DNA from: an uncultured Elusimicrobia bacterium
GTDB taxonomy: Bacteria; Elusimicrobiota; Endomicrobiia; Endomicrobiales; CAIRNS01
NCBI GenBank assembly: GCA_903880015.1
Contig: CAIRNS010000029.1
Span: 1-64,000, forward strand
DNA length: 64,000 nt
Direction of reading: 5' to 3'
Position 1 is the first letter of the stretch; every line of letters begins with the position of its first letter. A model generated the notes under the pieces. The model had not been told where the DNA came from. It was given only the letters and a program-made list of their open reading frames with translations, and made no database searches. The position numbers and the translations under genes were made by a program. Shown here piece by piece: positions 1 through 64,000 of this stretch.

Positions 1-79
1 CCAAATCGCCACTTTCCATGGTGGCAACAATCTCTTCAAGTCGTTTCAACGCCGATTCAAATTTCTGTGGTTTTACCAT
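1..79 (-). CDS. xseB: Exodeoxyribonuclease VII small subunit (partial, N-terminus only)
   Basis: Only the first 26 codons are inside the window; the gene runs off the left edge. The visible peptide starts MVKPQKFESALKRLEEIV and continues with ATMESGDL, the typical XseB helix. XseB binds XseA to form exonuclease VII, which degrades single-stranded DNA into oligonucleotides in the cytoplasm. A strong Shine-Dalgarno (GGAGGAG) lies 6 nt before the ATG. The start is 33 nt downstream of the xseA stop, so the two subunits are co-transcribed as is usual. Confidence 0.9.
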   Translation of the reverse strand, partial: MVKPQKFESALKRLEEIVATMESGDL

Positions 80-112
80 TTCATACTCCTCCGAGCGATA
101 GTCGAAACGCTG

Positions 113-1312
113 TCACATCACTCGTGTTTTAAAACTTCCCCGGGCAACCTTTACATCTATCTCATCGCCTCGCTGAACACATTTTTCGTCGGTCACAATC
201 GTTCGTTCCGGAAGTTTCCAGCAAATTGCGTAGCCGCGCTGCAGCGTACTCAAGGGTGATAAAACATGTAATTTCTCTGATGCGACGGACACTGCATGGC
301 GCGATGATTCCAGTATGTTTGCTGCTCGCGACGAGAGTGAATGCATCAGCGTATCAATATCCTGCATGCGTGATTCGAAAACCGCCAGCGGGTCCTGCAG
401 AAATCGTGAACGGGTTGCATGGGCAACAACATGTTCATATACTTCGAGCTGATGCCTGATTGTCCGAACCAGGGAATGCTTAAGATTGTCGACGCGCTCA
501 GTTAATTCAGTTTTGTTGCGTACAACCAGCTCGGCAGCCGCCGAAGGGGTCGCGGCACGCAAATCGGCCACAAAATCAGCAATGGTGAAATCAACTTCAT
601 GACCGACGCAGGATATGATCGGAATGCGTGAATCGGCGATGGCGCGGGCAACGATTTCTTCGTTAAACGCCCATAAATCCTCATATGAACCGCCACCGCG
701 TCCCACTAAAAGAACATCGATTTCAGGACAGTGCTTATTGAAATAATTAATTGCTGCCGTAATGTCGTACTTGGCTTCATCACCCTGAACGCGTACCGGA
801 TACAGCAGTACCGAAACATTGGCAAACCGCCGGGAGATAACCGAGAGTATATCGCGAATAGCTGCCCCGGCAGGCGATGTTATAACTCCGATGCGCTGAG
901 GAAGCATCGGAATCGGTTTTTTACGCGATTGATCGAAAAGCCCCTCTTTGTCGAGTTTTGCTTTAAGCTGTTCAAAAGCAAGCTGCAACGCGCCTTTGCC
1001 GGATGGTTCGGCGACAAGAGCTATGAACTGGTATTCGCCGCGCTTGGCATATGCCGAAACACGGCCGCGGACAATAATCTTCCCACCATCTTCGATGGCA
1101 AATTTTAGCAAACGGTTGACGCCTGCAAACATAACTGCAGATATCTGCGCATCTTGGTCTTTAAGAGAAAAATACCAATGCCCTGAAGGATATGCACGGA
1201 AATTAGATACTTCCCCTTCAAGCCAGATATCCGGCCAGGTGTCTTCCATCACGACGCGGATTTCGCGATTAAGCTCAGAAACTGTGTAGATTTTCCTGCC
1301 GTCGTTTTTCAT
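113..1312 (-). CDS. xseA: Exodeoxyribonuclease VII large subunit
   Basis: Catalytic subunit of exonuclease VII, acting on single-stranded DNA in the cytoplasm during repair. At 399 aa it is near the family length. The N-terminal OB-fold is visible at residues 9-50 (YTVSELN, LEGEVSNF, HWYFSLKD). The central nuclease domain shows GVITSPAGAAIRD (142-154) and the glycine-rich GRGGGSYEDLW motif (204-214), followed by a long helical C-terminal region. It starts 3 nt after the ymdB-like stop codon and is followed by xseB. It is therefore part of the run zapB-zapA-6S-rarA-fthC-rny-ymdB-xseA-xseB. Confidence 0.95.
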   Translation of the reverse strand: MKNDGRKIYTVSELNREIRVVMEDTWPDIWLEGEVSNFRAYPSGHWYFSLKDQDAQISAVMFAGVNRLLKFAIEDGGKIIVRGRVSAYAKRGEYQFIALVAEPSGKGALQLAFEQLKAKLDKEGLFDQSRKKPIPMLPQRIGVITSPAGAAIRDILSVISRRFANVSVLLYPVRVQGDEAKYDITAAINYFNKHCPEIDVLLVGRGGGSYEDLWAFNEEIVARAIADSRIPIISCVGHEVDFTIADFVADLRAATPSAAAELVVRNKTELTERVDNLKHSLVRTIRHQLEVYEHVVAHATRSRFLQDPLAVFESRMQDIDTLMHSLSSRAANILESSRHAVSVASEKLHVLSPLSTLQRGYAICWKLPERTIVTDEKCVQRGDEIDVKVARGSFKTRVM

Positions 1313-1315
1313 GCG

Positions 1316-2104
1316 TTATTTTGTGCCGCGGGTGTTTATAGAAAATCGTTTGATGGTGCGCGTCATACCGGTAACGGCATCGACATCAACAATACACCCC
1401 TGCATTACCGCGTCGCCCTGCGCTTCAACAAAATGCTGAGGCATACCGGTTAAAAACTTTTTGAGCACCGTATCCCTGTCCATGCCGATAACTCCCTCGT
1501 CAGGGCCGGTCATACCTGCATCCGTAAGCGATGCCGTTCCCGACAAGCGGACACCATCGTCAGCCGTCTGAACATGAGTATGCGTACCTACGACAGCTGA
1601 AACTCTGCCGTCGAGATAGTGCGTAATGGCGCTTTTTTCAGAGGTTACCTCGGCGTGCATGTCAACAAAAATAACTTTAGTTTCACGGCGTATCTGTTCA
1701 ATGACCGCGTCAGCGGCACGAAATGGACAATCAATCAAAGGAAGATACACCCGTCCCATCAGATTAATGACTCCTACGGCTTCATTAGTCGATGCGGTGT
1801 ATATCCCCCACCCCTGTCCGGGAACGCCCGGAGGGTAATTTGCCGGGCGCAGTATACGCGGATCATCCATTATCTCGACGATTTCTTTGCGGTCGAAAGT
1901 ATGGTTACCCATCGTAATGACATTAATGCCCAAGGAAAAGAGTTCCTGCGCAATAGCGCGGGTAAGCCCCTTTCCGGCAGCTGCATTCTCGGCATTGGCA
2001 ATGACAAAATCAGGTTTCTCCTTATCGAGAAAACCAGCCAACTTATCCGACAATATCTTGCGTCCGCTGTTGCCGACAATGTCCGCTATAAACAGTATTT
2101 TCAT
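1316..2104 (-). CDS. ymdB: YmdB-family metallophosphoesterase (TIGR00282)
   Basis: A 262-aa calcineurin-like phosphoesterase of the YmdB family, known in Bacillus as a 2',3'-cyclic nucleotide phosphodiesterase that works with RNase Y. The dinuclear metal-site motifs are visible: FIADIVG at the N-terminus, ANAENAAAGKG, MGNHTFDRKE, and GTHTHVQTAD late in the protein. An upstream start at 2143 would overlap rny by 32 nt. The ATG at 2104 gives the canonical family start MKILFIADIVG and lies 7 nt after the rny stop, so it is preferred. The rny-ymdB neighbourhood is conserved in many bacteria and supports a shared role in RNA turnover. Confidence 0.9.
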   Translation of the reverse strand: MKILFIADIVGNSGRKILSDKLAGFLDKEKPDFVIANAENAAAGKGLTRAIAQELFSLGINVITMGNHTFDRKEIVEIMDDPRILRPANYPPGVPGQGWGIYTASTNEAVGVINLMGRVYLPLIDCPFRAADAVIEQIRRETKVIFVDMHAEVTSEKSAITHYLDGRVSAVVGTHTHVQTADDGVRLSGTASLTDAGMTGPDEGVIGMDRDTVLKKFLTGMPQHFVEAQGDAVMQGCIVDVDAVTGMTRTIKRFSINTRGTK

Positions 2105-2111
2105 TATAAAC

Positions 2112-3671
2112 CTATTTTGCCACTTCCTGAGCGCGGGTTTCACGAATGACCGTTATCTTAATCTGTCCAGGGTACTCCAGCTCCTGCTCAACTTTTTGTG
2201 CGATATCGTGCGCTAGGACTTGTGCCGCCTTATCGTCAATGTCTTCCGGCTCTACCATAATGCGCACTTCACGGCCTGCCTGAATGGCGTAAGCGCTGGC
2301 CACGCCGCGGAAGGATGTACACACCTTTTCCAATTTCTCCAAGCGTTTAAGATACAGCTCAATCGATTCCCTGCGCGCTCCGGGGCGGGCAGCCGAAATA
2401 GCGTCAGCGGCGGCCACCACAAATGCCTCAGGGCTTTGCGGCGCCTCTATGCCTTCATGATGAGCAATAATGGCATTAATCATCTTGGGCGATTCGCCGT
2501 ATTTTCTGGCAAGGTCAGCCGATATCTGATGATGCATACCTTCAACTTCATGGTCTGTAGCTTTGCCTATGTCATGCATAAGCCCCGCGCGCTTACAAAA
2601 CGCAATATCAAGGCCTAACTCACCGGCAATCGTTCCCGAAAGCCAGGTAACTTCCAGCGTATGCTGCAGCTGGTTCTGTCCATAGGATGTACGGTATTTT
2701 AGCTTGCCCAGTAGCTTGATAATTTCCTGATTGAGTCCCGGCACACCTGCTTCCAGCGCCGCCTCTTCACCGGCTTCTTTTAGTTTGTTATCCATCTCGC
2801 GTTTTGTTTTCTCAACTACTTCTTCAATCCGGGCCGGATGAATTCGTCCGTCAGAAATCAGCCGTTCAAGCGACTGACGCGCGATTTCGCGACGCACGCC
2901 GTCAAACGCTGAAATGATGATGGTCTCAGGGGTGTCGTCAATAATCAAATCAACGCCGGTCGCCTGCTCAAACGCGCGAATATTCCTGCCTTCACGGCCG
3001 ATAACCCGGCCCTTTATCTCGTCGTTGGGGATATGAACGGAACTGGTCGTTATTTCCCCCGTATGCTCGGCGGCTACTTTTTGAATAGCAATGGAAAGGA
3101 TATCCTTCGACTTACGGTCAGCCGTTTCACGCGTTTCCTGCTCAAGCTTCTTCGATAAAAGCGCCATATCGCGTTTTGCTTCATCTTCAAGGGATTGCAT
3201 CAACAGTTTTTTTGCTTCTTCAGCCGACATTCCGGACAACCGTTCAAGAACTTTCTTTTGTTCTTCCTTTGCCTGCACCAGTTCCTTTTCCGTCTGTGCT
3301 ATCGCTTGTTCTTTGATGCCTATATTTGTTTCCTTGGCAACAAGATCCTTATCTTTTTTGTCCAATGTTTCAAATTTGCGATCGACGCTTTCTTCGCGCT
3401 GTGTCAACCGCCGTTCCAGATTCTGTACTTCTTGTTTGCGTTCGCGGGTTTCTTTCTCAAACTCGACCCGTGAGCGTTCCATCGCTTCTTTTACTTCCAG
3501 CATTCCTTCTTTTTTCTTGTTTTCTACGACCAACTTTGCATCACTGAGTATCCGTTCAGCCGTTTGTTCAGCTGACTGCGCCTGGGATTTTCCGTACATC
3601 AAACGGATTAAATAGCCGATAACCAAACCGGCGACTGCAACTGCAAGTATAATAACTGATTGATCCATCAC
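2112..3671 (-). CDS. rny: Ribonuclease Y (membrane-anchored endoribonuclease)
   Basis: The 519-aa length matches RNase Y, which initiates mRNA decay at the inner membrane. The architecture is complete. There is one N-terminal transmembrane helix (residues 5-25). A highly charged coiled coil spans about 30-190. A KH domain carries [15 protein letters not shown] (221-235), and an HD phosphohydrolase domain carries His337 and the HD pair His366-Asp367 (MHDIGK). Its start overlaps the stop of the cyclo-ligase gene by 4 nt, indicating translational coupling. The presence of RNase Y and adjacent YmdB suggests a Bacillus-like RNA degradation scheme. Confidence 0.97.
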
Positions 3672-4276
3672 TTGAAACTCCTTTCATCACACGAAATAAT
3701 TCGTGTGTTCGTAACTATCAAACCAACAGTTACATCGTTTTTTTCACTCGGAACATTTTCTAAGACCTGAAAATCATACGCTAGACCAACTAACTTCTGC
3801 GCCGGCAATGCTCCCATCCAGCGGTCATAAAATCCTTTGCCGTATCCTATCCGGCTGCCGTGAGGGTCAAATACCATTCCCGGCACCAACACAACATCAA
3901 TCTCGTCAATGGCAAGAACTTCACAGTCGGGACTTGTATGCGGCTCGCGTATATTAAAAACTCCCGGCGAAACATCATCCAGCGACCGAATGCACATAAC
4001 CTGCATGACGCCCGACTCTTTTGCCGCTACTTTCGGGACAGCTACCCGTTTCCCATCAGCAAAAGCATGTATGATAAAATCATCTGTCATCACTTCTGAA
4101 CCGTGGCTACAGTATGCCACGATTGTTTTCGCCGACTCATAGACAGGCAACGAAATGAGCCGCCGCGTAATCTCGGAGCTTAGGTATGCGCGTTCTTTAT
4201 CAGACAGCGCATCGCGTTTACTTTTTATTGTCTGTCGCAGACGAACTTTTTCGTCTCCAGCGAGAAAGCCGTTCAC
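3668..4276 (-). CDS. ygfA: 5-formyltetrahydrofolate cyclo-ligase
   Basis: A 202-aa enzyme that converts 5-formyl-THF to 5,10-methenyl-THF using ATP, in cytoplasmic one-carbon metabolism. Family marks are the N-terminal basic helix ([14 protein letters not shown]) and the C-terminal substrate/ATP loop [17 protein letters not shown]. The start codon is GTG at 4276, so the gene overlaps the rarA 3' end by 59 nt. No good later start exists before the conserved region. The order zapA, 6S RNA, ... cyclo-ligase echoes the zapA-ssrS-ygfA arrangement of proteobacteria, with rarA inserted between. Confidence 0.92.
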
Positions 4277-5564
4277 CTATGGTAACCTCATAACCCTGAT
4301 CGCTCGGTTCATACAGAACCGTTGGATTAGGCCAATACTCCTGTTCAACAAAATGACCCGGAAAATCATGCGGATATTGATACCCCACCCCATGGCCAAA
4401 TTTACTTGCTCCGTCGCCCGTCGCATCTTTGAGATGAATAGGGACCGAACGGGGGCTATCGTTCACCAGGGCGTTTTCCGCATTATGCAGCGCGATGTAT
4501 GCCGCATTTGACTTGGGAGCGCACGCAACATAGGTAACCGCCTGAGCCAAAGGAATCTTTGCCTCGGGCATGCCGACAAACTCTACGGCGGCAAGCGCCG
4601 ATGTCGCCACCATTAGCGCGCGCGGATCAGCGTTGCCCACATCTTCTGATGCGCAAATAATAATCCGGCGGGCTAAGAAGCGCGGATCATCCCCGGCTGC
4701 AAGCATTTTCGTCATCCAGTACAACGCGGCGTCGGGATTTGATCCCCGCATTGATTTAATGAATGCTGATATATGGTCATAGTGCTCATCACCTGATTTA
4801 TCATATGATATCATCTTATTCTGAAGTGATTCTTCTGCCACCTTCAGCGTAAAATGTACCCCGTCCTGTGCCGTATGCGCGGTTGAAACAACGCCAATCT
4901 CAAGGGCATTAAGCAACCGACGCGCGTCACCCAAAGACCTGTCGATCAAATGAGCCCGTGCATCATCGTCCATCTGCACGCGGTATAAACCAAGCCCTCG
5001 TTGACTATCTGAAAGCGCACGATCAATGATACTGCTTAACGAAGCCGCATCCAGTGATTTGAATTCAAACATCGTTGAGCGGGACAACAACGCTTTGTTG
5101 ACATAAAAATAGGGATTTTCCGTTGTAATACCAATAAGGGTAATAGTCCCTTTTTCGACATCGGGGAGTAATGCGTCCTGTTGAGTTTTGTTGAAATGAT
5201 GTATTTCATCAACCAACAGTATCGTTTTCTTTCCTGATGCGATACGGCGTAATTTTGCCTGTTCGATACTGCGGCGTATATCAGGAATGCCGACAAGCAC
5301 GGCATTGGTCTCGTCAAAATGGGCGCCTGTACGCTCAGCAATTATACGCGCTAAAGCGCTCTTGCCGGTACCGGATGGACCAAAAAATATCACTGAACTG
5401 ACCCGGTCTGCCGCTATTGCTCGGCGTAATAGTTTTCCCGGCCCGAGTATCTCTGCCTGACCGGCGAATTCATCGATGGACCGAGGTGCCATCCGGCGCG
5501 CCAATGGTGTATTTTCGACGGCTGTATTAGTATCCTTTGATGATTCAAAGAGTTCAGTTTGCAT
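4218..5564 (-). CDS. rarA: Replication-associated recombination protein RarA (MgsA-type AAA+ ATPase)
   Basis: A 448-aa clamp-loader-like AAA+ ATPase that acts at stalled replication forks. With the chosen ATG at 5564, Walker A is GPSGTGKS (62-69) and Walker B is LLVDEIHHF (116-124). A sensor segment TTENPYF follows, and the MgsA-type C-terminal oligomerisation domain begins near DEHYDHISAFIKSMRG. The reading frame is open back to 5684. However, that extension lacks family similarity and would run through the 6S RNA gene, so the internal start MQTELFESS is used. The 3' end overlaps the cyclo-ligase gene by 59 nt. Confidence 0.93.
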   Translation of the reverse strand: MQTELFESSKDTNTAVENTPLARRMAPRSIDEFAGQAEILGPGKLLRRAIAADRVSSVIFFGPSGTGKSALARIIAERTGAHFDETNAVLVGIPDIRRSIEQAKLRRIASGKKTILLVDEIHHFNKTQQDALLPDVEKGTITLIGITTENPYFYVNKALLSRSTMFEFKSLDAASLSSIIDRALSDSQRGLGLYRVQMDDDARAHLIDRSLGDARRLLNALEIGVVSTAHTAQDGVHFTLKVAEESLQNKMISYDKSGDEHYDHISAFIKSMRGSNPDAALYWMTKMLAAGDDPRFLARRIIICASEDVGNADPRALMVATSALAAVEFVGMPEAKIPLAQAVTYVACAPKSNAAYIALHNAENALVNDSPRSVPIHLKDATGDGASKFGHGVGYQYPHDFPGHFVEQEYWPNPTVLYEPSDQGYEVTIGERLSRWRRKSSSATDNKK

Positions 5565-5600
5565 ATGTTTAAAATCACTTTTCAAAGCTTGAGGATATAC

Positions 5601-5757
5601 AAAAAAATGCCCCACTGTGCCGTTTCTCAATCGATGTAAGTCCCAGTAATCAAAATGGATGTCAGGGATCCGGCCCAAGAGCACGGATACACCACGACTT
5701 CCTGATAGGAACTTGTCGGCTTACATCAGATGAAGAGTGACCAACACCGCAGGGCTA
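5601..5757 (-). ncRNA. ssrS: 6S RNA
   Basis: The 200-nt gap between zapA and rarA folds as one long rod with a central bubble, the hallmark of 6S RNA, the RNA that mimics an open promoter and binds sigma-70 RNA polymerase. The 5' arm 5755-5741 (GCCCTGCGGTGTTGG) pairs with the 3' arm 5622-5609 (CGGCACAGTGGGGC). The internal loop is 5740-5729 opposite 5631-5623. Next comes helix TGATGTAAG (5728-5720) with CTTACATCG (5640-5632), then TCAGG/CCTGA and ATCCG/CGGAT up to an apical loop. A T7 run at 5607-5601 directly follows the closing stem. The position beside zapA matches known 6S loci. The ends are estimates. Confidence 0.85.
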
Positions 5758-5763
5758 AACGCA

Positions 5764-6048
5764 TCAAACTGACAAAGCGTTATCAAGTGCCTTGATAAGC
5801 TCATCAGCCTTCTTATCGAAAACTCCCGAAACATTGTCACGGGAATTTTTCAATCGGAACAATTCGTCAGCGATATTCAACGCCGCCAGAATGGCAAGCT
5901 TTAGCGTGTCTGCGATGCCTGTGTCATTTTCAATCTCAGTCAATTTCTGTTCTAAATATTCAGCCAGTGAATATATCATTAATTCATCACCGGCAGGTGT
6001 TTCAACTTCATACACCACACCGCGAATTTTTACAGGAGTTTTATTCAT
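5764..6048 (-). CDS. zapA: Cell division protein ZapA
   Basis: A 94-aa FtsZ-associated protein that bundles FtsZ protofilaments at mid-cell. It has the ZapA pattern: a short N-terminal beta region (VKIRGVVYEVETPAGDE), then a long helix with SLAEYLEQKLTEIE and the conserved stretch LKLAILAALNIADELFRLK, ending in a coiled coil. It overlaps the preceding zapB-like coiled-coil gene by 8 nt, and its stop lies only 9 nt before the 6S RNA closing stem. The 6S RNA may therefore be cut from the zapA transcript. Confidence 0.9.
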   Translation of the reverse strand: MNKTPVKIRGVVYEVETPAGDELMIYSLAEYLEQKLTEIENDTGIADTLKLAILAALNIADELFRLKNSRDNVSGVFDKKADELIKALDNALSV

Positions 6049-6262
6049 GTTTCATTTTCTTTAACAACTTTTCTATGCGATGCGACAAAGCGGCATGCCG
6101 CTCGCGCAACTGCTCATTCTCGCGCACAACCCCCTGAACCCGCTTGTGTTCATCCTGGAGATGTTTAAGATCAGATTCCAGCTTGCCTTTTTCCTTTTTA
6201 ATGCGAATCAAGTGCTCGGCAGCCAAATGTACTTTCTTAGTTAATATTTCAATAAGTTCCAC
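6041..6262 (-). CDS. Small coiled-coil protein upstream of zapA (ZapB-like)
   Basis: A 73-aa, highly charged protein predicted to be almost entirely one coiled coil (heptad-like LIEILTKKVHLAAEHLIRIKK and LKHLQDEHKRVQGVV). Small coiled-coil genes of this kind often precede zapA and are annotated as ZapB-like. The function is inferred from position and shape, not from a specific motif. The start is GTG (MELIEIL). No ribosome-binding site is present: a TTGACA-17-TAAAAT promoter puts the expected transcription start on or next to the GTG, so the mRNA may be leaderless. Confidence 0.7.
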   Translation of the reverse strand: MELIEILTKKVHLAAEHLIRIKKEKGKLESDLKHLQDEHKRVQGVVRENEQLRERHAALSHRIEKLLKKMKHE

Positions 6263-6268
6263 GCTTAA

Positions 6269-6297
6269 ATTTTATAACTAAATTCAACCGCTGTCAA
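6269..6297 (-). promoter_or_regulatory. Sigma-70-type promoter for the zapB-like/zapA/6S run
   Basis: The -35 box TTGACA (6297-6292) and -10 box TAAAAT (6274-6269) are separated by 17 nt. The expected start, about 7 nt downstream, falls at 6262, the G of the GTG codon of the zapB-like gene. The rest of the gap up to 6448 is A/T-rich and holds nothing else recognisable. Confidence 0.7.
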
Positions 6298-6448
6298 GTG
6301 TTTATTTTGGTGCCTAGACAGGAAATTCCTGCAGAAAAGTTTATACCTTTTTGAAATACATGGAAATTGAAAACATAACAATAAATCTAAACTCTTTAAT
6401 GTAAAACTTCAACTCGGAATTTAGAGCAGGCAAACAGAGATTAAAAGA

Positions 6449-7894
6449 CTATTTGAGGAGAGCCGAGGGAATAATGGTATCTAAGCCAAGTATACACGCA
6501 GGATCAAATATTTTCTTGACGCGAGCAATTTCCTTCATGCCGGCAGTCCCAATCATTGCTTCTAAAAAAAGGTGTTTAAGCTTACCGATACCGTGCTCCG
6601 CCGACACTGTCCCCCCCAGTTGCACGGCCCGGGTGACCAGTTGCAAATAAAGCGCTCTGCTTGCGGTGAATTCTTCTTGCGTTTTAGGCAGGATATTAGC
6701 GTGCAGATGACATTCACCGATATGCCCGAAAATCAGATACTGCATACCTGATGCTTCAAAGGCCTCGTGATAGGCGTGCATCATGTCGATAAATGATTCT
6801 GGCGGAACAGCAATGTCAGTGCCTACCTTCGGTAACCGGTTCTGCTTGACGATTTGGTTTACTTTCTCAGGTAATGCGTGCCTGAATTCACGAAAGATTT
6901 CCTGCTCGCGAGCATTCGCTGAGAACCAGATAGCGTCCATTATTGCGTTGTTCGTTTCCAGAAGGGTATACCATTCTTGGACCGCGCAATCAGTGGCGGC
7001 AGCATCGACATCTTGTTCAAAAAAGATTGCCGCTTGCGCGCGCGGCGGAATGTGCGGATAATCCTCGCGCAGTAGTGCAAGTGAATAGCGGTCAAAGTAC
7101 TCAAACGACAGCGCGGCAATTGCCGTGCGGGCCGACGAAACAAAACGCCACGATGCACTCTCGTTCTCAAAAAATGCAATGCCGGCGACACACTGTTGAC
7201 CCAATGGGAGCAACTGTACTTCTATTTCGGTAATAACCCCCAGCGTCCCCTCTTGTCCGATAAATAAATCAATGAGGTCCATGTCGGGCGCAGAAAAATA
7301 TCCTGCTGCATTTTTTATTTTGGGGAGACGGTAGCGAGGTGCCTGAAAAGTTCGGGAGGGAAGCTTAAATATATAGTCCTGAGCAATATACATGCCCCGG
7401 TAAATTTCCAATACTTCACCGGAAGATAAAACCACACGGAGGCGCTTAACATAATTACGGGTCGGCCCGTATTTATAGCCGCGGCTTCCGGAAGCATTTG
7501 TAGCGACATTTCCGCCTATCCATGCACTGCGCTCGGTAGGGTCCGGCGGATACATCAACCCTTTTTTTGCAGCGGCAATCTTGAGTTCATCCACGCTAAC
7601 GCCCGGCTGCACTATCGCCACTGCAGAACCGTCACTGTCAACGGTTATATCGAGTATGCGATTCATGCGTTCCAGAGACAAAACCGATCCGCCAAACGGA
7701 ACTCTCCCCCCCGTCACTCCGGTCCCAGCGCCGGCAATAGTCACCGGCGTAGTATCTTGTGCCGCCTGGCGCAGAAAATTAATTATATCGACTTCAGATT
7801 CCGGGAAAGCCACACGGTCAGCTTTACCGCCGAGAAGTCCGGAATGGTCTTCCATGTATGAAGCAATAATTGATTGGTCAGTTTTTATGTGCAT
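6449..7894 (-). CDS. FAD-linked oxidase, GlcD/D-lactate dehydrogenase family
   Basis: A 481-aa flavoprotein of the vanillyl-alcohol-oxidase superfamily, oxidising a D-2-hydroxyacid such as glycolate or D-lactate. The N-terminal FAD-binding domain shows GAGTGVTGG (55-63), PPDPTERSAWIGGNVATNASG and GSRGYKYG. The FAD-oxidase C domain ends with HIGECHLHANILP and VSAEHGIGKLK, where histidines line the active site. Substrate cannot be told from sequence. A GTG at 7954 would overlap the peptidase gene by 35 nt, so ATG 7894 is preferred. Neither start has a clear Shine-Dalgarno. It is the last gene of the pheT-peptidase-oxidase run. Confidence 0.88.
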   Translation of the reverse strand: MHIKTDQSIIASYMEDHSGLLGGKADRVAFPESEVDIINFLRQAAQDTTPVTIAGAGTGVTGGRVPFGGSVLSLERMNRILDITVDSDGSAVAIVQPGVSVDELKIAAAKKGLMYPPDPTERSAWIGGNVATNASGSRGYKYGPTRNYVKRLRVVLSSGEVLEIYRGMYIAQDYIFKLPSRTFQAPRYRLPKIKNAAGYFSAPDMDLIDLFIGQEGTLGVITEIEVQLLPLGQQCVAGIAFFENESASWRFVSSARTAIAALSFEYFDRYSLALLREDYPHIPPRAQAAIFFEQDVDAAATDCAVQEWYTLLETNNAIMDAIWFSANAREQEIFREFRHALPEKVNQIVKQNRLPKVGTDIAVPPESFIDMMHAYHEAFEASGMQYLIFGHIGECHLHANILPKTQEEFTASRALYLQLVTRAVQLGGTVSAEHGIGKLKHLFLEAMIGTAGMKEIARVKKIFDPACILGLDTIIPSALLK

Positions 7895-7919
7895 GATGTA
7901 TGTTGTCGGAAGAAAATAT

Positions 7920-8837
7920 TTACCAGATATATTTGAGGGGGTCTTTGGGTACACCGTTTTTTTTGATGGTAAAATGGAGATGCGGTCCGGTCACTCGTCC
8001 GGTGGCACCGCTTTTGGCAATGAGTTGGCGCGCCTTGACCCGTTGTCCCACATGAACAAGAACTCGGGATAAATGACCGTATTGCGTTTCGTAACCGTCT
8101 TCATGGTCGACAAATACGGCTGTACCGTAATGTCCTATACCGTCGCTGGCAACGGTAACAACGCCGGCCGCTGCTGCGCCGACCCATGTGTTGCTTGGCA
8201 CCGCTATATCTATCCCCCCGTGAAAACTATGCAGTGAACCGGTCACCGGATGCTTCCTCTTGCCAAAAAGACTGCTTAACCGGCCGCCCAGCGGCGAAGT
8301 GAAAAGTGAGCGAAGTTGATATTTCTCCTGCATTGCTTTGTTCATCAAATCAGTGTCGGGACGGACACCCGGAATAAATATATATGATCCAGGAACGAGT
8401 GCGGCAACGCCGGTGTTGATGCCTTGAATTTTTTCGGGTGCTACGCGGTATCGCGCTCCGACGCTTACCCATGTATCGCCGGTTTGGACCGGGTGTAACG
8501 AACCACCCTTCGACGGAATCAATATTCTCTGACCAATAGCAACATCATAGGTTTCCAGCTGGGGATTACATCCGATGATGCTATGCACCGAATAATGATG
8601 ACGCGATGCTATTTTCCAAAGATTTTCTTTGGACTTAACGGTGTGAATATAGAATCCGACGGTAGGAACTTTTTGTTGCAGATACGCCAGACGCCTCGCA
8701 AGAAGGTCAGTCAACTCAGGGGTTTTGTTAACTGTCGCTGTCCGCTCCACCGAGAAAGAAAAAATCGGCAGCAATAGAATTATGGAAAATAAAAGCAGGA
8801 GATGCTTCATCGGGAAAACAAATGGTCTGATGATCAT
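7920..8837 (-). CDS. LysM-domain M23-family metallopeptidase (murein endopeptidase-like)
   Basis: A 305-aa exported protein. An N-terminal hydrophobic segment (residues 11-29) is a signal peptide or anchor. Two LysM peptidoglycan-binding repeats follow at about 65-108 and 113-157. The C-terminal peptidase-M23 domain has the zinc ligands His206 and Asp210 (HGGID) and the HLHF motif (286-289), so it is probably active rather than an EnvC/NlpD-like activator. The role is cell-wall remodelling in the periplasm. The ATG overlaps the pheT stop as ATGA; an alternative ATG at 8810 (MKHLLLLF) would also give a good signal peptide. Confidence 0.9.
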   Translation of the reverse strand: MIIRPFVFPMKHLLLLFSIILLLPIFSFSVERTATVNKTPELTDLLARRLAYLQQKVPTVGFYIHTVKSKENLWKIASRHHYSVHSIIGCNPQLETYDVAIGQRILIPSKGGSLHPVQTGDTWVSVGARYRVAPEKIQGINTGVAALVPGSYIFIPGVRPDTDLMNKAMQEKYQLRSLFTSPLGGRLSSLFGKRKHPVTGSLHSFHGGIDIAVPSNTWVGAAAAGVVTVASDGIGHYGTAVFVDHEDGYETQYGHLSRVLVHVGQRVKARQLIAKSGATGRVTGPHLHFTIKKNGVPKDPLKYIW

Positions 8838-11197
8838 TTTCTCAGGACAACGGCATGTTTTTTTTCAAGCGCGGCGAGGATATCAGCGACTATTTTTTGC
8901 GTATCTTGGTCGGTAAGAGTTCGGTCACTGCGGCGCATTGAGAGATGCAGCGTATAACTTATCTTGTCACTGCCGATTTTGACTGCATCAGCGTAGACAT
9001 CGATAAGCTGGGTGTCTATCTCGAGTTCTTGTTCTGCGGTGCGGGTAATCACGGTCACGATGCTGTCCAACGGCACTGAGAAAGCGGCCACAAGTGATAA
9101 ATCTATATTGACCGGCGGAAAGCGTTTGAGAGCGCTATATCGTTTGTCTTTGTCGCCGGCAGGAAGCTCGAGAATATCAGTTTCAAACTCTCCGTAGAGT
9201 ATATCCCCGCAACCGAGCTGTTGGCAATAATCAGGACGCAAGACGCCAAATTCTCCGGCAAGTTTTCCCGCAATTTCAAGGCGGGCGTTCTTGCCCGGAT
9301 GGAAATACGATTGGCAATTCTTGTTTTCAACGGTACGGTATTTGCGATCGCACAACACCGTGGCGAGTATGCCTGATAAAAAATTGAAATCTGCCGCCTG
9401 TGGGACTTTCTTGCCATACCACTGCCACCACGAACCCCAAACGCACCCCGTTAAGATAACGGCAAGGCGCTTTTTTTCGCCAACGGATGTAAAGACAGTG
9501 CCGGTTTCATACAAGCGAACATCGGGAAACCCCTGTCCAAGATTGCTTTTAAGGTTTTTCCACAGTCCCGGCAAAAGGGACGGACGCAAAAGCTCATATT
9601 CTTTGGATAAAGGGTTCGCCAAACGATGGGAGGATGAGAGCGCGAACAGCGTCAATTCTTTTTCCTCGACAAAGGAATAGTTGAGCGCTTCGGAAAAACC
9701 GAGTGCAGTAAGACGGGCATAGATCTCCGTCATCACTGGTTTGCGCGATTTATTTTCCTGCAAATCAGGAATAATCGGCATGACTGTCTGCGGAATATGT
9801 TCATAGCCATTGATACGGGCAATTTCTTCGATAAGATCAACTTCCTGAGTAACATCGCGCCGCCATGAAGGGACAACGACTGAACAACCCGATGGCCGGT
9901 CAGAAACAATCATACCGAGATGCGTAAGAATCGTTTTAATTTCAGCGTACGGAACGGCAAGTCCGAGGACTTTTTCTACAAACGCCGTGCGCAGGTCTAT
10001 CATGACCGGCGCATGTGGTTGGGGGGCGCGATCGGTGCTGTTGCGCAAGGTTCCACCAGCTAGACGGATTATAAGCTCAACAGCGCGTGCGGCAGCCCGT
10101 TCAGAAGCATCCCAGGAACTGCCGCGTTCAAAACGGTATGAGGAATCCGTTGAAAGCTCAAGCTTTTTAGATGTCTTACGAATACTGACAGGTGCGAAAA
10201 GAGCGCTTTCGATGACAATATTTTTGGTCGATTCAGTAACACCGGAATGTTCCCCGCCCATGACACCGGCTATCGCCTGAGGTTTTACCGCATCGGCAAT
10301 AACAAGCATCGTATCGTTGAGTGTATATTTCTTTCCGTCAAGCGCGGTGATAGTTTCAAGAGCAGTGGCTCTGCGGACAATGATCTGCTTGCCCTCAAGA
10401 TTCTCGATATCGAACGCATGGAGAGGGTGCCCCAGTTCCATAAGCACATAGTTTGTAATATCTACAATATTGTTAATGGCACGAATACCGCAGGACTCAA
10501 GGCGCCGAACTACCCAGTCGGGCGATGGTTTAACCGTTACCCCTTCGATTACGCATCCAATATAACGAAAGCACAGGTCGGTATCATTAATGGTCACCGG
10601 AAAGGAATCGTCAAATGGTATGGCTTGTATCTCAGGCAGGCGTACCGCTGTATTAAATTTAGCGGCAAGTTCACGGGCAACCCCCCAGTGACTGAGACAA
10701 TCGCCGCGATTGGTAGTAATTTCAACATCTAAAATGGTATCTAAGCTGTCTAACACTGATTCAAGGGGTTTGCCTAACGGCGTATTTTCAGGAAGGACCA
10801 TTATACCGGCGGATTGAGCCGCCAGACCCAGCTCGACTTCCGAGCAAATCATACCCTGCGATTCAATGCCCCTTATTTTCGCCTTCTTAATCACAAAATC
10901 GCCCGGCAATTGCGCCCCTATAACCGCCAAAGCTATAATCTGACCGGCTTCAACATTAGCAGCTCCGCACACGATTGAATAAGTGGTCGAACCGGTATCA
11001 ACAGTACATAATGACAGCTTATCCGCTTGCGGGTGCTTATCTTTGGTCAATACTTTAGCGGTAATTACATTGGTCCAATTTCCCGAAGAGGAAACAATCT
11101 TTGTTTCAAGCCCTAAAAACAAAAGAATATCACACAGCCCCGTTGCGGTGACATCAAAGTCGACAAATTCTTTTAACCAGTTATATGATATTTTCAT
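8834..11197 (-). CDS. pheT: Phenylalanine--tRNA ligase beta subunit
   Basis: A 787-aa bacterial-type PheRS beta chain with the family domain order. These are the N-terminal tRNA-binding domain (VITAKVLTKDKHPQADKLSLC), B3/B4 editing domain, B5 domain, catalytic-like core and C-terminal ferredoxin-fold anticodon-binding domain (DKISYTLHLSMRRSDRTLTDQ). It pairs with PheS to charge tRNA-Phe. The ATG at 11197 gives the standard start MKISYNWLKEFV; an upstream TTG at 11221 is not needed. A 68-nt A/T-rich gap separates it from pheS, and a TACAAT hexamer ends 6 nt before the ATG with no Shine-Dalgarno. Confidence 0.96.
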   Translation of the reverse strand: MKISYNWLKEFVDFDVTATGLCDILLFLGLETKIVSSSGNWTNVITAKVLTKDKHPQADKLSLCTVDTGSTTYSIVCGAANVEAGQIIALAVIGAQLPGDFVIKKAKIRGIESQGMICSEVELGLAAQSAGIMVLPENTPLGKPLESVLDSLDTILDVEITTNRGDCLSHWGVARELAAKFNTAVRLPEIQAIPFDDSFPVTINDTDLCFRYIGCVIEGVTVKPSPDWVVRRLESCGIRAINNIVDITNYVLMELGHPLHAFDIENLEGKQIIVRRATALETITALDGKKYTLNDTMLVIADAVKPQAIAGVMGGEHSGVTESTKNIVIESALFAPVSIRKTSKKLELSTDSSYRFERGSSWDASERAAARAVELIIRLAGGTLRNSTDRAPQPHAPVMIDLRTAFVEKVLGLAVPYAEIKTILTHLGMIVSDRPSGCSVVVPSWRRDVTQEVDLIEEIARINGYEHIPQTVMPIIPDLQENKSRKPVMTEIYARLTALGFSEALNYSFVEEKELTLFALSSSHRLANPLSKEYELLRPSLLPGLWKNLKSNLGQGFPDVRLYETGTVFTSVGEKKRLAVILTGCVWGSWWQWYGKKVPQAADFNFLSGILATVLCDRKYRTVENKNCQSYFHPGKNARLEIAGKLAGEFGVLRPDYCQQLGCGDILYGEFETDILELPAGDKDKRYSALKRFPPVNIDLSLVAAFSVPLDSIVTVITRTAEQELEIDTQLIDVYADAVKIGSDKISYTLHLSMRRSDRTLTDQDTQKIVADILAALEKKHAVVLRK

Positions 11198-11203
11198 TTT
11201 ATT

Positions 11204-11209
11204 ATTGTA
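11204..11209 (-). promoter_or_regulatory. Possible -10 element directly upstream of pheT
   Basis: TACAAT lies so close to the pheT ATG (11197) that a transcript started from it would be leaderless or nearly so. A convincing -35 hexamer is not seen at 16-18 nt, so this is only a candidate. It is listed because pheT lacks a ribosome-binding site and is separated from pheS by a non-coding gap. Confidence 0.35.
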
Positions 11210-11265
11210 TAGTAAAATCAATCCTATTGTTATATCTACATCAATTGTTGTTAATTAAATTTGCG

Positions 11266-12285
11266 TTAAAACTGTTTAAGAAACTGCAAATTATTCTCAT
11301 AGAGCAACCGCATATCATCAATACCGTACATAAACATTACAAACCGCTCAACGCCAAGCCCAAAGGCAAATCCGGTGTATTTCTCGGCATCGTATTTAAC
11401 TGCCTTAAACACATTAGGATGTACCATGCCGCTGCCAAGAACCTCAAGCCAACCGCTGTTCTTACACACGCGGCACCCCTTTCCCCCACAGATGGTGCAC
11501 TGAATGTCCACTTCAGCCGAAGGTTCTGTAAATTGGAAGTGTGAAGGACGGAAGCGAAGTTTGACAGATGAACCGAACAAACGATGAATAAATAGAGTCA
11601 AAGTACCCTTAAGATCGGCAAAAGTGATATTTGTGTCCACTGCAAGCCCTTCAATTTGATGAAAAATAGCGGAATGCGTGGCGTCAGTAGCTTCGTTGCG
11701 ATAAACGCGGCCAGGTATAACAATCTTCAATGGCGGCTGGCGTGTCTCCATGGCATGCACTTGCCCAGGAGAAGTATGAGTCCTCAATAGCTGTTTATAG
11801 CCCTCGAGGTAAAATGTATCTTGGGTATCGCGCGCGGGATGGTTTGCAGGGATGTTAAGAGCTTCGAAGTTGTACCAATCGGTCTCAATTTCCGGCCCGT
11901 CACCAACGACAAAACCTAACGAGCGAAAAATAGAGACCATCTCATCCATGGTCTGCCGAATAGGATGGCGGCTACCCAGGGGAAAAGGAAATGCTAGTTG
12001 CGGCGAAGTATCTATTTTTTCAGACGCCAGCTTGCCGGCAAGCACAGCGCTGTTAATATCACGTAAACGAACTTCAACATCAGCTTCAAGCGCCACCCGA
12101 GCGGCATTGGCTTGCTGTCCGGCAATCTTCCGCTCGTCAATCGGCAGTGACGATAACCCCTTTAAAATTTCGGTTATCGCACCCTTGCGCCCCAGATACG
12201 CAACTTTAACCGCTTCTACCTCTTCTGGCGTCCGGGCTGCCGCAAGCTTATCGCCTGCTTCTTTTAATAAAGCGTCTGCATTCAC
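11266..12285 (-). CDS. pheS: Phenylalanine--tRNA ligase alpha subunit
   Basis: A 339-aa class II aminoacyl-tRNA synthetase chain. It has an N-terminal helical arm (AYLGRKGAITEILKGLSSLP) and the catalytic core with GSRHPIRQTMDEMVSIFRSLGF, FEALNIPANHPARD, RVYRNEATDATHSAIFHQIEG and the motif 3 region GFAFGLGVERFVMFMYGIDD. It overlaps the rplT stop by 4 nt (ATGA), so pheS is translationally coupled to the ribosomal protein genes. This extends the infC-rpmI-rplT-pheS-pheT order found in many bacteria. Confidence 0.97.
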   Translation of the reverse strand: MNADALLKEAGDKLAAARTPEEVEAVKVAYLGRKGAITEILKGLSSLPIDERKIAGQQANAARVALEADVEVRLRDINSAVLAGKLASEKIDTSPQLAFPFPLGSRHPIRQTMDEMVSIFRSLGFVVGDGPEIETDWYNFEALNIPANHPARDTQDTFYLEGYKQLLRTHTSPGQVHAMETRQPPLKIVIPGRVYRNEATDATHSAIFHQIEGLAVDTNITFADLKGTLTLFIHRLFGSSVKLRFRPSHFQFTEPSAEVDIQCTICGGKGCRVCKNSGWLEVLGSGMVHPNVFKAVKYDAEKYTGFAFGLGVERFVMFMYGIDDMRLLYENNLQFLKQF

Positions 12286-12641
12286 GCTTTCTCCCCGGCT
12301 CCTTTGGCTATTTCAACAAGCTGTTTAAAAGTAGCATCATCGGAAACAGCCAATTCAGCAAGCATTTTCCTGTCGATGAGAACATTGGCTTTGCGCAGTC
12401 CAGAGACGAATGTGCTGTAACTCATCCCAAATTCACGCGCTGCTGCGTTAAGACGAACTATCCACATCTGACGAAAATCAGCTTTTCTGTCTTTTCGTCC
12501 GACATACATGTATCTCATGGACCGTTCAACCTGCTGCAATGCTATGCGCCAGCGGGAGCTCTTATCTGCATAGCCGCCCTTGGCTAATTTCATTATTTTT
12601 TTCTTGCGTTGCCGCGTGTATACTACAGCTTTTGCTCTCAT
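12282..12641 (-). CDS. rplT: 50S ribosomal protein L20
   Basis: The 119-aa length and sequence are typical of bL20 (basic N-terminal extension RQRKKKIMKLAKGGY, then YMYVGRKDRKADFRQMWI and LNAAAREFG). L20 is an early 50S assembly protein that binds 23S rRNA and, in other bacteria, represses its own operon by binding the mRNA leader. An AAGGAG ribosome-binding site lies 8 nt before the ATG. A 102-nt gap separates it from rpmI; it holds no ORF. Confidence 0.97.
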   Translation of the reverse strand: MRAKAVVYTRQRKKKIMKLAKGGYADKSSRWRIALQQVERSMRYMYVGRKDRKADFRQMWIVRLNAAAREFGMSYSTFVSGLRKANVLIDRKMLAELAVSDDATFKQLVEIAKGAGEKA

Positions 12642-12743
12642 GATATAACTCCTTAGAATGGTGAATATATTTTCAGATTAACTATGGATCTCGCAACGGA
12701 TACCTGCCCAACAATACATTACGCTTCGGCGGTACGGATGCGA

Positions 12744-12944
12744 TTAGAAAGAGTACGGCAAAAACTTCTTTATGATCTTGACATCGGTTTTATCAAGGAT
12801 AGCAGAATGTTTCCGCTTCAATCCTTTGTCGGACGCCATACCCGCCATCAAGTGACGCAACCCTCTTTTTTTGTGCTTCACTTTTCCTGATTTCGTAACT
12901 ATAAAGCGCTTCTTCGCGCCGCTATGTGAATGTATCTTCGGCAT
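12744..12944 (-). CDS. rpmI: 50S ribosomal protein L35
   Basis: A 66-aa basic protein with the L35 signature (MPKIHSHSGAKKRFIVTKSG, KHKKRGLRHLM). It is a small 50S subunit protein. A strong GGAGG lies a few nt before the ATG. The gene sits 18 nt after infC, in the universal infC-rpmI-rplT order. Confidence 0.96.
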   Translation of the reverse strand: MPKIHSHSGAKKRFIVTKSGKVKHKKRGLRHLMAGMASDKGLKRKHSAILDKTDVKIIKKFLPYSF

Positions 12945-12962
12945 GTTTTTCCTCCTCTGTAT

Positions 12963-13487
12963 TTATTTTTTTACTAATTTTTTGGGCATCAGCGTGATGG
13001 ACAAACGATTCCCGAACAGATTCGGCCTTTGTTCAAGCTCACTGATATCGCCTAACGTGGTATATATTCTTTCAAGCAGTTTCATGCCCAAGTCCCGGTG
13101 CTGCATTTCACGGCCCATAAAAACAACCGTGGCCTGGACTTTGTTGTTTTCCGTCAGAAACTCCCGGGCATGCTTTAACTTTGTTTCAAGGTCATGGTCG
13201 CTGATACGCACGCGAACCCGAATCTCTTTGAGCTGACCGCCTGTTTTCTGTTTCTTCCGCGCTTCCCGTTCCTTTTTCTCCTGATCATAACGGAATTTCG
13301 GAAAATCAATAATCTTGCATACCGGTGGCGTGGATGCTCCCGATATCTCAACCAGATCCCTGCCTTTGTCCTGCGCCATTTTCAACGCATCGGCAATCGC
13401 GGTAATCCCCACCTGCGTGCCATCTTCATCGATAAGACGAACCTGAGGAACCCTGATGTAAGAATTGATACGATAGCGTCTGTCTAC
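12963..13487 (-). CDS. infC: Translation initiation factor IF-3 (start codon uncertain)
   Basis: IF-3 binds the 30S subunit and checks initiator tRNA and start codon. The GTG at 13412 would give only 149 aa and cut off the conserved N-terminal domain. In the same frame the sequence RRYRINSYIRVPQVRLIDED lies upstream, as in full-length IF-3. A strong GGGAGG is at 13498-13493, but the in-frame codons at proper spacing are ACC and GTA (13487), not standard starts. An in-frame ATA is at 13523. Starting at GTA gives 174 aa, the normal length. Enterobacterial infC uses the rare start AUU for autoregulation, so an unusual start is plausible here, but the exact codon is not settled. Confidence 0.9.
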   Translation of the reverse strand, partial: VDRRYRINSYIRVPQVRLIDEDGTQVGITAIADALKMAQDKGRDLVEISGASTPPVCKIIDFPKFRYDQEKKEREARKKQKTGGQLKEIRVRVRISDHDLETKLKHAREFLTENNKVQATVVFMGREMQHRDLGMKLLERIYTTLGDISELEQRPNLFGNRLSITLMPKKLVKK

Positions 13488-13766
13488 GGTAGCCTCCCTT
13501 TTGTCGCGCCCTTTCGGGCTTATCCCGCCTAAGCGGGACTGTTCCGGCTCAAAGCCGATTTGCTTCGTCGGAACGCTCCACGAGGAGAAACCTTCGGTTT
13601 CTCCGTTTCGCCGTTGTACTCACTATTTGCAATAAAAAAAAGACAGCACGAATGCCATCCTTTATAATAATTCAAAATAAAACTATATTTGAATTAACTT
13701 CAACGACAAAACCTCTTTCCCGTAGGTGGAGGTGAGCTGAACCAGGATGGCAGCTACTTTCTACTT
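13488..13766 (-). promoter_or_regulatory. infC operon leader with attenuator-like structure (possible L20 leader)
   Basis: This is the roughly 280-nt 5' leader between the promoter and infC. A segment CTGCCATCC (13753-13745) is complementary to GGATGGCA (13660-13653), the 5' arm of the intrinsic terminator below, so the two structures are mutually exclusive. Past the terminator come small hairpins: GAGAAACC-GAA-GGTTTCTC, CGGCT-TTG-AGCCG, CCCGC-TTA-GGCGGG and GCCC-GAAA-GGGC. L20-controlled leaders with a competing terminator are known before infC in Firmicutes. This assignment is by position and architecture only. Confidence 0.6.
13634..13659 (-). terminator. Intrinsic terminator inside the infC leader
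   Basis: The stem GATGGCA / TGCTGTC closes a TTCG tetraloop and is followed immediately by T8 (13641-13634). It lies about 110 nt after the predicted transcription start and well before infC, so it can only serve as an attenuator for the operon. Two stem pairs are G-T wobbles, so it is not very strong, as expected for a regulated terminator. Confidence 0.7.
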
Positions 13767-13770
13767 AATT

Positions 13771-13799
13771 AGTGTATCAAAAAGTCATGGCTCTGTCAA
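13771..13799 (-). promoter_or_regulatory. Promoter of the infC-rpmI-rplT-pheS-pheT operon
   Basis: A perfect -35 TTGACA (13799-13794), a 17-nt spacer and -10 TACACT (13776-13771) lie just after the thrS stop codon. The translation-factor operon therefore has its own promoter, independent of thrS. Confidence 0.8.
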
Positions 13800-13810
13800 A
13801 CAAAACGGTT

Positions 13811-15559
13811 TCAAAGCGGTTTTAATGATTCTGCTTCTATCGCTTTTTGTTGGATGATAAATTCAGTAATGAGCGGGGTGCCGTGGTCTTTGCCGTCAGG
13901 GGAACGAACCGCGACCGTGCCGGCGGCTACTTCTTTATCGCCAATAATAAGCATATAGGGTACTTTTTGGAGTGTGGCTTCTCGGATCTTCAGTCCGATT
14001 TTCTGGTTACGGTCGTCGAATTCTGCGCGGAATCCCGCAGCACGGAGCTTTTCAAGGACTTCTCTGCCATATGCTGCCTGATTATCCGTGATGTTCATAA
14101 CGATAAACTGTACGGGCGCCAGCCAAAGCGGGAATAGACCGGCATAATGCTCTATGAGTACGCCGAAGAACCGTTCGAGCGAGCCCATCAGCGCACGATG
14201 AATCATGTATGGGCGAACTTTTTTCCCTTCGCTGTCAACATAGGTCATATTGAAGCGTTCAGGAAGATTAAAATCAAACTGTATGGTCGAACACTGCCAT
14301 TCACGATTCAAAGCATCTTTGATCTTGATGTCTATTTTGGGGCCGTAGAAGGCACCGCCGCCCTCATCAAGAGTGCAGTCCAGTCCTTCAGCCTTTACCG
14401 CTGCTTCAAGGGCTTTTATGGCATCATTCCATTGGGCTTCATCACCGACAGATTTCTCTTTTGGTTTGGTTGCCAGATAGACCGCAAATTCTTTAAACCC
14501 GAACGCACCAAGCATTTTCAGGCAAAAACGAAGCACCCTGCTTATTTCCTCGGGCATCTGGTCCGGACGGCAGATTATATGTGCATCATCCTGAGTGAAA
14601 CCGCGAACCCGCATTAACCCGTGCAATACCCCGCTCTTTTCATACCGGTACACCGTACCCAGTTCCGCCCAGCGCAGCGGAAGTTCGCGGTATGAGTACA
14701 GAGAATTTTTGTACATCATGATATGGAACGGGCAATTCATCGGTTTAACAAAATAATCCTGCCCATCAACATCCATTGCAGCGTACATGTTTTCTTTGTA
14801 AAAATCCAAATGTCCGCTGGTTGCCCACAGATCGCCCCTGCCAACATGCGGTGAAAAAACGATATCATAGCCATTGGCGACATGCTGGGCGCGCCAAAAA
14901 TCTTCAATTTTAAGACGAATACGCGCGCCTTTGGGATGCCAGAGAATAAGACCGGGGCCGACTTCTTCCGCGGTAGAATAAAGATCGAGTTCTCTGCCGA
15001 GTTTTCGATGGTCGCGTTTCTTTGCTTCTTCAATGCGCACCAGATACGCTTCAAGGTCTTCCTTCGTATAAAAAGCTGTCCCGTAAATACGCTGAAGCAT
15101 TTCACGATTTTCGTCGCCGCGCCAGTACGCACCAGCAACAGAAAGAAGTTTAAAATGTTTTATCTCGCTGGAATAGCGAACATGGGGCCCCCGGCAAAGA
15201 TCAACAAAGGGGCCTGACTGGTAATAAGTGACTGTTTGATCAACTATACCGTTTATTAATTCAACTTTATATTTTTCCCCTTTTGCGACAAAATCAGCTA
15301 TTGCTTTATCCTTGGGGATTTCAGTGCACAGAAAAGGATGATTGCCCTTGGCAATCTCTTTCATCTTCTTTTCAATTGTTATCAGATCTTCGGGGGTAAA
15401 AGGGGTTGGGCGGTCGAAATCGTAATAGAATCCATCTTCTATAGAGGGCCCAATGGCAACCTTTGTTTCCGGGAACAGCTCAACAACGGCCGCGGCCATC
15501 AGATGGGCGGCAGAGTGACGCAGGACAGCAATATCTTTTTCTTTTACTTCGTTGACCAC
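13811..15559 (-). CDS. thrS: Threonine--tRNA ligase lacking the TGS domain
   Basis: A 582-aa class II synthetase that charges tRNA-Thr. The protein begins almost directly with the editing domain (HSAAH, His15 and His19, then ETKVAIGPSIEDGFYYDFD). It continues into the catalytic core with MNCPFHIMMYKNSLYSYRELPLR and RVRGFTQDDAHI, and the C-terminal anticodon-binding domain. The roughly 60-residue N-terminal TGS domain of the 640-aa standard form is absent, as in some other lineages. The GTG start has AGGAG 7 nt upstream. Directly before that site is an intrinsic terminator following the tRNA-Val gene. Confidence 0.95.
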   Translation of the reverse strand: MVNEVKEKDIAVLRHSAAHLMAAAVVELFPETKVAIGPSIEDGFYYDFDRPTPFTPEDLITIEKKMKEIAKGNHPFLCTEIPKDKAIADFVAKGEKYKVELINGIVDQTVTYYQSGPFVDLCRGPHVRYSSEIKHFKLLSVAGAYWRGDENREMLQRIYGTAFYTKEDLEAYLVRIEEAKKRDHRKLGRELDLYSTAEEVGPGLILWHPKGARIRLKIEDFWRAQHVANGYDIVFSPHVGRGDLWATSGHLDFYKENMYAAMDVDGQDYFVKPMNCPFHIMMYKNSLYSYRELPLRWAELGTVYRYEKSGVLHGLMRVRGFTQDDAHIICRPDQMPEEISRVLRFCLKMLGAFGFKEFAVYLATKPKEKSVGDEAQWNDAIKALEAAVKAEGLDCTLDEGGGAFYGPKIDIKIKDALNREWQCSTIQFDFNLPERFNMTYVDSEGKKVRPYMIHRALMGSLERFFGVLIEHYAGLFPLWLAPVQFIVMNITDNQAAYGREVLEKLRAAGFRAEFDDRNQKIGLKIREATLQKVPYMLIIGDKEVAAGTVAVRSPDGKDHGTPLITEFIIQQKAIEAESLKPL

Positions 15560-15571
15560 GGAATTTCTCCT

Positions 15572-15600
15572 AAAAAAATCCCCTTCCGCTGGGGAAAGGG
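15572..15600 (-). terminator. Intrinsic terminator between tRNA-Val and thrS
   Basis: An 8-bp stem CCCTTTCC / GGAAGGGG (one T-G pair) with a 5-nt loop is followed by a T7 run (15578-15572). The thrS Shine-Dalgarno begins 1 nt later. Only about 30 nt separate it from tRNA-Val and no promoter is seen there, so thrS is probably reached by read-through of this terminator. Confidence 0.75.
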
Positions 15601-15628
15601 CAAGTACTAACCGTCATCACGACATATA

Positions 15629-15705
15629 TGGTGCCCGATACAGGATTCGAACCTGTGACCCCTTCCATGTCAAGGAAGTACTCTAACCAACTGAGCTAAC
15701 CGGGC
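15629..15705 (-). tRNA. tRNA-Val (GAC)
   Basis: It folds as a full cloverleaf: acceptor GCCCGGT/ATCGGGC, anticodon arm CTTCC-TTGACAT-GGAAG with anticodon GAC, and T arm ACAGG-TTCGAAT-CCTGT. The discriminator A is followed by an encoded CCA. It is co-directional with tRNA-Cys, 29 nt downstream of it. Confidence 0.97.
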
Positions 15706-15734
15706 ATTAAAGAACGAATATATTTGCAAACAAG

Positions 15735-15807
15735 AGGTGCGGGTCGGATTTGAACCGACGAATAGCGGTTTTGCAGACCGCTCCCTTAACCACTTGGGTA
15801 CCGCACC
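15735..15807 (-). tRNA. tRNA-Cys (GCA)
   Basis: The cloverleaf has acceptor GGTGCGG/CCGCACC, anticodon arm GCGGT-CTGCAAA-ACCGC with anticodon GCA, T arm GTCGG-TTCAAAT-CCGAC, and the discriminator T expected for tRNA-Cys. The 3' CCA is not encoded, unlike the neighbouring tRNA-Val, so a CCA-adding enzyme must act on it. Confidence 0.97.
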
Positions 15808-15820
15808 GATAAGAGTGGTT

Positions 15821-15850
15821 ATTAAACATTATTTGCCAGTAATCTGTCAA
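15821..15850 (-). promoter_or_regulatory. Promoter of the tRNA-Cys/tRNA-Val(/thrS) unit
   Basis: -35 TTGACA (15850-15845), an 18-nt spacer and -10 TTTAAT (15826-15821) sit about 14 nt upstream of the mature tRNA-Cys 5' end. Confidence 0.7.
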
Positions 15851-15996
15851 GGGAAATATTGTAAACATGAAGGAATTATTCATCTTGATATTCCTTATTA
15901 CTGCCAATAATTAGAGCACATAATGGCAATCAGTTGTACAATGATCTTCAGATATTCTATAGACTTAATTGAGGAATCCATAATTGCATGGTGTTT

Positions 15997-16044
15997 GTAA
16001 AATAAATTCCCTGGCATCTGGAAAATCTCCAAATATCAGGGAAT
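15997..16044 (-). terminator. Possible terminator after the receiver-domain genes
   Basis: The inverted repeat ATTCCCTG / CAGGGAAT (16044-16037 with 16013-16006) also has a nested GGA/TCC and is followed on the minus strand by a T-rich stretch TTTATTTTA. It lies 29 nt beyond the stop of the second receiver gene. The loop is long and the T run interrupted, so this is a moderate call. Confidence 0.45.
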
Positions 16045-16072
16045 GTTTAGTACAACAAAGCTTAATAACTCA

Positions 16073-16438
16073 CTATTCTAACACTTTTTTTATTTTCAGA
16101 AGGATATCGTCCATTTTGAACGGTTTTTTGCAAAAATCTTTGGCTTCCATGTTACCCACCATTCGCGCAGCTTCTTCTTGGGAATATGAACTTACAAATA
16201 TGATGGGTATAGTCGAGGTTTGTACTGATAATGAAATATTTTTAAAAGCAGTAATGCCGCCACCGCCCGGCATCTTTAAATCCAAAATAATGAGATCAGG
16301 ATGAAAATCATGAGCTTGTTTGACACCTTGATAGGCATCGTGTGCTACTACAACTTCATAACCGTGTGAAATAAGCTCTATTGTTAGTACTTGTGCCAAT
16401 GGGATATCATCGTCGACAATAAGGATTTTCTGAGACAC
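16073..16438 (-). CDS. Stand-alone response-regulator receiver protein (CheY-like), second copy
   Basis: A single REC domain of 121 aa with no output domain. The acidic cluster VDDD is at residues 7-10, the phospho-acceptor is the Asp of LIILDLKMPGGGG, the switch residue is Ser (IFVSSYS) and the conserved Lys is in CKKPF. It is a close paralogue of the upstream 122-aa receiver. An ATG at 16450 is in frame. However, GGAGG lies 5 nt before the GTG at 16438, and this start aligns exactly with the paralogue (xSQKILI against xAQKILI), so GTG is used. The partner kinase is not in the window. Confidence 0.88.
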   Translation of the reverse strand: MSQKILIVDDDIPLAQVLTIELISHGYEVVVAHDAYQGVKQAHDFHPDLIILDLKMPGGGGITAFKNISLSVQTSTIPIIFVSSYSQEEAARMVGNMEAKDFCKKPFKMDDILLKIKKVLE

Positions 16439-16505
16439 ATGTACCTCCATGAAGAACATTGCTCATGGTTTTGACAATGCATTTCAAAAAGATAATATTA
16501 AAAGT

Positions 16506-16874
16506 TTATTTTTTTAGAACATTATTAATTTTCAGAAGAATATCATCCATTTTGAACGGCTTCGTGAAAAAATCTTTTGCCCCCATGCCCATCACATTTC
16601 GCCTTACTTCTTCAGTATCGTAGGCAGTGATAAAAATAACAGGGATACTTGCGGTATTTGCTGATATTGAAAGATTTTTGAAAGTAGTTATTCCGCCGCC
16701 GCCGGGAAGCATTATATCCAAAATTATAAGATCTGGGGACTCATCATGAGCAAGCTTTATCCCCTGAAAAGCATCATGGGCCACAACAACATCATACTCG
16801 TGCTCATTTAGCCGTTCTTTCAATAAATTAGCTATGTTAACATCATCATCAATGATAAGAATTTTCTGAGCCAA
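16506..16874 (-). CDS. Stand-alone response-regulator receiver protein (CheY-like), first copy
   Basis: A single 122-aa REC domain. It shows IIDDD (acidic pocket), phospho-acceptor Asp in LIILDIMLPGGGG, switch Thr in VIFITAYD and the conserved Lys in FTKPFKMDDIL. No DNA-binding or enzymatic output is attached, so it probably signals by protein contact or phosphotransfer. The start is TTG, with GGAGG 6 nt upstream. It is followed 67 nt later by a diverged duplicate of itself, the two sharing long identical blocks such as the PFKMDDILLKI tail. Confidence 0.88.
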   Translation of the reverse strand: MAQKILIIDDDVNIANLLKERLNEHEYDVVVAHDAFQGIKLAHDESPDLIILDIMLPGGGGITTFKNLSISANTASIPVIFITAYDTEEVRRNVMGMGAKDFFTKPFKMDDILLKINNVLKK

Positions 16875-16909
16875 GATTTGCCTCCATGGATTTAGATGTC
16901 AACGAGAAA

Positions 16910-16918
16910 ATTATAGCA
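16910..16918 (-). promoter_or_regulatory. Extended -10 promoter of the receiver pair
   Basis: TGC-TATAAT on the minus strand is a perfect extended -10 element. It is placed so that transcription would start near 16903, about 29 nt before the TTG start of the first receiver. No good -35 is seen, as is normal for extended -10 promoters. Confidence 0.6.
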
Positions 16919-17265
16919 TTATTAAATCAAGAATGCATACATAATTGTTTTTATAAACTGAATGCTGATTATCCATAACAATAGAATTCGCATTAACTCT
17001 ATATAAACCTTAAGACATATTGAATTTTAGATTATTATCAGAAGCATGACTAAATGAAACTATTAAATAATTGATAAATCAATCTGTTTAATAAATATTA
17101 CAATAACCAAACATGCTTTTATTGATGTAAATATTTGTTCCAACAGCAAAACATCCGGTTAAATCAACCATCAAAAGTTTTTCAAATATTTTACATCTGC
17201 TTTAGACATATTTCTCTCCTTCAGCATACTATGTAGGTGAAGGAAGCAGAAAGGGGATGATTATC
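16919..17265. other. A/T-rich non-coding stretch
   Basis: About 350 nt without a credible gene on either strand, strongly A/T-rich compared with its surroundings. It separates the minus-strand receiver pair from the plus-strand small gene and probably holds the promoter of the latter, but no clear -35/-10 pair could be fixed. The last 20 nt contain the AAAGGGG ribosome-binding site of that gene. Confidence 0.5.
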
Positions 17266-17475
17266 ATGTCACTGCAAGAATTCATCAGACTAGAAACAGA
17301 GGCATTGAGCATCGTCAATGAGAAGGACAGGACCATGGCATGGAAAGCGGTTGAATGCGGTGCTATGGAGAAAGTGCGGTTGTATGCTGAGAGCGTGAAC
17401 TACGAGATTGGCTTAACTGATGTTACGGACATTATTTGGACTGAACTATGCGATTATTTAACCCCAAAACGCTGA
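17266..17475 (+). CDS. Small hypothetical protein (69 aa)
   Basis: Not recognised. The sequence MSLQEFIRLETEALSIVNEK continues with a mostly helical, acidic small soluble protein containing two Trp and two Cys residues, with no signal peptide or membrane segment. Two in-frame ATGs exist. The first (17257) directly abuts the GGGG of the ribosome-binding site, while the second (17266) has proper 9-nt spacing and is chosen. It is an isolated plus-strand gene between minus-strand operons. A 10-bp perfect inverted repeat begins within its stop codon. Confidence 0.55.
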   Translation: MSLQEFIRLETEALSIVNEKDRTMAWKAVECGAMEKVRLYAESVNYEIGLTDVTDIIWTELCDYLTPKR

Positions 17476-17512
17476 AAGCGCAAAATCATATAACAAGTGA
17501 TCTTGCGCTTTC
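17474..17512 (+). repeat. Perfect inverted repeat after the small ORF
   Basis: GAAAGCGCAA (17474-17483) and TTGCGCTTTC (17503-17512) form a 10-bp stem with a 19-nt loop, extendable by a TCA/TGA pairing. No T run follows on either strand, so it is either an imperfect terminator or a binding/structural site. Confidence 0.55.
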
Positions 17513-17603
17513 CCATACTGTTGATATGCTATCTGCGCGCGCTCCGTTGCTTCTGCTTGCCTAATTCTTCCATTACGACAACAATATGACAGCAATAACA
17601 TTT

Positions 17604-19019
17604 TTATTGGATACAGTTGTTAACTATTTTTTTGCCCCACAAAATAAGGTTTTTCGTTTTTTCCTCACTCCCCGTCTCCGCATACACCCGTATCATTGGC
17701 TCAGTGCCTGAAGGGCGCAATAATAGCCATGAATCGTCACTTAACACGAACTCAATACCATCATAATCCTTGACTGCGACTACCTTTAACCCGCCAATGA
17801 CCGCAGGGATGTGATTCTTTATCTCTTTGACAAAATCACTTTTCGGTATGCCGGGATTAGGGATATCCGTCCGTAAATAGCATGAAGCTCCATATTTTTT
17901 TTCCAAATCCTTAAGCAGTCGCGAGAGCGTTTTTCCTGTTGACGCAAGCATCTCGATTATCATCAAGGAGTTTAATATGCCGTCCCGTTCCGGGAGATAG
18001 TTTCCATAACCGTATCCTCCGCTTTCCTCTCCGCCCATGAGGACAGGCAGCTCAGGGTTCTGGTCCATTATCCGGTTTGCAATATGCTTAAATCCGACAG
18101 ATACCTCTTCAAACGGAAGATTGTAATCACGGGCGATCCGTTCGCTCAAATATCCCAGCGATATTGACTGTACTACTTTTCCCCGCATCCCCTTGCATGA
18201 GCACAAATAATGCAGTAAAAGTGGGAACACCTGATGCGGTGTCAGATATCGCCCGCGGTCATCAACTACGCCGATGCGGTCTGCATCGCCGTCAGTCGCA
18301 AGCCCGGCATGTGCGCGTTGTTTTCTGACAGCTTTTTTTAAATCACCTAAAACATGGTCTATCGGTTCAGGATGCAATCCGCCGAACAAAGGATCAGGAT
18401 GTCCATGAATCTCTGTCACAATGGGCTTTGCCCGTCCAATAATGCTCTGCAGGTAGCCCATACCGGCGCCATACAGCGGGTCGGCAACGATGGATACTGA
18501 AGATTTCCGTATGAGAGGAAGGTCTACGACTGAGGAAAGTCGTTTAAAATAGGAAGAAGAAAAATCAGCAAAGCAGATATCATTATGTACAACCGGAACA
18601 GTGGGCAGAGTTTGCTGTAAAAATTTCTCAAAACGGCCGGTGATTGCTTCCGGAGCTGAACTACCTGACGATGTTTTATATTTGAACCCATTAAAAAAAG
18701 CTGGATTATGACTTGCCGAAATCATCACCCCGCCGAACGCGCGATGTGAAACGGTCGCTGATGAGAGGGCAGGGGTAGAGACAACTTTGTTGCTGAGTAT
18801 GACCCGGCATCCGTAATGAGTTAGTGTCTCGGCAACGCTCCGGGCAAATGACCCCGAGAGAAACCGTGTATCATAACCAACCACAATCAACGGTGATTTG
18901 GTGCAGGATAACGCATAATCTGCTACGGCAGCGGAAACGCGCCGCACATTGGCAAAAGTAAATTCTTCACCGATTATCGCCCGCCACCCGTCAGTCCCGA
19001 ATAGTATAGGCGTGCTCAT
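17604..19019 (-). CDS. Phosphoglucomutase/phosphomannomutase family protein
   Basis: A 471-aa alpha-D-phosphohexomutase. The catalytic phosphoserine loop is SASHNP (Ser103), the metal-binding loop is DGDADRIG, the sugar-binding loop is GGEESGGYG and the phosphate-binding site is RPSGTEPMIRVYAE. It interconverts hexose-1-phosphate and hexose-6-phosphate. It overlaps the GH94 phosphorylase stop by 4 nt. The likely role is conversion of the glucose-1-phosphate released by that enzyme into glucose-6-phosphate for glycolysis; glucose rather than mannose specificity is inferred from this context. Confidence 0.93.
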   Translation of the reverse strand: MSTPILFGTDGWRAIIGEEFTFANVRRVSAAVADYALSCTKSPLIVVGYDTRFLSGSFARSVAETLTHYGCRVILSNKVVSTPALSSATVSHRAFGGVMISASHNPAFFNGFKYKTSSGSSAPEAITGRFEKFLQQTLPTVPVVHNDICFADFSSSYFKRLSSVVDLPLIRKSSVSIVADPLYGAGMGYLQSIIGRAKPIVTEIHGHPDPLFGGLHPEPIDHVLGDLKKAVRKQRAHAGLATDGDADRIGVVDDRGRYLTPHQVFPLLLHYLCSCKGMRGKVVQSISLGYLSERIARDYNLPFEEVSVGFKHIANRIMDQNPELPVLMGGEESGGYGYGNYLPERDGILNSLMIIEMLASTGKTLSRLLKDLEKKYGASCYLRTDIPNPGIPKSDFVKEIKNHIPAVIGGLKVVAVKDYDGIEFVLSDDSWLLLRPSGTEPMIRVYAETGSEEKTKNLILWGKKIVNNCIQ

Positions 19020-21682
19020 CCGAGAATCACATTGATACGGTGTTTCCCCGGAGAAAGCGGCTGTATCAGATTACCCGTAATTGATTCGCCATCAACGGAT
19101 ATTGAACGGACTTTCGCATTGGGCACCAGGCGAGGATTGTTAAACGCGATTTCATAATCAGCTCCGCGAAAATGAATGGATAAAGAACATACTTTAAATT
19201 CCTGAGTTGACGGAAGACAAGGATCTATGCGCAATCCGTCAATCTCTCCCCGGACGCCGAAAAAGAAATTCTGAAATAAGTGACGAGTCCATCCACCGGA
19301 TGCCGTAAGCATCGGGTATTCGCCGCGGCAGGGATAATTGGGATTATCGGAGGAAATATAATACTCCGGTATCCACGGTCCGGTCCGCAAACGCTGTTGG
19401 GGATGATTAAGGGGATTTATGCCTGAAAAAATCTTAAATGCCTCGTCGGCACGTTTTCTTCTGAGAAGCGCCCATGCCATAAAAAGATTGGCATGGCAGA
19501 AAAGAGCGTTATTCTCTTTGGTTCCCGCGGCAAAACCCGAAATCCGGCCGACGGATTTATCAAACTTCGTATAGGGCGGATAGTTCAGTTTCAAGGCACC
19601 ACCGGCAATAGCATCGGCAAGATGCGTCGTCGTTGATTTCAACACCGTCTCTACTGCGCCGATACGGTCAGCAGCTTCAGAAAGCAGAGACCATGTCTGA
19701 GGCATAAGCATCATGACAAAATCATCACTTGTGGGGTTTTTCTTTTTTGTCCCCCGTGGTTTGAAAATACTATCAACAGGTCTACCATCAGCGTGGAAAT
19801 ATGCAGTGTAATATTCACCGTTCCACGCCACTTCATTGACCCGCTCTATGGTAACTTTTGCTTTGGCGCGCAAGTCAGCGACGATATCCTTGATGGGTAC
19901 TTTCTTTATTCTGCCGGAAATTTCGGCGTTTACATGGTCAAGGAAAGTTCTCAGCTTGAATTGCTTGTACTCAACGGGGAAATTTGCAATCGGTTCCTCG
20001 CTCCAGTCCTCAATTAGTTCGGTCAGTTCTTCGAAAAGATCGACTGATACTGTGGCGGTCCGGCGAGCGAATTCTTCAAGGAAATTCGCCAGCTCTACGC
20101 AGTCCTGGGCAAGCCCCATCGAGAAAGTTACATTTTCCCCTTTGACCTGATCAACCGCATCATTCCAATCTGCCCTGTTCTGACGCAAAAGATTCATACT
20201 GCCGACATCATAAAACATGGTCAACAATTGAGTCAGTAAATGTTCGAGAACCGTTCCCGTATACATCACGCCGTCTTTTGTTTTTTGGCGTTCAATACGC
20301 CCAGGTCCCCAGGCAATATCCTTGAGATCTCCACGATCCCGATAAGAGTCCTTGAAGTAGGCGATAGAATCATTGACTAAAAAGGTGATATCGCCCAGAT
20401 AATTTATCAGTAGCAGAACTGTCTGCGTTGTCCAGTAAGGATGGTCGCACCACAAACCATTGATTTCATCGCTGCCAAATTCCTTCGTCCGGGCAAAAAA
20501 CCGGGTAGCGTTTGTCCCATCAAGGCGAATCCCCGCCAGCGTGTGGAGAGTGCGTTGTTTAAGTCCGTGAGGGTCGATTATGGTTGCGGCCATCATGTCC
20601 TGCCAAAAGTCACGCCAGCCGGAAAAATCGGAGCCATAATCGAACTGAGGGTGTCCCGTGTTCCCGAACCAATAGCGCATGGAGAGCTGATAGCACCACC
20701 ATGTGTTCCATAACAAACTGAAATCTTTGTCAGCTGTTGTGATCGTTATCCGCGTGGTGCGTTCTTTCCAAAACGCAACCAATGCATTAAACGACTGCTC
20801 GGACTTAGCCCAAGTATATTCATGTATCTTCGATTCCGGTTCGCCATGATGAATCCCGTTCAAAACGACGATTTTCACTGACTCACCCGGCTTGAGGATT
20901 ATATTCTTAAACTCAATGGCACCGACAGCCTCTTTGCCATAGCACTGCATTTTTGGCGGTTGATTTTTTAAAATCGCTTCAGGGAACATCCATGAGTAGT
21001 CAGCTCCTAAAAAACTCTCCCGATCCGTATAGAACCTGTTGCCCTTTTTCCCCTTTGATGTCTCTGCGGCCATAAAATAGCATATGTCGCTTGCTTCGGT
21101 TTTTCCCTCAACCCATTCAAGCCCGGGAAGTATTTCAATATGGTCGGTGACACGGCTGGTGTTGTATAACCGCACCACATCACGATGATACTCCGTATAT
21201 GCTCGATTTCCGCCGAAAATGGGTACCGTAGGAATAAAATCAATCGCCTGTTTCTTTGATGATGTGTTCGTGACAGTCACCATCCACACTTCCATCATTT
21301 CTTTGAGAGGAACGAACACGGTCGCCTCAACGGCAAGACCGAGTGCTTTTGATGTCGCCGAAAACCGAGCATAGCCCAACCCCATCTCAAAGGACTGTTT
21401 TGTGGTGCGGTCGTCAGAAGGAAACGGATTATTTGCAAGCCATGGATTTTCACCGGCCGGCCGCACCCATAGAAACCGGCCATTATTCTTGGGAAAGTTT
21501 TGCCCGTCAAACTCGCCAAACATCCGGGTATAATCAAATCCGCTGAACCCGCGAAGATAATTGTCGCTGATCGCAAAATACTGCGGTCCGTTTGCCAGCA
21601 TATGCACCAGCGGCTGCGGCAAAGCCCGTACATTTTTAACTACGCATTCTCCGGCATCGTTATAATCCCATAATTTGACCAT
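19016..21682 (-). CDS. GH94-family glycoside phosphorylase (cellobiose phosphorylase-like)
   Basis: An 888-aa cytoplasmic enzyme (no signal peptide) resembling cellobiose/laminaribiose-type phosphorylases, which split beta-glucosides with phosphate to give alpha-glucose-1-phosphate. An N-terminal beta-sandwich (about 1-300) is followed by an (alpha/alpha)6 barrel. The motif GWRDFWQDMM is at 355-364, the catalytic-acid motif DWND at 505-508, and GLRIDPCLPS near the C-terminus. The exact disaccharide cannot be read from sequence. It is coupled to the mutase gene downstream (4-nt overlap) and preceded by a cupin gene. AAGGAGC provides a good ribosome-binding site. Confidence 0.85.
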   Translation of the reverse strand: MVKLWDYNDAGECVVKNVRALPQPLVHMLANGPQYFAISDNYLRGFSGFDYTRMFGEFDGQNFPKNNGRFLWVRPAGENPWLANNPFPSDDRTTKQSFEMGLGYARFSATSKALGLAVEATVFVPLKEMMEVWMVTVTNTSSKKQAIDFIPTVPIFGGNRAYTEYHRDVVRLYNTSRVTDHIEILPGLEWVEGKTEASDICYFMAAETSKGKKGNRFYTDRESFLGADYSWMFPEAILKNQPPKMQCYGKEAVGAIEFKNIILKPGESVKIVVLNGIHHGEPESKIHEYTWAKSEQSFNALVAFWKERTTRITITTADKDFSLLWNTWWCYQLSMRYWFGNTGHPQFDYGSDFSGWRDFWQDMMAATIIDPHGLKQRTLHTLAGIRLDGTNATRFFARTKEFGSDEINGLWCDHPYWTTQTVLLLINYLGDITFLVNDSIAYFKDSYRDRGDLKDIAWGPGRIERQKTKDGVMYTGTVLEHLLTQLLTMFYDVGSMNLLRQNRADWNDAVDQVKGENVTFSMGLAQDCVELANFLEEFARRTATVSVDLFEELTELIEDWSEEPIANFPVEYKQFKLRTFLDHVNAEISGRIKKVPIKDIVADLRAKAKVTIERVNEVAWNGEYYTAYFHADGRPVDSIFKPRGTKKKNPTSDDFVMMLMPQTWSLLSEAADRIGAVETVLKSTTTHLADAIAGGALKLNYPPYTKFDKSVGRISGFAAGTKENNALFCHANLFMAWALLRRKRADEAFKIFSGINPLNHPQQRLRTGPWIPEYYISSDNPNYPCRGEYPMLTASGGWTRHLFQNFFFGVRGEIDGLRIDPCLPSTQEFKVCSLSIHFRGADYEIAFNNPRLVPNAKVRSISVDGESITGNLIQPLSPGKHRINVILG

Positions 21683-21728
21683 ACAGAGTGCTCCTTACTA
21701 TGGAAAATATTTTTTCTTGATTTGATGG

Positions 21729-22085
21729 CTATTTATTAATGCGGTTGTAGTCGTCGTCAAGACGAACTATATCAGATAGTTCCGGACTTGAAACCTCAAT
21801 CAACCAACAGGCGATTAATGCTTCGGTCCGATGAACCGTTTTTGCAGGCACATGAACTACCTGTCCGGGTTTGATTATTTTCGTGACAAGTCGGCGGGCA
21901 TCGGTTCCTAAGGATATCTTCATACGTCCGCGAAGCAGATAAAATGATTCATCTTTGAATGTATGATATTGCAAACTCAGGCGATGCCCCTTCTTAATAA
22001 AGATCATCTTGCCTGCATAACGCTTTGTAGCGGCGAACAGATGTTCTTCACCCCACGGTTTTTTGGTTATCTTAATTTTAGACAT
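21729..22085 (-). CDS. Cupin, mannose-6-phosphate isomerase type II-like
   Basis: A 118-aa single cupin resembling the C-terminal domain of bifunctional ManC/type II phosphomannose isomerases: KPWGEEHLFAAT, then KKGHRLSLQYHTFKDESFYLLRG and PGQVVHVPAKTVHR. The His/Glu residues of these motifs can bind a metal. It may isomerise a sugar phosphate or only bind one. The start with GGAG 7 nt before ATG 22085 is preferred to an upstream start at 22148, which would lie in the promoter. It is the first gene of the cupin-GH94-mutase operon. Confidence 0.8.
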   Translation of the reverse strand: MSKIKITKKPWGEEHLFAATKRYAGKMIFIKKGHRLSLQYHTFKDESFYLLRGRMKISLGTDARRLVTKIIKPGQVVHVPAKTVHRTEALIACWLIEVSSPELSDIVRLDDDYNRINK

Positions 22086-22119
22086 AGTATCTCCGCCAGA
22101 GTTGGTGTAGTGACGATGA

Positions 22120-22148
22120 ATTATATAAAAATGGGGGCGATTTGACAA
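22120..22148 (-). promoter_or_regulatory. Promoter of the cupin-GH94-mutase operon
   Basis: -35 TTGTCA (22148-22143), a 17-nt spacer and a perfect -10 TATAAT (22125-22120). The predicted transcript has a leader of about 28 nt with the GGAG site. Its -35 box overlaps the -35 box of the opposite-strand promoter. Confidence 0.8.
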
Positions 22149-22171
22149 GGAAGGCAGGTTTTGGCTACAAT
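22142..22171 (+). promoter_or_regulatory. Promoter of the dCMP deaminase gene, overlapping the divergent promoter
   Basis: -35 TTGACA (22142-22147), an 18-nt spacer and -10 TACAAT (22166-22171). The ATG of the deaminase is only 10 nt past the -10, so the mRNA would start within a few nt of the start codon. Confidence 0.75.
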
Positions 22172-22180
22172 GTCGATGCT

Positions 22181-22675
22181 ATGGTGATTAAAACAAAAAA
22201 AATAATCAGACCTGACTGGGACCAATATTTTATGAAATTGGCGTTTCTGGTTGCTGAACGCTCAACATGCCGCCGTCATCATGTCGGGGCTGTCATTGTG
22301 CGCAACAAACGCATCCTGACTACGGGGTACAACGGCGCGGCGGCGGGAACCGTCGATTGCCTCAAACTGGGATGTCTTCGCGAACAACTGGGAATCCCCT
22401 CAGGAACGCGCCATGAAATCTGCCGCGCGATCCATGCCGAGCAGAACGCCATCATTCAAGCAGGACTGCACGGCATCACCATCAAGGATTCCACCATTTA
22501 CTGTACACATTCCCCCTGCATACTTTGCGCAAAAATGCTGGTTAATGCGGGCATGCAAAAGTTTGTTATGTGTATTGATTACCCCGACGAATCTTTTAAA
22601 GCGTTGTTTGATGAAGCGGGCATTACCTACCAGAAAACATCCATGCCGGACCTATCAATATCCATCCTCAAATAA
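22181..22675 (+). CDS. dCMP deaminase (ComEB-like cytidine/deoxycytidylate deaminase)
   Basis: A 164-aa zinc enzyme deaminating dCMP to dUMP for dTTP synthesis. Zinc-site motifs are HAE (85-87) and PCxxC (Cys113, Cys116), with the proton-shuttling Glu87. The extra Cys-rich insert (DCLKLGCLREQ) is typical of dCMP deaminases. A TTG at 22142 also opens the frame but lies inside the -35 box, so ATG 22181 (MVIKTKK) is the start. There is no ribosome-binding site. It is convergent with the lipoprotein gene ending at 22704. Confidence 0.92.
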   Translation: MVIKTKKIIRPDWDQYFMKLAFLVAERSTCRRHHVGAVIVRNKRILTTGYNGAAAGTVDCLKLGCLREQLGIPSGTRHEICRAIHAEQNAIIQAGLHGITIKDSTIYCTHSPCILCAKMLVNAGMQKFVMCIDYPDESFKALFDEAGITYQKTSMPDLSISILK

Positions 22676-22703
22676 ACACCTGCCGCACAACAACCGAATT
22701 CAC

Positions 22704-23750
22704 TCAGGGAACCAATTGCGCATCAACGCTATACGCCGCCGTTTTATCAATAATCAGCTTAAAAGATGTCAACTTTTCAATGCGTTTAGCCAGGTCAACG
22801 GCAGAACCTTTTTTCATAGCAACATCCACAATAGCCCGGCCGTTCTCATACGAGCGTACCCGGCAATCCCTCACTTCAATGAGAGCACGGATCGAGCGGT
22901 TCATATCGTTGAGAGTGTTAATACTGGTCACCTTATCAATGGACAGCCGAACAGTAGATCGTTCTCTTAAAAATGTTATAACCGTTTTTGGCAAAGTTCT
23001 GCCGGTCTTTTGCGCTGCTGTAACGATGGCTGCCTTTGCGGCTGCAGGTCTATTAGCGTCAACTCCTCCCACGGTCTCTTGAACTGTGGTAATAACATCC
23101 TGCGACTCAGCCATGCGCGCCGAGAGAGTTATGTTCGCCCTGTAGGAAATCAGCCCGCCGAGCCCTTGGTCGGTATTGAAAGAACTCTCAGCCCGCCCGG
23201 TAACCTGAATATCCGATGGGGTTGAATCGGCGACCACAAACCCCTCGTCCATGAACCCTTTCTTCAATACATCAGCGGTATAGTGAGCGGAAGAAGGCAA
23301 TCCATCGACAGTTTCGTCAACGACAATGGTAACGATGGGATTTCCCAGTTTTTTTGGTTCAAGATCAAGCGCCTGGATTTTCTTTGCAAGATCCTCTTTG
23401 CGAACTAGCGCTTTAATGGTAACTCGGGAAAAATCGCCCTCGCGCCATTGTTTTACAATATCGTATCGTTCGACATATCCCTCTGTTTGTGAAGTGATAT
23501 TGTCTTCAATGAGCATCGCCTTTGAAACCAGCGCCTCTTGAGAAACATAGACACCAATGACCAATCCCAACGCATTCTTTAAAGCGTCATGAACAGCGGC
23601 GGTATGGGCCCCGACGGTATCATTGTTGACTATAGGAGACATCCCGTCAGCAATAACGACCTCACTTGTCGCCGTTGCCTTCATAGCAACTTTCCCCGAT
23701 GCACAGGCGCATAGCACACCGGCAAGCAAGACCAGAAATAGTGGTTTCAT
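22704..23750 (-). CDS. Exported lipoprotein of unknown function (348 aa)
   Basis: The signal peptide ends in a lipobox-like LCAC (MKPLFLVLLAGVLCAC), so the protein is probably lipidated. Two similar-looking beta/alpha segments follow. The N-terminal part has TSEVVIADGMSP and a helix typical of LPP20/FlgT-N-like domains, and the C-terminal part has IRALIEVRDCRVRSYENGRAIVDVAM. I cannot assign a precise family. It is the last gene of the eight-gene glgP operon and follows another small lipoprotein by 19 nt. ATG 23750, with AGGA 9 nt upstream, is preferred to the in-frame GTG at 23756. Confidence 0.7.
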   Translation of the reverse strand: MKPLFLVLLAGVLCACASGKVAMKATATSEVVIADGMSPIVNNDTVGAHTAAVHDALKNALGLVIGVYVSQEALVSKAMLIEDNITSQTEGYVERYDIVKQWREGDFSRVTIKALVRKEDLAKKIQALDLEPKKLGNPIVTIVVDETVDGLPSSAHYTADVLKKGFMDEGFVVADSTPSDIQVTGRAESSFNTDQGLGGLISYRANITLSARMAESQDVITTVQETVGGVDANRPAAAKAAIVTAAQKTGRTLPKTVITFLRERSTVRLSIDKVTSINTLNDMNRSIRALIEVRDCRVRSYENGRAIVDVAMKKGSAVDLAKRIEKLTSFKLIIDKTAAYSVDAQLVP

Positions 23751-23769
23751 AGACACATCCTTTGAGAAA

Positions 23770-24234
23770 CTATTCGACCAATTTCAGACCCATTTCTTTT
23801 AACGATTTCTTGGAAACACGAAGAACGACAACACAGCCATCGTCGGCAGTCCATTCAGTCCGGGTAACCTGAGCGCCTTTAATGGCTGCGTCAATCTTTG
23901 TCGCAATCAGTGAATCGGTCTCGATTGCTTTCTCAACAGTGATTCCACCCTCAAGCTTTACGCCTTTTATGAGCGACAACATATTGTATTGCGCATTAAC
24001 TATCGATGAGTTGCGTGAAGTCGCCATTTTCTGTGTTTTGTTAGCCAATGACTGGTCGGCTGCGCCTATGCCGCGGGCAAATACATAATGATCCGTTATT
24101 CCCTGTTCTACCCATTCGCGTTGTATCTCGCCTTCTTTTGAAACTGTCCCACGATCAGGGGCAGTAGCACAGCCAAAACCGAACACCGCAACAGCCGCGA
24201 GAATAACCATGCTGCTTTTCTTGAACATGTTCAT
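23770..24234 (-). CDS. LPP20-family-like lipoprotein
   Basis: A 154-aa protein with a signal peptide and a cysteine at the end of the hydrophobic stretch (FGFGCAT), followed by REWVEQGITDHYVFARGIGAAD. This 'W..G...Y.YA.G.G.A' type pattern is seen in LPP20 lipoproteins. The C-terminal part TRTEWTADDGCVVVLRVSKK fits the same fold. The function is unknown; it is presumably anchored to the outer membrane. It lies between TIGR03545 and the 348-aa lipoprotein in the same operon. Confidence 0.65.
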   Translation of the reverse strand: MNMFKKSSMVILAAVAVFGFGCATAPDRGTVSKEGEIQREWVEQGITDHYVFARGIGAADQSLANKTQKMATSRNSSIVNAQYNMLSLIKGVKLEGGITVEKAIETDSLIATKIDAAIKGAQVTRTEWTADDGCVVVLRVSKKSLKEMGLKLVE

Positions 24235-24261
24235 ACACTCCCCCTTATTGTTTGTGTATCG

Positions 24262-26190
24262 TCACATCTTAAATAGATTCTTTACGGCATCACCCGCCTG
24301 CTTCTTAAGGTCTTCGGCGGCTTTATTCTTTTCCTGATTGACGCGGTCCTTCATTTCATTTTCGCGGGAGGATGCCTGCGATTTTGCAGCATCTACCTGA
24401 GCCTGCAAACCATTCTGCTTCCCCGTTAACTGACCAAGCAGTTCATCCCGCTTCGCGGAAAATTGCCCCAGCAGTTCCTGCTTTTTTTGTTCAGTAAGCT
24501 TATCGATTTCAGCACGCACGCGGCTTTGCGCTTCAGCCATCTTATCGCCAAATAGCTTTTGAAGGCGGTCAGAAAGCAACTTGTCTATGTTTGACGACAC
24601 CGACATAGAAAGATTGTCCATGGTTCCGCTCGTTTTCGCCGTTACCTGGATTTTGGGAATACCATCCCAAAGTTTGGCAAGGGTTGCGTGCAATTCATCA
24701 ACAGCAGTCGATGAACGAACCAAAGAAAATTGAGATATCGTTAAATCCATAGTACAGTCAATCGTGTCGTTTTGCAGCATGAAGCGCGCATTGACTTCGG
24801 CAGTCCCAGACTCAAAAGGCGGCAAATACTCAGAGCTCGGGATACCCAAGTCCGCCGGATTCATGCCGGCATAATTAACTGTAATAGTGTCTTGCGGAAC
24901 CGCAATACAATGATTAAACAACGCTTCGAGAGCCAATTTCTTCCCAGCCTGCGTTCCATGCAGCTTTGCAACCAATGGTCTACCCAGCAGGACGGGATCA
25001 GAAGTAATGTCAGTGACAGTCCCGGTAAAAGCAAGTGGTTCCCCTTGTTTACCCGTACCGCCGGTTGTGCCGTTCATGGCCATCATGGCTATAAGAAAAT
25101 CTGGAGGATTATAGGCGGTTGGAAAACTGACATCCGTGCCACGCTGGCGTTTGCGTACGATTTTCGTATCATCCTTCTTTCGCGGCGGCATATATTTCTG
25201 AACCAGATGCATATAATACATCGCTGATTGTACACGGTTGACCCACAGTGGGCCGAACAGCGATTGCGACACATTGCCTACGGAAAGCGAAGGAAGTTTA
25301 AGCTTTGATGAAACTGATCTCCAATCGCTGTCTTTAAGTGCATTAATCTTGACAATCATATCCTTCTGGTCGCCGAAATCAGCCGTTAGTCGGGTTTTCA
25401 TCGTGGCAATGTCGCTCACGGTTTTCTCAGTATCTTCTTTAACCTGCTTTAACTGAGCAAGTTTTGCTTTTGCTGCGGCTATGTCTTCGACAGAATTAAC
25501 CTTAATTTTTGAAACATCATCAATCGCTGCCCGCAGTGCAGCACTCTTTTGATCGACATTAATGGCACCGATAGATGTCTGATACTGCGCATATTTGTCC
25601 TGGACACCCTTCTGCAGGGTATCCATCTCTTTAATTGATGAAAGGTCCGCAGCAGATATAAGTTTTTCAGGGGAAAAATTCTTCAGCATGCCCTGCGCTG
25701 AAGTAATGGCTGCGACAGAAGGCAGTCCGGAAACTTCCTTCGAACCTTTTTCCTTAATTGCATTAAAAAGCTTATAACTTATGCTGTTCTTGTTTTCTTT
25801 AGCGGCGTTTTTCTCAAGTGCAGCTATTTTTTTAGGCGGCAAAGCACCCGACACATCGCGCCGCGTACCCCACGAAATACCCGTGACGGACATTTCATTG
25901 ATAATAAGCTTTTTTGACAGTAACGGCAGGGGCTTCATGCTGAATTGGACCCGTTCAAAGGCAAAGAGGTTCTTCCAAACATCACTTTTGTCGGCAATAG
26001 TCAGCCCGGATATAGAAATTGATAAATCCCGCATCCGTGTTTTAACCGATGCCACTTCGACTTTCGCGCCAAAAACACCTTCACCCGATGAAATAAGTGC
26101 ATGTTTGAGTATGCTGTCTAAAAAGAAAAAAGTGCCCGCAACCACGGCGACAATAATTAAACCGACAGGAATGACGAATTTCCATCGCAT
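24262..26190 (-). CDS. TIGR03545-family membrane-anchored protein (AsmA-like)
   Basis: A 642-aa protein with one N-terminal transmembrane helix (residues 5-25) and a large periplasmic part. The segment after the anchor (VEVASVKTRMRDLSISISGL and VQFSMKPLPLLSKKLIINEM) resembles AsmA/YhdP-like domains that bridge membranes. A helical middle section follows, then a second AsmA-like beta region and a charged coiled-coil tail (about 545-640) rich in Lys/Gln/Glu. TIGR03545 proteins are typically encoded next to TIGR03546, as here (14 nt apart). The role in envelope lipid or polymer transport is only inferred. Confidence 0.75.
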   Translation of the reverse strand: MRWKFVIPVGLIIVAVVAGTFFFLDSILKHALISSGEGVFGAKVEVASVKTRMRDLSISISGLTIADKSDVWKNLFAFERVQFSMKPLPLLSKKLIINEMSVTGISWGTRRDVSGALPPKKIAALEKNAAKENKNSISYKLFNAIKEKGSKEVSGLPSVAAITSAQGMLKNFSPEKLISAADLSSIKEMDTLQKGVQDKYAQYQTSIGAINVDQKSAALRAAIDDVSKIKVNSVEDIAAAKAKLAQLKQVKEDTEKTVSDIATMKTRLTADFGDQKDMIVKINALKDSDWRSVSSKLKLPSLSVGNVSQSLFGPLWVNRVQSAMYYMHLVQKYMPPRKKDDTKIVRKRQRGTDVSFPTAYNPPDFLIAMMAMNGTTGGTGKQGEPLAFTGTVTDITSDPVLLGRPLVAKLHGTQAGKKLALEALFNHCIAVPQDTITVNYAGMNPADLGIPSSEYLPPFESGTAEVNARFMLQNDTIDCTMDLTISQFSLVRSSTAVDELHATLAKLWDGIPKIQVTAKTSGTMDNLSMSVSSNIDKLLSDRLQKLFGDKMAEAQSRVRAEIDKLTEQKKQELLGQFSAKRDELLGQLTGKQNGLQAQVDAAKSQASSRENEMKDRVNQEKNKAAEDLKKQAGDAVKNLFKM

Positions 26191-26204
26191 AATGTTACTC
26201 CGTT

Positions 26205-26720
26205 TTATTGATTGTATTTGTCATACAGGTTGAGTGAAGAAGAAAGCTTGAAAACTTTCATGATCTTCCATTGTTCGACTTTCGAGGCAAGATTCGCGCG
26301 ATAGTATACGATAAACCAGCGCATTCCCAGAAAAACGGGAACACACAGAATCAGTGCAATACAAAAACTGCCGAGCACAACAGTGTTATTGAAACGGGTA
26401 AATGCAATAAGCGGCAGATTATAGAGATGCGCCCAGACAGGCGTCAATCCGGTTGAGGTGACTAACAGGAAATACCCTATACGGTCAGCCAGCGGATCAG
26501 CGAAATAACCAATGACAGAAAAAAGGGTCGCCATAAGCGCGGCTGAACCTATATTGACATTGAGTAAAAGAATCACCAGCACCATCCCAGCGGTAAGCAG
26601 GTTTTTCGCGGGCAAAATACCAATCATCATGCCCAGCATACATCCGCCGGCGATTTGATTGGGTGAAATTTTTGAATGGAGCGTCGTCATTATGCTCTTA
26701 AGGATTTTTAACCAAAACAT
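26205..26720 (-). CDS. TIGR03546-family membrane protein
   Basis: A 171-aa inner-membrane protein with about four transmembrane segments. It starts with SKISPNQIAGGCMLGMMIGILPAKN, a DUF2062-like opening shared by the TIGR03546 family. The ATG has GGAGG 5 nt upstream and overlaps the phosphatase stop by 13 nt. It is followed 14 nt later by its usual partner TIGR03545. No catalytic motif is visible. Confidence 0.78.
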   Translation of the reverse strand: MFWLKILKSIMTTLHSKISPNQIAGGCMLGMMIGILPAKNLLTAGMVLVILLLNVNIGSAALMATLFSVIGYFADPLADRIGYFLLVTSTGLTPVWAHLYNLPLIAFTRFNNTVVLGSFCIALILCVPVFLGMRWFIVYYRANLASKVEQWKIMKVFKLSSSLNLYDKYNQ

Positions 26721-27358
26721 ACCGCCTCCATAAGTTCCTGTGGATGCTCCACAAACAGATCAGGATGTAATTGTATCAAACTATCATATTCCCCATATCC
26801 ATAGCCGACAGCAATTGAATGAACACCTGCGGACTGAGCGCACAGCACATCATTTACCCCGTCGCCTATAAGAACGGTCTTATTCGGAGCAACGCCTAAT
26901 TTTGACATCATCGCTATAAGAGCGTCCGGGGCAGGTTTTCGTATGTTCATAGTATCACTTCCCCACACCAGCGCGAAATCATCAAATATGCCAAGTCCTT
27001 TAAGAATAACTCGTGAGTGAACTTCCTGCTTATTAGTCAACACTGCCATTGTACCATGCCGGCAACCGCTAATCACCGTCGATATCCCCGGATACAGAAC
27101 AGTTGCATCGAGCAAATGGGTTGAATAGTATTCAAGGAACAATTGTAAACCGTGCTGTCGTTGAGTGACTGATACATTCGGCAACACTAACGCCATAAGC
27201 GCCTTGACACCGTTGCCGATAAACGAACGCATCTCCTTCAACGACAACAGCGGAAGGGTATATATGGTACGGACATGATTTGCCGCAGTCGTCAAATCCT
27301 GCAAAGAATCTATGAGCGTTCCGTCAAGATCAAATACAATTAAATCAAACCGCGTCAT
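26708..27358 (-). CDS. HAD-superfamily phosphatase, phosphoglycolate phosphatase-like
   Basis: A 216-aa HAD hydrolase. Motif I is FDLDGTL (nucleophile Asp), motif II LTNK, then the conserved Lys in RKPAPDAL and the acidic motif IGDGVNDVLCA. The helical cap is of the Gph/PGP type. The substrate is probably a small sugar phosphate or phosphoglycolate, not determinable here. ATG 27358 overlaps the phosphorylase stop as TAATG, so the two are translationally coupled; an open frame back to 27436 is overlap with the phosphorylase gene. Confidence 0.85.
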   Translation of the reverse strand: MTRFDLIVFDLDGTLIDSLQDLTTAANHVRTIYTLPLLSLKEMRSFIGNGVKALMALVLPNVSVTQRQHGLQLFLEYYSTHLLDATVLYPGISTVISGCRHGTMAVLTNKQEVHSRVILKGLGIFDDFALVWGSDTMNIRKPAPDALIAMMSKLGVAPNKTVLIGDGVNDVLCAQSAGVHSIAVGYGYGEYDSLIQLHPDLFVEHPQELMEAVCFG

Positions 27359-29952
27359 TATTGCCAAGTAATCAATCCGGGAATATACAACTCTTTCCCG
27401 TCTCTGAACGGCAGGACACGAACGACATACCCGCATGAACCGACCCGCGCAGCCGTCACAACAGCTTCATACTGATATGTGCCGTTGTCATTGGTTCCGA
27501 CAAGTTTTGTGGGAGTTACGAAGGTTGCACTCAAACGGTGCTTTGAGTCGATATATCCCGCGTATACCTGCACACAGACATCTTCCGGCTTCAAAGAACC
27601 AAGATCGATCTTTGCGTTAACTTTAAATGTCCCGCCAAGCGGGATATCATCGGTAAGATCATCACCCGTTGTAACGATTTTGACGAGCGGCCAGTTAGCG
27701 GTCAATTTCTTTGTCCACTCGGCAAGGCGTTTTACCGGAGAATAGTTATCCTGCGACAAAACACCTGTCTGAGCACTTGCCGGCATATAAAACTTCCGTG
27801 TATATTCTTCTATCATCCGAGTCGAATTAAAGGCAGGACATATCGTCTGCATTGCAATCTTCATCTTGTGTATCCACTGCCGAGGCAAACCATCTTGGCC
27901 TCGTAGATAATACAGCGGGACAATATCTTTTTCAAGAATATCATAAATCGCCTTGCTTTCTATCTCATCTTGATATTCCTGATCAGCATATTCCTCGCCG
28001 GAACCAATAATCCACCCGTTGAGCCCGTTATATCCCTCGCACCACCATCCGTCAAGGATACTCAGATTCAGCACGCCGTTGACCGCCGCTTTCATGCCGC
28101 TCGTGCCCGATGCTTCTGCGGGCCGGCGAGGATTGTTCAGCCAGATGTCCGTTCCCTGAACCAAATAATGAGCAACCGTCATATCATAATCTTCAATAAA
28201 CACTATTTTATGACGCAAATCGTAATCTTTGACGATGTGAATAATAGTTTTGATGACTTCTTTGCCGACATTGTCCTGGGGATGCGCTTTACCGGCGATT
28301 ATCAATTGTACCGGCCGGTCTTTCTGCGTCAATATTTTCTTGAGCCGGTCCATATCGCGAAACAAAAGATTTCCCCGCTTATAGCCCGCAAAGCGGCGCG
28401 AAAAACCAATAGTAAGCGCCTCGGGATCAAGCACTTCTTCGGCCATATTGATTTCATACGGGGATTCGCCACGGCGAATCAGTTGAACCTTCAAGCGCTG
28501 ACGCGCAAACGACACCAGGCGTTCGCGACGGCGTTCATGACTGCGCCATAACTCCGCGTCAGGGATGTCCCCCACCCGCTGCCAAATGGTCAAATCAGCA
28601 GGGTCATCTTTCCAAACCTGCCCGATATAGCGGTCAAATAACCCGGCCATCTCGTAAGAAATCCATGTGTTGGCGTGAATCCCGTTAGTAATTGAAGTAA
28701 TCGGTATGTCGCTGCGCGGCACATTAGGCCAAATGCTCTGCCACATCCCGCGAGAAATGGTCCCGTGCAGGCGACTGACACCATTGGCAAAACCGGTAAA
28801 ACGAAGCGCAAGAACGGTCATTGAAAAATTGCTTTTGAGGTCAGAGGGCGTTTCCCGTCCCAGCGCAAGTAACGTTTCGGCTGTTAACCCCATTTTTTTG
28901 TACAGAGGTAAAATATATTTTTCTATAAGCTCAGGGGAAAAAACCTCGTTGCCGGCAGGCACCGGAGTATGCGTTGTAAAAACGCACGACGCCTTCACGA
29001 GCTCTTTGGCTTCATTAAATGAAAACCCTTTCTCCTCCATATGCATCCGGATGCGCTCAAAAAGTAAAAAAGCGGAGTGACCTTCATTAATATGGATAAC
29101 GCTCGGATTGTATCCAAGCACTTTCAACGCCCGCATACCGCCAATCCCGAGAACAGTCTCCTGGCGAAGGCGCATCTCGCGGTCACCGCCGTAAAGCTGT
29201 GAAGTGATTTCCCGATCTTCAGGGCGATTACCATCGATATCAGTATCAAGCAAATAGAGTTTGACTCGTCCTACCTGAACTTTCCAAATCTGCGCCCAGA
29301 CCTTGCCGCCGGGATGTTCCACACATATCTGCAGGGGCATGCCTTTTTCATCTTTTACCAACTGCATAGGCATTTTAAAAAAATGATTCTCGACATATTC
29401 TTCCTGCTGCCATCCGTCAAAGTTAAGATATTGTTTGAAATAACCATACCGATAGAGAAGTCCGACACCAACAAGGGGCAAGCCCATGTCGCTGGCCGAT
29501 TTGAGATGATCGCCAGAAAGAATCCCCAAGCCACCTGAGTAGATTGGCAAACATTCGCTGATCCCGAATTCAGTTGAAAAATAGGCAATTGATGATCCGT
29601 TTTGATCGGGAAATTCCCTTGAAAACCAAGTCGGCATTTCTAAATAGCGTTTTAATCCGCCAGCTATGCGCTCCAGCTGAGTTACGAAACTATCATCTTT
29701 GGAAAGTTCCTGTAACCGCGTCTGGTCAATAGATCCCAATAACCGCACGGGATTATGATAGGTCTCTTCCCACAAAGCACGGTCCATGCGACGAAAAAGC
29801 TCCACCGCATCGCTGGTCCAGACCCACCAAAGGTTATACGCAATATCCAGAAGAGGGGTTAGATTCTCGGGTAAAGAAGGCACAACGACATACGATGTTG
29901 AGTTTGCAGCTACATATTTCTCCGCGTCTAAATTAAATGGGTCCTTTTGCAT
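27358..29952 (-). CDS. glgP: Alpha-glucan (glycogen/maltodextrin) phosphorylase, TIGR02094 type
   Basis: An 864-aa PLP-dependent phosphorylase releasing glucose-1-phosphate from alpha-1,4-glucans. It has the N-terminal DUF3417 segment (YNLWWVWTSDAVELFRRM), the GT35 core with YFSTEFGISECLPIYSGGLG, THTPVPAGNEVF and YNPSVIHINEGHSAF, and the PLP-lysine region SGTSGMKAAVNGVLNLSI. This is the short, mostly unregulated form found in thermophiles, archaea and many candidate phyla. It sits 14 nt after the VWA-like lipoprotein gene, and the phosphatase gene overlaps its stop codon. Confidence 0.93.
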   Translation of the reverse strand: MQKDPFNLDAEKYVAANSTSYVVVPSLPENLTPLLDIAYNLWWVWTSDAVELFRRMDRALWEETYHNPVRLLGSIDQTRLQELSKDDSFVTQLERIAGGLKRYLEMPTWFSREFPDQNGSSIAYFSTEFGISECLPIYSGGLGILSGDHLKSASDMGLPLVGVGLLYRYGYFKQYLNFDGWQQEEYVENHFFKMPMQLVKDEKGMPLQICVEHPGGKVWAQIWKVQVGRVKLYLLDTDIDGNRPEDREITSQLYGGDREMRLRQETVLGIGGMRALKVLGYNPSVIHINEGHSAFLLFERIRMHMEEKGFSFNEAKELVKASCVFTTHTPVPAGNEVFSPELIEKYILPLYKKMGLTAETLLALGRETPSDLKSNFSMTVLALRFTGFANGVSRLHGTISRGMWQSIWPNVPRSDIPITSITNGIHANTWISYEMAGLFDRYIGQVWKDDPADLTIWQRVGDIPDAELWRSHERRRERLVSFARQRLKVQLIRRGESPYEINMAEEVLDPEALTIGFSRRFAGYKRGNLLFRDMDRLKKILTQKDRPVQLIIAGKAHPQDNVGKEVIKTIIHIVKDYDLRHKIVFIEDYDMTVAHYLVQGTDIWLNNPRRPAEASGTSGMKAAVNGVLNLSILDGWWCEGYNGLNGWIIGSGEEYADQEYQDEIESKAIYDILEKDIVPLYYLRGQDGLPRQWIHKMKIAMQTICPAFNSTRMIEEYTRKFYMPASAQTGVLSQDNYSPVKRLAEWTKKLTANWPLVKIVTTGDDLTDDIPLGGTFKVNAKIDLGSLKPEDVCVQVYAGYIDSKHRLSATFVTPTKLVGTNDNGTYQYEAVVTAARVGSCGYVVRVLPFRDGKELYIPGLITWQ

Positions 29953-29966
29953 TAGATGTCCCTTTC

Positions 29967-31253
29967 CTATTCCAATATACCTTTGATTTTATCCTGATTA
30001 AATCCGCCGCCGGAATCTTTGAGCGCATCAAACATAAAATAACGCACATGAATTTTCTTGCCGGGAACTATATCTTGCAGCATCTTTGTCCAATAATCGA
30101 GTATTTCCGTATTGTATTCTTTTTTAGGCACACAAAATATGACACTGACATCTTTGATATTTTCCCACGGTATACCGGCGATAACTGAGTCCTTCGTGCC
30201 AGCACTTGCAAATGAATTCTTTACTTCATCAATAAGGGTCTTATCCTGAACACCACTCAATTCATACGATCCGGCTGGATCATTTTTCCCGTCACCGATA
30301 ATAATATAGCGAAGCTCGATACCGATGTCTCGGTCAAACGCACCCCATGCACTGACAAGATTCTGAACTTCCATGAAGCTACGCCGGAAAAATGTACCAT
30401 AATCAGTGCCGGCATGAAACACACGCCACCCGGCAGACAAACTTTGATTTACCAAGCGATTGATCGTTTCATTGAGCTCCGCCGCCGAAGGCAACGTTGC
30501 CGTAGAACTACTCGTTCCCACTAAAAAAAATAAATTTGAATTAAGATGAGGGATTGATCCGTACAAACCCATTTTTACTATATCGGGATTAAGCGGCTCC
30601 TTGTTTGCCTCTTCAATGCCGGCAACAAACATAGTAACAAGCTGGGTTACATCGGCTTGCAGTTGACGTACTTTCTCGGGTTGATCGGGCACCGTCACTT
30701 CAACGGAGAACTTATCCAACCCCATTTTAGCCCTAACGATGCAGCGTTTGATCTGCTGAACACTCTGAGGATTAAGAGAGTCATCAAATTTTTCCGGAAC
30801 TGTGGTACGCTCATAATCAAATTTTGTGAGCGATACAGCTAGCAAATTTAAATTCGCATGAACTTCGTCAGCCATGGACAGCATCGCACGTGGTCGTGAA
30901 ACCCCGTTGGCAAGAGCGACAATGACATCGGTAACATTGTCTAGAGCCCGACGCATCCCTTCTCTGTCGAACTGTTTTACAAAATCTCCGCTGACTCGTT
31001 TTGTCCTGACGACAAATGTCTTTTCGTCACTGACAATATTAATTTTATTAACACAATCTCTCAGATCACTAACCACTTCAAGTGCCTGCTCCCGAGAAAT
31101 AGATGCCGCCTTTTTCTGAGTGACCATGGCACTGTGCCAGAAAGAACGACTTGCATCAACACCAATGATGTATACACGCGGCGATTCAGGCGCCCTGCCG
31201 CCGCACGCAGTCAACAACAACACGATTCCGGCAAAAATACGTATACGCCTCAT
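29967..31253 (-). CDS. Lipoprotein with VWA-like MIDAS motif, unknown function
   Basis: A 428-aa protein beginning with a signal peptide and lipobox LTAC (Cys17). Right after a beta strand (RVYIIGV) comes DASRS (33-37), which fits the DxSxS metal-ion-dependent adhesion site of von Willebrand A domains. A later strand reads ELRYIIIGDGKND (313-325), like the 'DG' strand of VWA folds, separated from the first by a long helical insertion. No known family is recognised. Its start overlaps the stop of the polytopic membrane protein by 1 nt, so the two probably act together at the envelope. Confidence 0.6.
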   Translation of the reverse strand: MRRIRIFAGIVLLLTACGGRAPESPRVYIIGVDASRSFWHSAMVTQKKAASISREQALEVVSDLRDCVNKINIVSDEKTFVVRTKRVSGDFVKQFDREGMRRALDNVTDVIVALANGVSRPRAMLSMADEVHANLNLLAVSLTKFDYERTTVPEKFDDSLNPQSVQQIKRCIVRAKMGLDKFSVEVTVPDQPEKVRQLQADVTQLVTMFVAGIEEANKEPLNPDIVKMGLYGSIPHLNSNLFFLVGTSSSTATLPSAAELNETINRLVNQSLSAGWRVFHAGTDYGTFFRRSFMEVQNLVSAWGAFDRDIGIELRYIIIGDGKNDPAGSYELSGVQDKTLIDEVKNSFASAGTKDSVIAGIPWENIKDVSVIFCVPKKEYNTEILDYWTKMLQDIVPGKKIHVRYFMFDALKDSGGGFNQDKIKGILE

Positions 31254-32545
31254 TATACCGCTCCTGATTTTTGATCAGAATTATCCTGACCATTTGTTCT
31301 GTTTTCACCTACGGGACTTTCGAGCGCCGGAACATCATTGAACCTGCGGCCGGGCACAAATTTTCCCCAAAAAATTATTGCATTGTGCAGGAATTGCGAT
31401 TGGAATCCATTAGTACTGAAAACAATCATCGGCACAAAAACGAACAATACAAATAATCCGGTATAAATGCCGGTTAGTGGCAGTTTTGAAGCGACTGCCA
31501 AAGTATAGTACGCATATCCCGCGCCGATAACGGTGATAAAACTTTCCAAAAACATGGAAAAAACCATAATCTCGTTAATTTTACGCTCGTTGCGTATAGT
31601 GCGGCATTCGTTTCGCAAACGGACAAAAAATATGCCCAGAATCGGACCGTAGAAATACGCAATGGCAGATTTGTACATCAACACAGGGAAATTATATGTT
31701 TCCCGACGACGGGCATCTGCGGTGGCAAGAATATAACTGCCAATTGTTGTTACAAAAGGAACGAAAGCGACAATGGGCACCAGTATAAGGTCGAGATACA
31801 CTTTTATCTTTACCGGGAACCAGAATATCAATTGCTTAAGGCCCTCATCTGCGGCGATGAACGGAAGAAGTCCTTTGTGAAAGAGCGGCAAAAATCCCAC
31901 ATAAATGAGACAGACCTCCATAAAAAATAGTATCAAAAATCCGGATGTAAAAAATAAGGCGGGAACCAATATGCTGTAAATAAATTTCCATAAAAGAACA
32001 AAAGTTTTTACCAGCACCATAAAGGGATACACGACAAGGATATACGCCGATATCTGAAATGTGTTCGCTGACGAAAAAGGAAGAAAAAGAACAAATAAGA
32101 GCACTTGCAGTACAAACTGAGTTGTGTTAGACCAGTTAGCGCTAAACAAATGCGGATAATATGAGCGCATGACATCCAACGCCAAAATAAAATATTTCAT
32201 CAAAAAAGGGAATATGAGGAAATAGGAAACAATAAGAATAATAGGGAAACGAAACAACAAATCGCTGATACGATCGATGAAAGGCGCTGGGTCGGGATAA
32301 TGTTCGTCTTTTGCCGTGCGAAACTGTTTGAGCAACTCGCCATCTTTATCTTTGGCAATCTTGGGATAATATTTTTTATAATTTAGTTTAAGGGATGATT
32401 TTGGAAATAGGAAGTAAAGAACACTGTCAACCGTCTCAAAGAGAGCTAAACGCACCATGCCCATCGCTATAAGAATTATACTGATAACACAGAGACCAAT
32501 AATCAACAGATCAAGACCTGTTACAACTAATTTGAATCCGGGCAT
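31253..32545 (-). CDS. Polytopic membrane protein of unknown function
   Basis: A 430-aa inner-membrane protein with roughly eight to ten hydrophobic segments, separated by a conserved-looking cytoplasmic loop (LKLNYKKYYPKIAKDKDGELL near residue 50). It matches no family I know. GGAG lies 7 nt before ATG 32545; an in-frame ATG at 32560 is part of that same ribosome-binding region and is less likely. It is the first gene of an eight-gene operon and overlaps the VWA-like lipoprotein gene by 1 nt. Confidence 0.6.
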   Translation of the reverse strand: MPGFKLVVTGLDLLIIGLCVISIILIAMGMVRLALFETVDSVLYFLFPKSSLKLNYKKYYPKIAKDKDGELLKQFRTAKDEHYPDPAPFIDRISDLLFRFPIILIVSYFLIFPFLMKYFILALDVMRSYYPHLFSANWSNTTQFVLQVLLFVLFLPFSSANTFQISAYILVVYPFMVLVKTFVLLWKFIYSILVPALFFTSGFLILFFMEVCLIYVGFLPLFHKGLLPFIAADEGLKQLIFWFPVKIKVYLDLILVPIVAFVPFVTTIGSYILATADARRRETYNFPVLMYKSAIAYFYGPILGIFFVRLRNECRTIRNERKINEIMVFSMFLESFITVIGAGYAYYTLAVASKLPLTGIYTGLFVLFVFVPMIVFSTNGFQSQFLHNAIIFWGKFVPGRRFNDVPALESPVGENRTNGQDNSDQKSGAV

Positions 32546-32621
32546 AGACAAGCTCCTCATGGATCAAATATATATAATATTAGACCTTTTAATGCTATCA
32601 AAATTTAAAAATATAGTCAAT

Positions 32622-32650
32622 AAAAAAACCGCTCATTTCTGAACGGTTTT
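32622..32650 (-). terminator. Intrinsic terminator after tRNA-Gly
   Basis: The stem AAAACCG-T-TCA / TGA-G-CGGTTTT around a GAAA loop is followed by a T run (32628-32622). It ends the gap-pgk-secG-tRNA-Leu-tRNA-Gly unit and insulates it from the downstream membrane-protein operon. Confidence 0.85.
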
Positions 32651-32688
32651 ATTCAACAAAATATAAATTAATCTATTTGTATACTATA

Positions 32689-32760
32689 AGCGGGAGATGG
32701 GGCTTGAACCCACGACCTTCTCGTTGGCAACGAGACGTTCTACCACTGAACTACTCCCGC
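32689..32760 (-). tRNA. tRNA-Gly (GCC)
   Basis: The cloverleaf has acceptor GCGGGAG/CTCCCGC, anticodon arm TCTCG-TTGCCAA-CGAGA (anticodon GCC), T arm GTGGG-TTCAAGC-CCCAT and discriminator T. The 3' CCA is not encoded. It is co-directional with tRNA-Leu, 32 nt downstream of it. Confidence 0.97.
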
Positions 32761-32792
32761 AGAAAACCGATAATGTACTATAAAAATATGTA

Positions 32793-32874
32793 TGCTTGGG
32801 GCGGGACTTGAACCCGCATCCCGTTAGGGACACGCCCCTCAAACGTGCGCGTATGCCAATTCCGCCACCCAAGC
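32793..32874 (-). tRNA. tRNA-Leu (GAG)
   Basis: A class II tRNA of 82 nt: acceptor GCTTGGG/CCCAAGC, anticodon arm CACGT-TTGAGGG-GCGTG (anticodon GAG), long variable arm TCCC-TAAC-GGGA, T arm GCGGG-TTCAAGT-CCCGC, discriminator A. CCA is not encoded. It follows secG by 20 nt, so it is likely cut from the gap-pgk-secG transcript. Confidence 0.97.
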
Positions 32875-32894
32875 ACTGAACTCTGATACTAAAT

Positions 32895-33200
32895 CTATTT
32901 TGGCAGAGGAACGCTCGGAGGGGTCACCGGAATATACGGTATCTGGCTCGTCACAGAACGCGTTGAAAGCCGCGAACTGACTATGGTCATAACGAGAGAA
33001 GAAGCCATAAAAACGATTGCCATAGCTACGGTGACTTTTTTAATAAAAGCCAACCCTGACGGCGCACTAAACAACTGATCCGACCCGCCGCCACTGCCAA
33101 AAAGCCCGGATATGCCCGAACCTTTTCCGGCCTGCAACAGCACAATGAGAATCAGTGAAACACACGCAATAAGATGGATAATGAGAAGAATTGTTTGCAT
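32895..33200 (-). CDS. secG: Preprotein translocase subunit SecG
   Basis: A 101-aa inner-membrane protein with two transmembrane helices: the first at residues 3-23, the second near 55-70 after the loop with QAGKGSGISGLFGSGGGSDQLF, a SecG hallmark. It stimulates SecYEG-dependent protein export. It lies 40 nt after pgk, an arrangement common in many phyla, and is followed by tRNA-Leu. Confidence 0.93.
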   Translation of the reverse strand: MQTILLIIHLIACVSLILIVLLQAGKGSGISGLFGSGGGSDQLFSAPSGLAFIKKVTVAMAIVFMASSLVMTIVSSRLSTRSVTSQIPYIPVTPPSVPLPK

Positions 33201-33240
33201 TTTATTATTATATCACATTTACCTATTGAAATCAAACTAT

Positions 33241-34455
33241 CTATTTATTGTTGAGTGCCGCGATGCCCGGAAGCACTTTGCCCTCAAGAAATTCAAGGGA
33301 AGCTCCGCCGCCCGTTGAAATATGGGATATTCTTTTATCAACCCCCGCCTTCTTTACCGCGGAAACCGAATCACCGCCACCGACGACCGATACGGCGCCC
33401 TTGTCAGTTGCCTGCGCTACGAGAGTTGCTATCTCAACAGTCCCCTTTGAAAATTGATCAATTTCAAAAATACCCAGCGGTCCGTTCCATACAATTGTTT
33501 TAGCACTAAGAACAAGCGGCGCTATCAGTGCCAGCGTTTTCGGGCCGACATCAACGCCCATGAACCCCGCGGGAACACCATTGTCGGCGGTAATCTTTAC
33601 TACCGCGCCATCGGGAATCTTCTTGTTGGCAAAATCCACTGAATCGACGATAGTATGGTCAACCGGTATAACTAAATTAACTTTTTTCTCACGCGCTTTA
33701 TTAATAAGCTCTGCGGCCAGGTCAATCTTATCAATTTCAACCAGCGATTTCCCCGTTTCAATACCCATGGCCTTAAGGAAAGTAAACGCCATGGCACCGC
33801 CGATAACCAATGAATCCACTTTACTCAAAAGATTTTCAATGACGCTGATTTTGTCTGAAACCTTAGCGCCCCCAAGAATGGCCAGGAACGGCCGCTGAGG
33901 ATTGTTCAACGCCTCGCCAAGAAATTTCAATTCTTTTTCAACGAGAAATCCTGCAACGGCGGTAGCAAGATGATTTACGATGCCGGCAGTTGACGCATGC
34001 GCACGATGCACTGTTCCGAACGCATCCTGAACGAACACTTCGCCAAGAGACGCCAGTTCGGTGGCAAACGCATCGTCATTTTTTTCTTCTTCGGGATGGA
34101 AACGAAGATTTTCAAGGAGCAGAATCTCACCCGACTTAAGATCTTGAGCCATCTTTTTGACTTCCGACCCAATACAATCCGATGCCATTTTGACCGGTAA
34201 TTTAAGTAACTCACTTAACCGTTGGGCTGCTGGCTTCAAGCTCATCGCCGCGACAACTTTACCTTTCGGGCGTCCAAGATGGGACATGAGAATAACCGCT
34301 GCATTCTGGGAAAGGAGATATTGAATAGTCGGCAGCGTCGCGGCAATCCGCTTATCGTTGGTTATCTGTTGTTTCTCATCAAGGGGAACATTATAGTCAA
34401 CCCGGACAAGGACTTTTTTTCCCTGAACAGAAATATCCCGTATGGTCTTTTTCAT
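33241..34455 (-). CDS. pgk: Phosphoglycerate kinase
   Basis: A 404-aa glycolytic kinase converting 1,3-bisphosphoglycerate and ADP to 3-phosphoglycerate and ATP. Conserved motifs are [47 protein letters not shown] and, near the C-terminus, [11 protein letters not shown] and [15 protein letters not shown]. The length and motifs are complete. It follows gap by 24 nt and precedes secG, in a gap-pgk-secG operon. Confidence 0.97.
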
Positions 34456-34479
34456 GACTAATACCTCACACCCGAAATA

Positions 34480-35526
34480 TTATTTCGAGCTCATGTATAT
34501 AATAAGATCGACAACGCGATTGGAATAGCCCCATTCATTGTCATACCATGAAAGAACTTTTATTAAATTCCCTTCAATTACTTTGGTAATCCCTGCATCA
34601 ACAAAAGAGCTCAAGGGGCAATGATTGAAATCAACGGATACAAGCGGTTCATCGGTGTATCCGAGAATGCCTTTCATTTTTCCTAAGGATGCAGCTTTGA
34701 GTGCGGCATTTATTTCTGCAGCGGTAGCCGGTTTTTTTAAGACAGCAGTTAAATCAACCGCTGACACATTAGGTGTCGGAACGCGAATGGCAAATCCGTC
34801 AAGTTTCCCTTTGAGTTCAGGAATAACCAGAGCAATTGCTTTTGCTGCGCCCGTCGATGTAGGAATCATTGAAACCGCTGCAGCGCGGGCACGACGAAGA
34901 TCTGAATGCGCCATGTCCTGAATTCTCTGGTCGTTGGTGTAGGCATGGACTGTGGTCATCAAACCTTTTTCAATGCCCCATATATCATTAATAACTTTGG
35001 CAACAGGCCCAAGACAATTGGTGGTGCAAGAGGCATTGGAAACAACATGATGGTTTTTGGGATCGTATTTGTCATCATTGACGCCCATGACAATGGTAAT
35101 ATCTTCACCTTCAGCCGGGGCTGAGATAATGACTTTTTTTGCGCCGCCTTTAGTGATATGGCTTTCTGCGCCGCGGACTTCTTTGCCCTTTTTGTTTACG
35201 CCGTCTTTCTTAATGGTAAATAGTCCGGTTGATTCTACAACATAATCAACGCCGAGATCTTTCCAAGGAAGTTCAGCCGGATCTCTTTTCTTAAGGACTT
35301 TTATAATTTTTCCGTTGACGCTTATTTCATCTTCATTAAGCGCTTTTATTTCGCCCGGGAACTGTCCGTGCACTGAATCGTATTTGAACAGGTGCGCATT
35401 CGATTTGGAATCCGTAAGGTCGTTTATCGCGACCAGTTCGATATTTTTGTCATTACGCTCAAGAATGGCGCGCGCTACCAACCGTCCAATTCTGCCGAAA
35501 CCGTTAATACCAACTTTCACTGTCAT
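34480..35526 (-). CDS. gap: Glyceraldehyde-3-phosphate dehydrogenase, type I
   Basis: A 348-aa NAD(P)-dependent GAPDH. The N-terminal Rossmann motif is [10 protein letters not shown] (6-15), the catalytic cysteine is Cys167 in ASCTTNC, and the general base His is in [10 protein letters not shown]. Asp36 within INDLTD favours NAD+. GGGGGA lies 9 nt upstream of the ATG. It is the first gene of the unit gap-pgk-secG-tRNA-Leu-tRNA-Gly, driven by a strong promoter. Confidence 0.97.
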
Positions 35527-35583
35527 GTAAGTGTCCCCCTTAGTATCGAGCTTGCCTCACGGCAAGCATATAATTGAATGTTG

Positions 35584-35612
35584 ATGATATAAAAAATTTT
35601 ACTGAGTGTCAA
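35584..35612 (-). promoter_or_regulatory. Promoter of the gap-pgk-secG-tRNA operon
   Basis: -35 TTGACA (35612-35607), a 17-nt spacer and -10 TATCAT (35589-35584). The approximately 50-nt leader contains a small hairpin CTTGCC-GTGA-GGCAAG (35571-35556) before the ribosome-binding site. Confidence 0.8.
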
Positions 35613-35683
35613 ATAACTAAATTCAGACAAGGTCAATTAGAAATATGCGTGATGGTAATCTGGCACGATTTTGATTTCAAATA

Positions 35684-35762
35684 TGTAGCGGCGCAGCTTG
35701 CTTCGCCGCCTTTGAAGTTACGGTTTTCGGCAACACCGGCAGAGCAAGCTCTGCAGCTACAA
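35684..35762. repeat. Short inverted-repeat element between gap and comF
   Basis: Two related 25-30-nt arms face each other. The left arm reads TGTAGCGGCGCAGCTTGCTT. The right arm, reverse-complemented, reads TTGTAGCTGCAGAGCTTGCT. About 25-30 nt lie between them. Each arm is itself partly palindromic (AGCTTGCT with flanking GCs). No ORF is present in the 35613-35788 gap. It resembles REP/MITE-like intergenic repeats and may also work as a structural barrier in the transcript. Confidence 0.55.
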
Positions 35763-35788
35763 GGATACAAAAACGACACCAATGGTTG

Positions 35789-36505
35789 TTAATCGCGAGC
35801 TACCGTCACGCAGACGACTGACAATGCACCGGATTTCTTCAGCGCGGCGGCGCAGGCATCCAGTGTTGAGCAGGTTGTAGCAACATCATCAACTAATAAG
35901 ATCTTTTTTCGGTGAATGTGCAAGGGATCCTTCACTGCCATAACTCCCTGCATGTTTTTTAATCTTTCCTGGCGACCAAGAGATGCCTGAACTCGGCCGC
36001 GACGCCGTCGCACAAGCGTATTGGTTATCAGCGGCTTATCAAGCGCTGTCGCGAGAATTCTTCCCAGCAATTCCGCCTGATTATAGCCGCGCAGCCATTG
36101 CTTTGACCAATGCAGAGGGACGGGGATGATACTATCAATATCACTGAGTTCTGGATGTTTTTCCACACAATCAATCAATAGTTTTCCCAGATACCGCGCG
36201 GCATAATCCCGATGAGCGTATTTGAATGCACAAATCAATTTCTTTACCCCCCCTTCATAGCGGGTCGCCGAACGATTGACCGAGAAATGAAAGCCAACGC
36301 CTCTATTACAGAAATAGCAATGCGCCCCCCCGCTTTCAAGAGGTTGTCCACATTTGATGCAAAACAGACCCTCAATACGCTTGACGGCGTCATTACAGCG
36401 CGAACAAACACGGCATGAGTCATTAATCGGCAGATCGGTGCCGCAGATAACGCAGGTAAGCGGGAAGAAGAAAGCAAGAATGTGAGAAAAAAGATTATTT
36501 AGAAT
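35789..36505 (-). CDS. ComF family phosphoribosyltransferase-like protein (non-standard start)
   Basis: ComF proteins carry an N-terminal zinc finger and a PRT domain and support DNA uptake or recycling. The first standard start in frame is a TTG at 36238, which would leave only the PRT domain (IDSIIPVPLHWSKQWLRGYNQAE, then ILLVDDVATTCST). Reading upstream in the same frame without a break gives LTCVICG, SCRVCSRC, FCIKCGQP and HCYFCNRG, which is the missing zinc finger, preceded by the usual hydrophobic leader LFSHILAFFFP. No ATG, GTG or TTG exists in that stretch. ATT at 36505, overlapping the stop of the SprA-like gene, is the best guess and gives 238 aa. Confidence 0.8.
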   Translation of the reverse strand: MLNNLFSHILAFFFPLTCVICGTDLPINDSCRVCSRCNDAVKRIEGLFCIKCGQPLESGGAHCYFCNRGVGFHFSVNRSATRYEGGVKKLICAFKYAHRDYAARYLGKLLIDCVEKHPELSDIDSIIPVPLHWSKQWLRGYNQAELLGRILATALDKPLITNTLVRRRRGRVQASLGRQERLKNMQGVMAVKDPLHIHRKKILLVDDVATTCSTLDACAAALKKSGALSVVCVTVARD

Positions 36506-39500
36506 TGGATAGTCAACTTTCCGGTGGCTTCCAAAGCAGTATAATTGGTTTTGGGGTTATCGCGATACTCAAAGCGGTTCCAACCCAGACCGAGCGACAT
36601 GCGGAAATTCTGGGAGACTTCGTAATCAGCGGTACTGGCAATCGCATAATTAACATTATTATCCCGCTCGATATTCAAACTCGAATTATGCGTCAGATAT
36701 TTTAAGGTTGTGGTAAAAATAAAGCGATTCGTCAACGGGAGAGTGCGGCGCGTGAACGGTATCGGAATTCCCCGCGGGAAGGACATATCCGTGTTGACTT
36801 GTCCGGTGTAAGTATTAGTAAACAATTGTGTGGTCAGGGCGCCGAGTCCGTCAACGCGCCATGTCTGCGCGTTTTCATATCGGACCATGAACCGCCATTT
36901 TCCCGAAGTAAACCCGCTCTGGCTCGACCATGAAATGTCATCGCCCTCTTGCGTCAGCCGATTAAGTACAATATCAAAATCCCGTGTATGCGCAGTGTTG
37001 ACAGTGAAATTAAGGTCCAGCTTTCTTACCAGATTGAACCGCCAATCACCGCCATAGGATTTGGTTTCGCTGTGAGCTATGAGAAGGGTATCCACGGATT
37101 TTTGCTGGAGACGAAAATTAATTTGAGAATCGCTCAGCCAGCGGTCGAGATACAACATTTTTTCCGATTGACTGAGCCCGATAAGCAAATCGGGCCAGAC
37201 ACGCGTATACACATCGCGTTTTGTCCCCGTAATATAGGAATGCTCGTCACTGCCGGAATAAGTAAAATTAGTGGTGACCGTTCTCAGTGGTGACAACCTT
37301 CCATAGAGACCAAGCGCTTCAAACGGATTATACCGCCCTGAGATACGGATATCATTTTTTTGAACTACTGATTTAACGAGATAGTATGTTGTAGTTCCCG
37401 GCGTCGGGATCGCCAGGAGCGGATTATCACGGACAATAAGCTTATCCATGGACGGAATTGCGGCTGTCACCGAGCTGTCGACATTGTCGTAGGAATCGGA
37501 ATCCTGGATGCGAAACGATGACGAAAACCCCAGTGACTGGGTATACGCATAATTAAATATATCCTTGACCTGAAAATTCCATGCCAACTCGCCGGCAGCG
37601 TTGCGCTCGATATATTTTCTTTGCGATGGATACACCGGATTGACAGGGTCAGTGCTCATCGTAAGGTTATAGTTTTCCCGTGTGTTTATCGAATAATTAA
37701 CGCTGGGCTGCAGCCATTTGAATATGGTCAAAGAACTTGTCGCGCCTACATCCTGAGAAGCAGATTTAGGATATTCCCGAGCTACGGTGAAATCTTTATT
37801 CTTTTCTTTGACCTTGTTGATATTGTAGCTCGGGCTGAATAAAAATCCGTTCCACAACTGAAACGGTGTTTTAAGCGCAAATGAATCCGTTATTTCCAGC
37901 GTATGATAATCAGTTATCTGCAAATACTTCTGTGCAGCTAAAGGATCAAGAAATGCGTCAGTGTCAATAATCTTTGTCGACGGATAAACGCGGTAATAAG
38001 AATTTGTCTGACTGTAGCTGCCCGTAACGCTTGTGGGAAGAAAAAATACGCGCGCCGGCGTCGCATAACTAAAATTCCCCAGCAATGTTTCCCGATCTTC
38101 AAGTCGGCTAATCTGCTGAGAATCGATGATACTGCGTTGGTATGTACCCCCCATTTGGGGAAACCATTTACCCAGAGACAAGCTTGAATCTGCAGCGCCG
38201 GTATAGGAAGTGACCCGCCCTTCATCAAGCACTGAAAGCAAATCGTTTTGATTTTGAACAACGGAGGGTGTTATCGTCCGTGAACGCATCATACGGGCAG
38301 TAAACGGCACCCAGGTAATTCCGCCGAGATTTAGCCCTTTAAAACCAAGCTGTCCGGAATCTTCAAGTAAATCGCGATTATAAACTCCCGCTGCAAATGT
38401 CTGGAAATTGCGATTTATCTCTTTGCGGCTCCCGCCCGCAGTAATCGCTCCGACGCGTCCGGCACCCGGCCACAGCAGGTCCATGCTCGCCCGCCACGCC
38501 TCTCCGCTTTTTTTCATTGCATCACTGACATGGATTTCGTTTACCCACACTTCCCCGGTTTTCGGTCCAACCGCCCGCACTCCAATCTTCAACTGACTGA
38601 TATTTGCCAGATTCGGTGTCCCGACTAACTTTATTGTTGCACGAGGATCATCGCTCACCCAATGGTCCGCCTTGTTAGCGCTGCCGACCTGACGAATAGT
38701 TATCAACTGCCAGGTATTCACCCACTCCGCGGGAATGGGCATAGAGTACTCATAATAGTTTAGGTCGCTGCCACCCGCTTGAAGGAAAAAAGTATCACCC
38801 TGCGCCTGTTTGCAGTAAACAAAAAATTTCAAATTACCGTAACTTGAAAAATCATAAGGGCGCCCGGAATAAACAAGGACTGCCCCCAATTGCGTAGTGG
38901 TCGTTCCCACGACATTATATTTAAGCGAAAGTGCCTGTTCTTTTGCCTTGGTAGTGGTAGTTTGAGTTTTATATAACTGCTGATAATAATAATTGTTGGC
39001 AAGGCTCACATAGTCAGAATTATCGGTATTTATGGCAGTTATCGTTAGAGAACTACCGGTTACCGCATTGGCCGTGTCGGCCAACCAGCGATTGCCGACC
39101 ATAGACAACCCGGCAATTGAAATGCTCCCTTTTTGCTGCGATGCCCCGCGAATTGTTACGCGCACCTCGCGAATATTTTTCCAGTCATCGGGAACAGCGA
39201 TATTGAGCGGAATACGGAAAAATTTCCATCCGCTCCAGTCCACCGATGTATGGGCGACTCCGTTAGCGTCAAGTATCGATTTTCCATCGGTGTTTGCCGG
39301 CCCATAGGGGCAACCGGCAGCCGGCAGCTCAACTGTATCAATCTGTCCATTGGCATTAAAATCCTCGCTGTCGAGCTTCCCGTTCCCGGCTCCGATTTTG
39401 GTTATGGATCCGTCGGGATTGACAAAGTCCCATCCAATATCTTCACCTGAATCCAGTGTCCGGTTATAATTAAGGTCTTCCGATTCAAGTCCGGTGTTAT

Positions 39501-41874
39501 TGCTGAATCTCTCGTTAAATGTCCCGTACGACACACTGATTTCTTCACCTTTTCCATCGCCGTTGATCCATGTCTCCAAATACAGTTTCTTTGAGAAATC
39601 CAAACCGCTTGTTGAGAGCGTCTGCACAAGTGAAACCTCATTTGAGTGAAGAAGGTTATAATTGATATTGAGTATTTGCTGTTTATCATCCGTCTGATAT
39701 ACCAAACTCGGGCTGATCTCGCTTTTTGATACTTCCTGGCTGACCCATGTAAGATCGGTGGCATAGAAAGGCACATTGGGACCGGTCGGCGCATAGCGCC
39801 ACTGCTCAGTCAGCATTGAGATACCGTCCTCTTGCTTGATGCCTTCCATTGACTCAACCATGGCTTTGTCCATGATGTTGGGATTTTGTTCGCTCCGCGC
39901 ATATTCACCGCTTACAGACATGGTCACGGAACTCAGTGGTATCTTAATATTTGTTGCACGAGAGTCGACCTCGCCAACCAGCAAACTTGACGGCGTTGAA
40001 CGAATGTCCGGAACAGTCTGGCCTTGAGCGGCAAAATCATACACAAAACTCGACCCGACAAAAATATCTTTCGTGAGAGACAATTCCGAGCGCATACCAA
40101 CGAGCGTTGAACCGCTTGATCCGCCGAAAGGGGCGTAATCATAGGAAACATCGATAACCGTGTTTTCGTCAATACGGTCTTCGTTGTACAAGGTCAGTAT
40201 CCCGGCGTCATAATCAATAAAATAGTCCTCGTTTGCTTTTAATACCCGGGCATTTACGGTAACCCTTTCCGACTGCGGAACGATACCGGGGCGCAGATTG
40301 ATTATCTTAATCCGGTAACGGTATTCAGAAACGATGTTGTACCGGTGTGTATTTGAGGAATACAAATCATCCGGTAACGGTTTGGCGCTTGCCGGATCAA
40401 AATTAAAGATTCCGTTCTCGAAATCAACGACAACATTCGAAGGATATGTGGGAACCGCCTTGTTGCCGGGCATGAGCGTAGCCGGAACAGCAGCATTAAG
40501 ATCCTCTATGCGCAGGATAAAATTTCCGCGGCCGTTATCTCTGACTATTTTTATATTGCCGAGACTGTAAAATGTTTTCAGTTCGGTGGAAACGCCCAAC
40601 GGGTTTGTAATGCCAAGCGCAGCGTTGGCGGTGGATACATTGTTGCGGTCTTTAATTAACAAAGGGTTACCAGGAACGGCACCGCCAGAACTAAGCCATG
40701 TACCGTCATTCTTTTGATAATCAATAGCCACCGCCCAATCAGACCCCAGTCGATTGCGGAAAACAATATTGCCGGTGTGATAATCGACCGTGTAATCCTG
40801 ACCTGCCACAAGAAGGTCGAAGTTTCCCGCATAAGAAAATCCCGGGTTGGGCAACAGTGACGACAATGAAGTGGCGGTGGAAATAACTATTTTCGAATTA
40901 TTATCATTGCGGATATCATCCTGATAAATTTTAACGGTTCCCGCCTTTATAGCATCAACCCCGGCGTTCGTCGCGTAGTATTTAAGCGAAATGAAAGAAG
41001 TATCGGCTATCGTCACGCGGTTAAACTGCGTATTGCCGGTAAAGCGCTTTACTTCGGACAATCCTTTGGTCCGTGAGAAAAAACCCTGCGTATGCAAGGA
41101 CTTGTAGCGGGTATCGAGTTTTACGCCGAACAACTGGCGGGAATAGCCGACGAATTCTGTCGAAGGAAGCGACATGACGATATCGCCGAACGCCGCCTCC
41201 TGAACAAATTCGTTCGGATCGCCTTTGTAAACAACGGATATGTCGCGCTTGTCTGCGACGGTATCGTCAAAATCGACATTAACATTTATCTTTCGCCCCA
41301 CCCGCCCTTTAATGCGCACCTGGAGTTCCTGCTTCATATCGAAACTGCTGGAGTTAACCCGTGTGCCGATCTCAGGCTGGTCGTAAATCGTGGATTTCAT
41401 GGTCACGCCGATTAGTTTTCTGCCTGAAATGAACAACTGCGATTCATACGGCAGTTCGACAGAAAGACCCGGTGGAAGCGGCAGAGGAGCGGGGCGGGTA
41501 ATCGTACTGACCGCCACAGTCGGCTCCTGAGAAACACCGGATTCCTGCGTATGGCGCATTTGTTGCCAACGGTCTTTTGAGTAGTAAACATTCTTATTGG
41601 TATCAAGAAATTCCAGAAATTCGGTTCCGGCAACCCCCTGCGGAGTAGTGGTTGGTAAAGATATTTCATATGCCGTAGCTACCGCAGTAGGTGTGGAAAC
41701 GAAGGGAGTTACAGAATCAGCGGGAGAAGAAATAAGGGTAGCGAAAAAACTTTCTTTGTCAGAACCTAAAATTGAATATTTACTATCAGAAAGGCGGGAA
41801 AAAGGTTCCGCATACGCTGCTCGGGGGGCAAACGAAATGACCATATAAATGAAAATATACAATGCTTTTCGCAT
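36499..41874 (-). CDS. SprA-like giant outer-membrane protein (type IX secretion translocon family)
   Basis: A 1791-aa exported protein with a signal peptide (1-22, cleaved near AYA). The N-terminal part has LSVELPYESQLFISGRK (137-153). It then has MKQELQVRIKGRVGRKINVN and VQEAAFGDIVMSLPSTEFVG with SRQLFGVKL, a block typical of SprA/Sov, the 36-strand translocation pore of T9SS in Bacteroidota. The rest is a long run of amphipathic beta strands, and the last residue is Phe, as in outer-membrane barrels. It is shorter than Bacteroidota SprA (about 2400 aa). No ribosome-binding site is seen; a TATAAT ends 8 nt before the ATG. It is divergent from lptF-lptG. Confidence 0.75.
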   Translation of the reverse strand: MRKALYIFIYMVISFAPRAAYAEPFSRLSDSKYSILGSDKESFFATLISSPADSVTPFVSTPTAVATAYEISLPTTTPQGVAGTEFLEFLDTNKNVYYSKDRWQQMRHTQESGVSQEPTVAVSTITRPAPLPLPPGLSVELPYESQLFISGRKLIGVTMKSTIYDQPEIGTRVNSSSFDMKQELQVRIKGRVGRKINVNVDFDDTVADKRDISVVYKGDPNEFVQEAAFGDIVMSLPSTEFVGYSRQLFGVKLDTRYKSLHTQGFFSRTKGLSEVKRFTGNTQFNRVTIADTSFISLKYYATNAGVDAIKAGTVKIYQDDIRNDNNSKIVISTATSLSSLLPNPGFSYAGNFDLLVAGQDYTVDYHTGNIVFRNRLGSDWAVAIDYQKNDGTWLSSGGAVPGNPLLIKDRNNVSTANAALGITNPLGVSTELKTFYSLGNIKIVRDNGRGNFILRIEDLNAAVPATLMPGNKAVPTYPSNVVVDFENGIFNFDPASAKPLPDDLYSSNTHRYNIVSEYRYRIKIINLRPGIVPQSERVTVNARVLKANEDYFIDYDAGILTLYNEDRIDENTVIDVSYDYAPFGGSSGSTLVGMRSELSLTKDIFVGSSFVYDFAAQGQTVPDIRSTPSSLLVGEVDSRATNIKIPLSSVTMSVSGEYARSEQNPNIMDKAMVESMEGIKQEDGISMLTEQWRYAPTGPNVPFYATDLTWVSQEVSKSEISPSLVYQTDDKQQILNINYNLLHSNEVSLVQTLSTSGLDFSKKLYLETWINGDGKGEEISVSYGTFNERFSNNTGLESEDLNYNRTLDSGEDIGWDFVNPDGSITKIGAGNGKLDSEDFNANGQIDTVELPAAGCPYGPANTDGKSILDANGVAHTSVDWSGWKFFRIPLNIAVPDDWKNIREVRVTIRGASQQKGSISIAGLSMVGNRWLADTANAVTGSSLTITAINTDNSDYVSLANNYYYQQLYKTQTTTTKAKEQALSLKYNVVGTTTTQLGAVLVYSGRPYDFSSYGNLKFFVYCKQAQGDTFFLQAGGSDLNYYEYSMPIPAEWVNTWQLITIRQVGSANKADHWVSDDPRATIKLVGTPNLANISQLKIGVRAVGPKTGEVWVNEIHVSDAMKKSGEAWRASMDLLWPGAGRVGAITAGGSRKEINRNFQTFAAGVYNRDLLEDSGQLGFKGLNLGGITWVPFTARMMRSRTITPSVVQNQNDLLSVLDEGRVTSYTGAADSSLSLGKWFPQMGGTYQRSIIDSQQISRLEDRETLLGNFSYATPARVFFLPTSVTGSYSQTNSYYRVYPSTKIIDTDAFLDPLAAQKYLQITDYHTLEITDSFALKTPFQLWNGFLFSPSYNINKVKEKNKDFTVAREYPKSASQDVGATSSLTIFKWLQPSVNYSINTRENYNLTMSTDPVNPVYPSQRKYIERNAAGELAWNFQVKDIFNYAYTQSLGFSSSFRIQDSDSYDNVDSSVTAAIPSMDKLIVRDNPLLAIPTPGTTTYYLVKSVVQKNDIRISGRYNPFEALGLYGRLSPLRTVTTNFTYSGSDEHSYITGTKRDVYTRVWPDLLIGLSQSEKMLYLDRWLSDSQINFRLQQKSVDTLLIAHSETKSYGGDWRFNLVRKLDLNFTVNTAHTRDFDIVLNRLTQEGDDISWSSQSGFTSGKWRFMVRYENAQTWRVDGLGALTTQLFTNTYTGQVNTDMSFPRGIPIPFTRRTLPLTNRFIFTTTLKYLTHNSSLNIERDNNVNYAIASTADYEVSQNFRMSLGLGWNRFEYRDNPKTNYTALEATGKLTIQF

Positions 41875-41882
41875 GTCATTAA

Positions 41883-41888
41883 ATTATA
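41883..41888 (-). promoter_or_regulatory. -10 element for the SprA-like gene
   Basis: A perfect TATAAT on the minus strand ends 8 nt before the ATG at 41874. No clear -35 at normal spacing is visible in this A/T-rich 60-nt divergent gap. A transcript from here would begin at or just before the start codon. Confidence 0.5.
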
Positions 41889-41921
41889 ACTCATTTTATA
41901 TCATTTTGCTACATTTTTTTA

Positions 41922-41927
41922 TATAAT
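41922..41927 (+). promoter_or_regulatory. -10 element for lptF-lptG
   Basis: A perfect TATAAT lies 7 nt before the ATG at 41935, with ACCAACC and no ribosome-binding site in between. The expected transcription start would coincide with the start codon. The -35 is not recognisable. Confidence 0.55.
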
Positions 41928-41934
41928 ACCAACC

Positions 41935-43026
41935 ATGAAGATCGTTCACCGCTATGTTATCAGGGAATTCATCGAAGCATCCTTTTTTGGGCTAGTGGTT
42001 TTTTCCACAATTTTACTGCTCGACCAGGTATTTCAGCTTATTAATCTGATACTCTCAAAACACGTTTCTGTTTTTCTTGTTGCCAAACTGTTTCTCTTGG
42101 TTCTTCCCAACATCTTTTCGCTGACGGTCCCCATGGCAACCCTTTTTGGCATTTTGCTAGCTTTCGGCCGCCTTTCCGAAGATAACGAGATAACAGCCCT
42201 GCGCGGAACGGGATCCGCCTACGGCTCCTTTACTTTCCCGATACTTATCTGTGCGGCTGCACTCAGTTTTTCGCTGATATATTTTAATCAATTTTTGTCC
42301 CCAAACACCCACAAAAGCTTCCGGAAGATGTACACCGAGATATTAACCAATACGCCGTTGATTAGATTTGAAGAAAAAACAATTACCACAATCGGCGAGT
42401 ATCATCTGTATGTAAAACGCTCCGATACTGATGCGGGCGTTCTGCGCGGTATCAATATTTATAAGTTTTCAAACGAGGAAGTTGGCGTTCCGTGGCGCAT
42501 CGCCGCTTCTTCAGGGACGGTCGCCGTAACGCCGCAAGCGGTGATATTAACTTTGCACAACGGCTATTGGCAAAAACCAAACCCTGCCAGACCGGGCAAT
42601 TTGATTCACATGACATTTCGCACCTATATTTTCCCCATCCCCATAAACGACAAAGCACTACCGGCAAGCCAGTCGCTGAGAGAAATGAACTTTAACGAAC
42701 TTCGTCAGGAAATAGCGACCTACCGGACACGAAAAATGCCTACCAATTTCCTTGAAAATGAGTTCTGGTTGCGATTCGTTTTGGCACTTGCCCCATTGAT
42801 GTTCGCAATCATCGCTATCCCCTTGGGGATTATCACTGAAAAAGGCGCAAAATCGATCGGATTCGGCATGAGTTTATTAATATTGTTTGGATTTTATATA
42901 TTGCTGGTCACCGCTATGAACATTGGCGAGAACGGCTACATACGACCCGGGATTATTTTGTGGCTTCCCCATATAGTCCTTCTGGCTGCCGGCAGTTTTC
43001 TCTGGAAAAAAATGTTGAGGAAATAA
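41935..43026 (+). CDS. lptF: LptF/LptG family LPS export permease (YjgP/YjgQ), first copy
   Basis: A 363-aa inner-membrane component of the Lpt ABC transporter, which extracts lipopolysaccharide from the inner membrane and drives it across the periplasm. It has three N-terminal transmembrane helices with the coupling motif AFGRLSEDNEITALRGTG, a periplasmic beta-jellyroll domain (about 115-245), and three C-terminal helices (LALAPLMFAIIAIPLGI). The assignment to F rather than G rests on gene order only. It is followed 3 nt later by its partner and diverges from the SprA-like gene. Confidence 0.88.
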   Translation: MKIVHRYVIREFIEASFFGLVVFSTILLLDQVFQLINLILSKHVSVFLVAKLFLLVLPNIFSLTVPMATLFGILLAFGRLSEDNEITALRGTGSAYGSFTFPILICAAALSFSLIYFNQFLSPNTHKSFRKMYTEILTNTPLIRFEEKTITTIGEYHLYVKRSDTDAGVLRGINIYKFSNEEVGVPWRIAASSGTVAVTPQAVILTLHNGYWQKPNPARPGNLIHMTFRTYIFPIPINDKALPASQSLREMNFNELRQEIATYRTRKMPTNFLENEFWLRFVLALAPLMFAIIAIPLGIITEKGAKSIGFGMSLLILFGFYILLVTAMNIGENGYIRPGIILWLPHIVLLAAGSFLWKKMLRK

Positions 43027-43029
43027 ATT

Positions 43030-44106
43030 ATGCTTTTGTACCGATATCTATCCCGCGAATTTATTAAACCGTTGATTTTTAGCACCGCCAGTTTTGGCGG
43101 ATTAGTTATGATTTCCGAGTTTTTTCGGGAGTTAAATTATTATCTCGAGAAAAAAGTTAATTTCATCGATGTTTTCGCCTATCTTTTGTGCAATCTTCCC
43201 TGGTGGTGCATTCAAGTATTGCCGGTCTCCGTCCTGTTGGCAGTGTTGTTTTCGCTGGGCGATCTTGCGCGCCATAACGAGATAACCGCGGTTAAGGCAT
43301 CCGGAGTTAATCTGTGGAAGATCATACTGCTCTTTATGCTGGGCGGATTGCTGATCGGCGTCAGTGATTTTGCCGTACGGGAACTGGTTATCCCCCACAC
43401 AGTGCGCCTTGCGGAAGTTATCCGTGACACCCGCATTCACCGCGAAGACGCATCCGACCATTATCAATATTACAATCATGTCGTCACTTTGCCGGGCAAC
43501 GGCAGAATGACAATCGGATATCTCAACCTCAAAACAAAGACAATGACCGCGGTCGTCATTGACTATTTCGACGACAACGACGAGCTTCGGCGGCAAGTTG
43601 TCGCTGCGTCAGCTGATTGGGTTAACGACGATTGGAGTTTTCGCCAGGGCGTCGAACGCATTTTCACGCCAGCCGGCAGCGAAGATCATCCGTTTTCGCA
43701 GCAGAACAATATCATGAAGGTCCCCCCGGATGCCTTTGTTGTTAAACATTTGCGCCCCGAACTGATGAATACGCGGGCTTTTTTCCGGTATATAAAAACC
43801 TTTGAGCTGATTGGCGCTCCCGTGCAAAACGAAAAGATACAACTACACCAGCGGTTTGCGGCAGTTTTCAGCCACATGATCGTGATGTGCATCGGCATAC
43901 CCTTCGCGCTGGGGTTGGGAAGCCGGCACGGGAAATTGATTAGTTTTACGTTTGCGCTTATTTTTGCGTTTATCTATTGGGGATTGCAGGCAGTCGGACA
44001 ATCACTAGGCGAGAATAAAATTATTTCCCCGCTTATGGCAGCGTGGCTTGCTAATATTATTTTTGCGTGGATTGGTTTGTGGATGATTGCAAAGGTAGAC
44101 AAATAA
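43030..44106 (+). CDS. lptG: LptF/LptG family LPS export permease (YjgP/YjgQ), second copy
   Basis: A 358-aa partner permease with the same architecture: three N-terminal transmembrane helices, the motif SLGDLARHNEITAVKASGVN facing the LptB ATPase, a periplasmic jellyroll and three C-terminal helices with IPFALGLGSRHGK. LptF and LptG form the transmembrane dimer of LptB2FG. LptB, LptC, LptA and LptD are not in the window. The gene ends only 17 nt from the convergent M6 protease gene. Confidence 0.88.
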   Translation: MLLYRYLSREFIKPLIFSTASFGGLVMISEFFRELNYYLEKKVNFIDVFAYLLCNLPWWCIQVLPVSVLLAVLFSLGDLARHNEITAVKASGVNLWKIILLFMLGGLLIGVSDFAVRELVIPHTVRLAEVIRDTRIHREDASDHYQYYNHVVTLPGNGRMTIGYLNLKTKTMTAVVIDYFDDNDELRRQVVAASADWVNDDWSFRQGVERIFTPAGSEDHPFSQQNNIMKVPPDAFVVKHLRPELMNTRAFFRYIKTFELIGAPVQNEKIQLHQRFAAVFSHMIVMCIGIPFALGLGSRHGKLISFTFALIFAFIYWGLQAVGQSLGENKIISPLMAAWLANIIFAWIGLWMIAKVDK

Positions 44107-44123
44107 TTCATATACATCTGGAT

Positions 44124-45791
44124 TTATCGGATGATGGCGAGTTTTCCGGTTTTGGTTATGGTGTCCGCTTTTACACGGTAGAGATAAATACCGGGTGCAA
44201 CATCTTCGTTGGACTCATTCTTGCCGTTCCAATCACATTCATACACCCACTTATTGTTAACTGATTTATCCAAGCGCAACAAAAATGTATCTTTGTTAAA
44301 TGATGCCACTTTCTCGCCGGCAATAGTATAAATGTCCAAAAAAATACTTTCTGGCGGACGGGTTGCCTGGAAGACCACCGTCGTTATCACACCGCTGGCG
44401 GAACGCGGATGAGGGTGTCCTGCCCCCGAGGGGTTAGGATAATTGGTTAATTTGTCTATGCTTGCCTCCGGCAATACCACAATTTTCTTAAAACTGGCGT
44501 CCGCGCGTCCTGACTGAAGAATAATATCAGCGATTGCTATGTCGGTAACACCACCACTAAAAGTATTTGACCGAGGCGAAACAAAGGATGAACCAGCGAC
44601 AAAAGCGTCACTGGGGTGCCCGGGTGCTTTAAAGGAACCGGCAGCAGGGACAAGAGCAACGCCGCGGTGCGGCACCCCGCTGTTGACATCATTGTTCGAT
44701 AACCGCGTCGCATTAAGCGCAATAGCGTCATCAATATGCCATATGACGATACCGGAGCCAGGAGCAGTTAAATCATATTTCATGCGCGTGGAATCCGGAT
44801 TACGGTATTCGGCAATAAAATACTCTGTGGAAACAGCACTGTCAATCGGTATCTTGTAATAACCGGTTGTCTGTGCGGTTTCAATGTCGCCAAATTCAAT
44901 TTTCTTGCTGTCTGAGAGCAAGCGGGTAGGCAAATCGACATATTTAAGAAAGTTTTTAGACCATACATCCAAATGAGGAGGGTTACCCGAATTATCTGTA
45001 CCGTAAGGATAATCCATTAAACTCCATGCGCCCATAGTGCTGGTGCCCCCAGCATTGGTGGTATCATAGAGGTCAGGAAGCGCCAGTTGATGGCCAAACT
45101 CATGACAGATAACCCCCAACTGCGTATAGCTGGGGGCAGATACAGCAGCCGGGACTACCGTAAACCCGTCAAATGTCTTCGGGCCGGTACCGGCGGAATT
45201 AAGCGCCTGCGGGTCATACATTGACCACAAATCAGCTGAATCCCCCGATTCTTCTTCTCCCGCCCCGGCATGGTAAATCATCAGATAATCATAATCGGAA
45301 TATCCCGCACCCGGAGGCGAGGGCATACCAGCCGTAGCGTCTGTAAACAGCCGCGTTAAATCAGCATCTGTTTCATTGTTGTAGGAACCAACGTTTTTCG
45401 GAAGAGTCACGCTGGTGGTCACCGTCGCCGTAACGGTGAACAGCGTATATGAATTCTCATAGTAGTAATTGCGCATGGATGAAAAAAATGTCGCTGCATC
45501 CGTCAAGTAAGAAGCCGGTAAACTAGGTCCACTCCCGGGAAATTGCACGGGTATAACCAATATCTTTTTTGTTGTAGCTGTCAGTAATGCTTTTTCACCC
45601 GCCATCCGTATCGCGCCTTTCATCTGAAGAGATAGGCGCATCTTCTCCCCCATAGAACGACACGATTTGAATGCAACTGGCTTTTGATGGGTAGCCCCTC
45701 CCCGATTGATAGGCGGCGCAGCAAAAAGAAAATCATGCCCCATAATAATCGTCGCAAAAAGAAGCAATAAACCAACCAATATTCTATTCAT
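44124..45791 (-). CDS. Secreted M6-family metalloprotease with T9SS-type C-terminal sorting domain
   Basis: A 555-aa secreted protease. The signal peptide (1-24) is followed by the M6 catalytic domain with the zinc motif HEFGHQLALPDLYD (His230, Glu231, His234, plus Asp240). The C-terminal 90 residues start with NYPNPSG and run through LDIYTIAGEKVASF to NEDVAPGIYLYRVKAD and TGKLAII. This is the FlgD-like/type A sorting domain recognised by type IX secretion. With a SprA-like gene and a PorV-like gene close by, it is a likely T9SS cargo. It converges with lptG. Confidence 0.88.
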   Translation of the reverse strand: MNRILVGLLLLFATIIMGHDFLFAAPPINRGGATHQKPVAFKSCRSMGEKMRLSLQMKGAIRMAGEKALLTATTKKILVIPVQFPGSGPSLPASYLTDAATFFSSMRNYYYENSYTLFTVTATVTTSVTLPKNVGSYNNETDADLTRLFTDATAGMPSPPGAGYSDYDYLMIYHAGAGEEESGDSADLWSMYDPQALNSAGTGPKTFDGFTVVPAAVSAPSYTQLGVICHEFGHQLALPDLYDTTNAGGTSTMGAWSLMDYPYGTDNSGNPPHLDVWSKNFLKYVDLPTRLLSDSKKIEFGDIETAQTTGYYKIPIDSAVSTEYFIAEYRNPDSTRMKYDLTAPGSGIVIWHIDDAIALNATRLSNNDVNSGVPHRGVALVPAAGSFKAPGHPSDAFVAGSSFVSPRSNTFSGGVTDIAIADIILQSGRADASFKKIVVLPEASIDKLTNYPNPSGAGHPHPRSASGVITTVVFQATRPPESIFLDIYTIAGEKVASFNKDTFLLRLDKSVNNKWVYECDWNGKNESNEDVAPGIYLYRVKADTITKTGKLAIIR

Positions 45792-45828
45792 AATTATTTA
45801 ATAATCTTTAACTTAAAATCCGCCCCAG

Positions 45829-45896
45829 CCCTCCTTTGCAAAAGGAGGGAGTTTGCGGCAATATCCTTACCCCCCCCTTTGCAAAGGGAGATTCAG
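45829..45896. repeat. Paired GC-rich palindromes with TTTGCAAA core
   Basis: The first unit CCCTCCTTT-GCA-AAAGGAGGG is a perfect 9-bp hairpin. The second, CCCTTTGCAAAGGG (45877-45890), is a perfect 14-nt palindrome flanked by C and G runs. Both share the same core, so they look like two copies of one dispersed repeat. They lie between the M6 protease start and the terminator of the PorV-like gene. Confidence 0.6.
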
Positions 45897-45922
45897 GGGG
45901 ATTTGATGTGTTCTGTTTGCTT

Positions 45923-45965
45923 AAAAAAATGAAGACGCGAAACGACTTGGTCGTTTCGCGTCTTC
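45923..45965 (-). terminator. Strong intrinsic terminator after the PorV-like gene
   Basis: A perfect 16-bp stem GAAGACGCGAAACGAC / GTCGTTTCGCGTCTTC with a 3-nt loop, followed on the minus strand by ATTTTTTT (45929-45923). It lies 23 nt past the stop codon of the PorV-like gene. Confidence 0.92.
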
Positions 45966-45987
45966 GTATTAAGTATGCGAAAACAAC

Positions 45988-47571
45988 CTATTTCTTCTTT
46001 GCTGACGGTACCGATAACTTATCCGGCAGCGCTGCGGCCGGTTTTGCGACAGGCGGAGCAGGCGTTATTGCAGGAACTACCGCTGGGGTTGTTGCCGTCG
46101 CCGGCGATTGAACGGGAACCACAGCTGCCGGAGCAACAGGAACAACAGGCGTCACAGGGGATACAACCGGCATCACCGGGGTGACCGTTGTCGAGGTGAC
46201 GGGGTTAGTCACACTCGTCGGCGGGACAAGTATTTGCCCCGTTGTCGGAGCAATCAAATCAACCGCAGGTGCCGGAGATATATTTTTAACAGGAACTGGT
46301 TTTGTCGCCTTCTTTACAACTACATCCTCTTCGGACTTTACATCATTGCCGTATGCCCGGCCTTTAGCGTCGCCCCAGCTCAGAGCGAGCGTTATCTGGT
46401 GATTCCATTCAGGCAACTGTCCGGCAAATCTGCCGGTTTCATCAGCCCAGTAGGCATAATCTGCACGCAACCCAAGGTAAGGAACGCGCAATCCGCCACC
46501 GAATGTCGGATAACCGGAATTAAAGCCGCCCCGGACGGAGATTGGGCCAAAGCGCATTTCGGCGCCCATATGCACTTTCTTCCAGCCGGTATCATCAAAA
46601 AGGCGCTCATCGGTATTTAAAATATCGCGAATATCACCGACAAAAACAATGCGGTCGTGAGTATTAATCGCTTTGCCCGGCCAATATGCGATTTTTGACG
46701 GGATATACGCTACACCGGTGTTCCACTGTGAGTTTATCATCCCGGTATAAGCTGCTTTATCCAGTTGACCTGCTTTTGAAGCGGTTACTTTGTCGTATTT
46801 TATAGTCGTACCACCCACATCCGTGATCTGCAATCCAAGATTCCAGCGCGTGGTCGGCTGATACATTGCGCCCAAATCCATACCATATCCATCACCGCTT
46901 TGAAGCTGAGGATTAAAGTTCTGGAATTCAAGAACTGATTTATTGAGTTCTTCAATTTTGTTGCGGGAAATAGCTTTAAGTGTCGTACCGATGGACGCCT
47001 TCCCAGGTAAGTAAGGGACACTATTAAACTGGTGCGCCAGAGGAATAGCCGCAACCGCATCAATATTGCCGAATACACTTATGCTGGGAATTATCAAACT
47101 GCGGTTAAACTGAAAACCGATTTCTGCCTGAGCGAATATTCCGGCGCCCCAGGTAATGTTCTTGTTGCCCGTCAAATAACTCGTATTGGGCAAACCGACT
47201 CTGACGCGGGGGCGATAGGTCGTTATACGATCATTGATAACATTGAGAAGATCAATCTTTTTCTGATTCGTCAACTTATCAAAGTTTTCAAGATCAGTTT
47301 TATTATCCTGATAAAAATTGTAAAAATTCAGGACATCTTCGCTGATGTTAATCGGTATTTCAAATGCAACAAACTGACTTCCCTGTCGCTGGGTCAACCC
47401 CGCGGGATTGTAGAAAATTGCATTCTGATCGTCGCTGAGCGCGACAAACGCACCACCCATGCCGAGCGGACGGACACCACGAAAGAACACCGGCGTCTCG
47501 GCAGCAATTACGGTCGCGCTTAACAGGGTAGCTGTGATTGAAAGACAAATAAAGCGTTTAATTGTTTGCAT
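45988..47571 (-). CDS. PorV/PorQ-family (FadL-like) outer-membrane barrel protein with a Pro/Val-rich tail
   Basis: A 527-aa protein with a signal peptide (1-23). The mature protein opens with the family signature RPLGMGGAFVALSDDQNAIFYNPAGL, typical of PorV/UPF0164 barrels. About 390 residues of beta-barrel follow, including NLGLQITDVGGTTIKYDK and YLGLRADYAYWADETGR. In Bacteroidota PorV shuttles T9SS cargo from SprA to the sortase PorU. Unusually, the last 110 residues are a low-complexity tail of Pro, Val, Ala and Thr ending in a basic KKK. It is co-directional with a TPR lipoprotein 15 nt upstream. GGGGAGAG precedes the ATG. Confidence 0.82.
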   Translation of the reverse strand: MQTIKRFICLSITATLLSATVIAAETPVFFRGVRPLGMGGAFVALSDDQNAIFYNPAGLTQRQGSQFVAFEIPINISEDVLNFYNFYQDNKTDLENFDKLTNQKKIDLLNVINDRITTYRPRVRVGLPNTSYLTGNKNITWGAGIFAQAEIGFQFNRSLIIPSISVFGNIDAVAAIPLAHQFNSVPYLPGKASIGTTLKAISRNKIEELNKSVLEFQNFNPQLQSGDGYGMDLGAMYQPTTRWNLGLQITDVGGTTIKYDKVTASKAGQLDKAAYTGMINSQWNTGVAYIPSKIAYWPGKAINTHDRIVFVGDIRDILNTDERLFDDTGWKKVHMGAEMRFGPISVRGGFNSGYPTFGGGLRVPYLGLRADYAYWADETGRFAGQLPEWNHQITLALSWGDAKGRAYGNDVKSEEDVVVKKATKPVPVKNISPAPAVDLIAPTTGQILVPPTSVTNPVTSTTVTPVMPVVSPVTPVVPVAPAAVVPVQSPATATTPAVVPAITPAPPVAKPAAALPDKLSVPSAKKK

Positions 47572-47586
47572 GTCGTTCTCTCCCCT

Positions 47587-48420
47587 TTATAGATAGTCAG
47601 TGTTGATATCCGCAAGCGTAACTCCCGCAAGGGACGACTGTGATTTCAAGTTGGTCAGCAATGCATCGACATCTTTCTTGATGTCAGCGACAGAAGAATC
47701 ATTGCCCAGATTAAGTTTTTCATATACAGTTTTCAAGCGTTGAAACGCACTGGCAATATCTTTAGAAGCATCAACCATGACCTGTTGCTCAGCGGCCGTA
47801 AGACCCGACTTGATGTTCACAAAAGTATAATCGGAATTTACGGTGAAAATACCCGCATCCTGAACATTAGTCGCGGCACGCAGTATAAGACAGAATGCCG
47901 TGTTAATATTGGCATCAGCACTGTCAGGGGCTATAACACCGTCCGCTGTCCCCTTTATAATTTTTGGCAAAAGGTCGCTCTGCAAGACCCTGGCAACCGC
48001 CGCTCTAATTTTGGGCAGGTTATCAATAATCGATTGAGGCAGAATGTTAGTCGCAGGCGCACTGGCTTTCGCAATGGTGCTTAATGCCGGCGTGAGATGA
48101 TTGACTGATGGCGCACTTGTTTGTTTAACCAGATTGGCGACTAACGCGGAAATATCCAAACCAGACTCCGCAAGAGTAGAAGAGGAATACCCATAAATCG
48201 CCTCGGTGCTTGAAGGGTCAGCGTCAAGAATTTTTTTATAATACTCAAGAGCTTTTACATAATCTTTTGCTTGAAAAGCCGCATATGCATCTGCAGCCAA
48301 CGATTTTACATCCGAACTGGACCCTGCTTTATGCGCAGACCCAAAGAGATTGTTCTTACCACAACCGGTTAATCCTGCAAACAATAAACACATCAACAAT
48401 ACTGACACTATTCTGGACAT
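47587..48420 (-). CDS. TPR-containing lipoprotein
   Basis: A 277-aa protein with a signal peptide and lipobox LTGC (Cys20). One TPR-like repeat is clear at about 42-75 (DAYAAFQAKDYVKALEYYKKILDADP). The rest is helical and not recognised, ending LAGVTLADINTDYL. It is probably an outer-membrane lipoprotein scaffold. AGGAGGAGG lies 5 nt before the ATG. It is co-transcribed with the PorV-like gene (15-nt gap), so it may be an accessory of that barrel. Confidence 0.75.
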   Translation of the reverse strand: MSRIVSVLLMCLLFAGLTGCGKNNLFGSAHKAGSSSDVKSLAADAYAAFQAKDYVKALEYYKKILDADPSSTEAIYGYSSSTLAESGLDISALVANLVKQTSAPSVNHLTPALSTIAKASAPATNILPQSIIDNLPKIRAAVARVLQSDLLPKIIKGTADGVIAPDSADANINTAFCLILRAATNVQDAGIFTVNSDYTFVNIKSGLTAAEQQVMVDASKDIASAFQRLKTVYEKLNLGNDSSVADIKKDVDALLTNLKSQSSLAGVTLADINTDYL

Positions 48421-48526
48421 GTTTTCCTCCTCCTAAATGACTTCTTTTCTTTCTGTTATCCCTATCTTTAAATTCTGTCATCCTCGAATGGTTCTATCGG
48501 GGATATGGTTTTAGTTTTATGTAAAA

Positions 48527-49795
<1,269 letters not shown>

Positions 49796-49808
49796 TCAAT
49801 TATACTAG

Positions 49809-50987
49809 TTATTTACCGGCTTCACTACGCAGTTTGATGACCATGTTCAGCTCTTCCCAAGTAAACCCGGGAGCGCGGCGACCAAAATGGCCGTATGAGG
49901 CCGTCTTGCCGTAAATCGGCCGTCTTAGTTTTAGATATTCAATAATACCCCGCGGTGTCAGCGGGAAGAGTTTGCGAACGATGCGGGAAATCTCTTTATC
50001 AGCTATGCGCGCCGTATCATGCGTGTCTATCATGACGGAAACTGGGTCAGCAACGCCGATTGCATATGCCAATTGCACCGTGCAGCGCTCAGCCAAGCCA
50101 GCGCCAACAACATTCTTGGCAATGTGGCGCGCCATATAGCAGGCACTGCGGTCAACTTTCGTGGGGTCTTTTCCCGAAAATGCGCCGCCACCGTGTGCAG
50201 CCATACCGCCGTAGGTGTCAACGATAATCTTGCGCCCGGTAACACCAGCATCGCCCTGCGGGCCACCGACGACAAACTTTCCGGTCGGATTAACAAAATA
50301 TTTCGTTTTGCTGTCAACCCATTTCCCCACGATAGGCATGATAACCGTTTTGATAATCTCTTTGCGCGATGCCTCTGTGATCTTCTTTCCGGTGCGGTCA
50401 AGAATCTCTTCGGTATGCTGGGAGGATACGACAACCGTGTCAACGCGGACCGGCTTGCCATTCTTGTATTCAACCGTTACTTGGGATTTGCCATCCGGAC
50501 CAAGATACTTAAGAATGCCCTTTTTGCGCACTTCGGTGAGACGAAGCGCCAGTTTATGCGCCAACATTATCGGCAGAGGCATTAATTCCGGGGTTTCCTT
50601 GCAGGCATAGCCAATCATCAACCCTTGGTCGCCGGCGCCGCCGGTGTCAACACCCTGCGAAATATCAGGCGACTGCGCGTGAATAGCATTAAGAATCGCG
50701 CAAGTTTTATAGTCAAAACCATACTTTGCATCGTTATATCCTATATCATTGATGACCTTGCGGGTAATTGCGTGAACATCAATGTTCGCTTTAGTGGTAA
50801 TTTCACCGCCCACGATAACCAATCCCATGGAAATAAAGGTTTCACAGGCCACTCTACCGATGGGATCCTGGCGAAGCACCTCGTCAAGAACACCGTCTGA
50901 TATCTGGTCGCACACTTTATCCGGATGGCCTTCAGTAACTGACTCTGATGTAAAAACAAAATCCTTACCCTTCTGTGTGTCGTTCAT
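49809..50987 (-). CDS. metK: S-adenosylmethionine synthetase
   Basis: A 392-aa enzyme making S-adenosylmethionine from methionine and ATP. It has the ATP-binding segment [32 protein letters not shown], the P-loop-like [17 protein letters not shown] and [10 protein letters not shown]. It precedes ahcY. No SAM-type riboswitch is recognisable in the 63-nt upstream gap. Confidence 0.97.
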
Positions 50988-51050
50988 TTCTAAACTTCTC
51001 CTTTTTCTATTAACAAATTCACATTGAATAGGGATCTAAACCAATATGTG

Positions 51051-52079
51051 CTAGTCAATGTTGAGAACTGCACCTTCAAAAACGGAAATATCAGCTGAAA
51101 CTTTAGCATCATAACCGATGATGCAGTTGTCCAGATGTACATTTTTAGCAACAGTAACTTTTTCCCACAATATCGAGTTATAAATTGCCGCTTTTTCACC
51201 GATGGTGGTATGATCACCTACCGTCGAATATTTACCGATTATAGCATTTTTTCCGATAAAACAATAGTCACCAATTACACACGGCGCATGCAGTTGAACC
51301 CCCGTGCCGATGGTGGTGCCTTTCCCTACCCAAATCCCCGGCTTAATCTGCGTCCCGGGGATTTCAATTTTAAGTTTCCGGTCCAAAGCGTCACGGACTC
51401 CCTTTTTATATTCGGCAAGATTACCCACATCGGTCCAATATTCATCCATGACATAGCCGAATATTCGTTTTTTCTTCTTAAGCAGGTCAGGCCACATCTG
51501 ACTGCCGAAATCATAAAAAGTATCGGCAGGAATATAGCGGAACACTTCGGGCTCCAATATATACATCCCAGTGTTGACCGTATTGGCAAACACATCGCTC
51601 CAACTGGGTTTCTCAATGAAGCGTTTTATCCGACCGCCTTTATCGGTTAAGGTTACGCCATAATCGAATTTGGTATCAATGGCTTTGATAACCATCGTTG
51701 CCAAAGCTTTGTTTTTTTTATGAAATGCAATGGCTTTGGTCAAATCGATATCGGTCAACCCGTCACCGGACATAACGACAAATGTCGAATCAAATAAATC
51801 TTCCATCTTTTTGACGCCGCCGGCAGTGCCGAGCAAACTTTTTTCCGTTGAATAGGTTATATGAATTTTATGGCGGGCACCTGTGCCAAAATGTTTTTTG
51901 ATGATAGCCGGGTAGGAATGCAGATTTACAACTACCGAACGGATTCCGTGGGCAATTAAATTTTCGATGGTATGTTCCAAGACCGGTTTATTAACAACCG
52001 GGACCATCGGTTTGGGGATTGCGTAGGTTAACGGGCGTAAACGCGTTCCGGCACCGGCAGCCATTACAAATGCTTTCAC
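51051..52079 (-). CDS. Sugar-1-phosphate nucleotidyltransferase with hexapeptide-repeat domain (copy 1)
   Basis: A 342-aa NTP_transferase protein. The nucleotide-binding start is MKAFVMAAGAGTRLRPLTYA, the substrate loop VMSGDGLTDID and the metal Asp region follow, and the C-terminal third (about 245-340) is a left-handed beta-helix of hexapeptide repeats (GKGTTIGTGVQLHAPCVIGD). The family makes NDP-sugars such as GDP-mannose or dTDP/UDP-glucose; the base and sugar cannot be fixed from sequence. It is a paralogue of the next gene upstream, both serving the polysaccharide locus. Confidence 0.88.
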   Translation of the reverse strand: MKAFVMAAGAGTRLRPLTYAIPKPMVPVVNKPVLEHTIENLIAHGIRSVVVNLHSYPAIIKKHFGTGARHKIHITYSTEKSLLGTAGGVKKMEDLFDSTFVVMSGDGLTDIDLTKAIAFHKKNKALATMVIKAIDTKFDYGVTLTDKGGRIKRFIEKPSWSDVFANTVNTGMYILEPEVFRYIPADTFYDFGSQMWPDLLKKKKRIFGYVMDEYWTDVGNLAEYKKGVRDALDRKLKIEIPGTQIKPGIWVGKGTTIGTGVQLHAPCVIGDYCFIGKNAIIGKYSTVGDHTTIGEKAAIYNSILWEKVTVAKNVHLDNCIIGYDAKVSADISVFEGAVLNID

Positions 52080-52120
52080 AAATGTCCTCCGTTAAACTAC
52101 TGTTTGAATTATTGCTTCAG

Positions 52121-52150
52121 ACGGGCGGACGCGAGCCCCGCCCCTACGAA
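52121..52150. repeat. Short GC-rich repeat (single copy of the 55.7-kb inverted-repeat arm)
   Basis: ACGGGCGGACGCGAGCCCCG followed by CCCCTACGAA matches the right arm of the inverted-repeat element at 55809-55823 with its inner GGCGGACGC. It lies in the 96-nt gap between the two nucleotidyltransferase genes. It is one dispersed copy of a small intergenic repeat. Confidence 0.6.
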
Positions 52151-52175
52151 TTAAAATGGCACACCTGCGGTATAA

Positions 52176-53231
52176 TTACAATTTTGAATAGCGGGTGATT
52201 GTTGTTTTGTCGCCCAGCACGGTGCCGGGGCTGATGACGGCATTGGGCTCAACGACACAGTGTTTGCCGATCAATACTTTCTCAAGCCGAACGCCTTCGC
52301 CGATGCGCGTACCATCGAGAATAACTGAATCAGAAATAACTGTTCCTTTACCAATGGTAACGCCGTTGCCCAGCGATACCGCACCGGAGAAAGTGACTGT
52401 GTCGTCGATAATAACACTATCGCCGCACACTAGCGTTCCATCGCACTGCAAATTGTCGCCAAATTTCACATTCTTGCCGGCGGAGACATTTTTCATGCAC
52501 TTCTTGCCCGCAATGGCTACCTTAATCCGGTTTGCCATAATATCCGCATGCGCCTGCATATATTTTTCGACTGTACCGATGTCCATCCAATAATAAGGCG
52601 CGGTGTATCCAAATAATGGAAAATTTTGTTCAAGCAGTGAAGGGAAGAGCCCGCGCTCAACCGAATAATGGACGCCGGCAGGGATATGTTCTAACGCAAG
52701 GGGTTCAAAGAGGTATATACCTGCGTTAATCGTATTGCAGGTGACTTCTTCCCATGAGGGTTTTTCAAGAAACTGCCCAATCTTTCCGTTTTTGTCCGTC
52801 TCTATCAAGCCATAGGCGGTAGGATCTTTGACGCGGGTCAGCGCAATAGAAACGCACGCTTTCTTTGCGCGGTGATAGGCAATAAACTTCGTCACATCAA
52901 TATCGGTTAAAATATCACCGTTTAAAATGAGCGTGGTTCCCTTGAGCGCATGCATCGCGTTGCGGATAGCTCCACCCGTCCCCAAGGGAGATTTTTCATG
53001 CACATAGCGGATGGTAATACCCCATTTTTCCCCCGTGCCGAAATAGTCCTTAAAAGACCGCGGAAGATAGGAAACACAAAAAACCACATCGGTAATTCCA
53101 TGGCGTTTAAGCAAATCTATCTGATACTCAAGGAACGGTTTATTGAGGATGGGAAGAAGGGGTTTTGGCGTCACGCAGGTCAAAGGGCGTAATCGGGTAC
53201 CCATCCCGCCAATCAATATAAGAGCTTTCAT
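52176..53231 (-). CDS. Sugar-1-phosphate nucleotidyltransferase with hexapeptide-repeat domain (copy 2)
   Basis: A 351-aa NTP_transferase: MKALILIGGMGTRLRPLTCV at the N-terminus, LILNGDILTDIDV for metal/substrate binding, and a C-terminal left-handed beta-helix (about 255-345; SLGNGVTIGKGTVISDSVIL). It resembles mannose-1-phosphate guanylyltransferases with a C-terminal acyltransferase-like helix. The frame is open to 53294, but ATG 53231 gives the family start and overlaps the epimerase stop by 4 nt. It is paralogous to the 51.0-52.1 kb gene. Confidence 0.9.
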   Translation of the reverse strand: MKALILIGGMGTRLRPLTCVTPKPLLPILNKPFLEYQIDLLKRHGITDVVFCVSYLPRSFKDYFGTGEKWGITIRYVHEKSPLGTGGAIRNAMHALKGTTLILNGDILTDIDVTKFIAYHRAKKACVSIALTRVKDPTAYGLIETDKNGKIGQFLEKPSWEEVTCNTINAGIYLFEPLALEHIPAGVHYSVERGLFPSLLEQNFPLFGYTAPYYWMDIGTVEKYMQAHADIMANRIKVAIAGKKCMKNVSAGKNVKFGDNLQCDGTLVCGDSVIIDDTVTFSGAVSLGNGVTIGKGTVISDSVILDGTRIGEGVRLEKVLIGKHCVVEPNAVISPGTVLGDKTTITRYSKL

Positions 53232-54148
53232 GGTTTTTTGAAATAGTCCAAGGTGACGGACAAACCTTTCTCTATGGCAACAGCAGGTTTCCATCCAAGC
53301 ACTTTTTCAGCCTTGCGGCTGTCAAGGAAACTGCGCAGAAGCTCGCCCGGGCGAGCGGGTTTGAGAACTGGCGCCTTTTTATACCCAGTACTACGACTCA
53401 TCATCCGCGCAAGGTCTCTGACTGATGTCAGTTTTCCGGTGCCGATATTGATAATTTCATTATCTCCCCGCGTCAACGCGCGAATGTTGGCATCAACGAC
53501 ATCTTTAACAAAAACATAGTCGCGCGTCTGACTACCGTTGCCGAATATCAGGATACTATCGTTGCCCAGCATACGCTGAGCAAAAATGGCAACCACACCC
53601 GCCTCGCCATGCGGATCCTGGCGCGGACCGTACACATTTGCGTAACGCAAAATCGTGTATTTTATCCCGTAAAGCTCAGCGTAAAAGTTCAAATAAAATT
53701 CGATAGCATATTTACCTATGCCGTACGGGGACAAAGGGTTCCCCCGCGCTGACTCATTAGGCGGCTTTTTACCGCAATCACCGTAAATTGTTCCGCCAGA
53801 GGATGAAAATATGACCTTTTTAACCCCGTATTTCCGCCCGCTTTCCAAAATATTCAATGTCCCGAGGATATTAACTTTCGCATCAAACCCGGGGTCGGCC
53901 ACTGACTTTCGTACATCTATTTGGGCAGCAAGGTGTTCAATTATTTCAGGCCGTTCTTTCTTAAAAATCTTATCAATCGCAGGCGCATCGGTAATATCCG
54001 CCTTGTAAAACCTCGCCCGAGGATTAATGTTTTTCTTTTTCCCTGACGATAGATTATCTACGATAGCTACCGAATGACCCCGATTGACCAATTCGTCAAC
54101 AATATTAGATCCAATAAACCCCGCCCCACCCGTAACCAAAATCTTCAT
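53228..54148 (-). CDS. NAD-dependent epimerase/dehydratase (UDP-glucose 4-epimerase-like, extended SDR)
   Basis: A 306-aa extended short-chain dehydrogenase. The Rossmann motif is TGGAGFIGS (6-14), the catalytic Ser is in FSSSGGTIYG and the catalytic Tyr/Lys is YGIGK. C-terminal substrate-binding motifs are YANVYGPRQDPHGEAGVVAIF and RDYVFVKDV. It probably interconverts UDP-glucose/galactose or their GlcNAc/GalNAc or uronate forms. It is the first gene of a unit with the nucleotidyltransferase copy 2. Confidence 0.9.
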   Translation of the reverse strand: MKILVTGGAGFIGSNIVDELVNRGHSVAIVDNLSSGKKKNINPRARFYKADITDAPAIDKIFKKERPEIIEHLAAQIDVRKSVADPGFDAKVNILGTLNILESGRKYGVKKVIFSSSGGTIYGDCGKKPPNESARGNPLSPYGIGKYAIEFYLNFYAELYGIKYTILRYANVYGPRQDPHGEAGVVAIFAQRMLGNDSILIFGNGSQTRDYVFVKDVVDANIRALTRGDNEIINIGTGKLTSVRDLARMMSRSTGYKKAPVLKPARPGELLRSFLDSRKAEKVLGWKPAVAIEKGLSVTLDYFKKP

Positions 54149-54253
54149 GCAATTTCCTTTTTTTGTATTTACACTAAAACAGAATGAAAGTATAAATATT
54201 TATACACCATATTCCCGATGAAACCCTCTGGAATGAGCACAGGATAAGCATTG

Positions 54254-55633
54254 TCAATACGCACCCGTTTTTCCAAAAATTGCCGGAAGGGTATTAAACA
54301 ATATCTGGAGATCCAGTCCAGGTGACCAATTCTCGATATAATAAATATCGAGTTCTATCATTTCTTCATAACTCAGATTTGCACGGCCGGAAATCTGCCA
54401 CAAACCGGTAATGCCGGGAAGAACACGCAAACGGCGTTTCGCCCAATCGTCATAGGCGGCTGCTTCCCACAACACCTGCGGGCGTGGACCGACCAAGCTC
54501 ATATCGCCTTTAAGCACATTGAAAAGCTGAAGAACTTCATCAATACTGAACCGACGAAGAAATTTCCCAATATTGGTGACACGGGGATCATTGCTCATCT
54601 TAAATACCGGCCCCTGTCGTTCGCTCTGGTGTTTAAACTTTTCCAGAAGCTCATCGGCATTAATCACCATGGTTCGGAACTTATAAAATTCAAATATCTG
54701 CCCGCGATAACCCATTCGTTTATGCCGATACATAAATGGGCCGGCCGAATCAATCTTTATAAGCACCAATATACACAACAAAATCGGCCACAAAAATGAA
54801 AGAATTATTATAGACACCAAAATATCCATAACCCGCTTAAAATAGAAATTAAATCCACTAAACGATACCGGCTTTAGATGGTAAATAGGTATCCCTAACG
54901 AAGAATCAATGCGCAATTCTCCGCGGCACAGCTGTACGATATTGGGAATGAATTTCAATTCAACTGCACGGGTTTCACACCAGTCATATACATTCATCAA
55001 GGCCGTGTCATTCCACTCCTGGCGCACCAGAATGACTTGATGGATATTTTTTTCAACAATTATCTCTTTCATGCGTTCGATGTAGGATTCTTCCTTAAAT
55101 GGCAGATAAAAAACCTGGAAATGCGGCTGTTTCTTGACAATCGACTTAATCATCTGGTTATCTTCACCGACGATCAATATCGACTCGCGATTCACAAAAG
55201 AACGCAGTATAAACCATGCAATACCCTTGAAAAGCTGGCGGTAAATCAAAATACTGCCGGTCATTATTATCCAAAACAGAACAAAGGTCAGACGCGAAAA
55301 AGAAAAGTCACGGTAAAAGAACGATGCCAGAATCAAAAAAATAATCCCGACGGTAACTGACCGCATTATGCGGACCAATTCGTCAAGAAGAGGCACGAAG
55401 TAGGTCTTATAAAAACCGTTTTGAATAAACAAGAAACACATTAACGGAATAGCGTAATATAGCATCTGCCAATAAAATGTCCACATCGGCAGCCCTTTAG
55501 TGACAGGAAAAAAGTTGATCACAAAGGAATAAAAGCGGGCGTGGTAGGCAAAATACAGAGAAATCCCAACAAAGCAAGCGTCCAGCACAAACAAAAGAGG
55601 GACAATAAAAAGCTGCGATCGAGTAAATCTCAT
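54254..55633 (-). CDS. Polyprenyl-phosphate hexose-1-phosphate transferase (WbaP/WcaJ-type initiating sugar transferase)
   Basis: A 459-aa membrane enzyme that starts repeat-unit synthesis by moving a sugar phosphate onto undecaprenyl phosphate. Four N-terminal transmembrane helices lie within residues 1-130. A cytoplasmic Rossmann-like (CoA_binding_3) domain comes next. A membrane hairpin (RVMDILVSIIILSFLWPILL) leads into the bacterial sugar-transferase domain with YRHKRMGYRGQIFEFYKFRTM, SIDEVLQLFNVLKGDMSLVG, PRP and GITGLWQISGR. The full length and motifs indicate it is active. The sugar is probably glucose or galactose. Confidence 0.93.
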   Translation of the reverse strand: MRFTRSQLFIVPLLFVLDACFVGISLYFAYHARFYSFVINFFPVTKGLPMWTFYWQMLYYAIPLMCFLFIQNGFYKTYFVPLLDELVRIMRSVTVGIIFLILASFFYRDFSFSRLTFVLFWIIMTGSILIYRQLFKGIAWFILRSFVNRESILIVGEDNQMIKSIVKKQPHFQVFYLPFKEESYIERMKEIIVEKNIHQVILVRQEWNDTALMNVYDWCETRAVELKFIPNIVQLCRGELRIDSSLGIPIYHLKPVSFSGFNFYFKRVMDILVSIIILSFLWPILLCILVLIKIDSAGPFMYRHKRMGYRGQIFEFYKFRTMVINADELLEKFKHQSERQGPVFKMSNDPRVTNIGKFLRRFSIDEVLQLFNVLKGDMSLVGPRPQVLWEAAAYDDWAKRRLRVLPGITGLWQISGRANLSYEEMIELDIYYIENWSPGLDLQILFNTLPAIFGKTGAY

Positions 55634-55706
55634 AGGTTTGATTTTATCATTTTATTTATTTTTCCGCAAAATTGGCACATAACCTTCATCGCCGTTTATG
55701 CTGAAT

Positions 55707-55823
55707 TTGTAGGGGCGGGCCGCACGTCCGCCCGAACATCGTCTTTGTTGATTATTTGTATTTCTGCCTTACTTCAATTTTCCTGCTTTATGAATCCGGC
55801 GGACGCTAGGCCCGCCCCTACAA
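55707..55823. repeat. 117-bp inverted-repeat element (MITE-like)
   Basis: The perfect 15-bp terminal inverted repeats TTGTAGGGGCGGGCC (55707-55721) and GGCCCGCCCCTACAA (55809-55823) each continue into a second complementary block (GTCCGCC / GGCGGAC) after a 4-nt spacer. The roughly 70-nt centre is A/T-rich without an ORF. A related single arm is at 52121-52150. No transposase is nearby, so this would be a non-autonomous element or a large REP-type hairpin. Confidence 0.7.
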
Positions 55824-55835
55824 CACCAATCAATT

Positions 55836-56990
55836 CTATTTTAAGACACGGACAAGGGCTTCGTATACTTCTTGTATGCCTATTGACTGCATGCAGCGGT
55901 TCGTTGAACATCCATACTCAAATCCAAGGTACAGGCAGGGACTGCACGGGATAACGGACCATACGCACACGGCGGCATCAGAAACCGGTCCCCATTTTCG
56001 CGGGTCGGTCGGGCCGTGCAACGCCACCAAAGGAATACCTAGGGCTGCTGCTAAGTGCATCACCCCCGTATTGCCGCACACCATCCCCCGCGCATGAGTG
56101 AGTACTGCAGCGTAATCAGGCAATGAGATGGCCGGCAATACTTTTGCCATACTGCCAATCGACTCGGCAATAACTTGATTTGATTGAATGTCCTGTCCGG
56201 TCCCCGTAATAAGCAGTTTCATTTCGGGATAGGCAGCCGCGATTTTCTTGCCTAATCCAATATAATAAGCAGGTGGCCATTGCCGTTGACTGCCGTGTGC
56301 AGGCGTTTCAGGGTGAAAAACCACAAATGCATCCGACCCTATATCAGCATCCTGAAGAATATGAATTGCCCGCTTTTTTGATAATTCGGTTACCGGAAAT
56401 TCAAGTTTCCTATCATCCTTTTCAATGCCTAATGCCGGAAAGACAGCGGAAACCAAATCAAGAAAACAATCAATCTCGTGGCGTCCTTGCCTATGCTCAA
56501 CCGCATGGTCATATATAAAGTGCCGATACTGCCCCTTTGTTTTAAATCCTATTATCTGCGCGGCACCGCTGGCAAGTGCGAGCAAAGGCGGCAAACGGGT
56601 CCACTGATCGAAATCAAACGCGATGGCATAGTGATTGCTTTTATCAAACAAAGTTCCTATTTTCAGGGGATTGCGGGCCATGGCGCCTATATCGATTACA
56701 ACTACGCTGTCAATATAAGGCGACCCTTTGAAAACAACTTCATTTATCCGCGTGCACACAACTGTCAGTCGAACGCCGGGAAACGCTTGCTTAATTTTTC
56801 GCAAGGCAGGGATAAGTAAAATCGAATCGCCAAGTGCAGAGAGTTTAATTGCCAGGACTTGTGTCACAACAGGGGCATCTACGCCGCCCCCCCGCATGTG
56901 TCGCAGTGCCTTGCGCAACCATCCCAAAAGCCACACCAGCGGAATACCCGCATATCTGTCGAGAGCTTTAAACAACCAATTACCGCGCAT
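55836..56990 (-). CDS. Glycosyltransferase family 9 (heptosyltransferase-like)
   Basis: A 384-aa cytoplasmic GT-B enzyme adding a heptose or similar sugar to LPS core. Motifs are LAIKLSALGDSILLIPALRKI (N-terminal domain) and, in the C-terminal domain, CGNTGVMHLAAALGIPLVALHGPTDPRKWGP, which binds the ADP-sugar. ATG 56990, with GAGGTG 6 nt upstream, is chosen; this overlaps the preceding glycosyltransferase by 11 nt. In-frame starts at 57008 and 57035 are less well spaced. The Cys-rich end (CSPCLYLGFEYGCSTNRCM) is common in this family. Confidence 0.9.
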   Translation of the reverse strand: MRGNWLFKALDRYAGIPLVWLLGWLRKALRHMRGGGVDAPVVTQVLAIKLSALGDSILLIPALRKIKQAFPGVRLTVVCTRINEVVFKGSPYIDSVVVIDIGAMARNPLKIGTLFDKSNHYAIAFDFDQWTRLPPLLALASGAAQIIGFKTKGQYRHFIYDHAVEHRQGRHEIDCFLDLVSAVFPALGIEKDDRKLEFPVTELSKKRAIHILQDADIGSDAFVVFHPETPAHGSQRQWPPAYYIGLGKKIAAAYPEMKLLITGTGQDIQSNQVIAESIGSMAKVLPAISLPDYAAVLTHARGMVCGNTGVMHLAAALGIPLVALHGPTDPRKWGPVSDAAVCVWSVIPCSPCLYLGFEYGCSTNRCMQSIGIQEVYEALVRVLK

Positions 56991-58179
56991 TATCCGCACC
57001 TCGGCCATGCATTTTTTCCGAGAGCACCCCTTCAATAACTGTGCTCATTTCTTCAATTCGTTTTTCCCATGTATGCAGTTTTGCGCATGCAATCCGTTTT
57101 CGCTGCAATGGCGGCGCATCTTCGCGGATAGCGCGCAGAATATTCTGTTCAAACTCCTCGCGAGTTCTAGAAAGATAGCAATAATCGCTATATTTGCTAA
57201 GCGCATCAAGATTCGTACTGACCACTGCTTTCCCTGCCGCAAGATATTCAAAGAATTTCATAGGAAACATATTCTTGGTATATTCATTGAGAATATTCGG
57301 TAATAGACACACATCGAACCCACGCAGGAACTCGGGCAATTCCCGGTAAGGTTTCCCTCCTAGCAGATGAATGTTGGAATATTTTCTTAGAAGCGTCAAG
57401 TCAGTCGCTTTCTCGCCCTCGCCGGTAACGCCAATGAGCTTTATCATCCATGCCGGATGTTTACTTGCCAGCAACGCCAACAAATCAAAATCAAGTTTGT
57501 ATCCGCTTATTGCACCGATAAAACCAAGCGTCACCGGTTTTCGGCGCATATCCGACGGCAATTCAAGTTCCGAGAACCCCCTATTAAAATGGTCAAAATC
57601 GGCGACATTGGGCATATAATAGGTGCGCGCATTAAATTGTTTCTTTGATTCATATAAGTTTTTGGCGGTCGTAAAGACAATATCAGCTTTCTTTAATAAC
57701 TCTTGCTCCATCGCCCCCACAATCCGGGGAATTCGCGGATTAGCTGATAATTCATCCACGCAATGATACACGCTCAGCTTCTGATCAAACAAACCAAGAT
57801 ACTCAACCGCATTGGGCACATAACTCCACACAATTGGCCGGGAAAATTTCAGTGATTTGACCACACGGGATAACTGCCACCGCAAAAACCAACGATTAAA
57901 CTTCCGTACCGACGCATATTTGTGCAGAGGAATTACTAATGGCGAAAAAACATACAGTGTTTCACTGACCTTGCGTACACCCCGCAACCACTTAACTATC
58001 CTCGCCGCCATGCGCCGTACATCCTTCTTCTGCAAAGACGGCTGGCGCAGACCCAATGATTCAATAAACAAAACAGAATTGAACGCAGAGAACCTCAGCA
58101 TCAAATGATGCTGATTGGTCTTGTACGGATTATCCCACTCCGCAAACCCGAAACAGATTATATGCTGGCGTTCAATCAT
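56980..58179 (-). CDS. Glycosyltransferase family 4-like protein
   Basis: A 399-aa GT-B fold glycosyltransferase. The N-terminal half has QHIICFGFAEWDNPYKTNQHH and IVWSYVPNAVEYLG with YHCVDELSA. The C-terminal half has VTLGFIGAISGYKLDFDLL and the donor-binding region NMFPMKFFEYLAAGKAVVST. This pattern resembles TuaH/teichuronic-type transferases and family 1/4 enzymes. ATG 58179 is 4 nt after the TPR gene stop; the TTG at 58206 is not used. It is followed by the GT9 gene. Confidence 0.88.
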   Translation of the reverse strand: MIERQHIICFGFAEWDNPYKTNQHHLMLRFSAFNSVLFIESLGLRQPSLQKKDVRRMAARIVKWLRGVRKVSETLYVFSPLVIPLHKYASVRKFNRWFLRWQLSRVVKSLKFSRPIVWSYVPNAVEYLGLFDQKLSVYHCVDELSANPRIPRIVGAMEQELLKKADIVFTTAKNLYESKKQFNARTYYMPNVADFDHFNRGFSELELPSDMRRKPVTLGFIGAISGYKLDFDLLALLASKHPAWMIKLIGVTGEGEKATDLTLLRKYSNIHLLGGKPYRELPEFLRGFDVCLLPNILNEYTKNMFPMKFFEYLAAGKAVVSTNLDALSKYSDYCYLSRTREEFEQNILRAIREDAPPLQRKRIACAKLHTWEKRIEEMSTVIEGVLSEKMHGRGADNAR

Positions 58180-58183
58180 CGGT

Positions 58184-59332
58184 TTACTCACTCTTCGCGC
58201 GATCAATGGCTGTGGCTGCTTTCTCGTTTGCAGGGTTCATCCGCAGAGCGATTTCCCACAAGCGCACTGCGTCAGCTGTTTTCCCTTGCGCATACAGCAC
58301 AAGCCCTGCGCGATATTTCTCGGCAGAACCTTCCTCATCAATATCGTGATGTATTGTTGATTCATTTTGTTTAGGCAAAACCTTTTGCTTTCTCTTACCT
58401 GATGATTTGTTAATTGACCCTGAAAGCGTTTTTACGGCCTTGTCGATACACTCGCCGGCTTTTAAATATAGCTCGATTGCCCATGTGCCGGGATTGCCTT
58501 TACACAAAGATTGTACTTGTTCCATCGTTTTGATACAAGTCACCCAACTGCCGGCGGCGTACGCATCACTGCCGCGCGCGAATAATTGCCGTGCATTTTC
58601 CTCATGTTCTTTTTCCTGCTTGCGTTTATTCTCGTCAATAAGCAGAACTTTTGTTTTAGCCAGATAGCTTTTTACTTCTTCCTGCTCCGGATTAAACATC
58701 AATACTTTTTCCCATTCCTGCACGGCCGCGCCATAGTGCTTGCCTTGATAACTGACAAAAGCAATCGCATAAGAGACCCATTCCAGATTGTCTTCATTAA
58801 CGCCGCGGGATTTCTCATCCATCATCACAAGTATATCATCATAGTACTGGTCTGCCATCTCAAATTCAGGATATTCGAGTTTAAGACGGCGGAACTGTTC
58901 TATAGCGGTTAAATAGCATTTTTGATGGTATGAATTCCTTGCTTCATTAAAGAGATCCTTGGCTTTACTATCCCGTTGTTTGCGGAATTGCTTATCTTCG
59001 CTGAGCGCAACTTTTGCTTCGGCCATCAGCACGGCATTTTTCTTGACCTTCCCTTTTGAGCGGCTGAAATAAAACGACATCCCCACCTTTGAAACCATCG
59101 CAAAACGACTGTAATCGATAGCGTAATCAATCCGGAACAACGGATGTTTATATCCAAACCCAGCGGTCACATGCTCGTCAAAACTACCGGCGCGCAGTAT
59201 ATATTTATTCATAAATGCATACTCTACGCCAACAGCGTACAGCGCTTGCTGTTCTTCTGCCCGCGAATCAAGATACAACGATACAATATCGGAAGAAACC
59301 AGCCGGTACACAACCGGCATATCAAAAGCCAC
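58184..59332 (-). CDS. Truncated PorV-like barrel end fused to a TPR domain
   Basis: A 382-aa protein whose first 100 residues look like the last strands of a PorV/PorQ barrel: ALYAVGVEYAFMNKYILRAG, HVTAGFGYKHPLFRIDYAID and VSKVGMSFYF. TPR-type repeats follow, e.g. YLTAIEQFRRLKLEYPEFE and YGAAVQEWEKVLMFNPEQEE, with a last one near ADAVRLWEIALRMNPANE. In-frame barrel-like sequence (FIVLPVNSN, YPVSYHAGVAFDMPVV) continues upstream of the GTG at 59332 to a stop, so about 200 N-terminal residues and the signal peptide are missing. The TPR portion may still be made, or the gene may be decaying. Confidence 0.65.
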   Translation of the reverse strand: MAFDMPVVYRLVSSDIVSLYLDSRAEEQQALYAVGVEYAFMNKYILRAGSFDEHVTAGFGYKHPLFRIDYAIDYSRFAMVSKVGMSFYFSRSKGKVKKNAVLMAEAKVALSEDKQFRKQRDSKAKDLFNEARNSYHQKCYLTAIEQFRRLKLEYPEFEMADQYYDDILVMMDEKSRGVNEDNLEWVSYAIAFVSYQGKHYGAAVQEWEKVLMFNPEQEEVKSYLAKTKVLLIDENKRKQEKEHEENARQLFARGSDAYAAGSWVTCIKTMEQVQSLCKGNPGTWAIELYLKAGECIDKAVKTLSGSINKSSGKRKQKVLPKQNESTIHHDIDEEGSAEKYRAGLVLYAQGKTADAVRLWEIALRMNPANEKAATAIDRAKSE

Positions 59333-59393
59333 GCCGGCATGATAGCTGACGGGGTATGTTTCTTTATTTGAATTGACAGGAAGAACTATGAAT

Positions 59394-59660
59394 CTACTTA
59401 TTTGACTGACTTTCTATCGATCCCGCGATAGTATCGAGGCGGTCTTTTGATGCGTCTATTCTTTCTTGCAGCTCTCGGGTAGACACAACCTTTGCTGGGC
59501 TATTTGGGGAGATTTTCTCTGCCATCTGGTTTTGCGCAATTTCAGGGACAACCATTTCAAGGACCTTTTGAACAAAGAATGATAATACGGTTAAGACTAG
59601 TACAATCACCAACATTGCCATGTTTGAAATGCCGCGCTTTTTAAGTCCCGGAAATTCCAT
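59394..59660 (-). CDS. Small single-pass membrane protein
   Basis: An 88-aa protein of unknown function. A positively charged start MEFPGLKKRGISN leads into one transmembrane helix (AMLVIVLVLTVLSFFVQKVL, residues 15-34), then a Glu/Lys/Gln-rich helical tail with a coiled-coil look (TRELQERIDASKDRLDTIAG). GGAGGG lies 4 nt before ATG 59660, which is preferred to an upstream start at 59804 that would overlap the aminotransferase. It lies between the aminotransferase and the truncated barrel/TPR gene. Confidence 0.65.
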   Translation of the reverse strand: MEFPGLKKRGISNMAMLVIVLVLTVLSFFVQKVLEMVVPEIAQNQMAEKISPNSPAKVVSTRELQERIDASKDRLDTIAGSIESQSNK

Positions 59661-59703
59661 TTTCCCTCCTGGGAAACATCTGCCACAATTCGACCCGACT
59701 GTG

Positions 59704-60795
59704 TTAATATGTATTGATGGCTTGTGCGACTTGCTCCGCCTCACCTGTTGTAAGTTCAGGAAACATCGGGAGCGACAAAATGCACTCAGCATATTCCTCG
59801 GCAACGGGAGCAGTTCCTAAGGGCAGATTAATATCTTTATAAGCATCCTGGCGATGAATGGGAATGGGATAATGAATAAGGGTTTGCACCCCGCGCGCAG
59901 TTAAATGCTCCTGCAGTGCATTGCGGGAACGCGTTCTGATGATATACAGATGATGCACCGGTTTACCGTATCCGGCTGTAATCGGCTTTATGATGAGCGG
60001 GTTGGTTATTTTTTCATCATATATCCGTGCAAGAGCCGCTCGTTGCGCGTTCCAACGGTTAAGATGCTTTAGTTTCACGCGCAATACCGCAGCGTGAATT
60101 TCGTCAAGCCGGCTGTTAAACCCTTTGATAAGATGGTAATACCGTTTTTCCTGCCCGCCGTTACGCAGGAGTTTCAGGCGGTTTGCCATTTCTGCATTGT
60201 CCGTGACTATCATGCCACCATCACCATAACACCCCAGATTTTTGCTCGGGTAAAAACTAAAACACCCCGCATCGCCTATGGTACCGACTTTTTTCCCCTT
60301 GTATTCGGCTCCATGGGCTTGGCAGGCATCTTCAATGACTTTTAAACGATGCTTTTTGGCAATCGCAAGAATCGGGTCCATATCGGCTGACTGTCCAAAG
60401 AGGTGGACTGGGATAATAGCTTTTGTTCTGGGGGTGATGGCTTTCTCAATAAGGGATGGATCCATCGTGTAGTGGTCTTTGTCAATATCCACAAATACCG
60501 GGGTTGCGTTGGCAAAAGAAATGGCTGATGCAGTGAAAGCGGCAGAATTGGGCACCGTGATAACCTCATCGCCTCGATCAACGCCTGCAGCAACCAGAGC
60601 CAGATGAAGGGCCTCAGTACCCGAACCAACCCCGATGGCGTAGCGGGCACCCAAATACCCTGAGAACTCGGTTTCAAATGATTCGCCCTGCTTGCCCAGG
60701 ATAAACCAGCTGTCACTGAAAACCTGCGCAATGGCGCCGTCAATTTCCGGTTTGATTGATTCGTATTGCCGTTTGAGGTCAACGCTGGGTATCAT
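59704..60795 (-). CDS. DegT/DnrJ/EryC1/StrS-family sugar aminotransferase
   Basis: A 363-aa PLP-dependent enzyme that aminates a keto-sugar nucleotide, e.g. to a 3- or 4-amino-deoxyhexose. PLP-binding motifs are VGSGTEALHLAL (56-67) and VIEDACQAHGAEYKG, with the Schiff-base Lys185 in FYPSKNLGCYGDGGMI. The C-terminal region has GKPVHHLYIIRT. It works with the nearby nucleotidyltransferases and SDR enzymes on a surface-polysaccharide amino sugar. It follows the 329-aa SDR gene by 7 nt. Confidence 0.93.
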   Translation of the reverse strand: MIPSVDLKRQYESIKPEIDGAIAQVFSDSWFILGKQGESFETEFSGYLGARYAIGVGSGTEALHLALVAAGVDRGDEVITVPNSAAFTASAISFANATPVFVDIDKDHYTMDPSLIEKAITPRTKAIIPVHLFGQSADMDPILAIAKKHRLKVIEDACQAHGAEYKGKKVGTIGDAGCFSFYPSKNLGCYGDGGMIVTDNAEMANRLKLLRNGGQEKRYYHLIKGFNSRLDEIHAAVLRVKLKHLNRWNAQRAALARIYDEKITNPLIIKPITAGYGKPVHHLYIIRTRSRNALQEHLTARGVQTLIHYPIPIHRQDAYKDINLPLGTAPVAEEYAECILSLPMFPELTTGEAEQVAQAINTY

Positions 60796-60802
60796 AGTTG
60801 TT

Positions 60803-61792
60803 TTACCAATAGTATTGCTTATTTTTTTTGTAGTATTGAAAGGTATTTCTAATACCTTCTGAAAGTTTTACTTTAGGAATCCATCCGGTTGCTTTGGAAA
60901 ACTTTGAATAGTCGGCTATATAGTCGCCAATCTCGATTGATTTGCTATCCGGCGGGAAAGGCACGATTTCATAGGAACCTGAACCGTGTATCTGGATCAT
61001 TTGCTCAACAATATCTTTAAGGTTTATCGGATTATGCCCGATATTAAACGCTTCCCCATTTGTTTTATCTGATTCCATTGCCATCAACATGGCTTCAACG
61101 ACATCATCGACATAATTAGTATCCCGTATCTGTTTGCCATCGCCGAATATCTTAACTTTCTGCCCTTCGAGTATCTGGCGGATAAACCAGTTGATTATCC
61201 CCTGGCGGTGATGCTTCATCTGATGGCGGGGGCCAAAAGTGTTGGTAAGGCGCAATGAACATGCCCGAATCCCGTACACATTGTTATACAAAATATGGTA
61301 CCGCTCCCCGGCTATATTGTTGATGCCATTGACATCGGTGGGGTGCATGAGATGTTTTTCATCAACCGGCAGATAATCGGCCTTGCCATACTGTCCCCGG
61401 GTTCCGGCAAAGAGGATTTTGACGCCCGGATTATGCTTCCTGCAGGATTCAAGGATGGAAAGCTGGGCTACACAATTGATGTTCAGGTCGGTGAATGGGT
61501 CTTTCATGCTGTCGGTATGGCTGAGTGTCCCCGCCAGATTAAATACATAGTCCTGACCCTGGACCAGATAATTCATGCTGGATATATCGCGCACATCGGA
61601 AATATTGACTTTTACTTTGTCTTCGATGCCGTGAATATTAAAAAGATTCCCGCCATAATCCGGAATAAGCGAGTCAACCAGTGTAACTATTGCGTTTAAT
61701 TCAACCAGTCGGTACGCCAGCGTACTGCCTATAAAACCCAGCCCCCCTGTAACAAGGACACGCTTTCCCGCAAAAGAGTTTTGAAAAGTCAT
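60803..61792 (-). CDS. Extended SDR (NAD-dependent epimerase/dehydratase) with altered YxxxK site
   Basis: A 329-aa extended SDR with an intact Rossmann motif TGGLGFIGS (15-23) and C-terminal motifs RLTNTFGPRHQMKHHRQGIINWF and GDGKQIRDTNYVDDVVEA. Where catalytic Tyr and Lys of YxxxK are expected, the sequence reads NGINNIAGE, so both positions (155 and 159) are Asn. NAD-binding is probably kept, but normal SDR redox chemistry is doubtful. It may serve a related epimerase-like reaction or only bind. It overlaps the glycosyltransferase stop by 4 nt and is followed by the aminotransferase. Confidence 0.85.
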   Translation of the reverse strand: MTFQNSFAGKRVLVTGGLGFIGSTLAYRLVELNAIVTLVDSLIPDYGGNLFNIHGIEDKVKVNISDVRDISSMNYLVQGQDYVFNLAGTLSHTDSMKDPFTDLNINCVAQLSILESCRKHNPGVKILFAGTRGQYGKADYLPVDEKHLMHPTDVNGINNIAGERYHILYNNVYGIRACSLRLTNTFGPRHQMKHHRQGIINWFIRQILEGQKVKIFGDGKQIRDTNYVDDVVEAMLMAMESDKTNGEAFNIGHNPINLKDIVEQMIQIHGSGSYEIVPFPPDSKSIEIGDYIADYSKFSKATGWIPKVKLSEGIRNTFQYYKKNKQYYW

Positions 61793-63000
61793 TTTAATCC
61801 TTTGTCTTCGTACACCTTCCGGTATACGGTTATGGTTTTCTCAGCCATGGCTTCCAAGCTGAATTTCGACCGCGCAGTATCGCGCGCATTTCTTCCCATT
61901 GCATCGCGCAATCCCGGGTACCGCACCAGTTCATCAATAAGCTTGGTAAGCCGTCCAATATCGTTGCGCGGATAAACAAAGCCGTTCTTCCCGTCTTGTA
62001 CGACGGAAGCAACCACTGAACGGATATCCGACACCACCACCGGCTTGGCACACGCCATCGCCTGGGGGATAGTTAAATCGTATCCATTTTCACGGATAGT
62101 GGAATTAACAAAAATATCGCACAGATTAAAGTATGCCGGCAATTCATTATAGTCAATTATTCCTAAAAAATATACATTTTTTTCTATTCCCAGACGGGAA
62201 GCCAGCGCAACCAGCTCCTTTTTATATTCCCCATCGCCGCCAATAAGCAGTTTAATATGCGGATGTTCTTTCAAAAGCCCGGGCAGCACGGATAGGATAT
62301 TCTGTAATCCTTTTTCCAGCTTAAGCCGGGCTACGGAGAGTATAATAAAGTCAGACGACTCAAGACCAAGCGATTTGCGCAAAGCGCTATCAGGCGCACG
62401 CGGAGCAAAAGCGTCCACATCAATTCCATTATAGACCAAATGGATTTTCTGCGTATCAACTGCGTACCATTTTGCAATAACTCCGACCTGAGAATCGCTG
62501 GTAGCGATAACGGCATCGGACAACGAGATAAAAGCGCGGTCGGCAAATAAATAGCTGTAAATATTTTTTATCAACCCCAGTTTGGCGCGAATATTAAACC
62601 CCAACCGGAGCTTCGTTTTAATTTCATCAATGGATGTTCCATGGAGCGATGTCACGACGGGTATCCCATATTTTTTATGTATGCGCTTGCGTATCAGACG
62701 GCACGCTCCGGCGCTCTGACTATGAATAACATCGAAAGATTGCGTCGCATGAAGCTCCTCGAATTTTTGTACGCTCTTTGTCCACCAGTGACGGCCGTAT
62801 TTCCCCGGCCGTGTCCCTGCAAGGTAATGCACAATAACACCATTTTTTTCCTCGTACTCAACACCGGAAGGATGAGCAGTAGTAATGATAGTAACATCTT
62901 CCCCTTTGACTGACAGCGAACGGGCTAAGGTCTCGATGTGCAGTTCCATTCCGCCGACGGCATGTGCGGGTAAAGTACGAGTAAAAAAACATATTTTCAT
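61789..63000 (-). CDS. Glycosyltransferase family 4
   Basis: A 403-aa GT-B enzyme. The N-terminal acceptor domain has the family opening MKICFFTRTLPAHAVGGMEL and the motif VIHSQSAGACRL with VTSLHGTS. The C-terminal donor domain has ILSVARLKLEKGLQNIL and the EX7E-like region IRENGYDLTIPQAMACAKPV. It adds a sugar to a lipid-linked or LPS acceptor in the cytoplasm. The in-frame start at 63018 is extended; ATG 63000 gives the usual N-terminus. It is coupled to the SDR gene by a 4-nt overlap. Confidence 0.92.
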   Translation of the reverse strand: MKICFFTRTLPAHAVGGMELHIETLARSLSVKGEDVTIITTAHPSGVEYEEKNGVIVHYLAGTRPGKYGRHWWTKSVQKFEELHATQSFDVIHSQSAGACRLIRKRIHKKYGIPVVTSLHGTSIDEIKTKLRLGFNIRAKLGLIKNIYSYLFADRAFISLSDAVIATSDSQVGVIAKWYAVDTQKIHLVYNGIDVDAFAPRAPDSALRKSLGLESSDFIILSVARLKLEKGLQNILSVLPGLLKEHPHIKLLIGGDGEYKKELVALASRLGIEKNVYFLGIIDYNELPAYFNLCDIFVNSTIRENGYDLTIPQAMACAKPVVVSDIRSVVASVVQDGKNGFVYPRNDIGRLTKLIDELVRYPGLRDAMGRNARDTARSKFSLEAMAEKTITVYRKVYEDKGLK

Positions 63001-63027
63001 AGTATTAACCTCATACAAGAAATTCCC

Positions 63028-64000
63028 TCACGCCCGCCCTGCTACACTGTCAACCAAACCATTCACTTCATCCCGCACAGCCGCATAGCTGTACTTACTG
63101 ACACAAAGCTCACGGGCTTTCTCCCCCAAACTGCGGGAGTACTCCCGGTTACTTAAAACGGTTTCCAGCGAGCGAGCGAGTTCGCTCACATTGCCTGCCT
63201 CATAGGTCAACCCGCATTCCCGGAGTATGTCGGGGATATCGTTTACTTTTGAAGCAATGATTGGTTTTCCCATTGCCATGGCATCGAACAATTTTGCAGG
63301 AATCTGGCCCTTCGACGACGATGTGTTCTGCTGGGGGATCACCACCACATCGGCCATCGCCAAGAAGCCCGGAATACGGTCGAACGGCTGTTGAACGAAC
63401 AGGTGGCAAGCATCGCCCAATTGTGCCTTTACGCGATCATAGAGTTCGCGTTGATTCTTATCTGAAAGATTAAATCCAACCAGCATTAACAATGCATTCG
63501 GGACAGTAATCATCTTAAAAGCAGAGACCAACTCCCTGATACCTTTGTGCTCTCGGGGCGTCCCAAGAAAGAGGATCACTTTTTTATCGGCTTCGACGCC
63601 GTATTGCCGGCGAAAATTATTCTTATCGTATATTGCAGGATCAAATATCTGAGTATCGCGGACATGGGGGATCAACAAGCCGCCGAAAGATTTCTGAAGA
63701 TAGGTGTTGGAAACAATGCGGTGTCGTATACAGCGCGCCATAAGATCGCATACCAGCAGTTTGAGAATATCCCCTAAAGAAATAATTTTATGCACAAATC
63801 CGGCATTACTAAAACGGTCAAGTTCAAAACCAATCTCCCAATCATCGATATCGATAATCAAAGGCGTCCGCCGCCGCAGAAGAGCAAGCATTGCCAGGAA
63901 CATACTGGGAAGAACCGGCTTGCTTATTATGATCAGGTCGCCGTCTAACAAGCGCGATAAACGGAGTGCTGTCGAGAAGTAATACCGCGCCTTTGAACAC
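63028..64000 (-). CDS. Glycosyltransferase family 4-like (partial, N-terminus outside the window)
   Basis: The frame is open to the right edge of the window, so the N-terminal part is missing. A TTG at 63951 is in frame, but sequence upstream (YYFSTALRLSRLLDGD) still looks coding. The visible part holds the end of the acceptor domain and the donor domain: KKVILFLGTPREHKGIRELV, and SSSKGQIPAKLFDAMAMGKP with the conserved Glu replaced by Gln-Ile-Pro context. The family is clear but the exact acceptor is unknown. Confidence 0.85.
   Translation of the reverse strand, partial: CSKARYYFSTALRLSRLLDGDLIIISKPVLPSMFLAMLALLRRRTPLIIDIDDWEIGFELDRFSNAGFVHKIISLGDILKLLVCDLMARCIRHRIVSNTYLQKSFGGLLIPHVRDTQIFDPAIYDKNNFRRQYGVEADKKVILFLGTPREHKGIRELVSAFKMITVPNALLMLVGFNLSDKNQRELYDRVKAQLGDACHLFVQQPFDRIPGFLAMADVVVIPQQNTSSSKGQIPAKLFDAMAMGKPIIASKVNDIPDILRECGLTYEAGNVSELARSLETVLSNREYSRSLGEKARELCVSKYSYAAVRDEVNGLVDSVAGRA

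Follow-up and report, generated by a model that had tools for sequence, protein, structure and literature searches.

A very rare, overlapping gene pair for a predicted polytopic membrane protein and a putative lipoprotein in two Endomicrobiales bacteria

What do two overlapping genes directly ahead of a glycogen phosphorylase operon encode, and do they belong to that operon? Both lie on the minus strand of the 64,000-nucleotide stretch of DNA analysed here (the window). The first, at 31253..32545, encodes a protein of 430 aa that is judged to be a polytopic membrane protein from its open reading frame (ORF), hydropathy peaks, ribosome-binding site (RBS) and homologue. The second, at 29967..31253, encodes a predicted lipoprotein of 428 aa, recognised by its ORF, a weak LPAM_1 match and a full-length homologue. 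The membrane-protein stop codon and the lipoprotein ATG overlap by 1 nt (TAATG), and each gene has its own AGGAG 7 nt upstream of its ATG. For the membrane protein, the start at 32545 (430 aa) was preferred over the start at 32560 of a longer ORF because of the AGGAG 7 nt before the former. The GC content of the lipoprotein gene (0.445) is close to that of the window (0.464), and that of the membrane-protein gene is lower (0.399). The ORF coordinates and RBSs bear out the first-pass annotation, which had described two genes overlapping by 1 nt.

A single further genome, that of an Endomicrobiales MAG (G004; JAFGGC01, record JAFGGC010000001.1), has full-length relatives of both proteins, with 43% identity over residues 5-401 of the membrane protein and 36% over residues 2-427 of the lipoprotein. 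The two genes are adjacent in the same order as in the window and overlap by 8 nt, the membrane protein having a probable TTG start behind GGAGG. No further relative was found in 96 genomes of the class, searched with the membrane-protein profile, or in 295 genomes of the phylum, searched with both profiles. A scan of 84,980 GTDB species, built on two short peptide patterns that distant relatives would escape, recovered the same MAG and no other relative. The lipoprotein profile also gave weak matches in Endomicrobiaceae genomes (E about 1e-3, ~50-65 residues), which were put down to chance; the one in G020 sits in a gene resembling trpD by eye. Viral contigs held no relatives of the pair, plasmids none of the lipoprotein and phages none of the membrane protein. 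In every phylum genome searched with both profiles, the two members are either both present or both absent, and the two carriers belong to two families of the order. As co-presence, co-absence, gene order and overlap are all preserved, the pair is a real unit. Both genes are real, and the pair is very rare, so far confined to two Endomicrobiales bacteria. The earlier description of an unrecognised module of a polytopic membrane protein and a lipoprotein is supported by this adjacent, overlapping arrangement in a second family at 36-43% identity.

Neither protein, as a single sequence or as a two-row profile, gave a significant match in Pfam, NCBIfam, PHROGs, PADLOC or PDB sequences, in line with the first impression that neither resembles a known family; the lipoprotein with its helical insert removed also had no Pfam match. 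By sequence, the membrane protein is an orphan family. It has 8 strong hydropathy peaks and 8 to 10 predicted transmembrane segments; a hand-placed arrangement of 10 segments with the N-terminus inside gives the best positive-inside balance (19 versus 7 K/R), this topology being a simple estimate from hydropathy and K/R balance made with no trained predictor. The AlphaFold2 model of the membrane protein, made from a two-sequence alignment (pLDDT 39.5), was too poor for a fold search.

The lipoprotein carries more recognisable features. A signal peptide with a lipobox Cys was read by eye in both homologues, MRRIRIFAGIVLLLTACGG in the window and MRKKIFILAAVVLLLGCGS in the second carrier; LPAM_1 matches the window protein weakly, below its cut-off. 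The lipobox is LLLTAC-G, and its Cys lies ~8 residues ahead of the first strand. Two motifs follow: DASRS (31143..31157, minus strand; residues 33-37), a candidate for loop 1 of a metal-ion-dependent MIDAS site, and IIIGDGKND (30279..30305, minus strand; residues 317-325), a candidate for either MIDAS loop 3 or a HAD motif IV-like element, with GDGKND itself at residues 320-325. Both motifs noted in the first reading, and a lipobox, are thus present in the ORF translation. The two lipoproteins have D33, S35, R36, S37 and G320-P326 in common (DASRS versus DCSRS; GDGKNDP), such invariance being weak evidence because only two sequences exist. DxSRS followed by GDGKND occurs in 1 of 191 ORFs examined, with the loci of known VWA genes excluded, and is therefore unusual.

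Does the lipoprotein have a VWA fold, as the first-pass annotation proposed? In both species the two motifs stand in VWA order. The AlphaFold2 model, built from the two-sequence alignment, is of low confidence (pLDDT 48.7, pTM 0.40), too low to decide the fold. Its N-terminal part comprises a strand (26-32) with DASRS at its end, a helix (54-71), a hairpin (79-96) and another helix (97-115). The middle consists of helices (123-230), a strand (241-246), a helix and a further helix (285-303). In the C-terminal part, a strand (312-319) ending in GDGKND is followed by a helix, a strand (366-375), a helix and a last strand (400-407). This order would suit a VWA domain into which a helical segment is inserted, and the model also has a strand-helix unit (241-303) before GDGKND that is absent from a minimal VWA. 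Foldseek returned no match to the model at E <= 0.001; a TFIIH subunit (7o4k) and Sec23/24, which we take to contain vWA domains, were among the weak top-50 matches, none of them significant.

VWA profiles gave no significant match to the lipoprotein, with the insert kept or removed, and 46 VWA domains of relatives, compared with it by hhalign, gave probabilities of 0.2-2.4%. With 20 column shuffles as controls, the N-terminal construct placed DxSRS on the VWA DxSxS loop (VWA columns 7-17) with a score of 19.1 (probability 2.4%), the best shuffle reaching 17.0, and the C-terminal construct scored 13.0, below its own shuffle maximum of 20.4. A VWA_CoxE (GDG-type VWA) set was set aside, as it covered mostly the same VWA places as PF13519. 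Among the MIDAS elements, DxSxS is present after strand 1 in both sequences, and the Asp of the TDG-type loop after strand 4 is supplied by the invariant GDGKND, a string that fits HAD motif IV as well; for the Thr of loop 2, the two-sequence alignment has no clearly conserved Thr/Ser column at the expected place. A VWA fold is thus possible. Motifs, rough order and helical insertion fit it, and the model agrees with an interrupted VWA; against it are the lack of a significant VWA profile match (at most 2.4%), the better score of HAD, the pLDDT of 48.7 and the empty Foldseek search at the above threshold. From the motifs and the model, a VWA fold may be considered the leading idea for the lipoprotein, at close to even chances.

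In the next reading, the lipoprotein would have another alpha/beta fold, Rossmann-like or binding-protein-like, and would serve as the accessory binding component of a transporter or channel formed by the pair. Uptake systems typically combine a lipoprotein with a polytopic membrane protein, the lipoprotein has no significant family or fold match, and the neighbours of the pair in the second carrier include an MscS-type channel and an antiporter of the Na/H-exchanger family. However, the window does not share those neighbours, the Pfam and NCBIfam searches of the pair gave no match to an ABC ATPase or a known permease family, and DxSRS and GDGKND are among the invariant runs. We regard this reading as possible but doubtful.

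A divergent HAD-like Rossmannoid fold, making the lipoprotein a surface phosphatase-like protein or a pseudo-enzyme, would assign D33 to motif I, the helical stretch to a cap, strand 241-246 to a strand with the motif II Ser/Thr, and GDGKND to motif IV. For the GDGxND motif, the HAD motif-IV profile does outscore VWA: GDGKNDP reached 31.4 in hhalign (probability 16-34%), above all 20 sub-construct shuffles (at most 21.7), and in the low-confidence model the strands run in a HAD-like order, motif I and the FFLVG strand being separated by a helical insertion. Yet this match spans only ~32 residues, the Pfam HAD models do not match, the hairpin at 79-96 suits VWA better than a helical cap, and motif I, expected as DxDx(T/V), is DxSRS in both sequences. 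A HAD-like fold is accordingly unlikely.

The second part of the question concerns the operon. Within the window, the pair fills the slot between tRNA-Gly (32689-32760), on its upstream side, and glgP, which follows downstream on the same strand after a 14-nt gap. A terminator-like hairpin with a T-run (32625..32650, minus strand) lies between tRNA-Gly and the pair and separates the latter from pgk, secG and the tRNAs; an AT-rich region upstream of the pair (32561..32620, minus strand) contains promoter-like hexamers, TTGATA-16-TATTAT at 32601-32574, picked out by consensus scan. From the gap and the shared strand, it is plausible that the pair opens an operon with glgP in this genome. The order glgP-HAD-TIGR03546-TIGR03545 (window 24262-29952, minus strand) is conserved in Endomicrobia. 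Around TIGR03545, it was found in 9 of ten other Endomicrobia loci compared, the exception (L033) having the TIGR pair in place and lacking glgP and the HAD phosphatase beside it. A GH94-family phosphorylase-like protein is encoded nearby (window 19016-21682, minus strand).

The membrane protein-lipoprotein pair is present at none of these ten loci. In the second carrier, the operon is intact on contig C41 and the pair is encoded on another, C28, flanked by a Na/H-exchanger/TrkA_N antiporter on one side and by a small putative lipoprotein and then DUF1846 on the other. Because this operon is complete without the pair and the other loci are pair-free, the linkage to TIGR03545/TIGR03546 claimed in the first-pass annotation is refuted as a conserved association by the neighbourhood comparison. 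That the pair is functionally part of the operon, as the same strand and 14-nt gap in the window might suggest, is very improbable given the separate contigs in the second carrier and the presence of the operon, unaccompanied by the pair, in G001, G006, G007, G009, G011, G013, G014 and G024.

The order secG, tRNA-Leu, tRNA-Gly, glgP is syntenic in four loci (L025, L026, L027 and L029), which suggests that the pair was missing from the ancestral arrangement. Across genomes, the slot after tRNA-Gly in the segment secG/tRNA-Leu(gag)/tRNA-Gly(gcc)/glgP (window 32561-32875) varies in content, and in L029 it is filled by a different gene, for a membrane glycosyltransferase of the PMT_2 family. The slot lies 3' of tRNA-Gly, but a mobile-element origin was rejected: there is no flanking tRNA-end repeat, and inspection of the ORF list by eye turned up no integrase. 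The genes beside the pair are not the same in the two carriers and offer no hint of its function. We tentatively view the pair as an accessory module with a sparse distribution, inserted ahead of a conserved operon and not functionally part of it.

Elsewhere in the window, a 1791-aa protein with no Pfam match (36499-41874, minus strand) resembles by eye an SprA-type outer-membrane translocon, its gene being divergent from LptF/G-like genes at 41935-44106. Beside these, 44124-45791 (minus strand) encodes a protein with an M6 (immune inhibitor A-type) peptidase domain that matches FlgD_ig weakly and may be a protease exported to the surface.

How the pair might work, we infer from the features above. 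An integral inner-membrane protein and a lipoprotein on the periplasmic side would form an obligate pair. The Rossmann-like alpha/beta domain of the lipoprotein, starting only ~8 residues past the predicted lipid anchor, would rest close to the membrane and probably use DxSRS and GDGKND to bind a divalent metal, much as VWA/MIDAS sites do. It may act as a sensor or ligand-binding domain that recognises a ligand or partner, and so the lipoprotein could gate or recruit the membrane protein. An obligate pair forming a two-subunit envelope complex, with a probably metal-binding lipoprotein domain and accessory to the operon, is the best explanation overall, albeit one held at somewhat less than even confidence. 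Slightly more tentative is the specific version, an undescribed complex, restricted to rare Endomicrobiales, in which a lipid-anchored, insertion-bearing VWA-like MIDAS domain would control a membrane protein of a new family. Should the lipoprotein turn out to be a MIDAS-bearing VWA protein, the pair would represent a novel means of linking a metal-dependent binding domain with a membrane protein. As found, the two genes are a clearly bounded orphan pair from a phylum that has received little study. In practice, the chief outcome is that annotation should keep them out of the TIGR03545/TIGR03546 system.

Compared with known systems, the lipoprotein shares with VWA/MIDAS proteins (PF13519/PF00092; e.g. 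the PF13519 proteins of the same genome, G000:C2) a DxSxS after the first hydrophobic strand, a (G)DG ending a later strand and an approximate alpha/beta order. It differs from them in having no significant profile match and no identifiable MIDAS Thr, in its ~110-residue helical insert and extra strand-helix unit, in its predicted lipid anchor and in its orphan polytopic partner. With HAD phosphatases (PF13419) it has in common the hhhhGDGxND motif and a helical stretch between the first and second motif strands, but its motif I is DxSRS instead of DxDxT and it has no Pfam match. The TIGR03545/TIGR03546 pair is encoded downstream in the window, on the same strand; it has no detectable sequence relation to the pair studied here, is widespread in Endomicrobia without it, and is unlinked to it in the sole other carrier.
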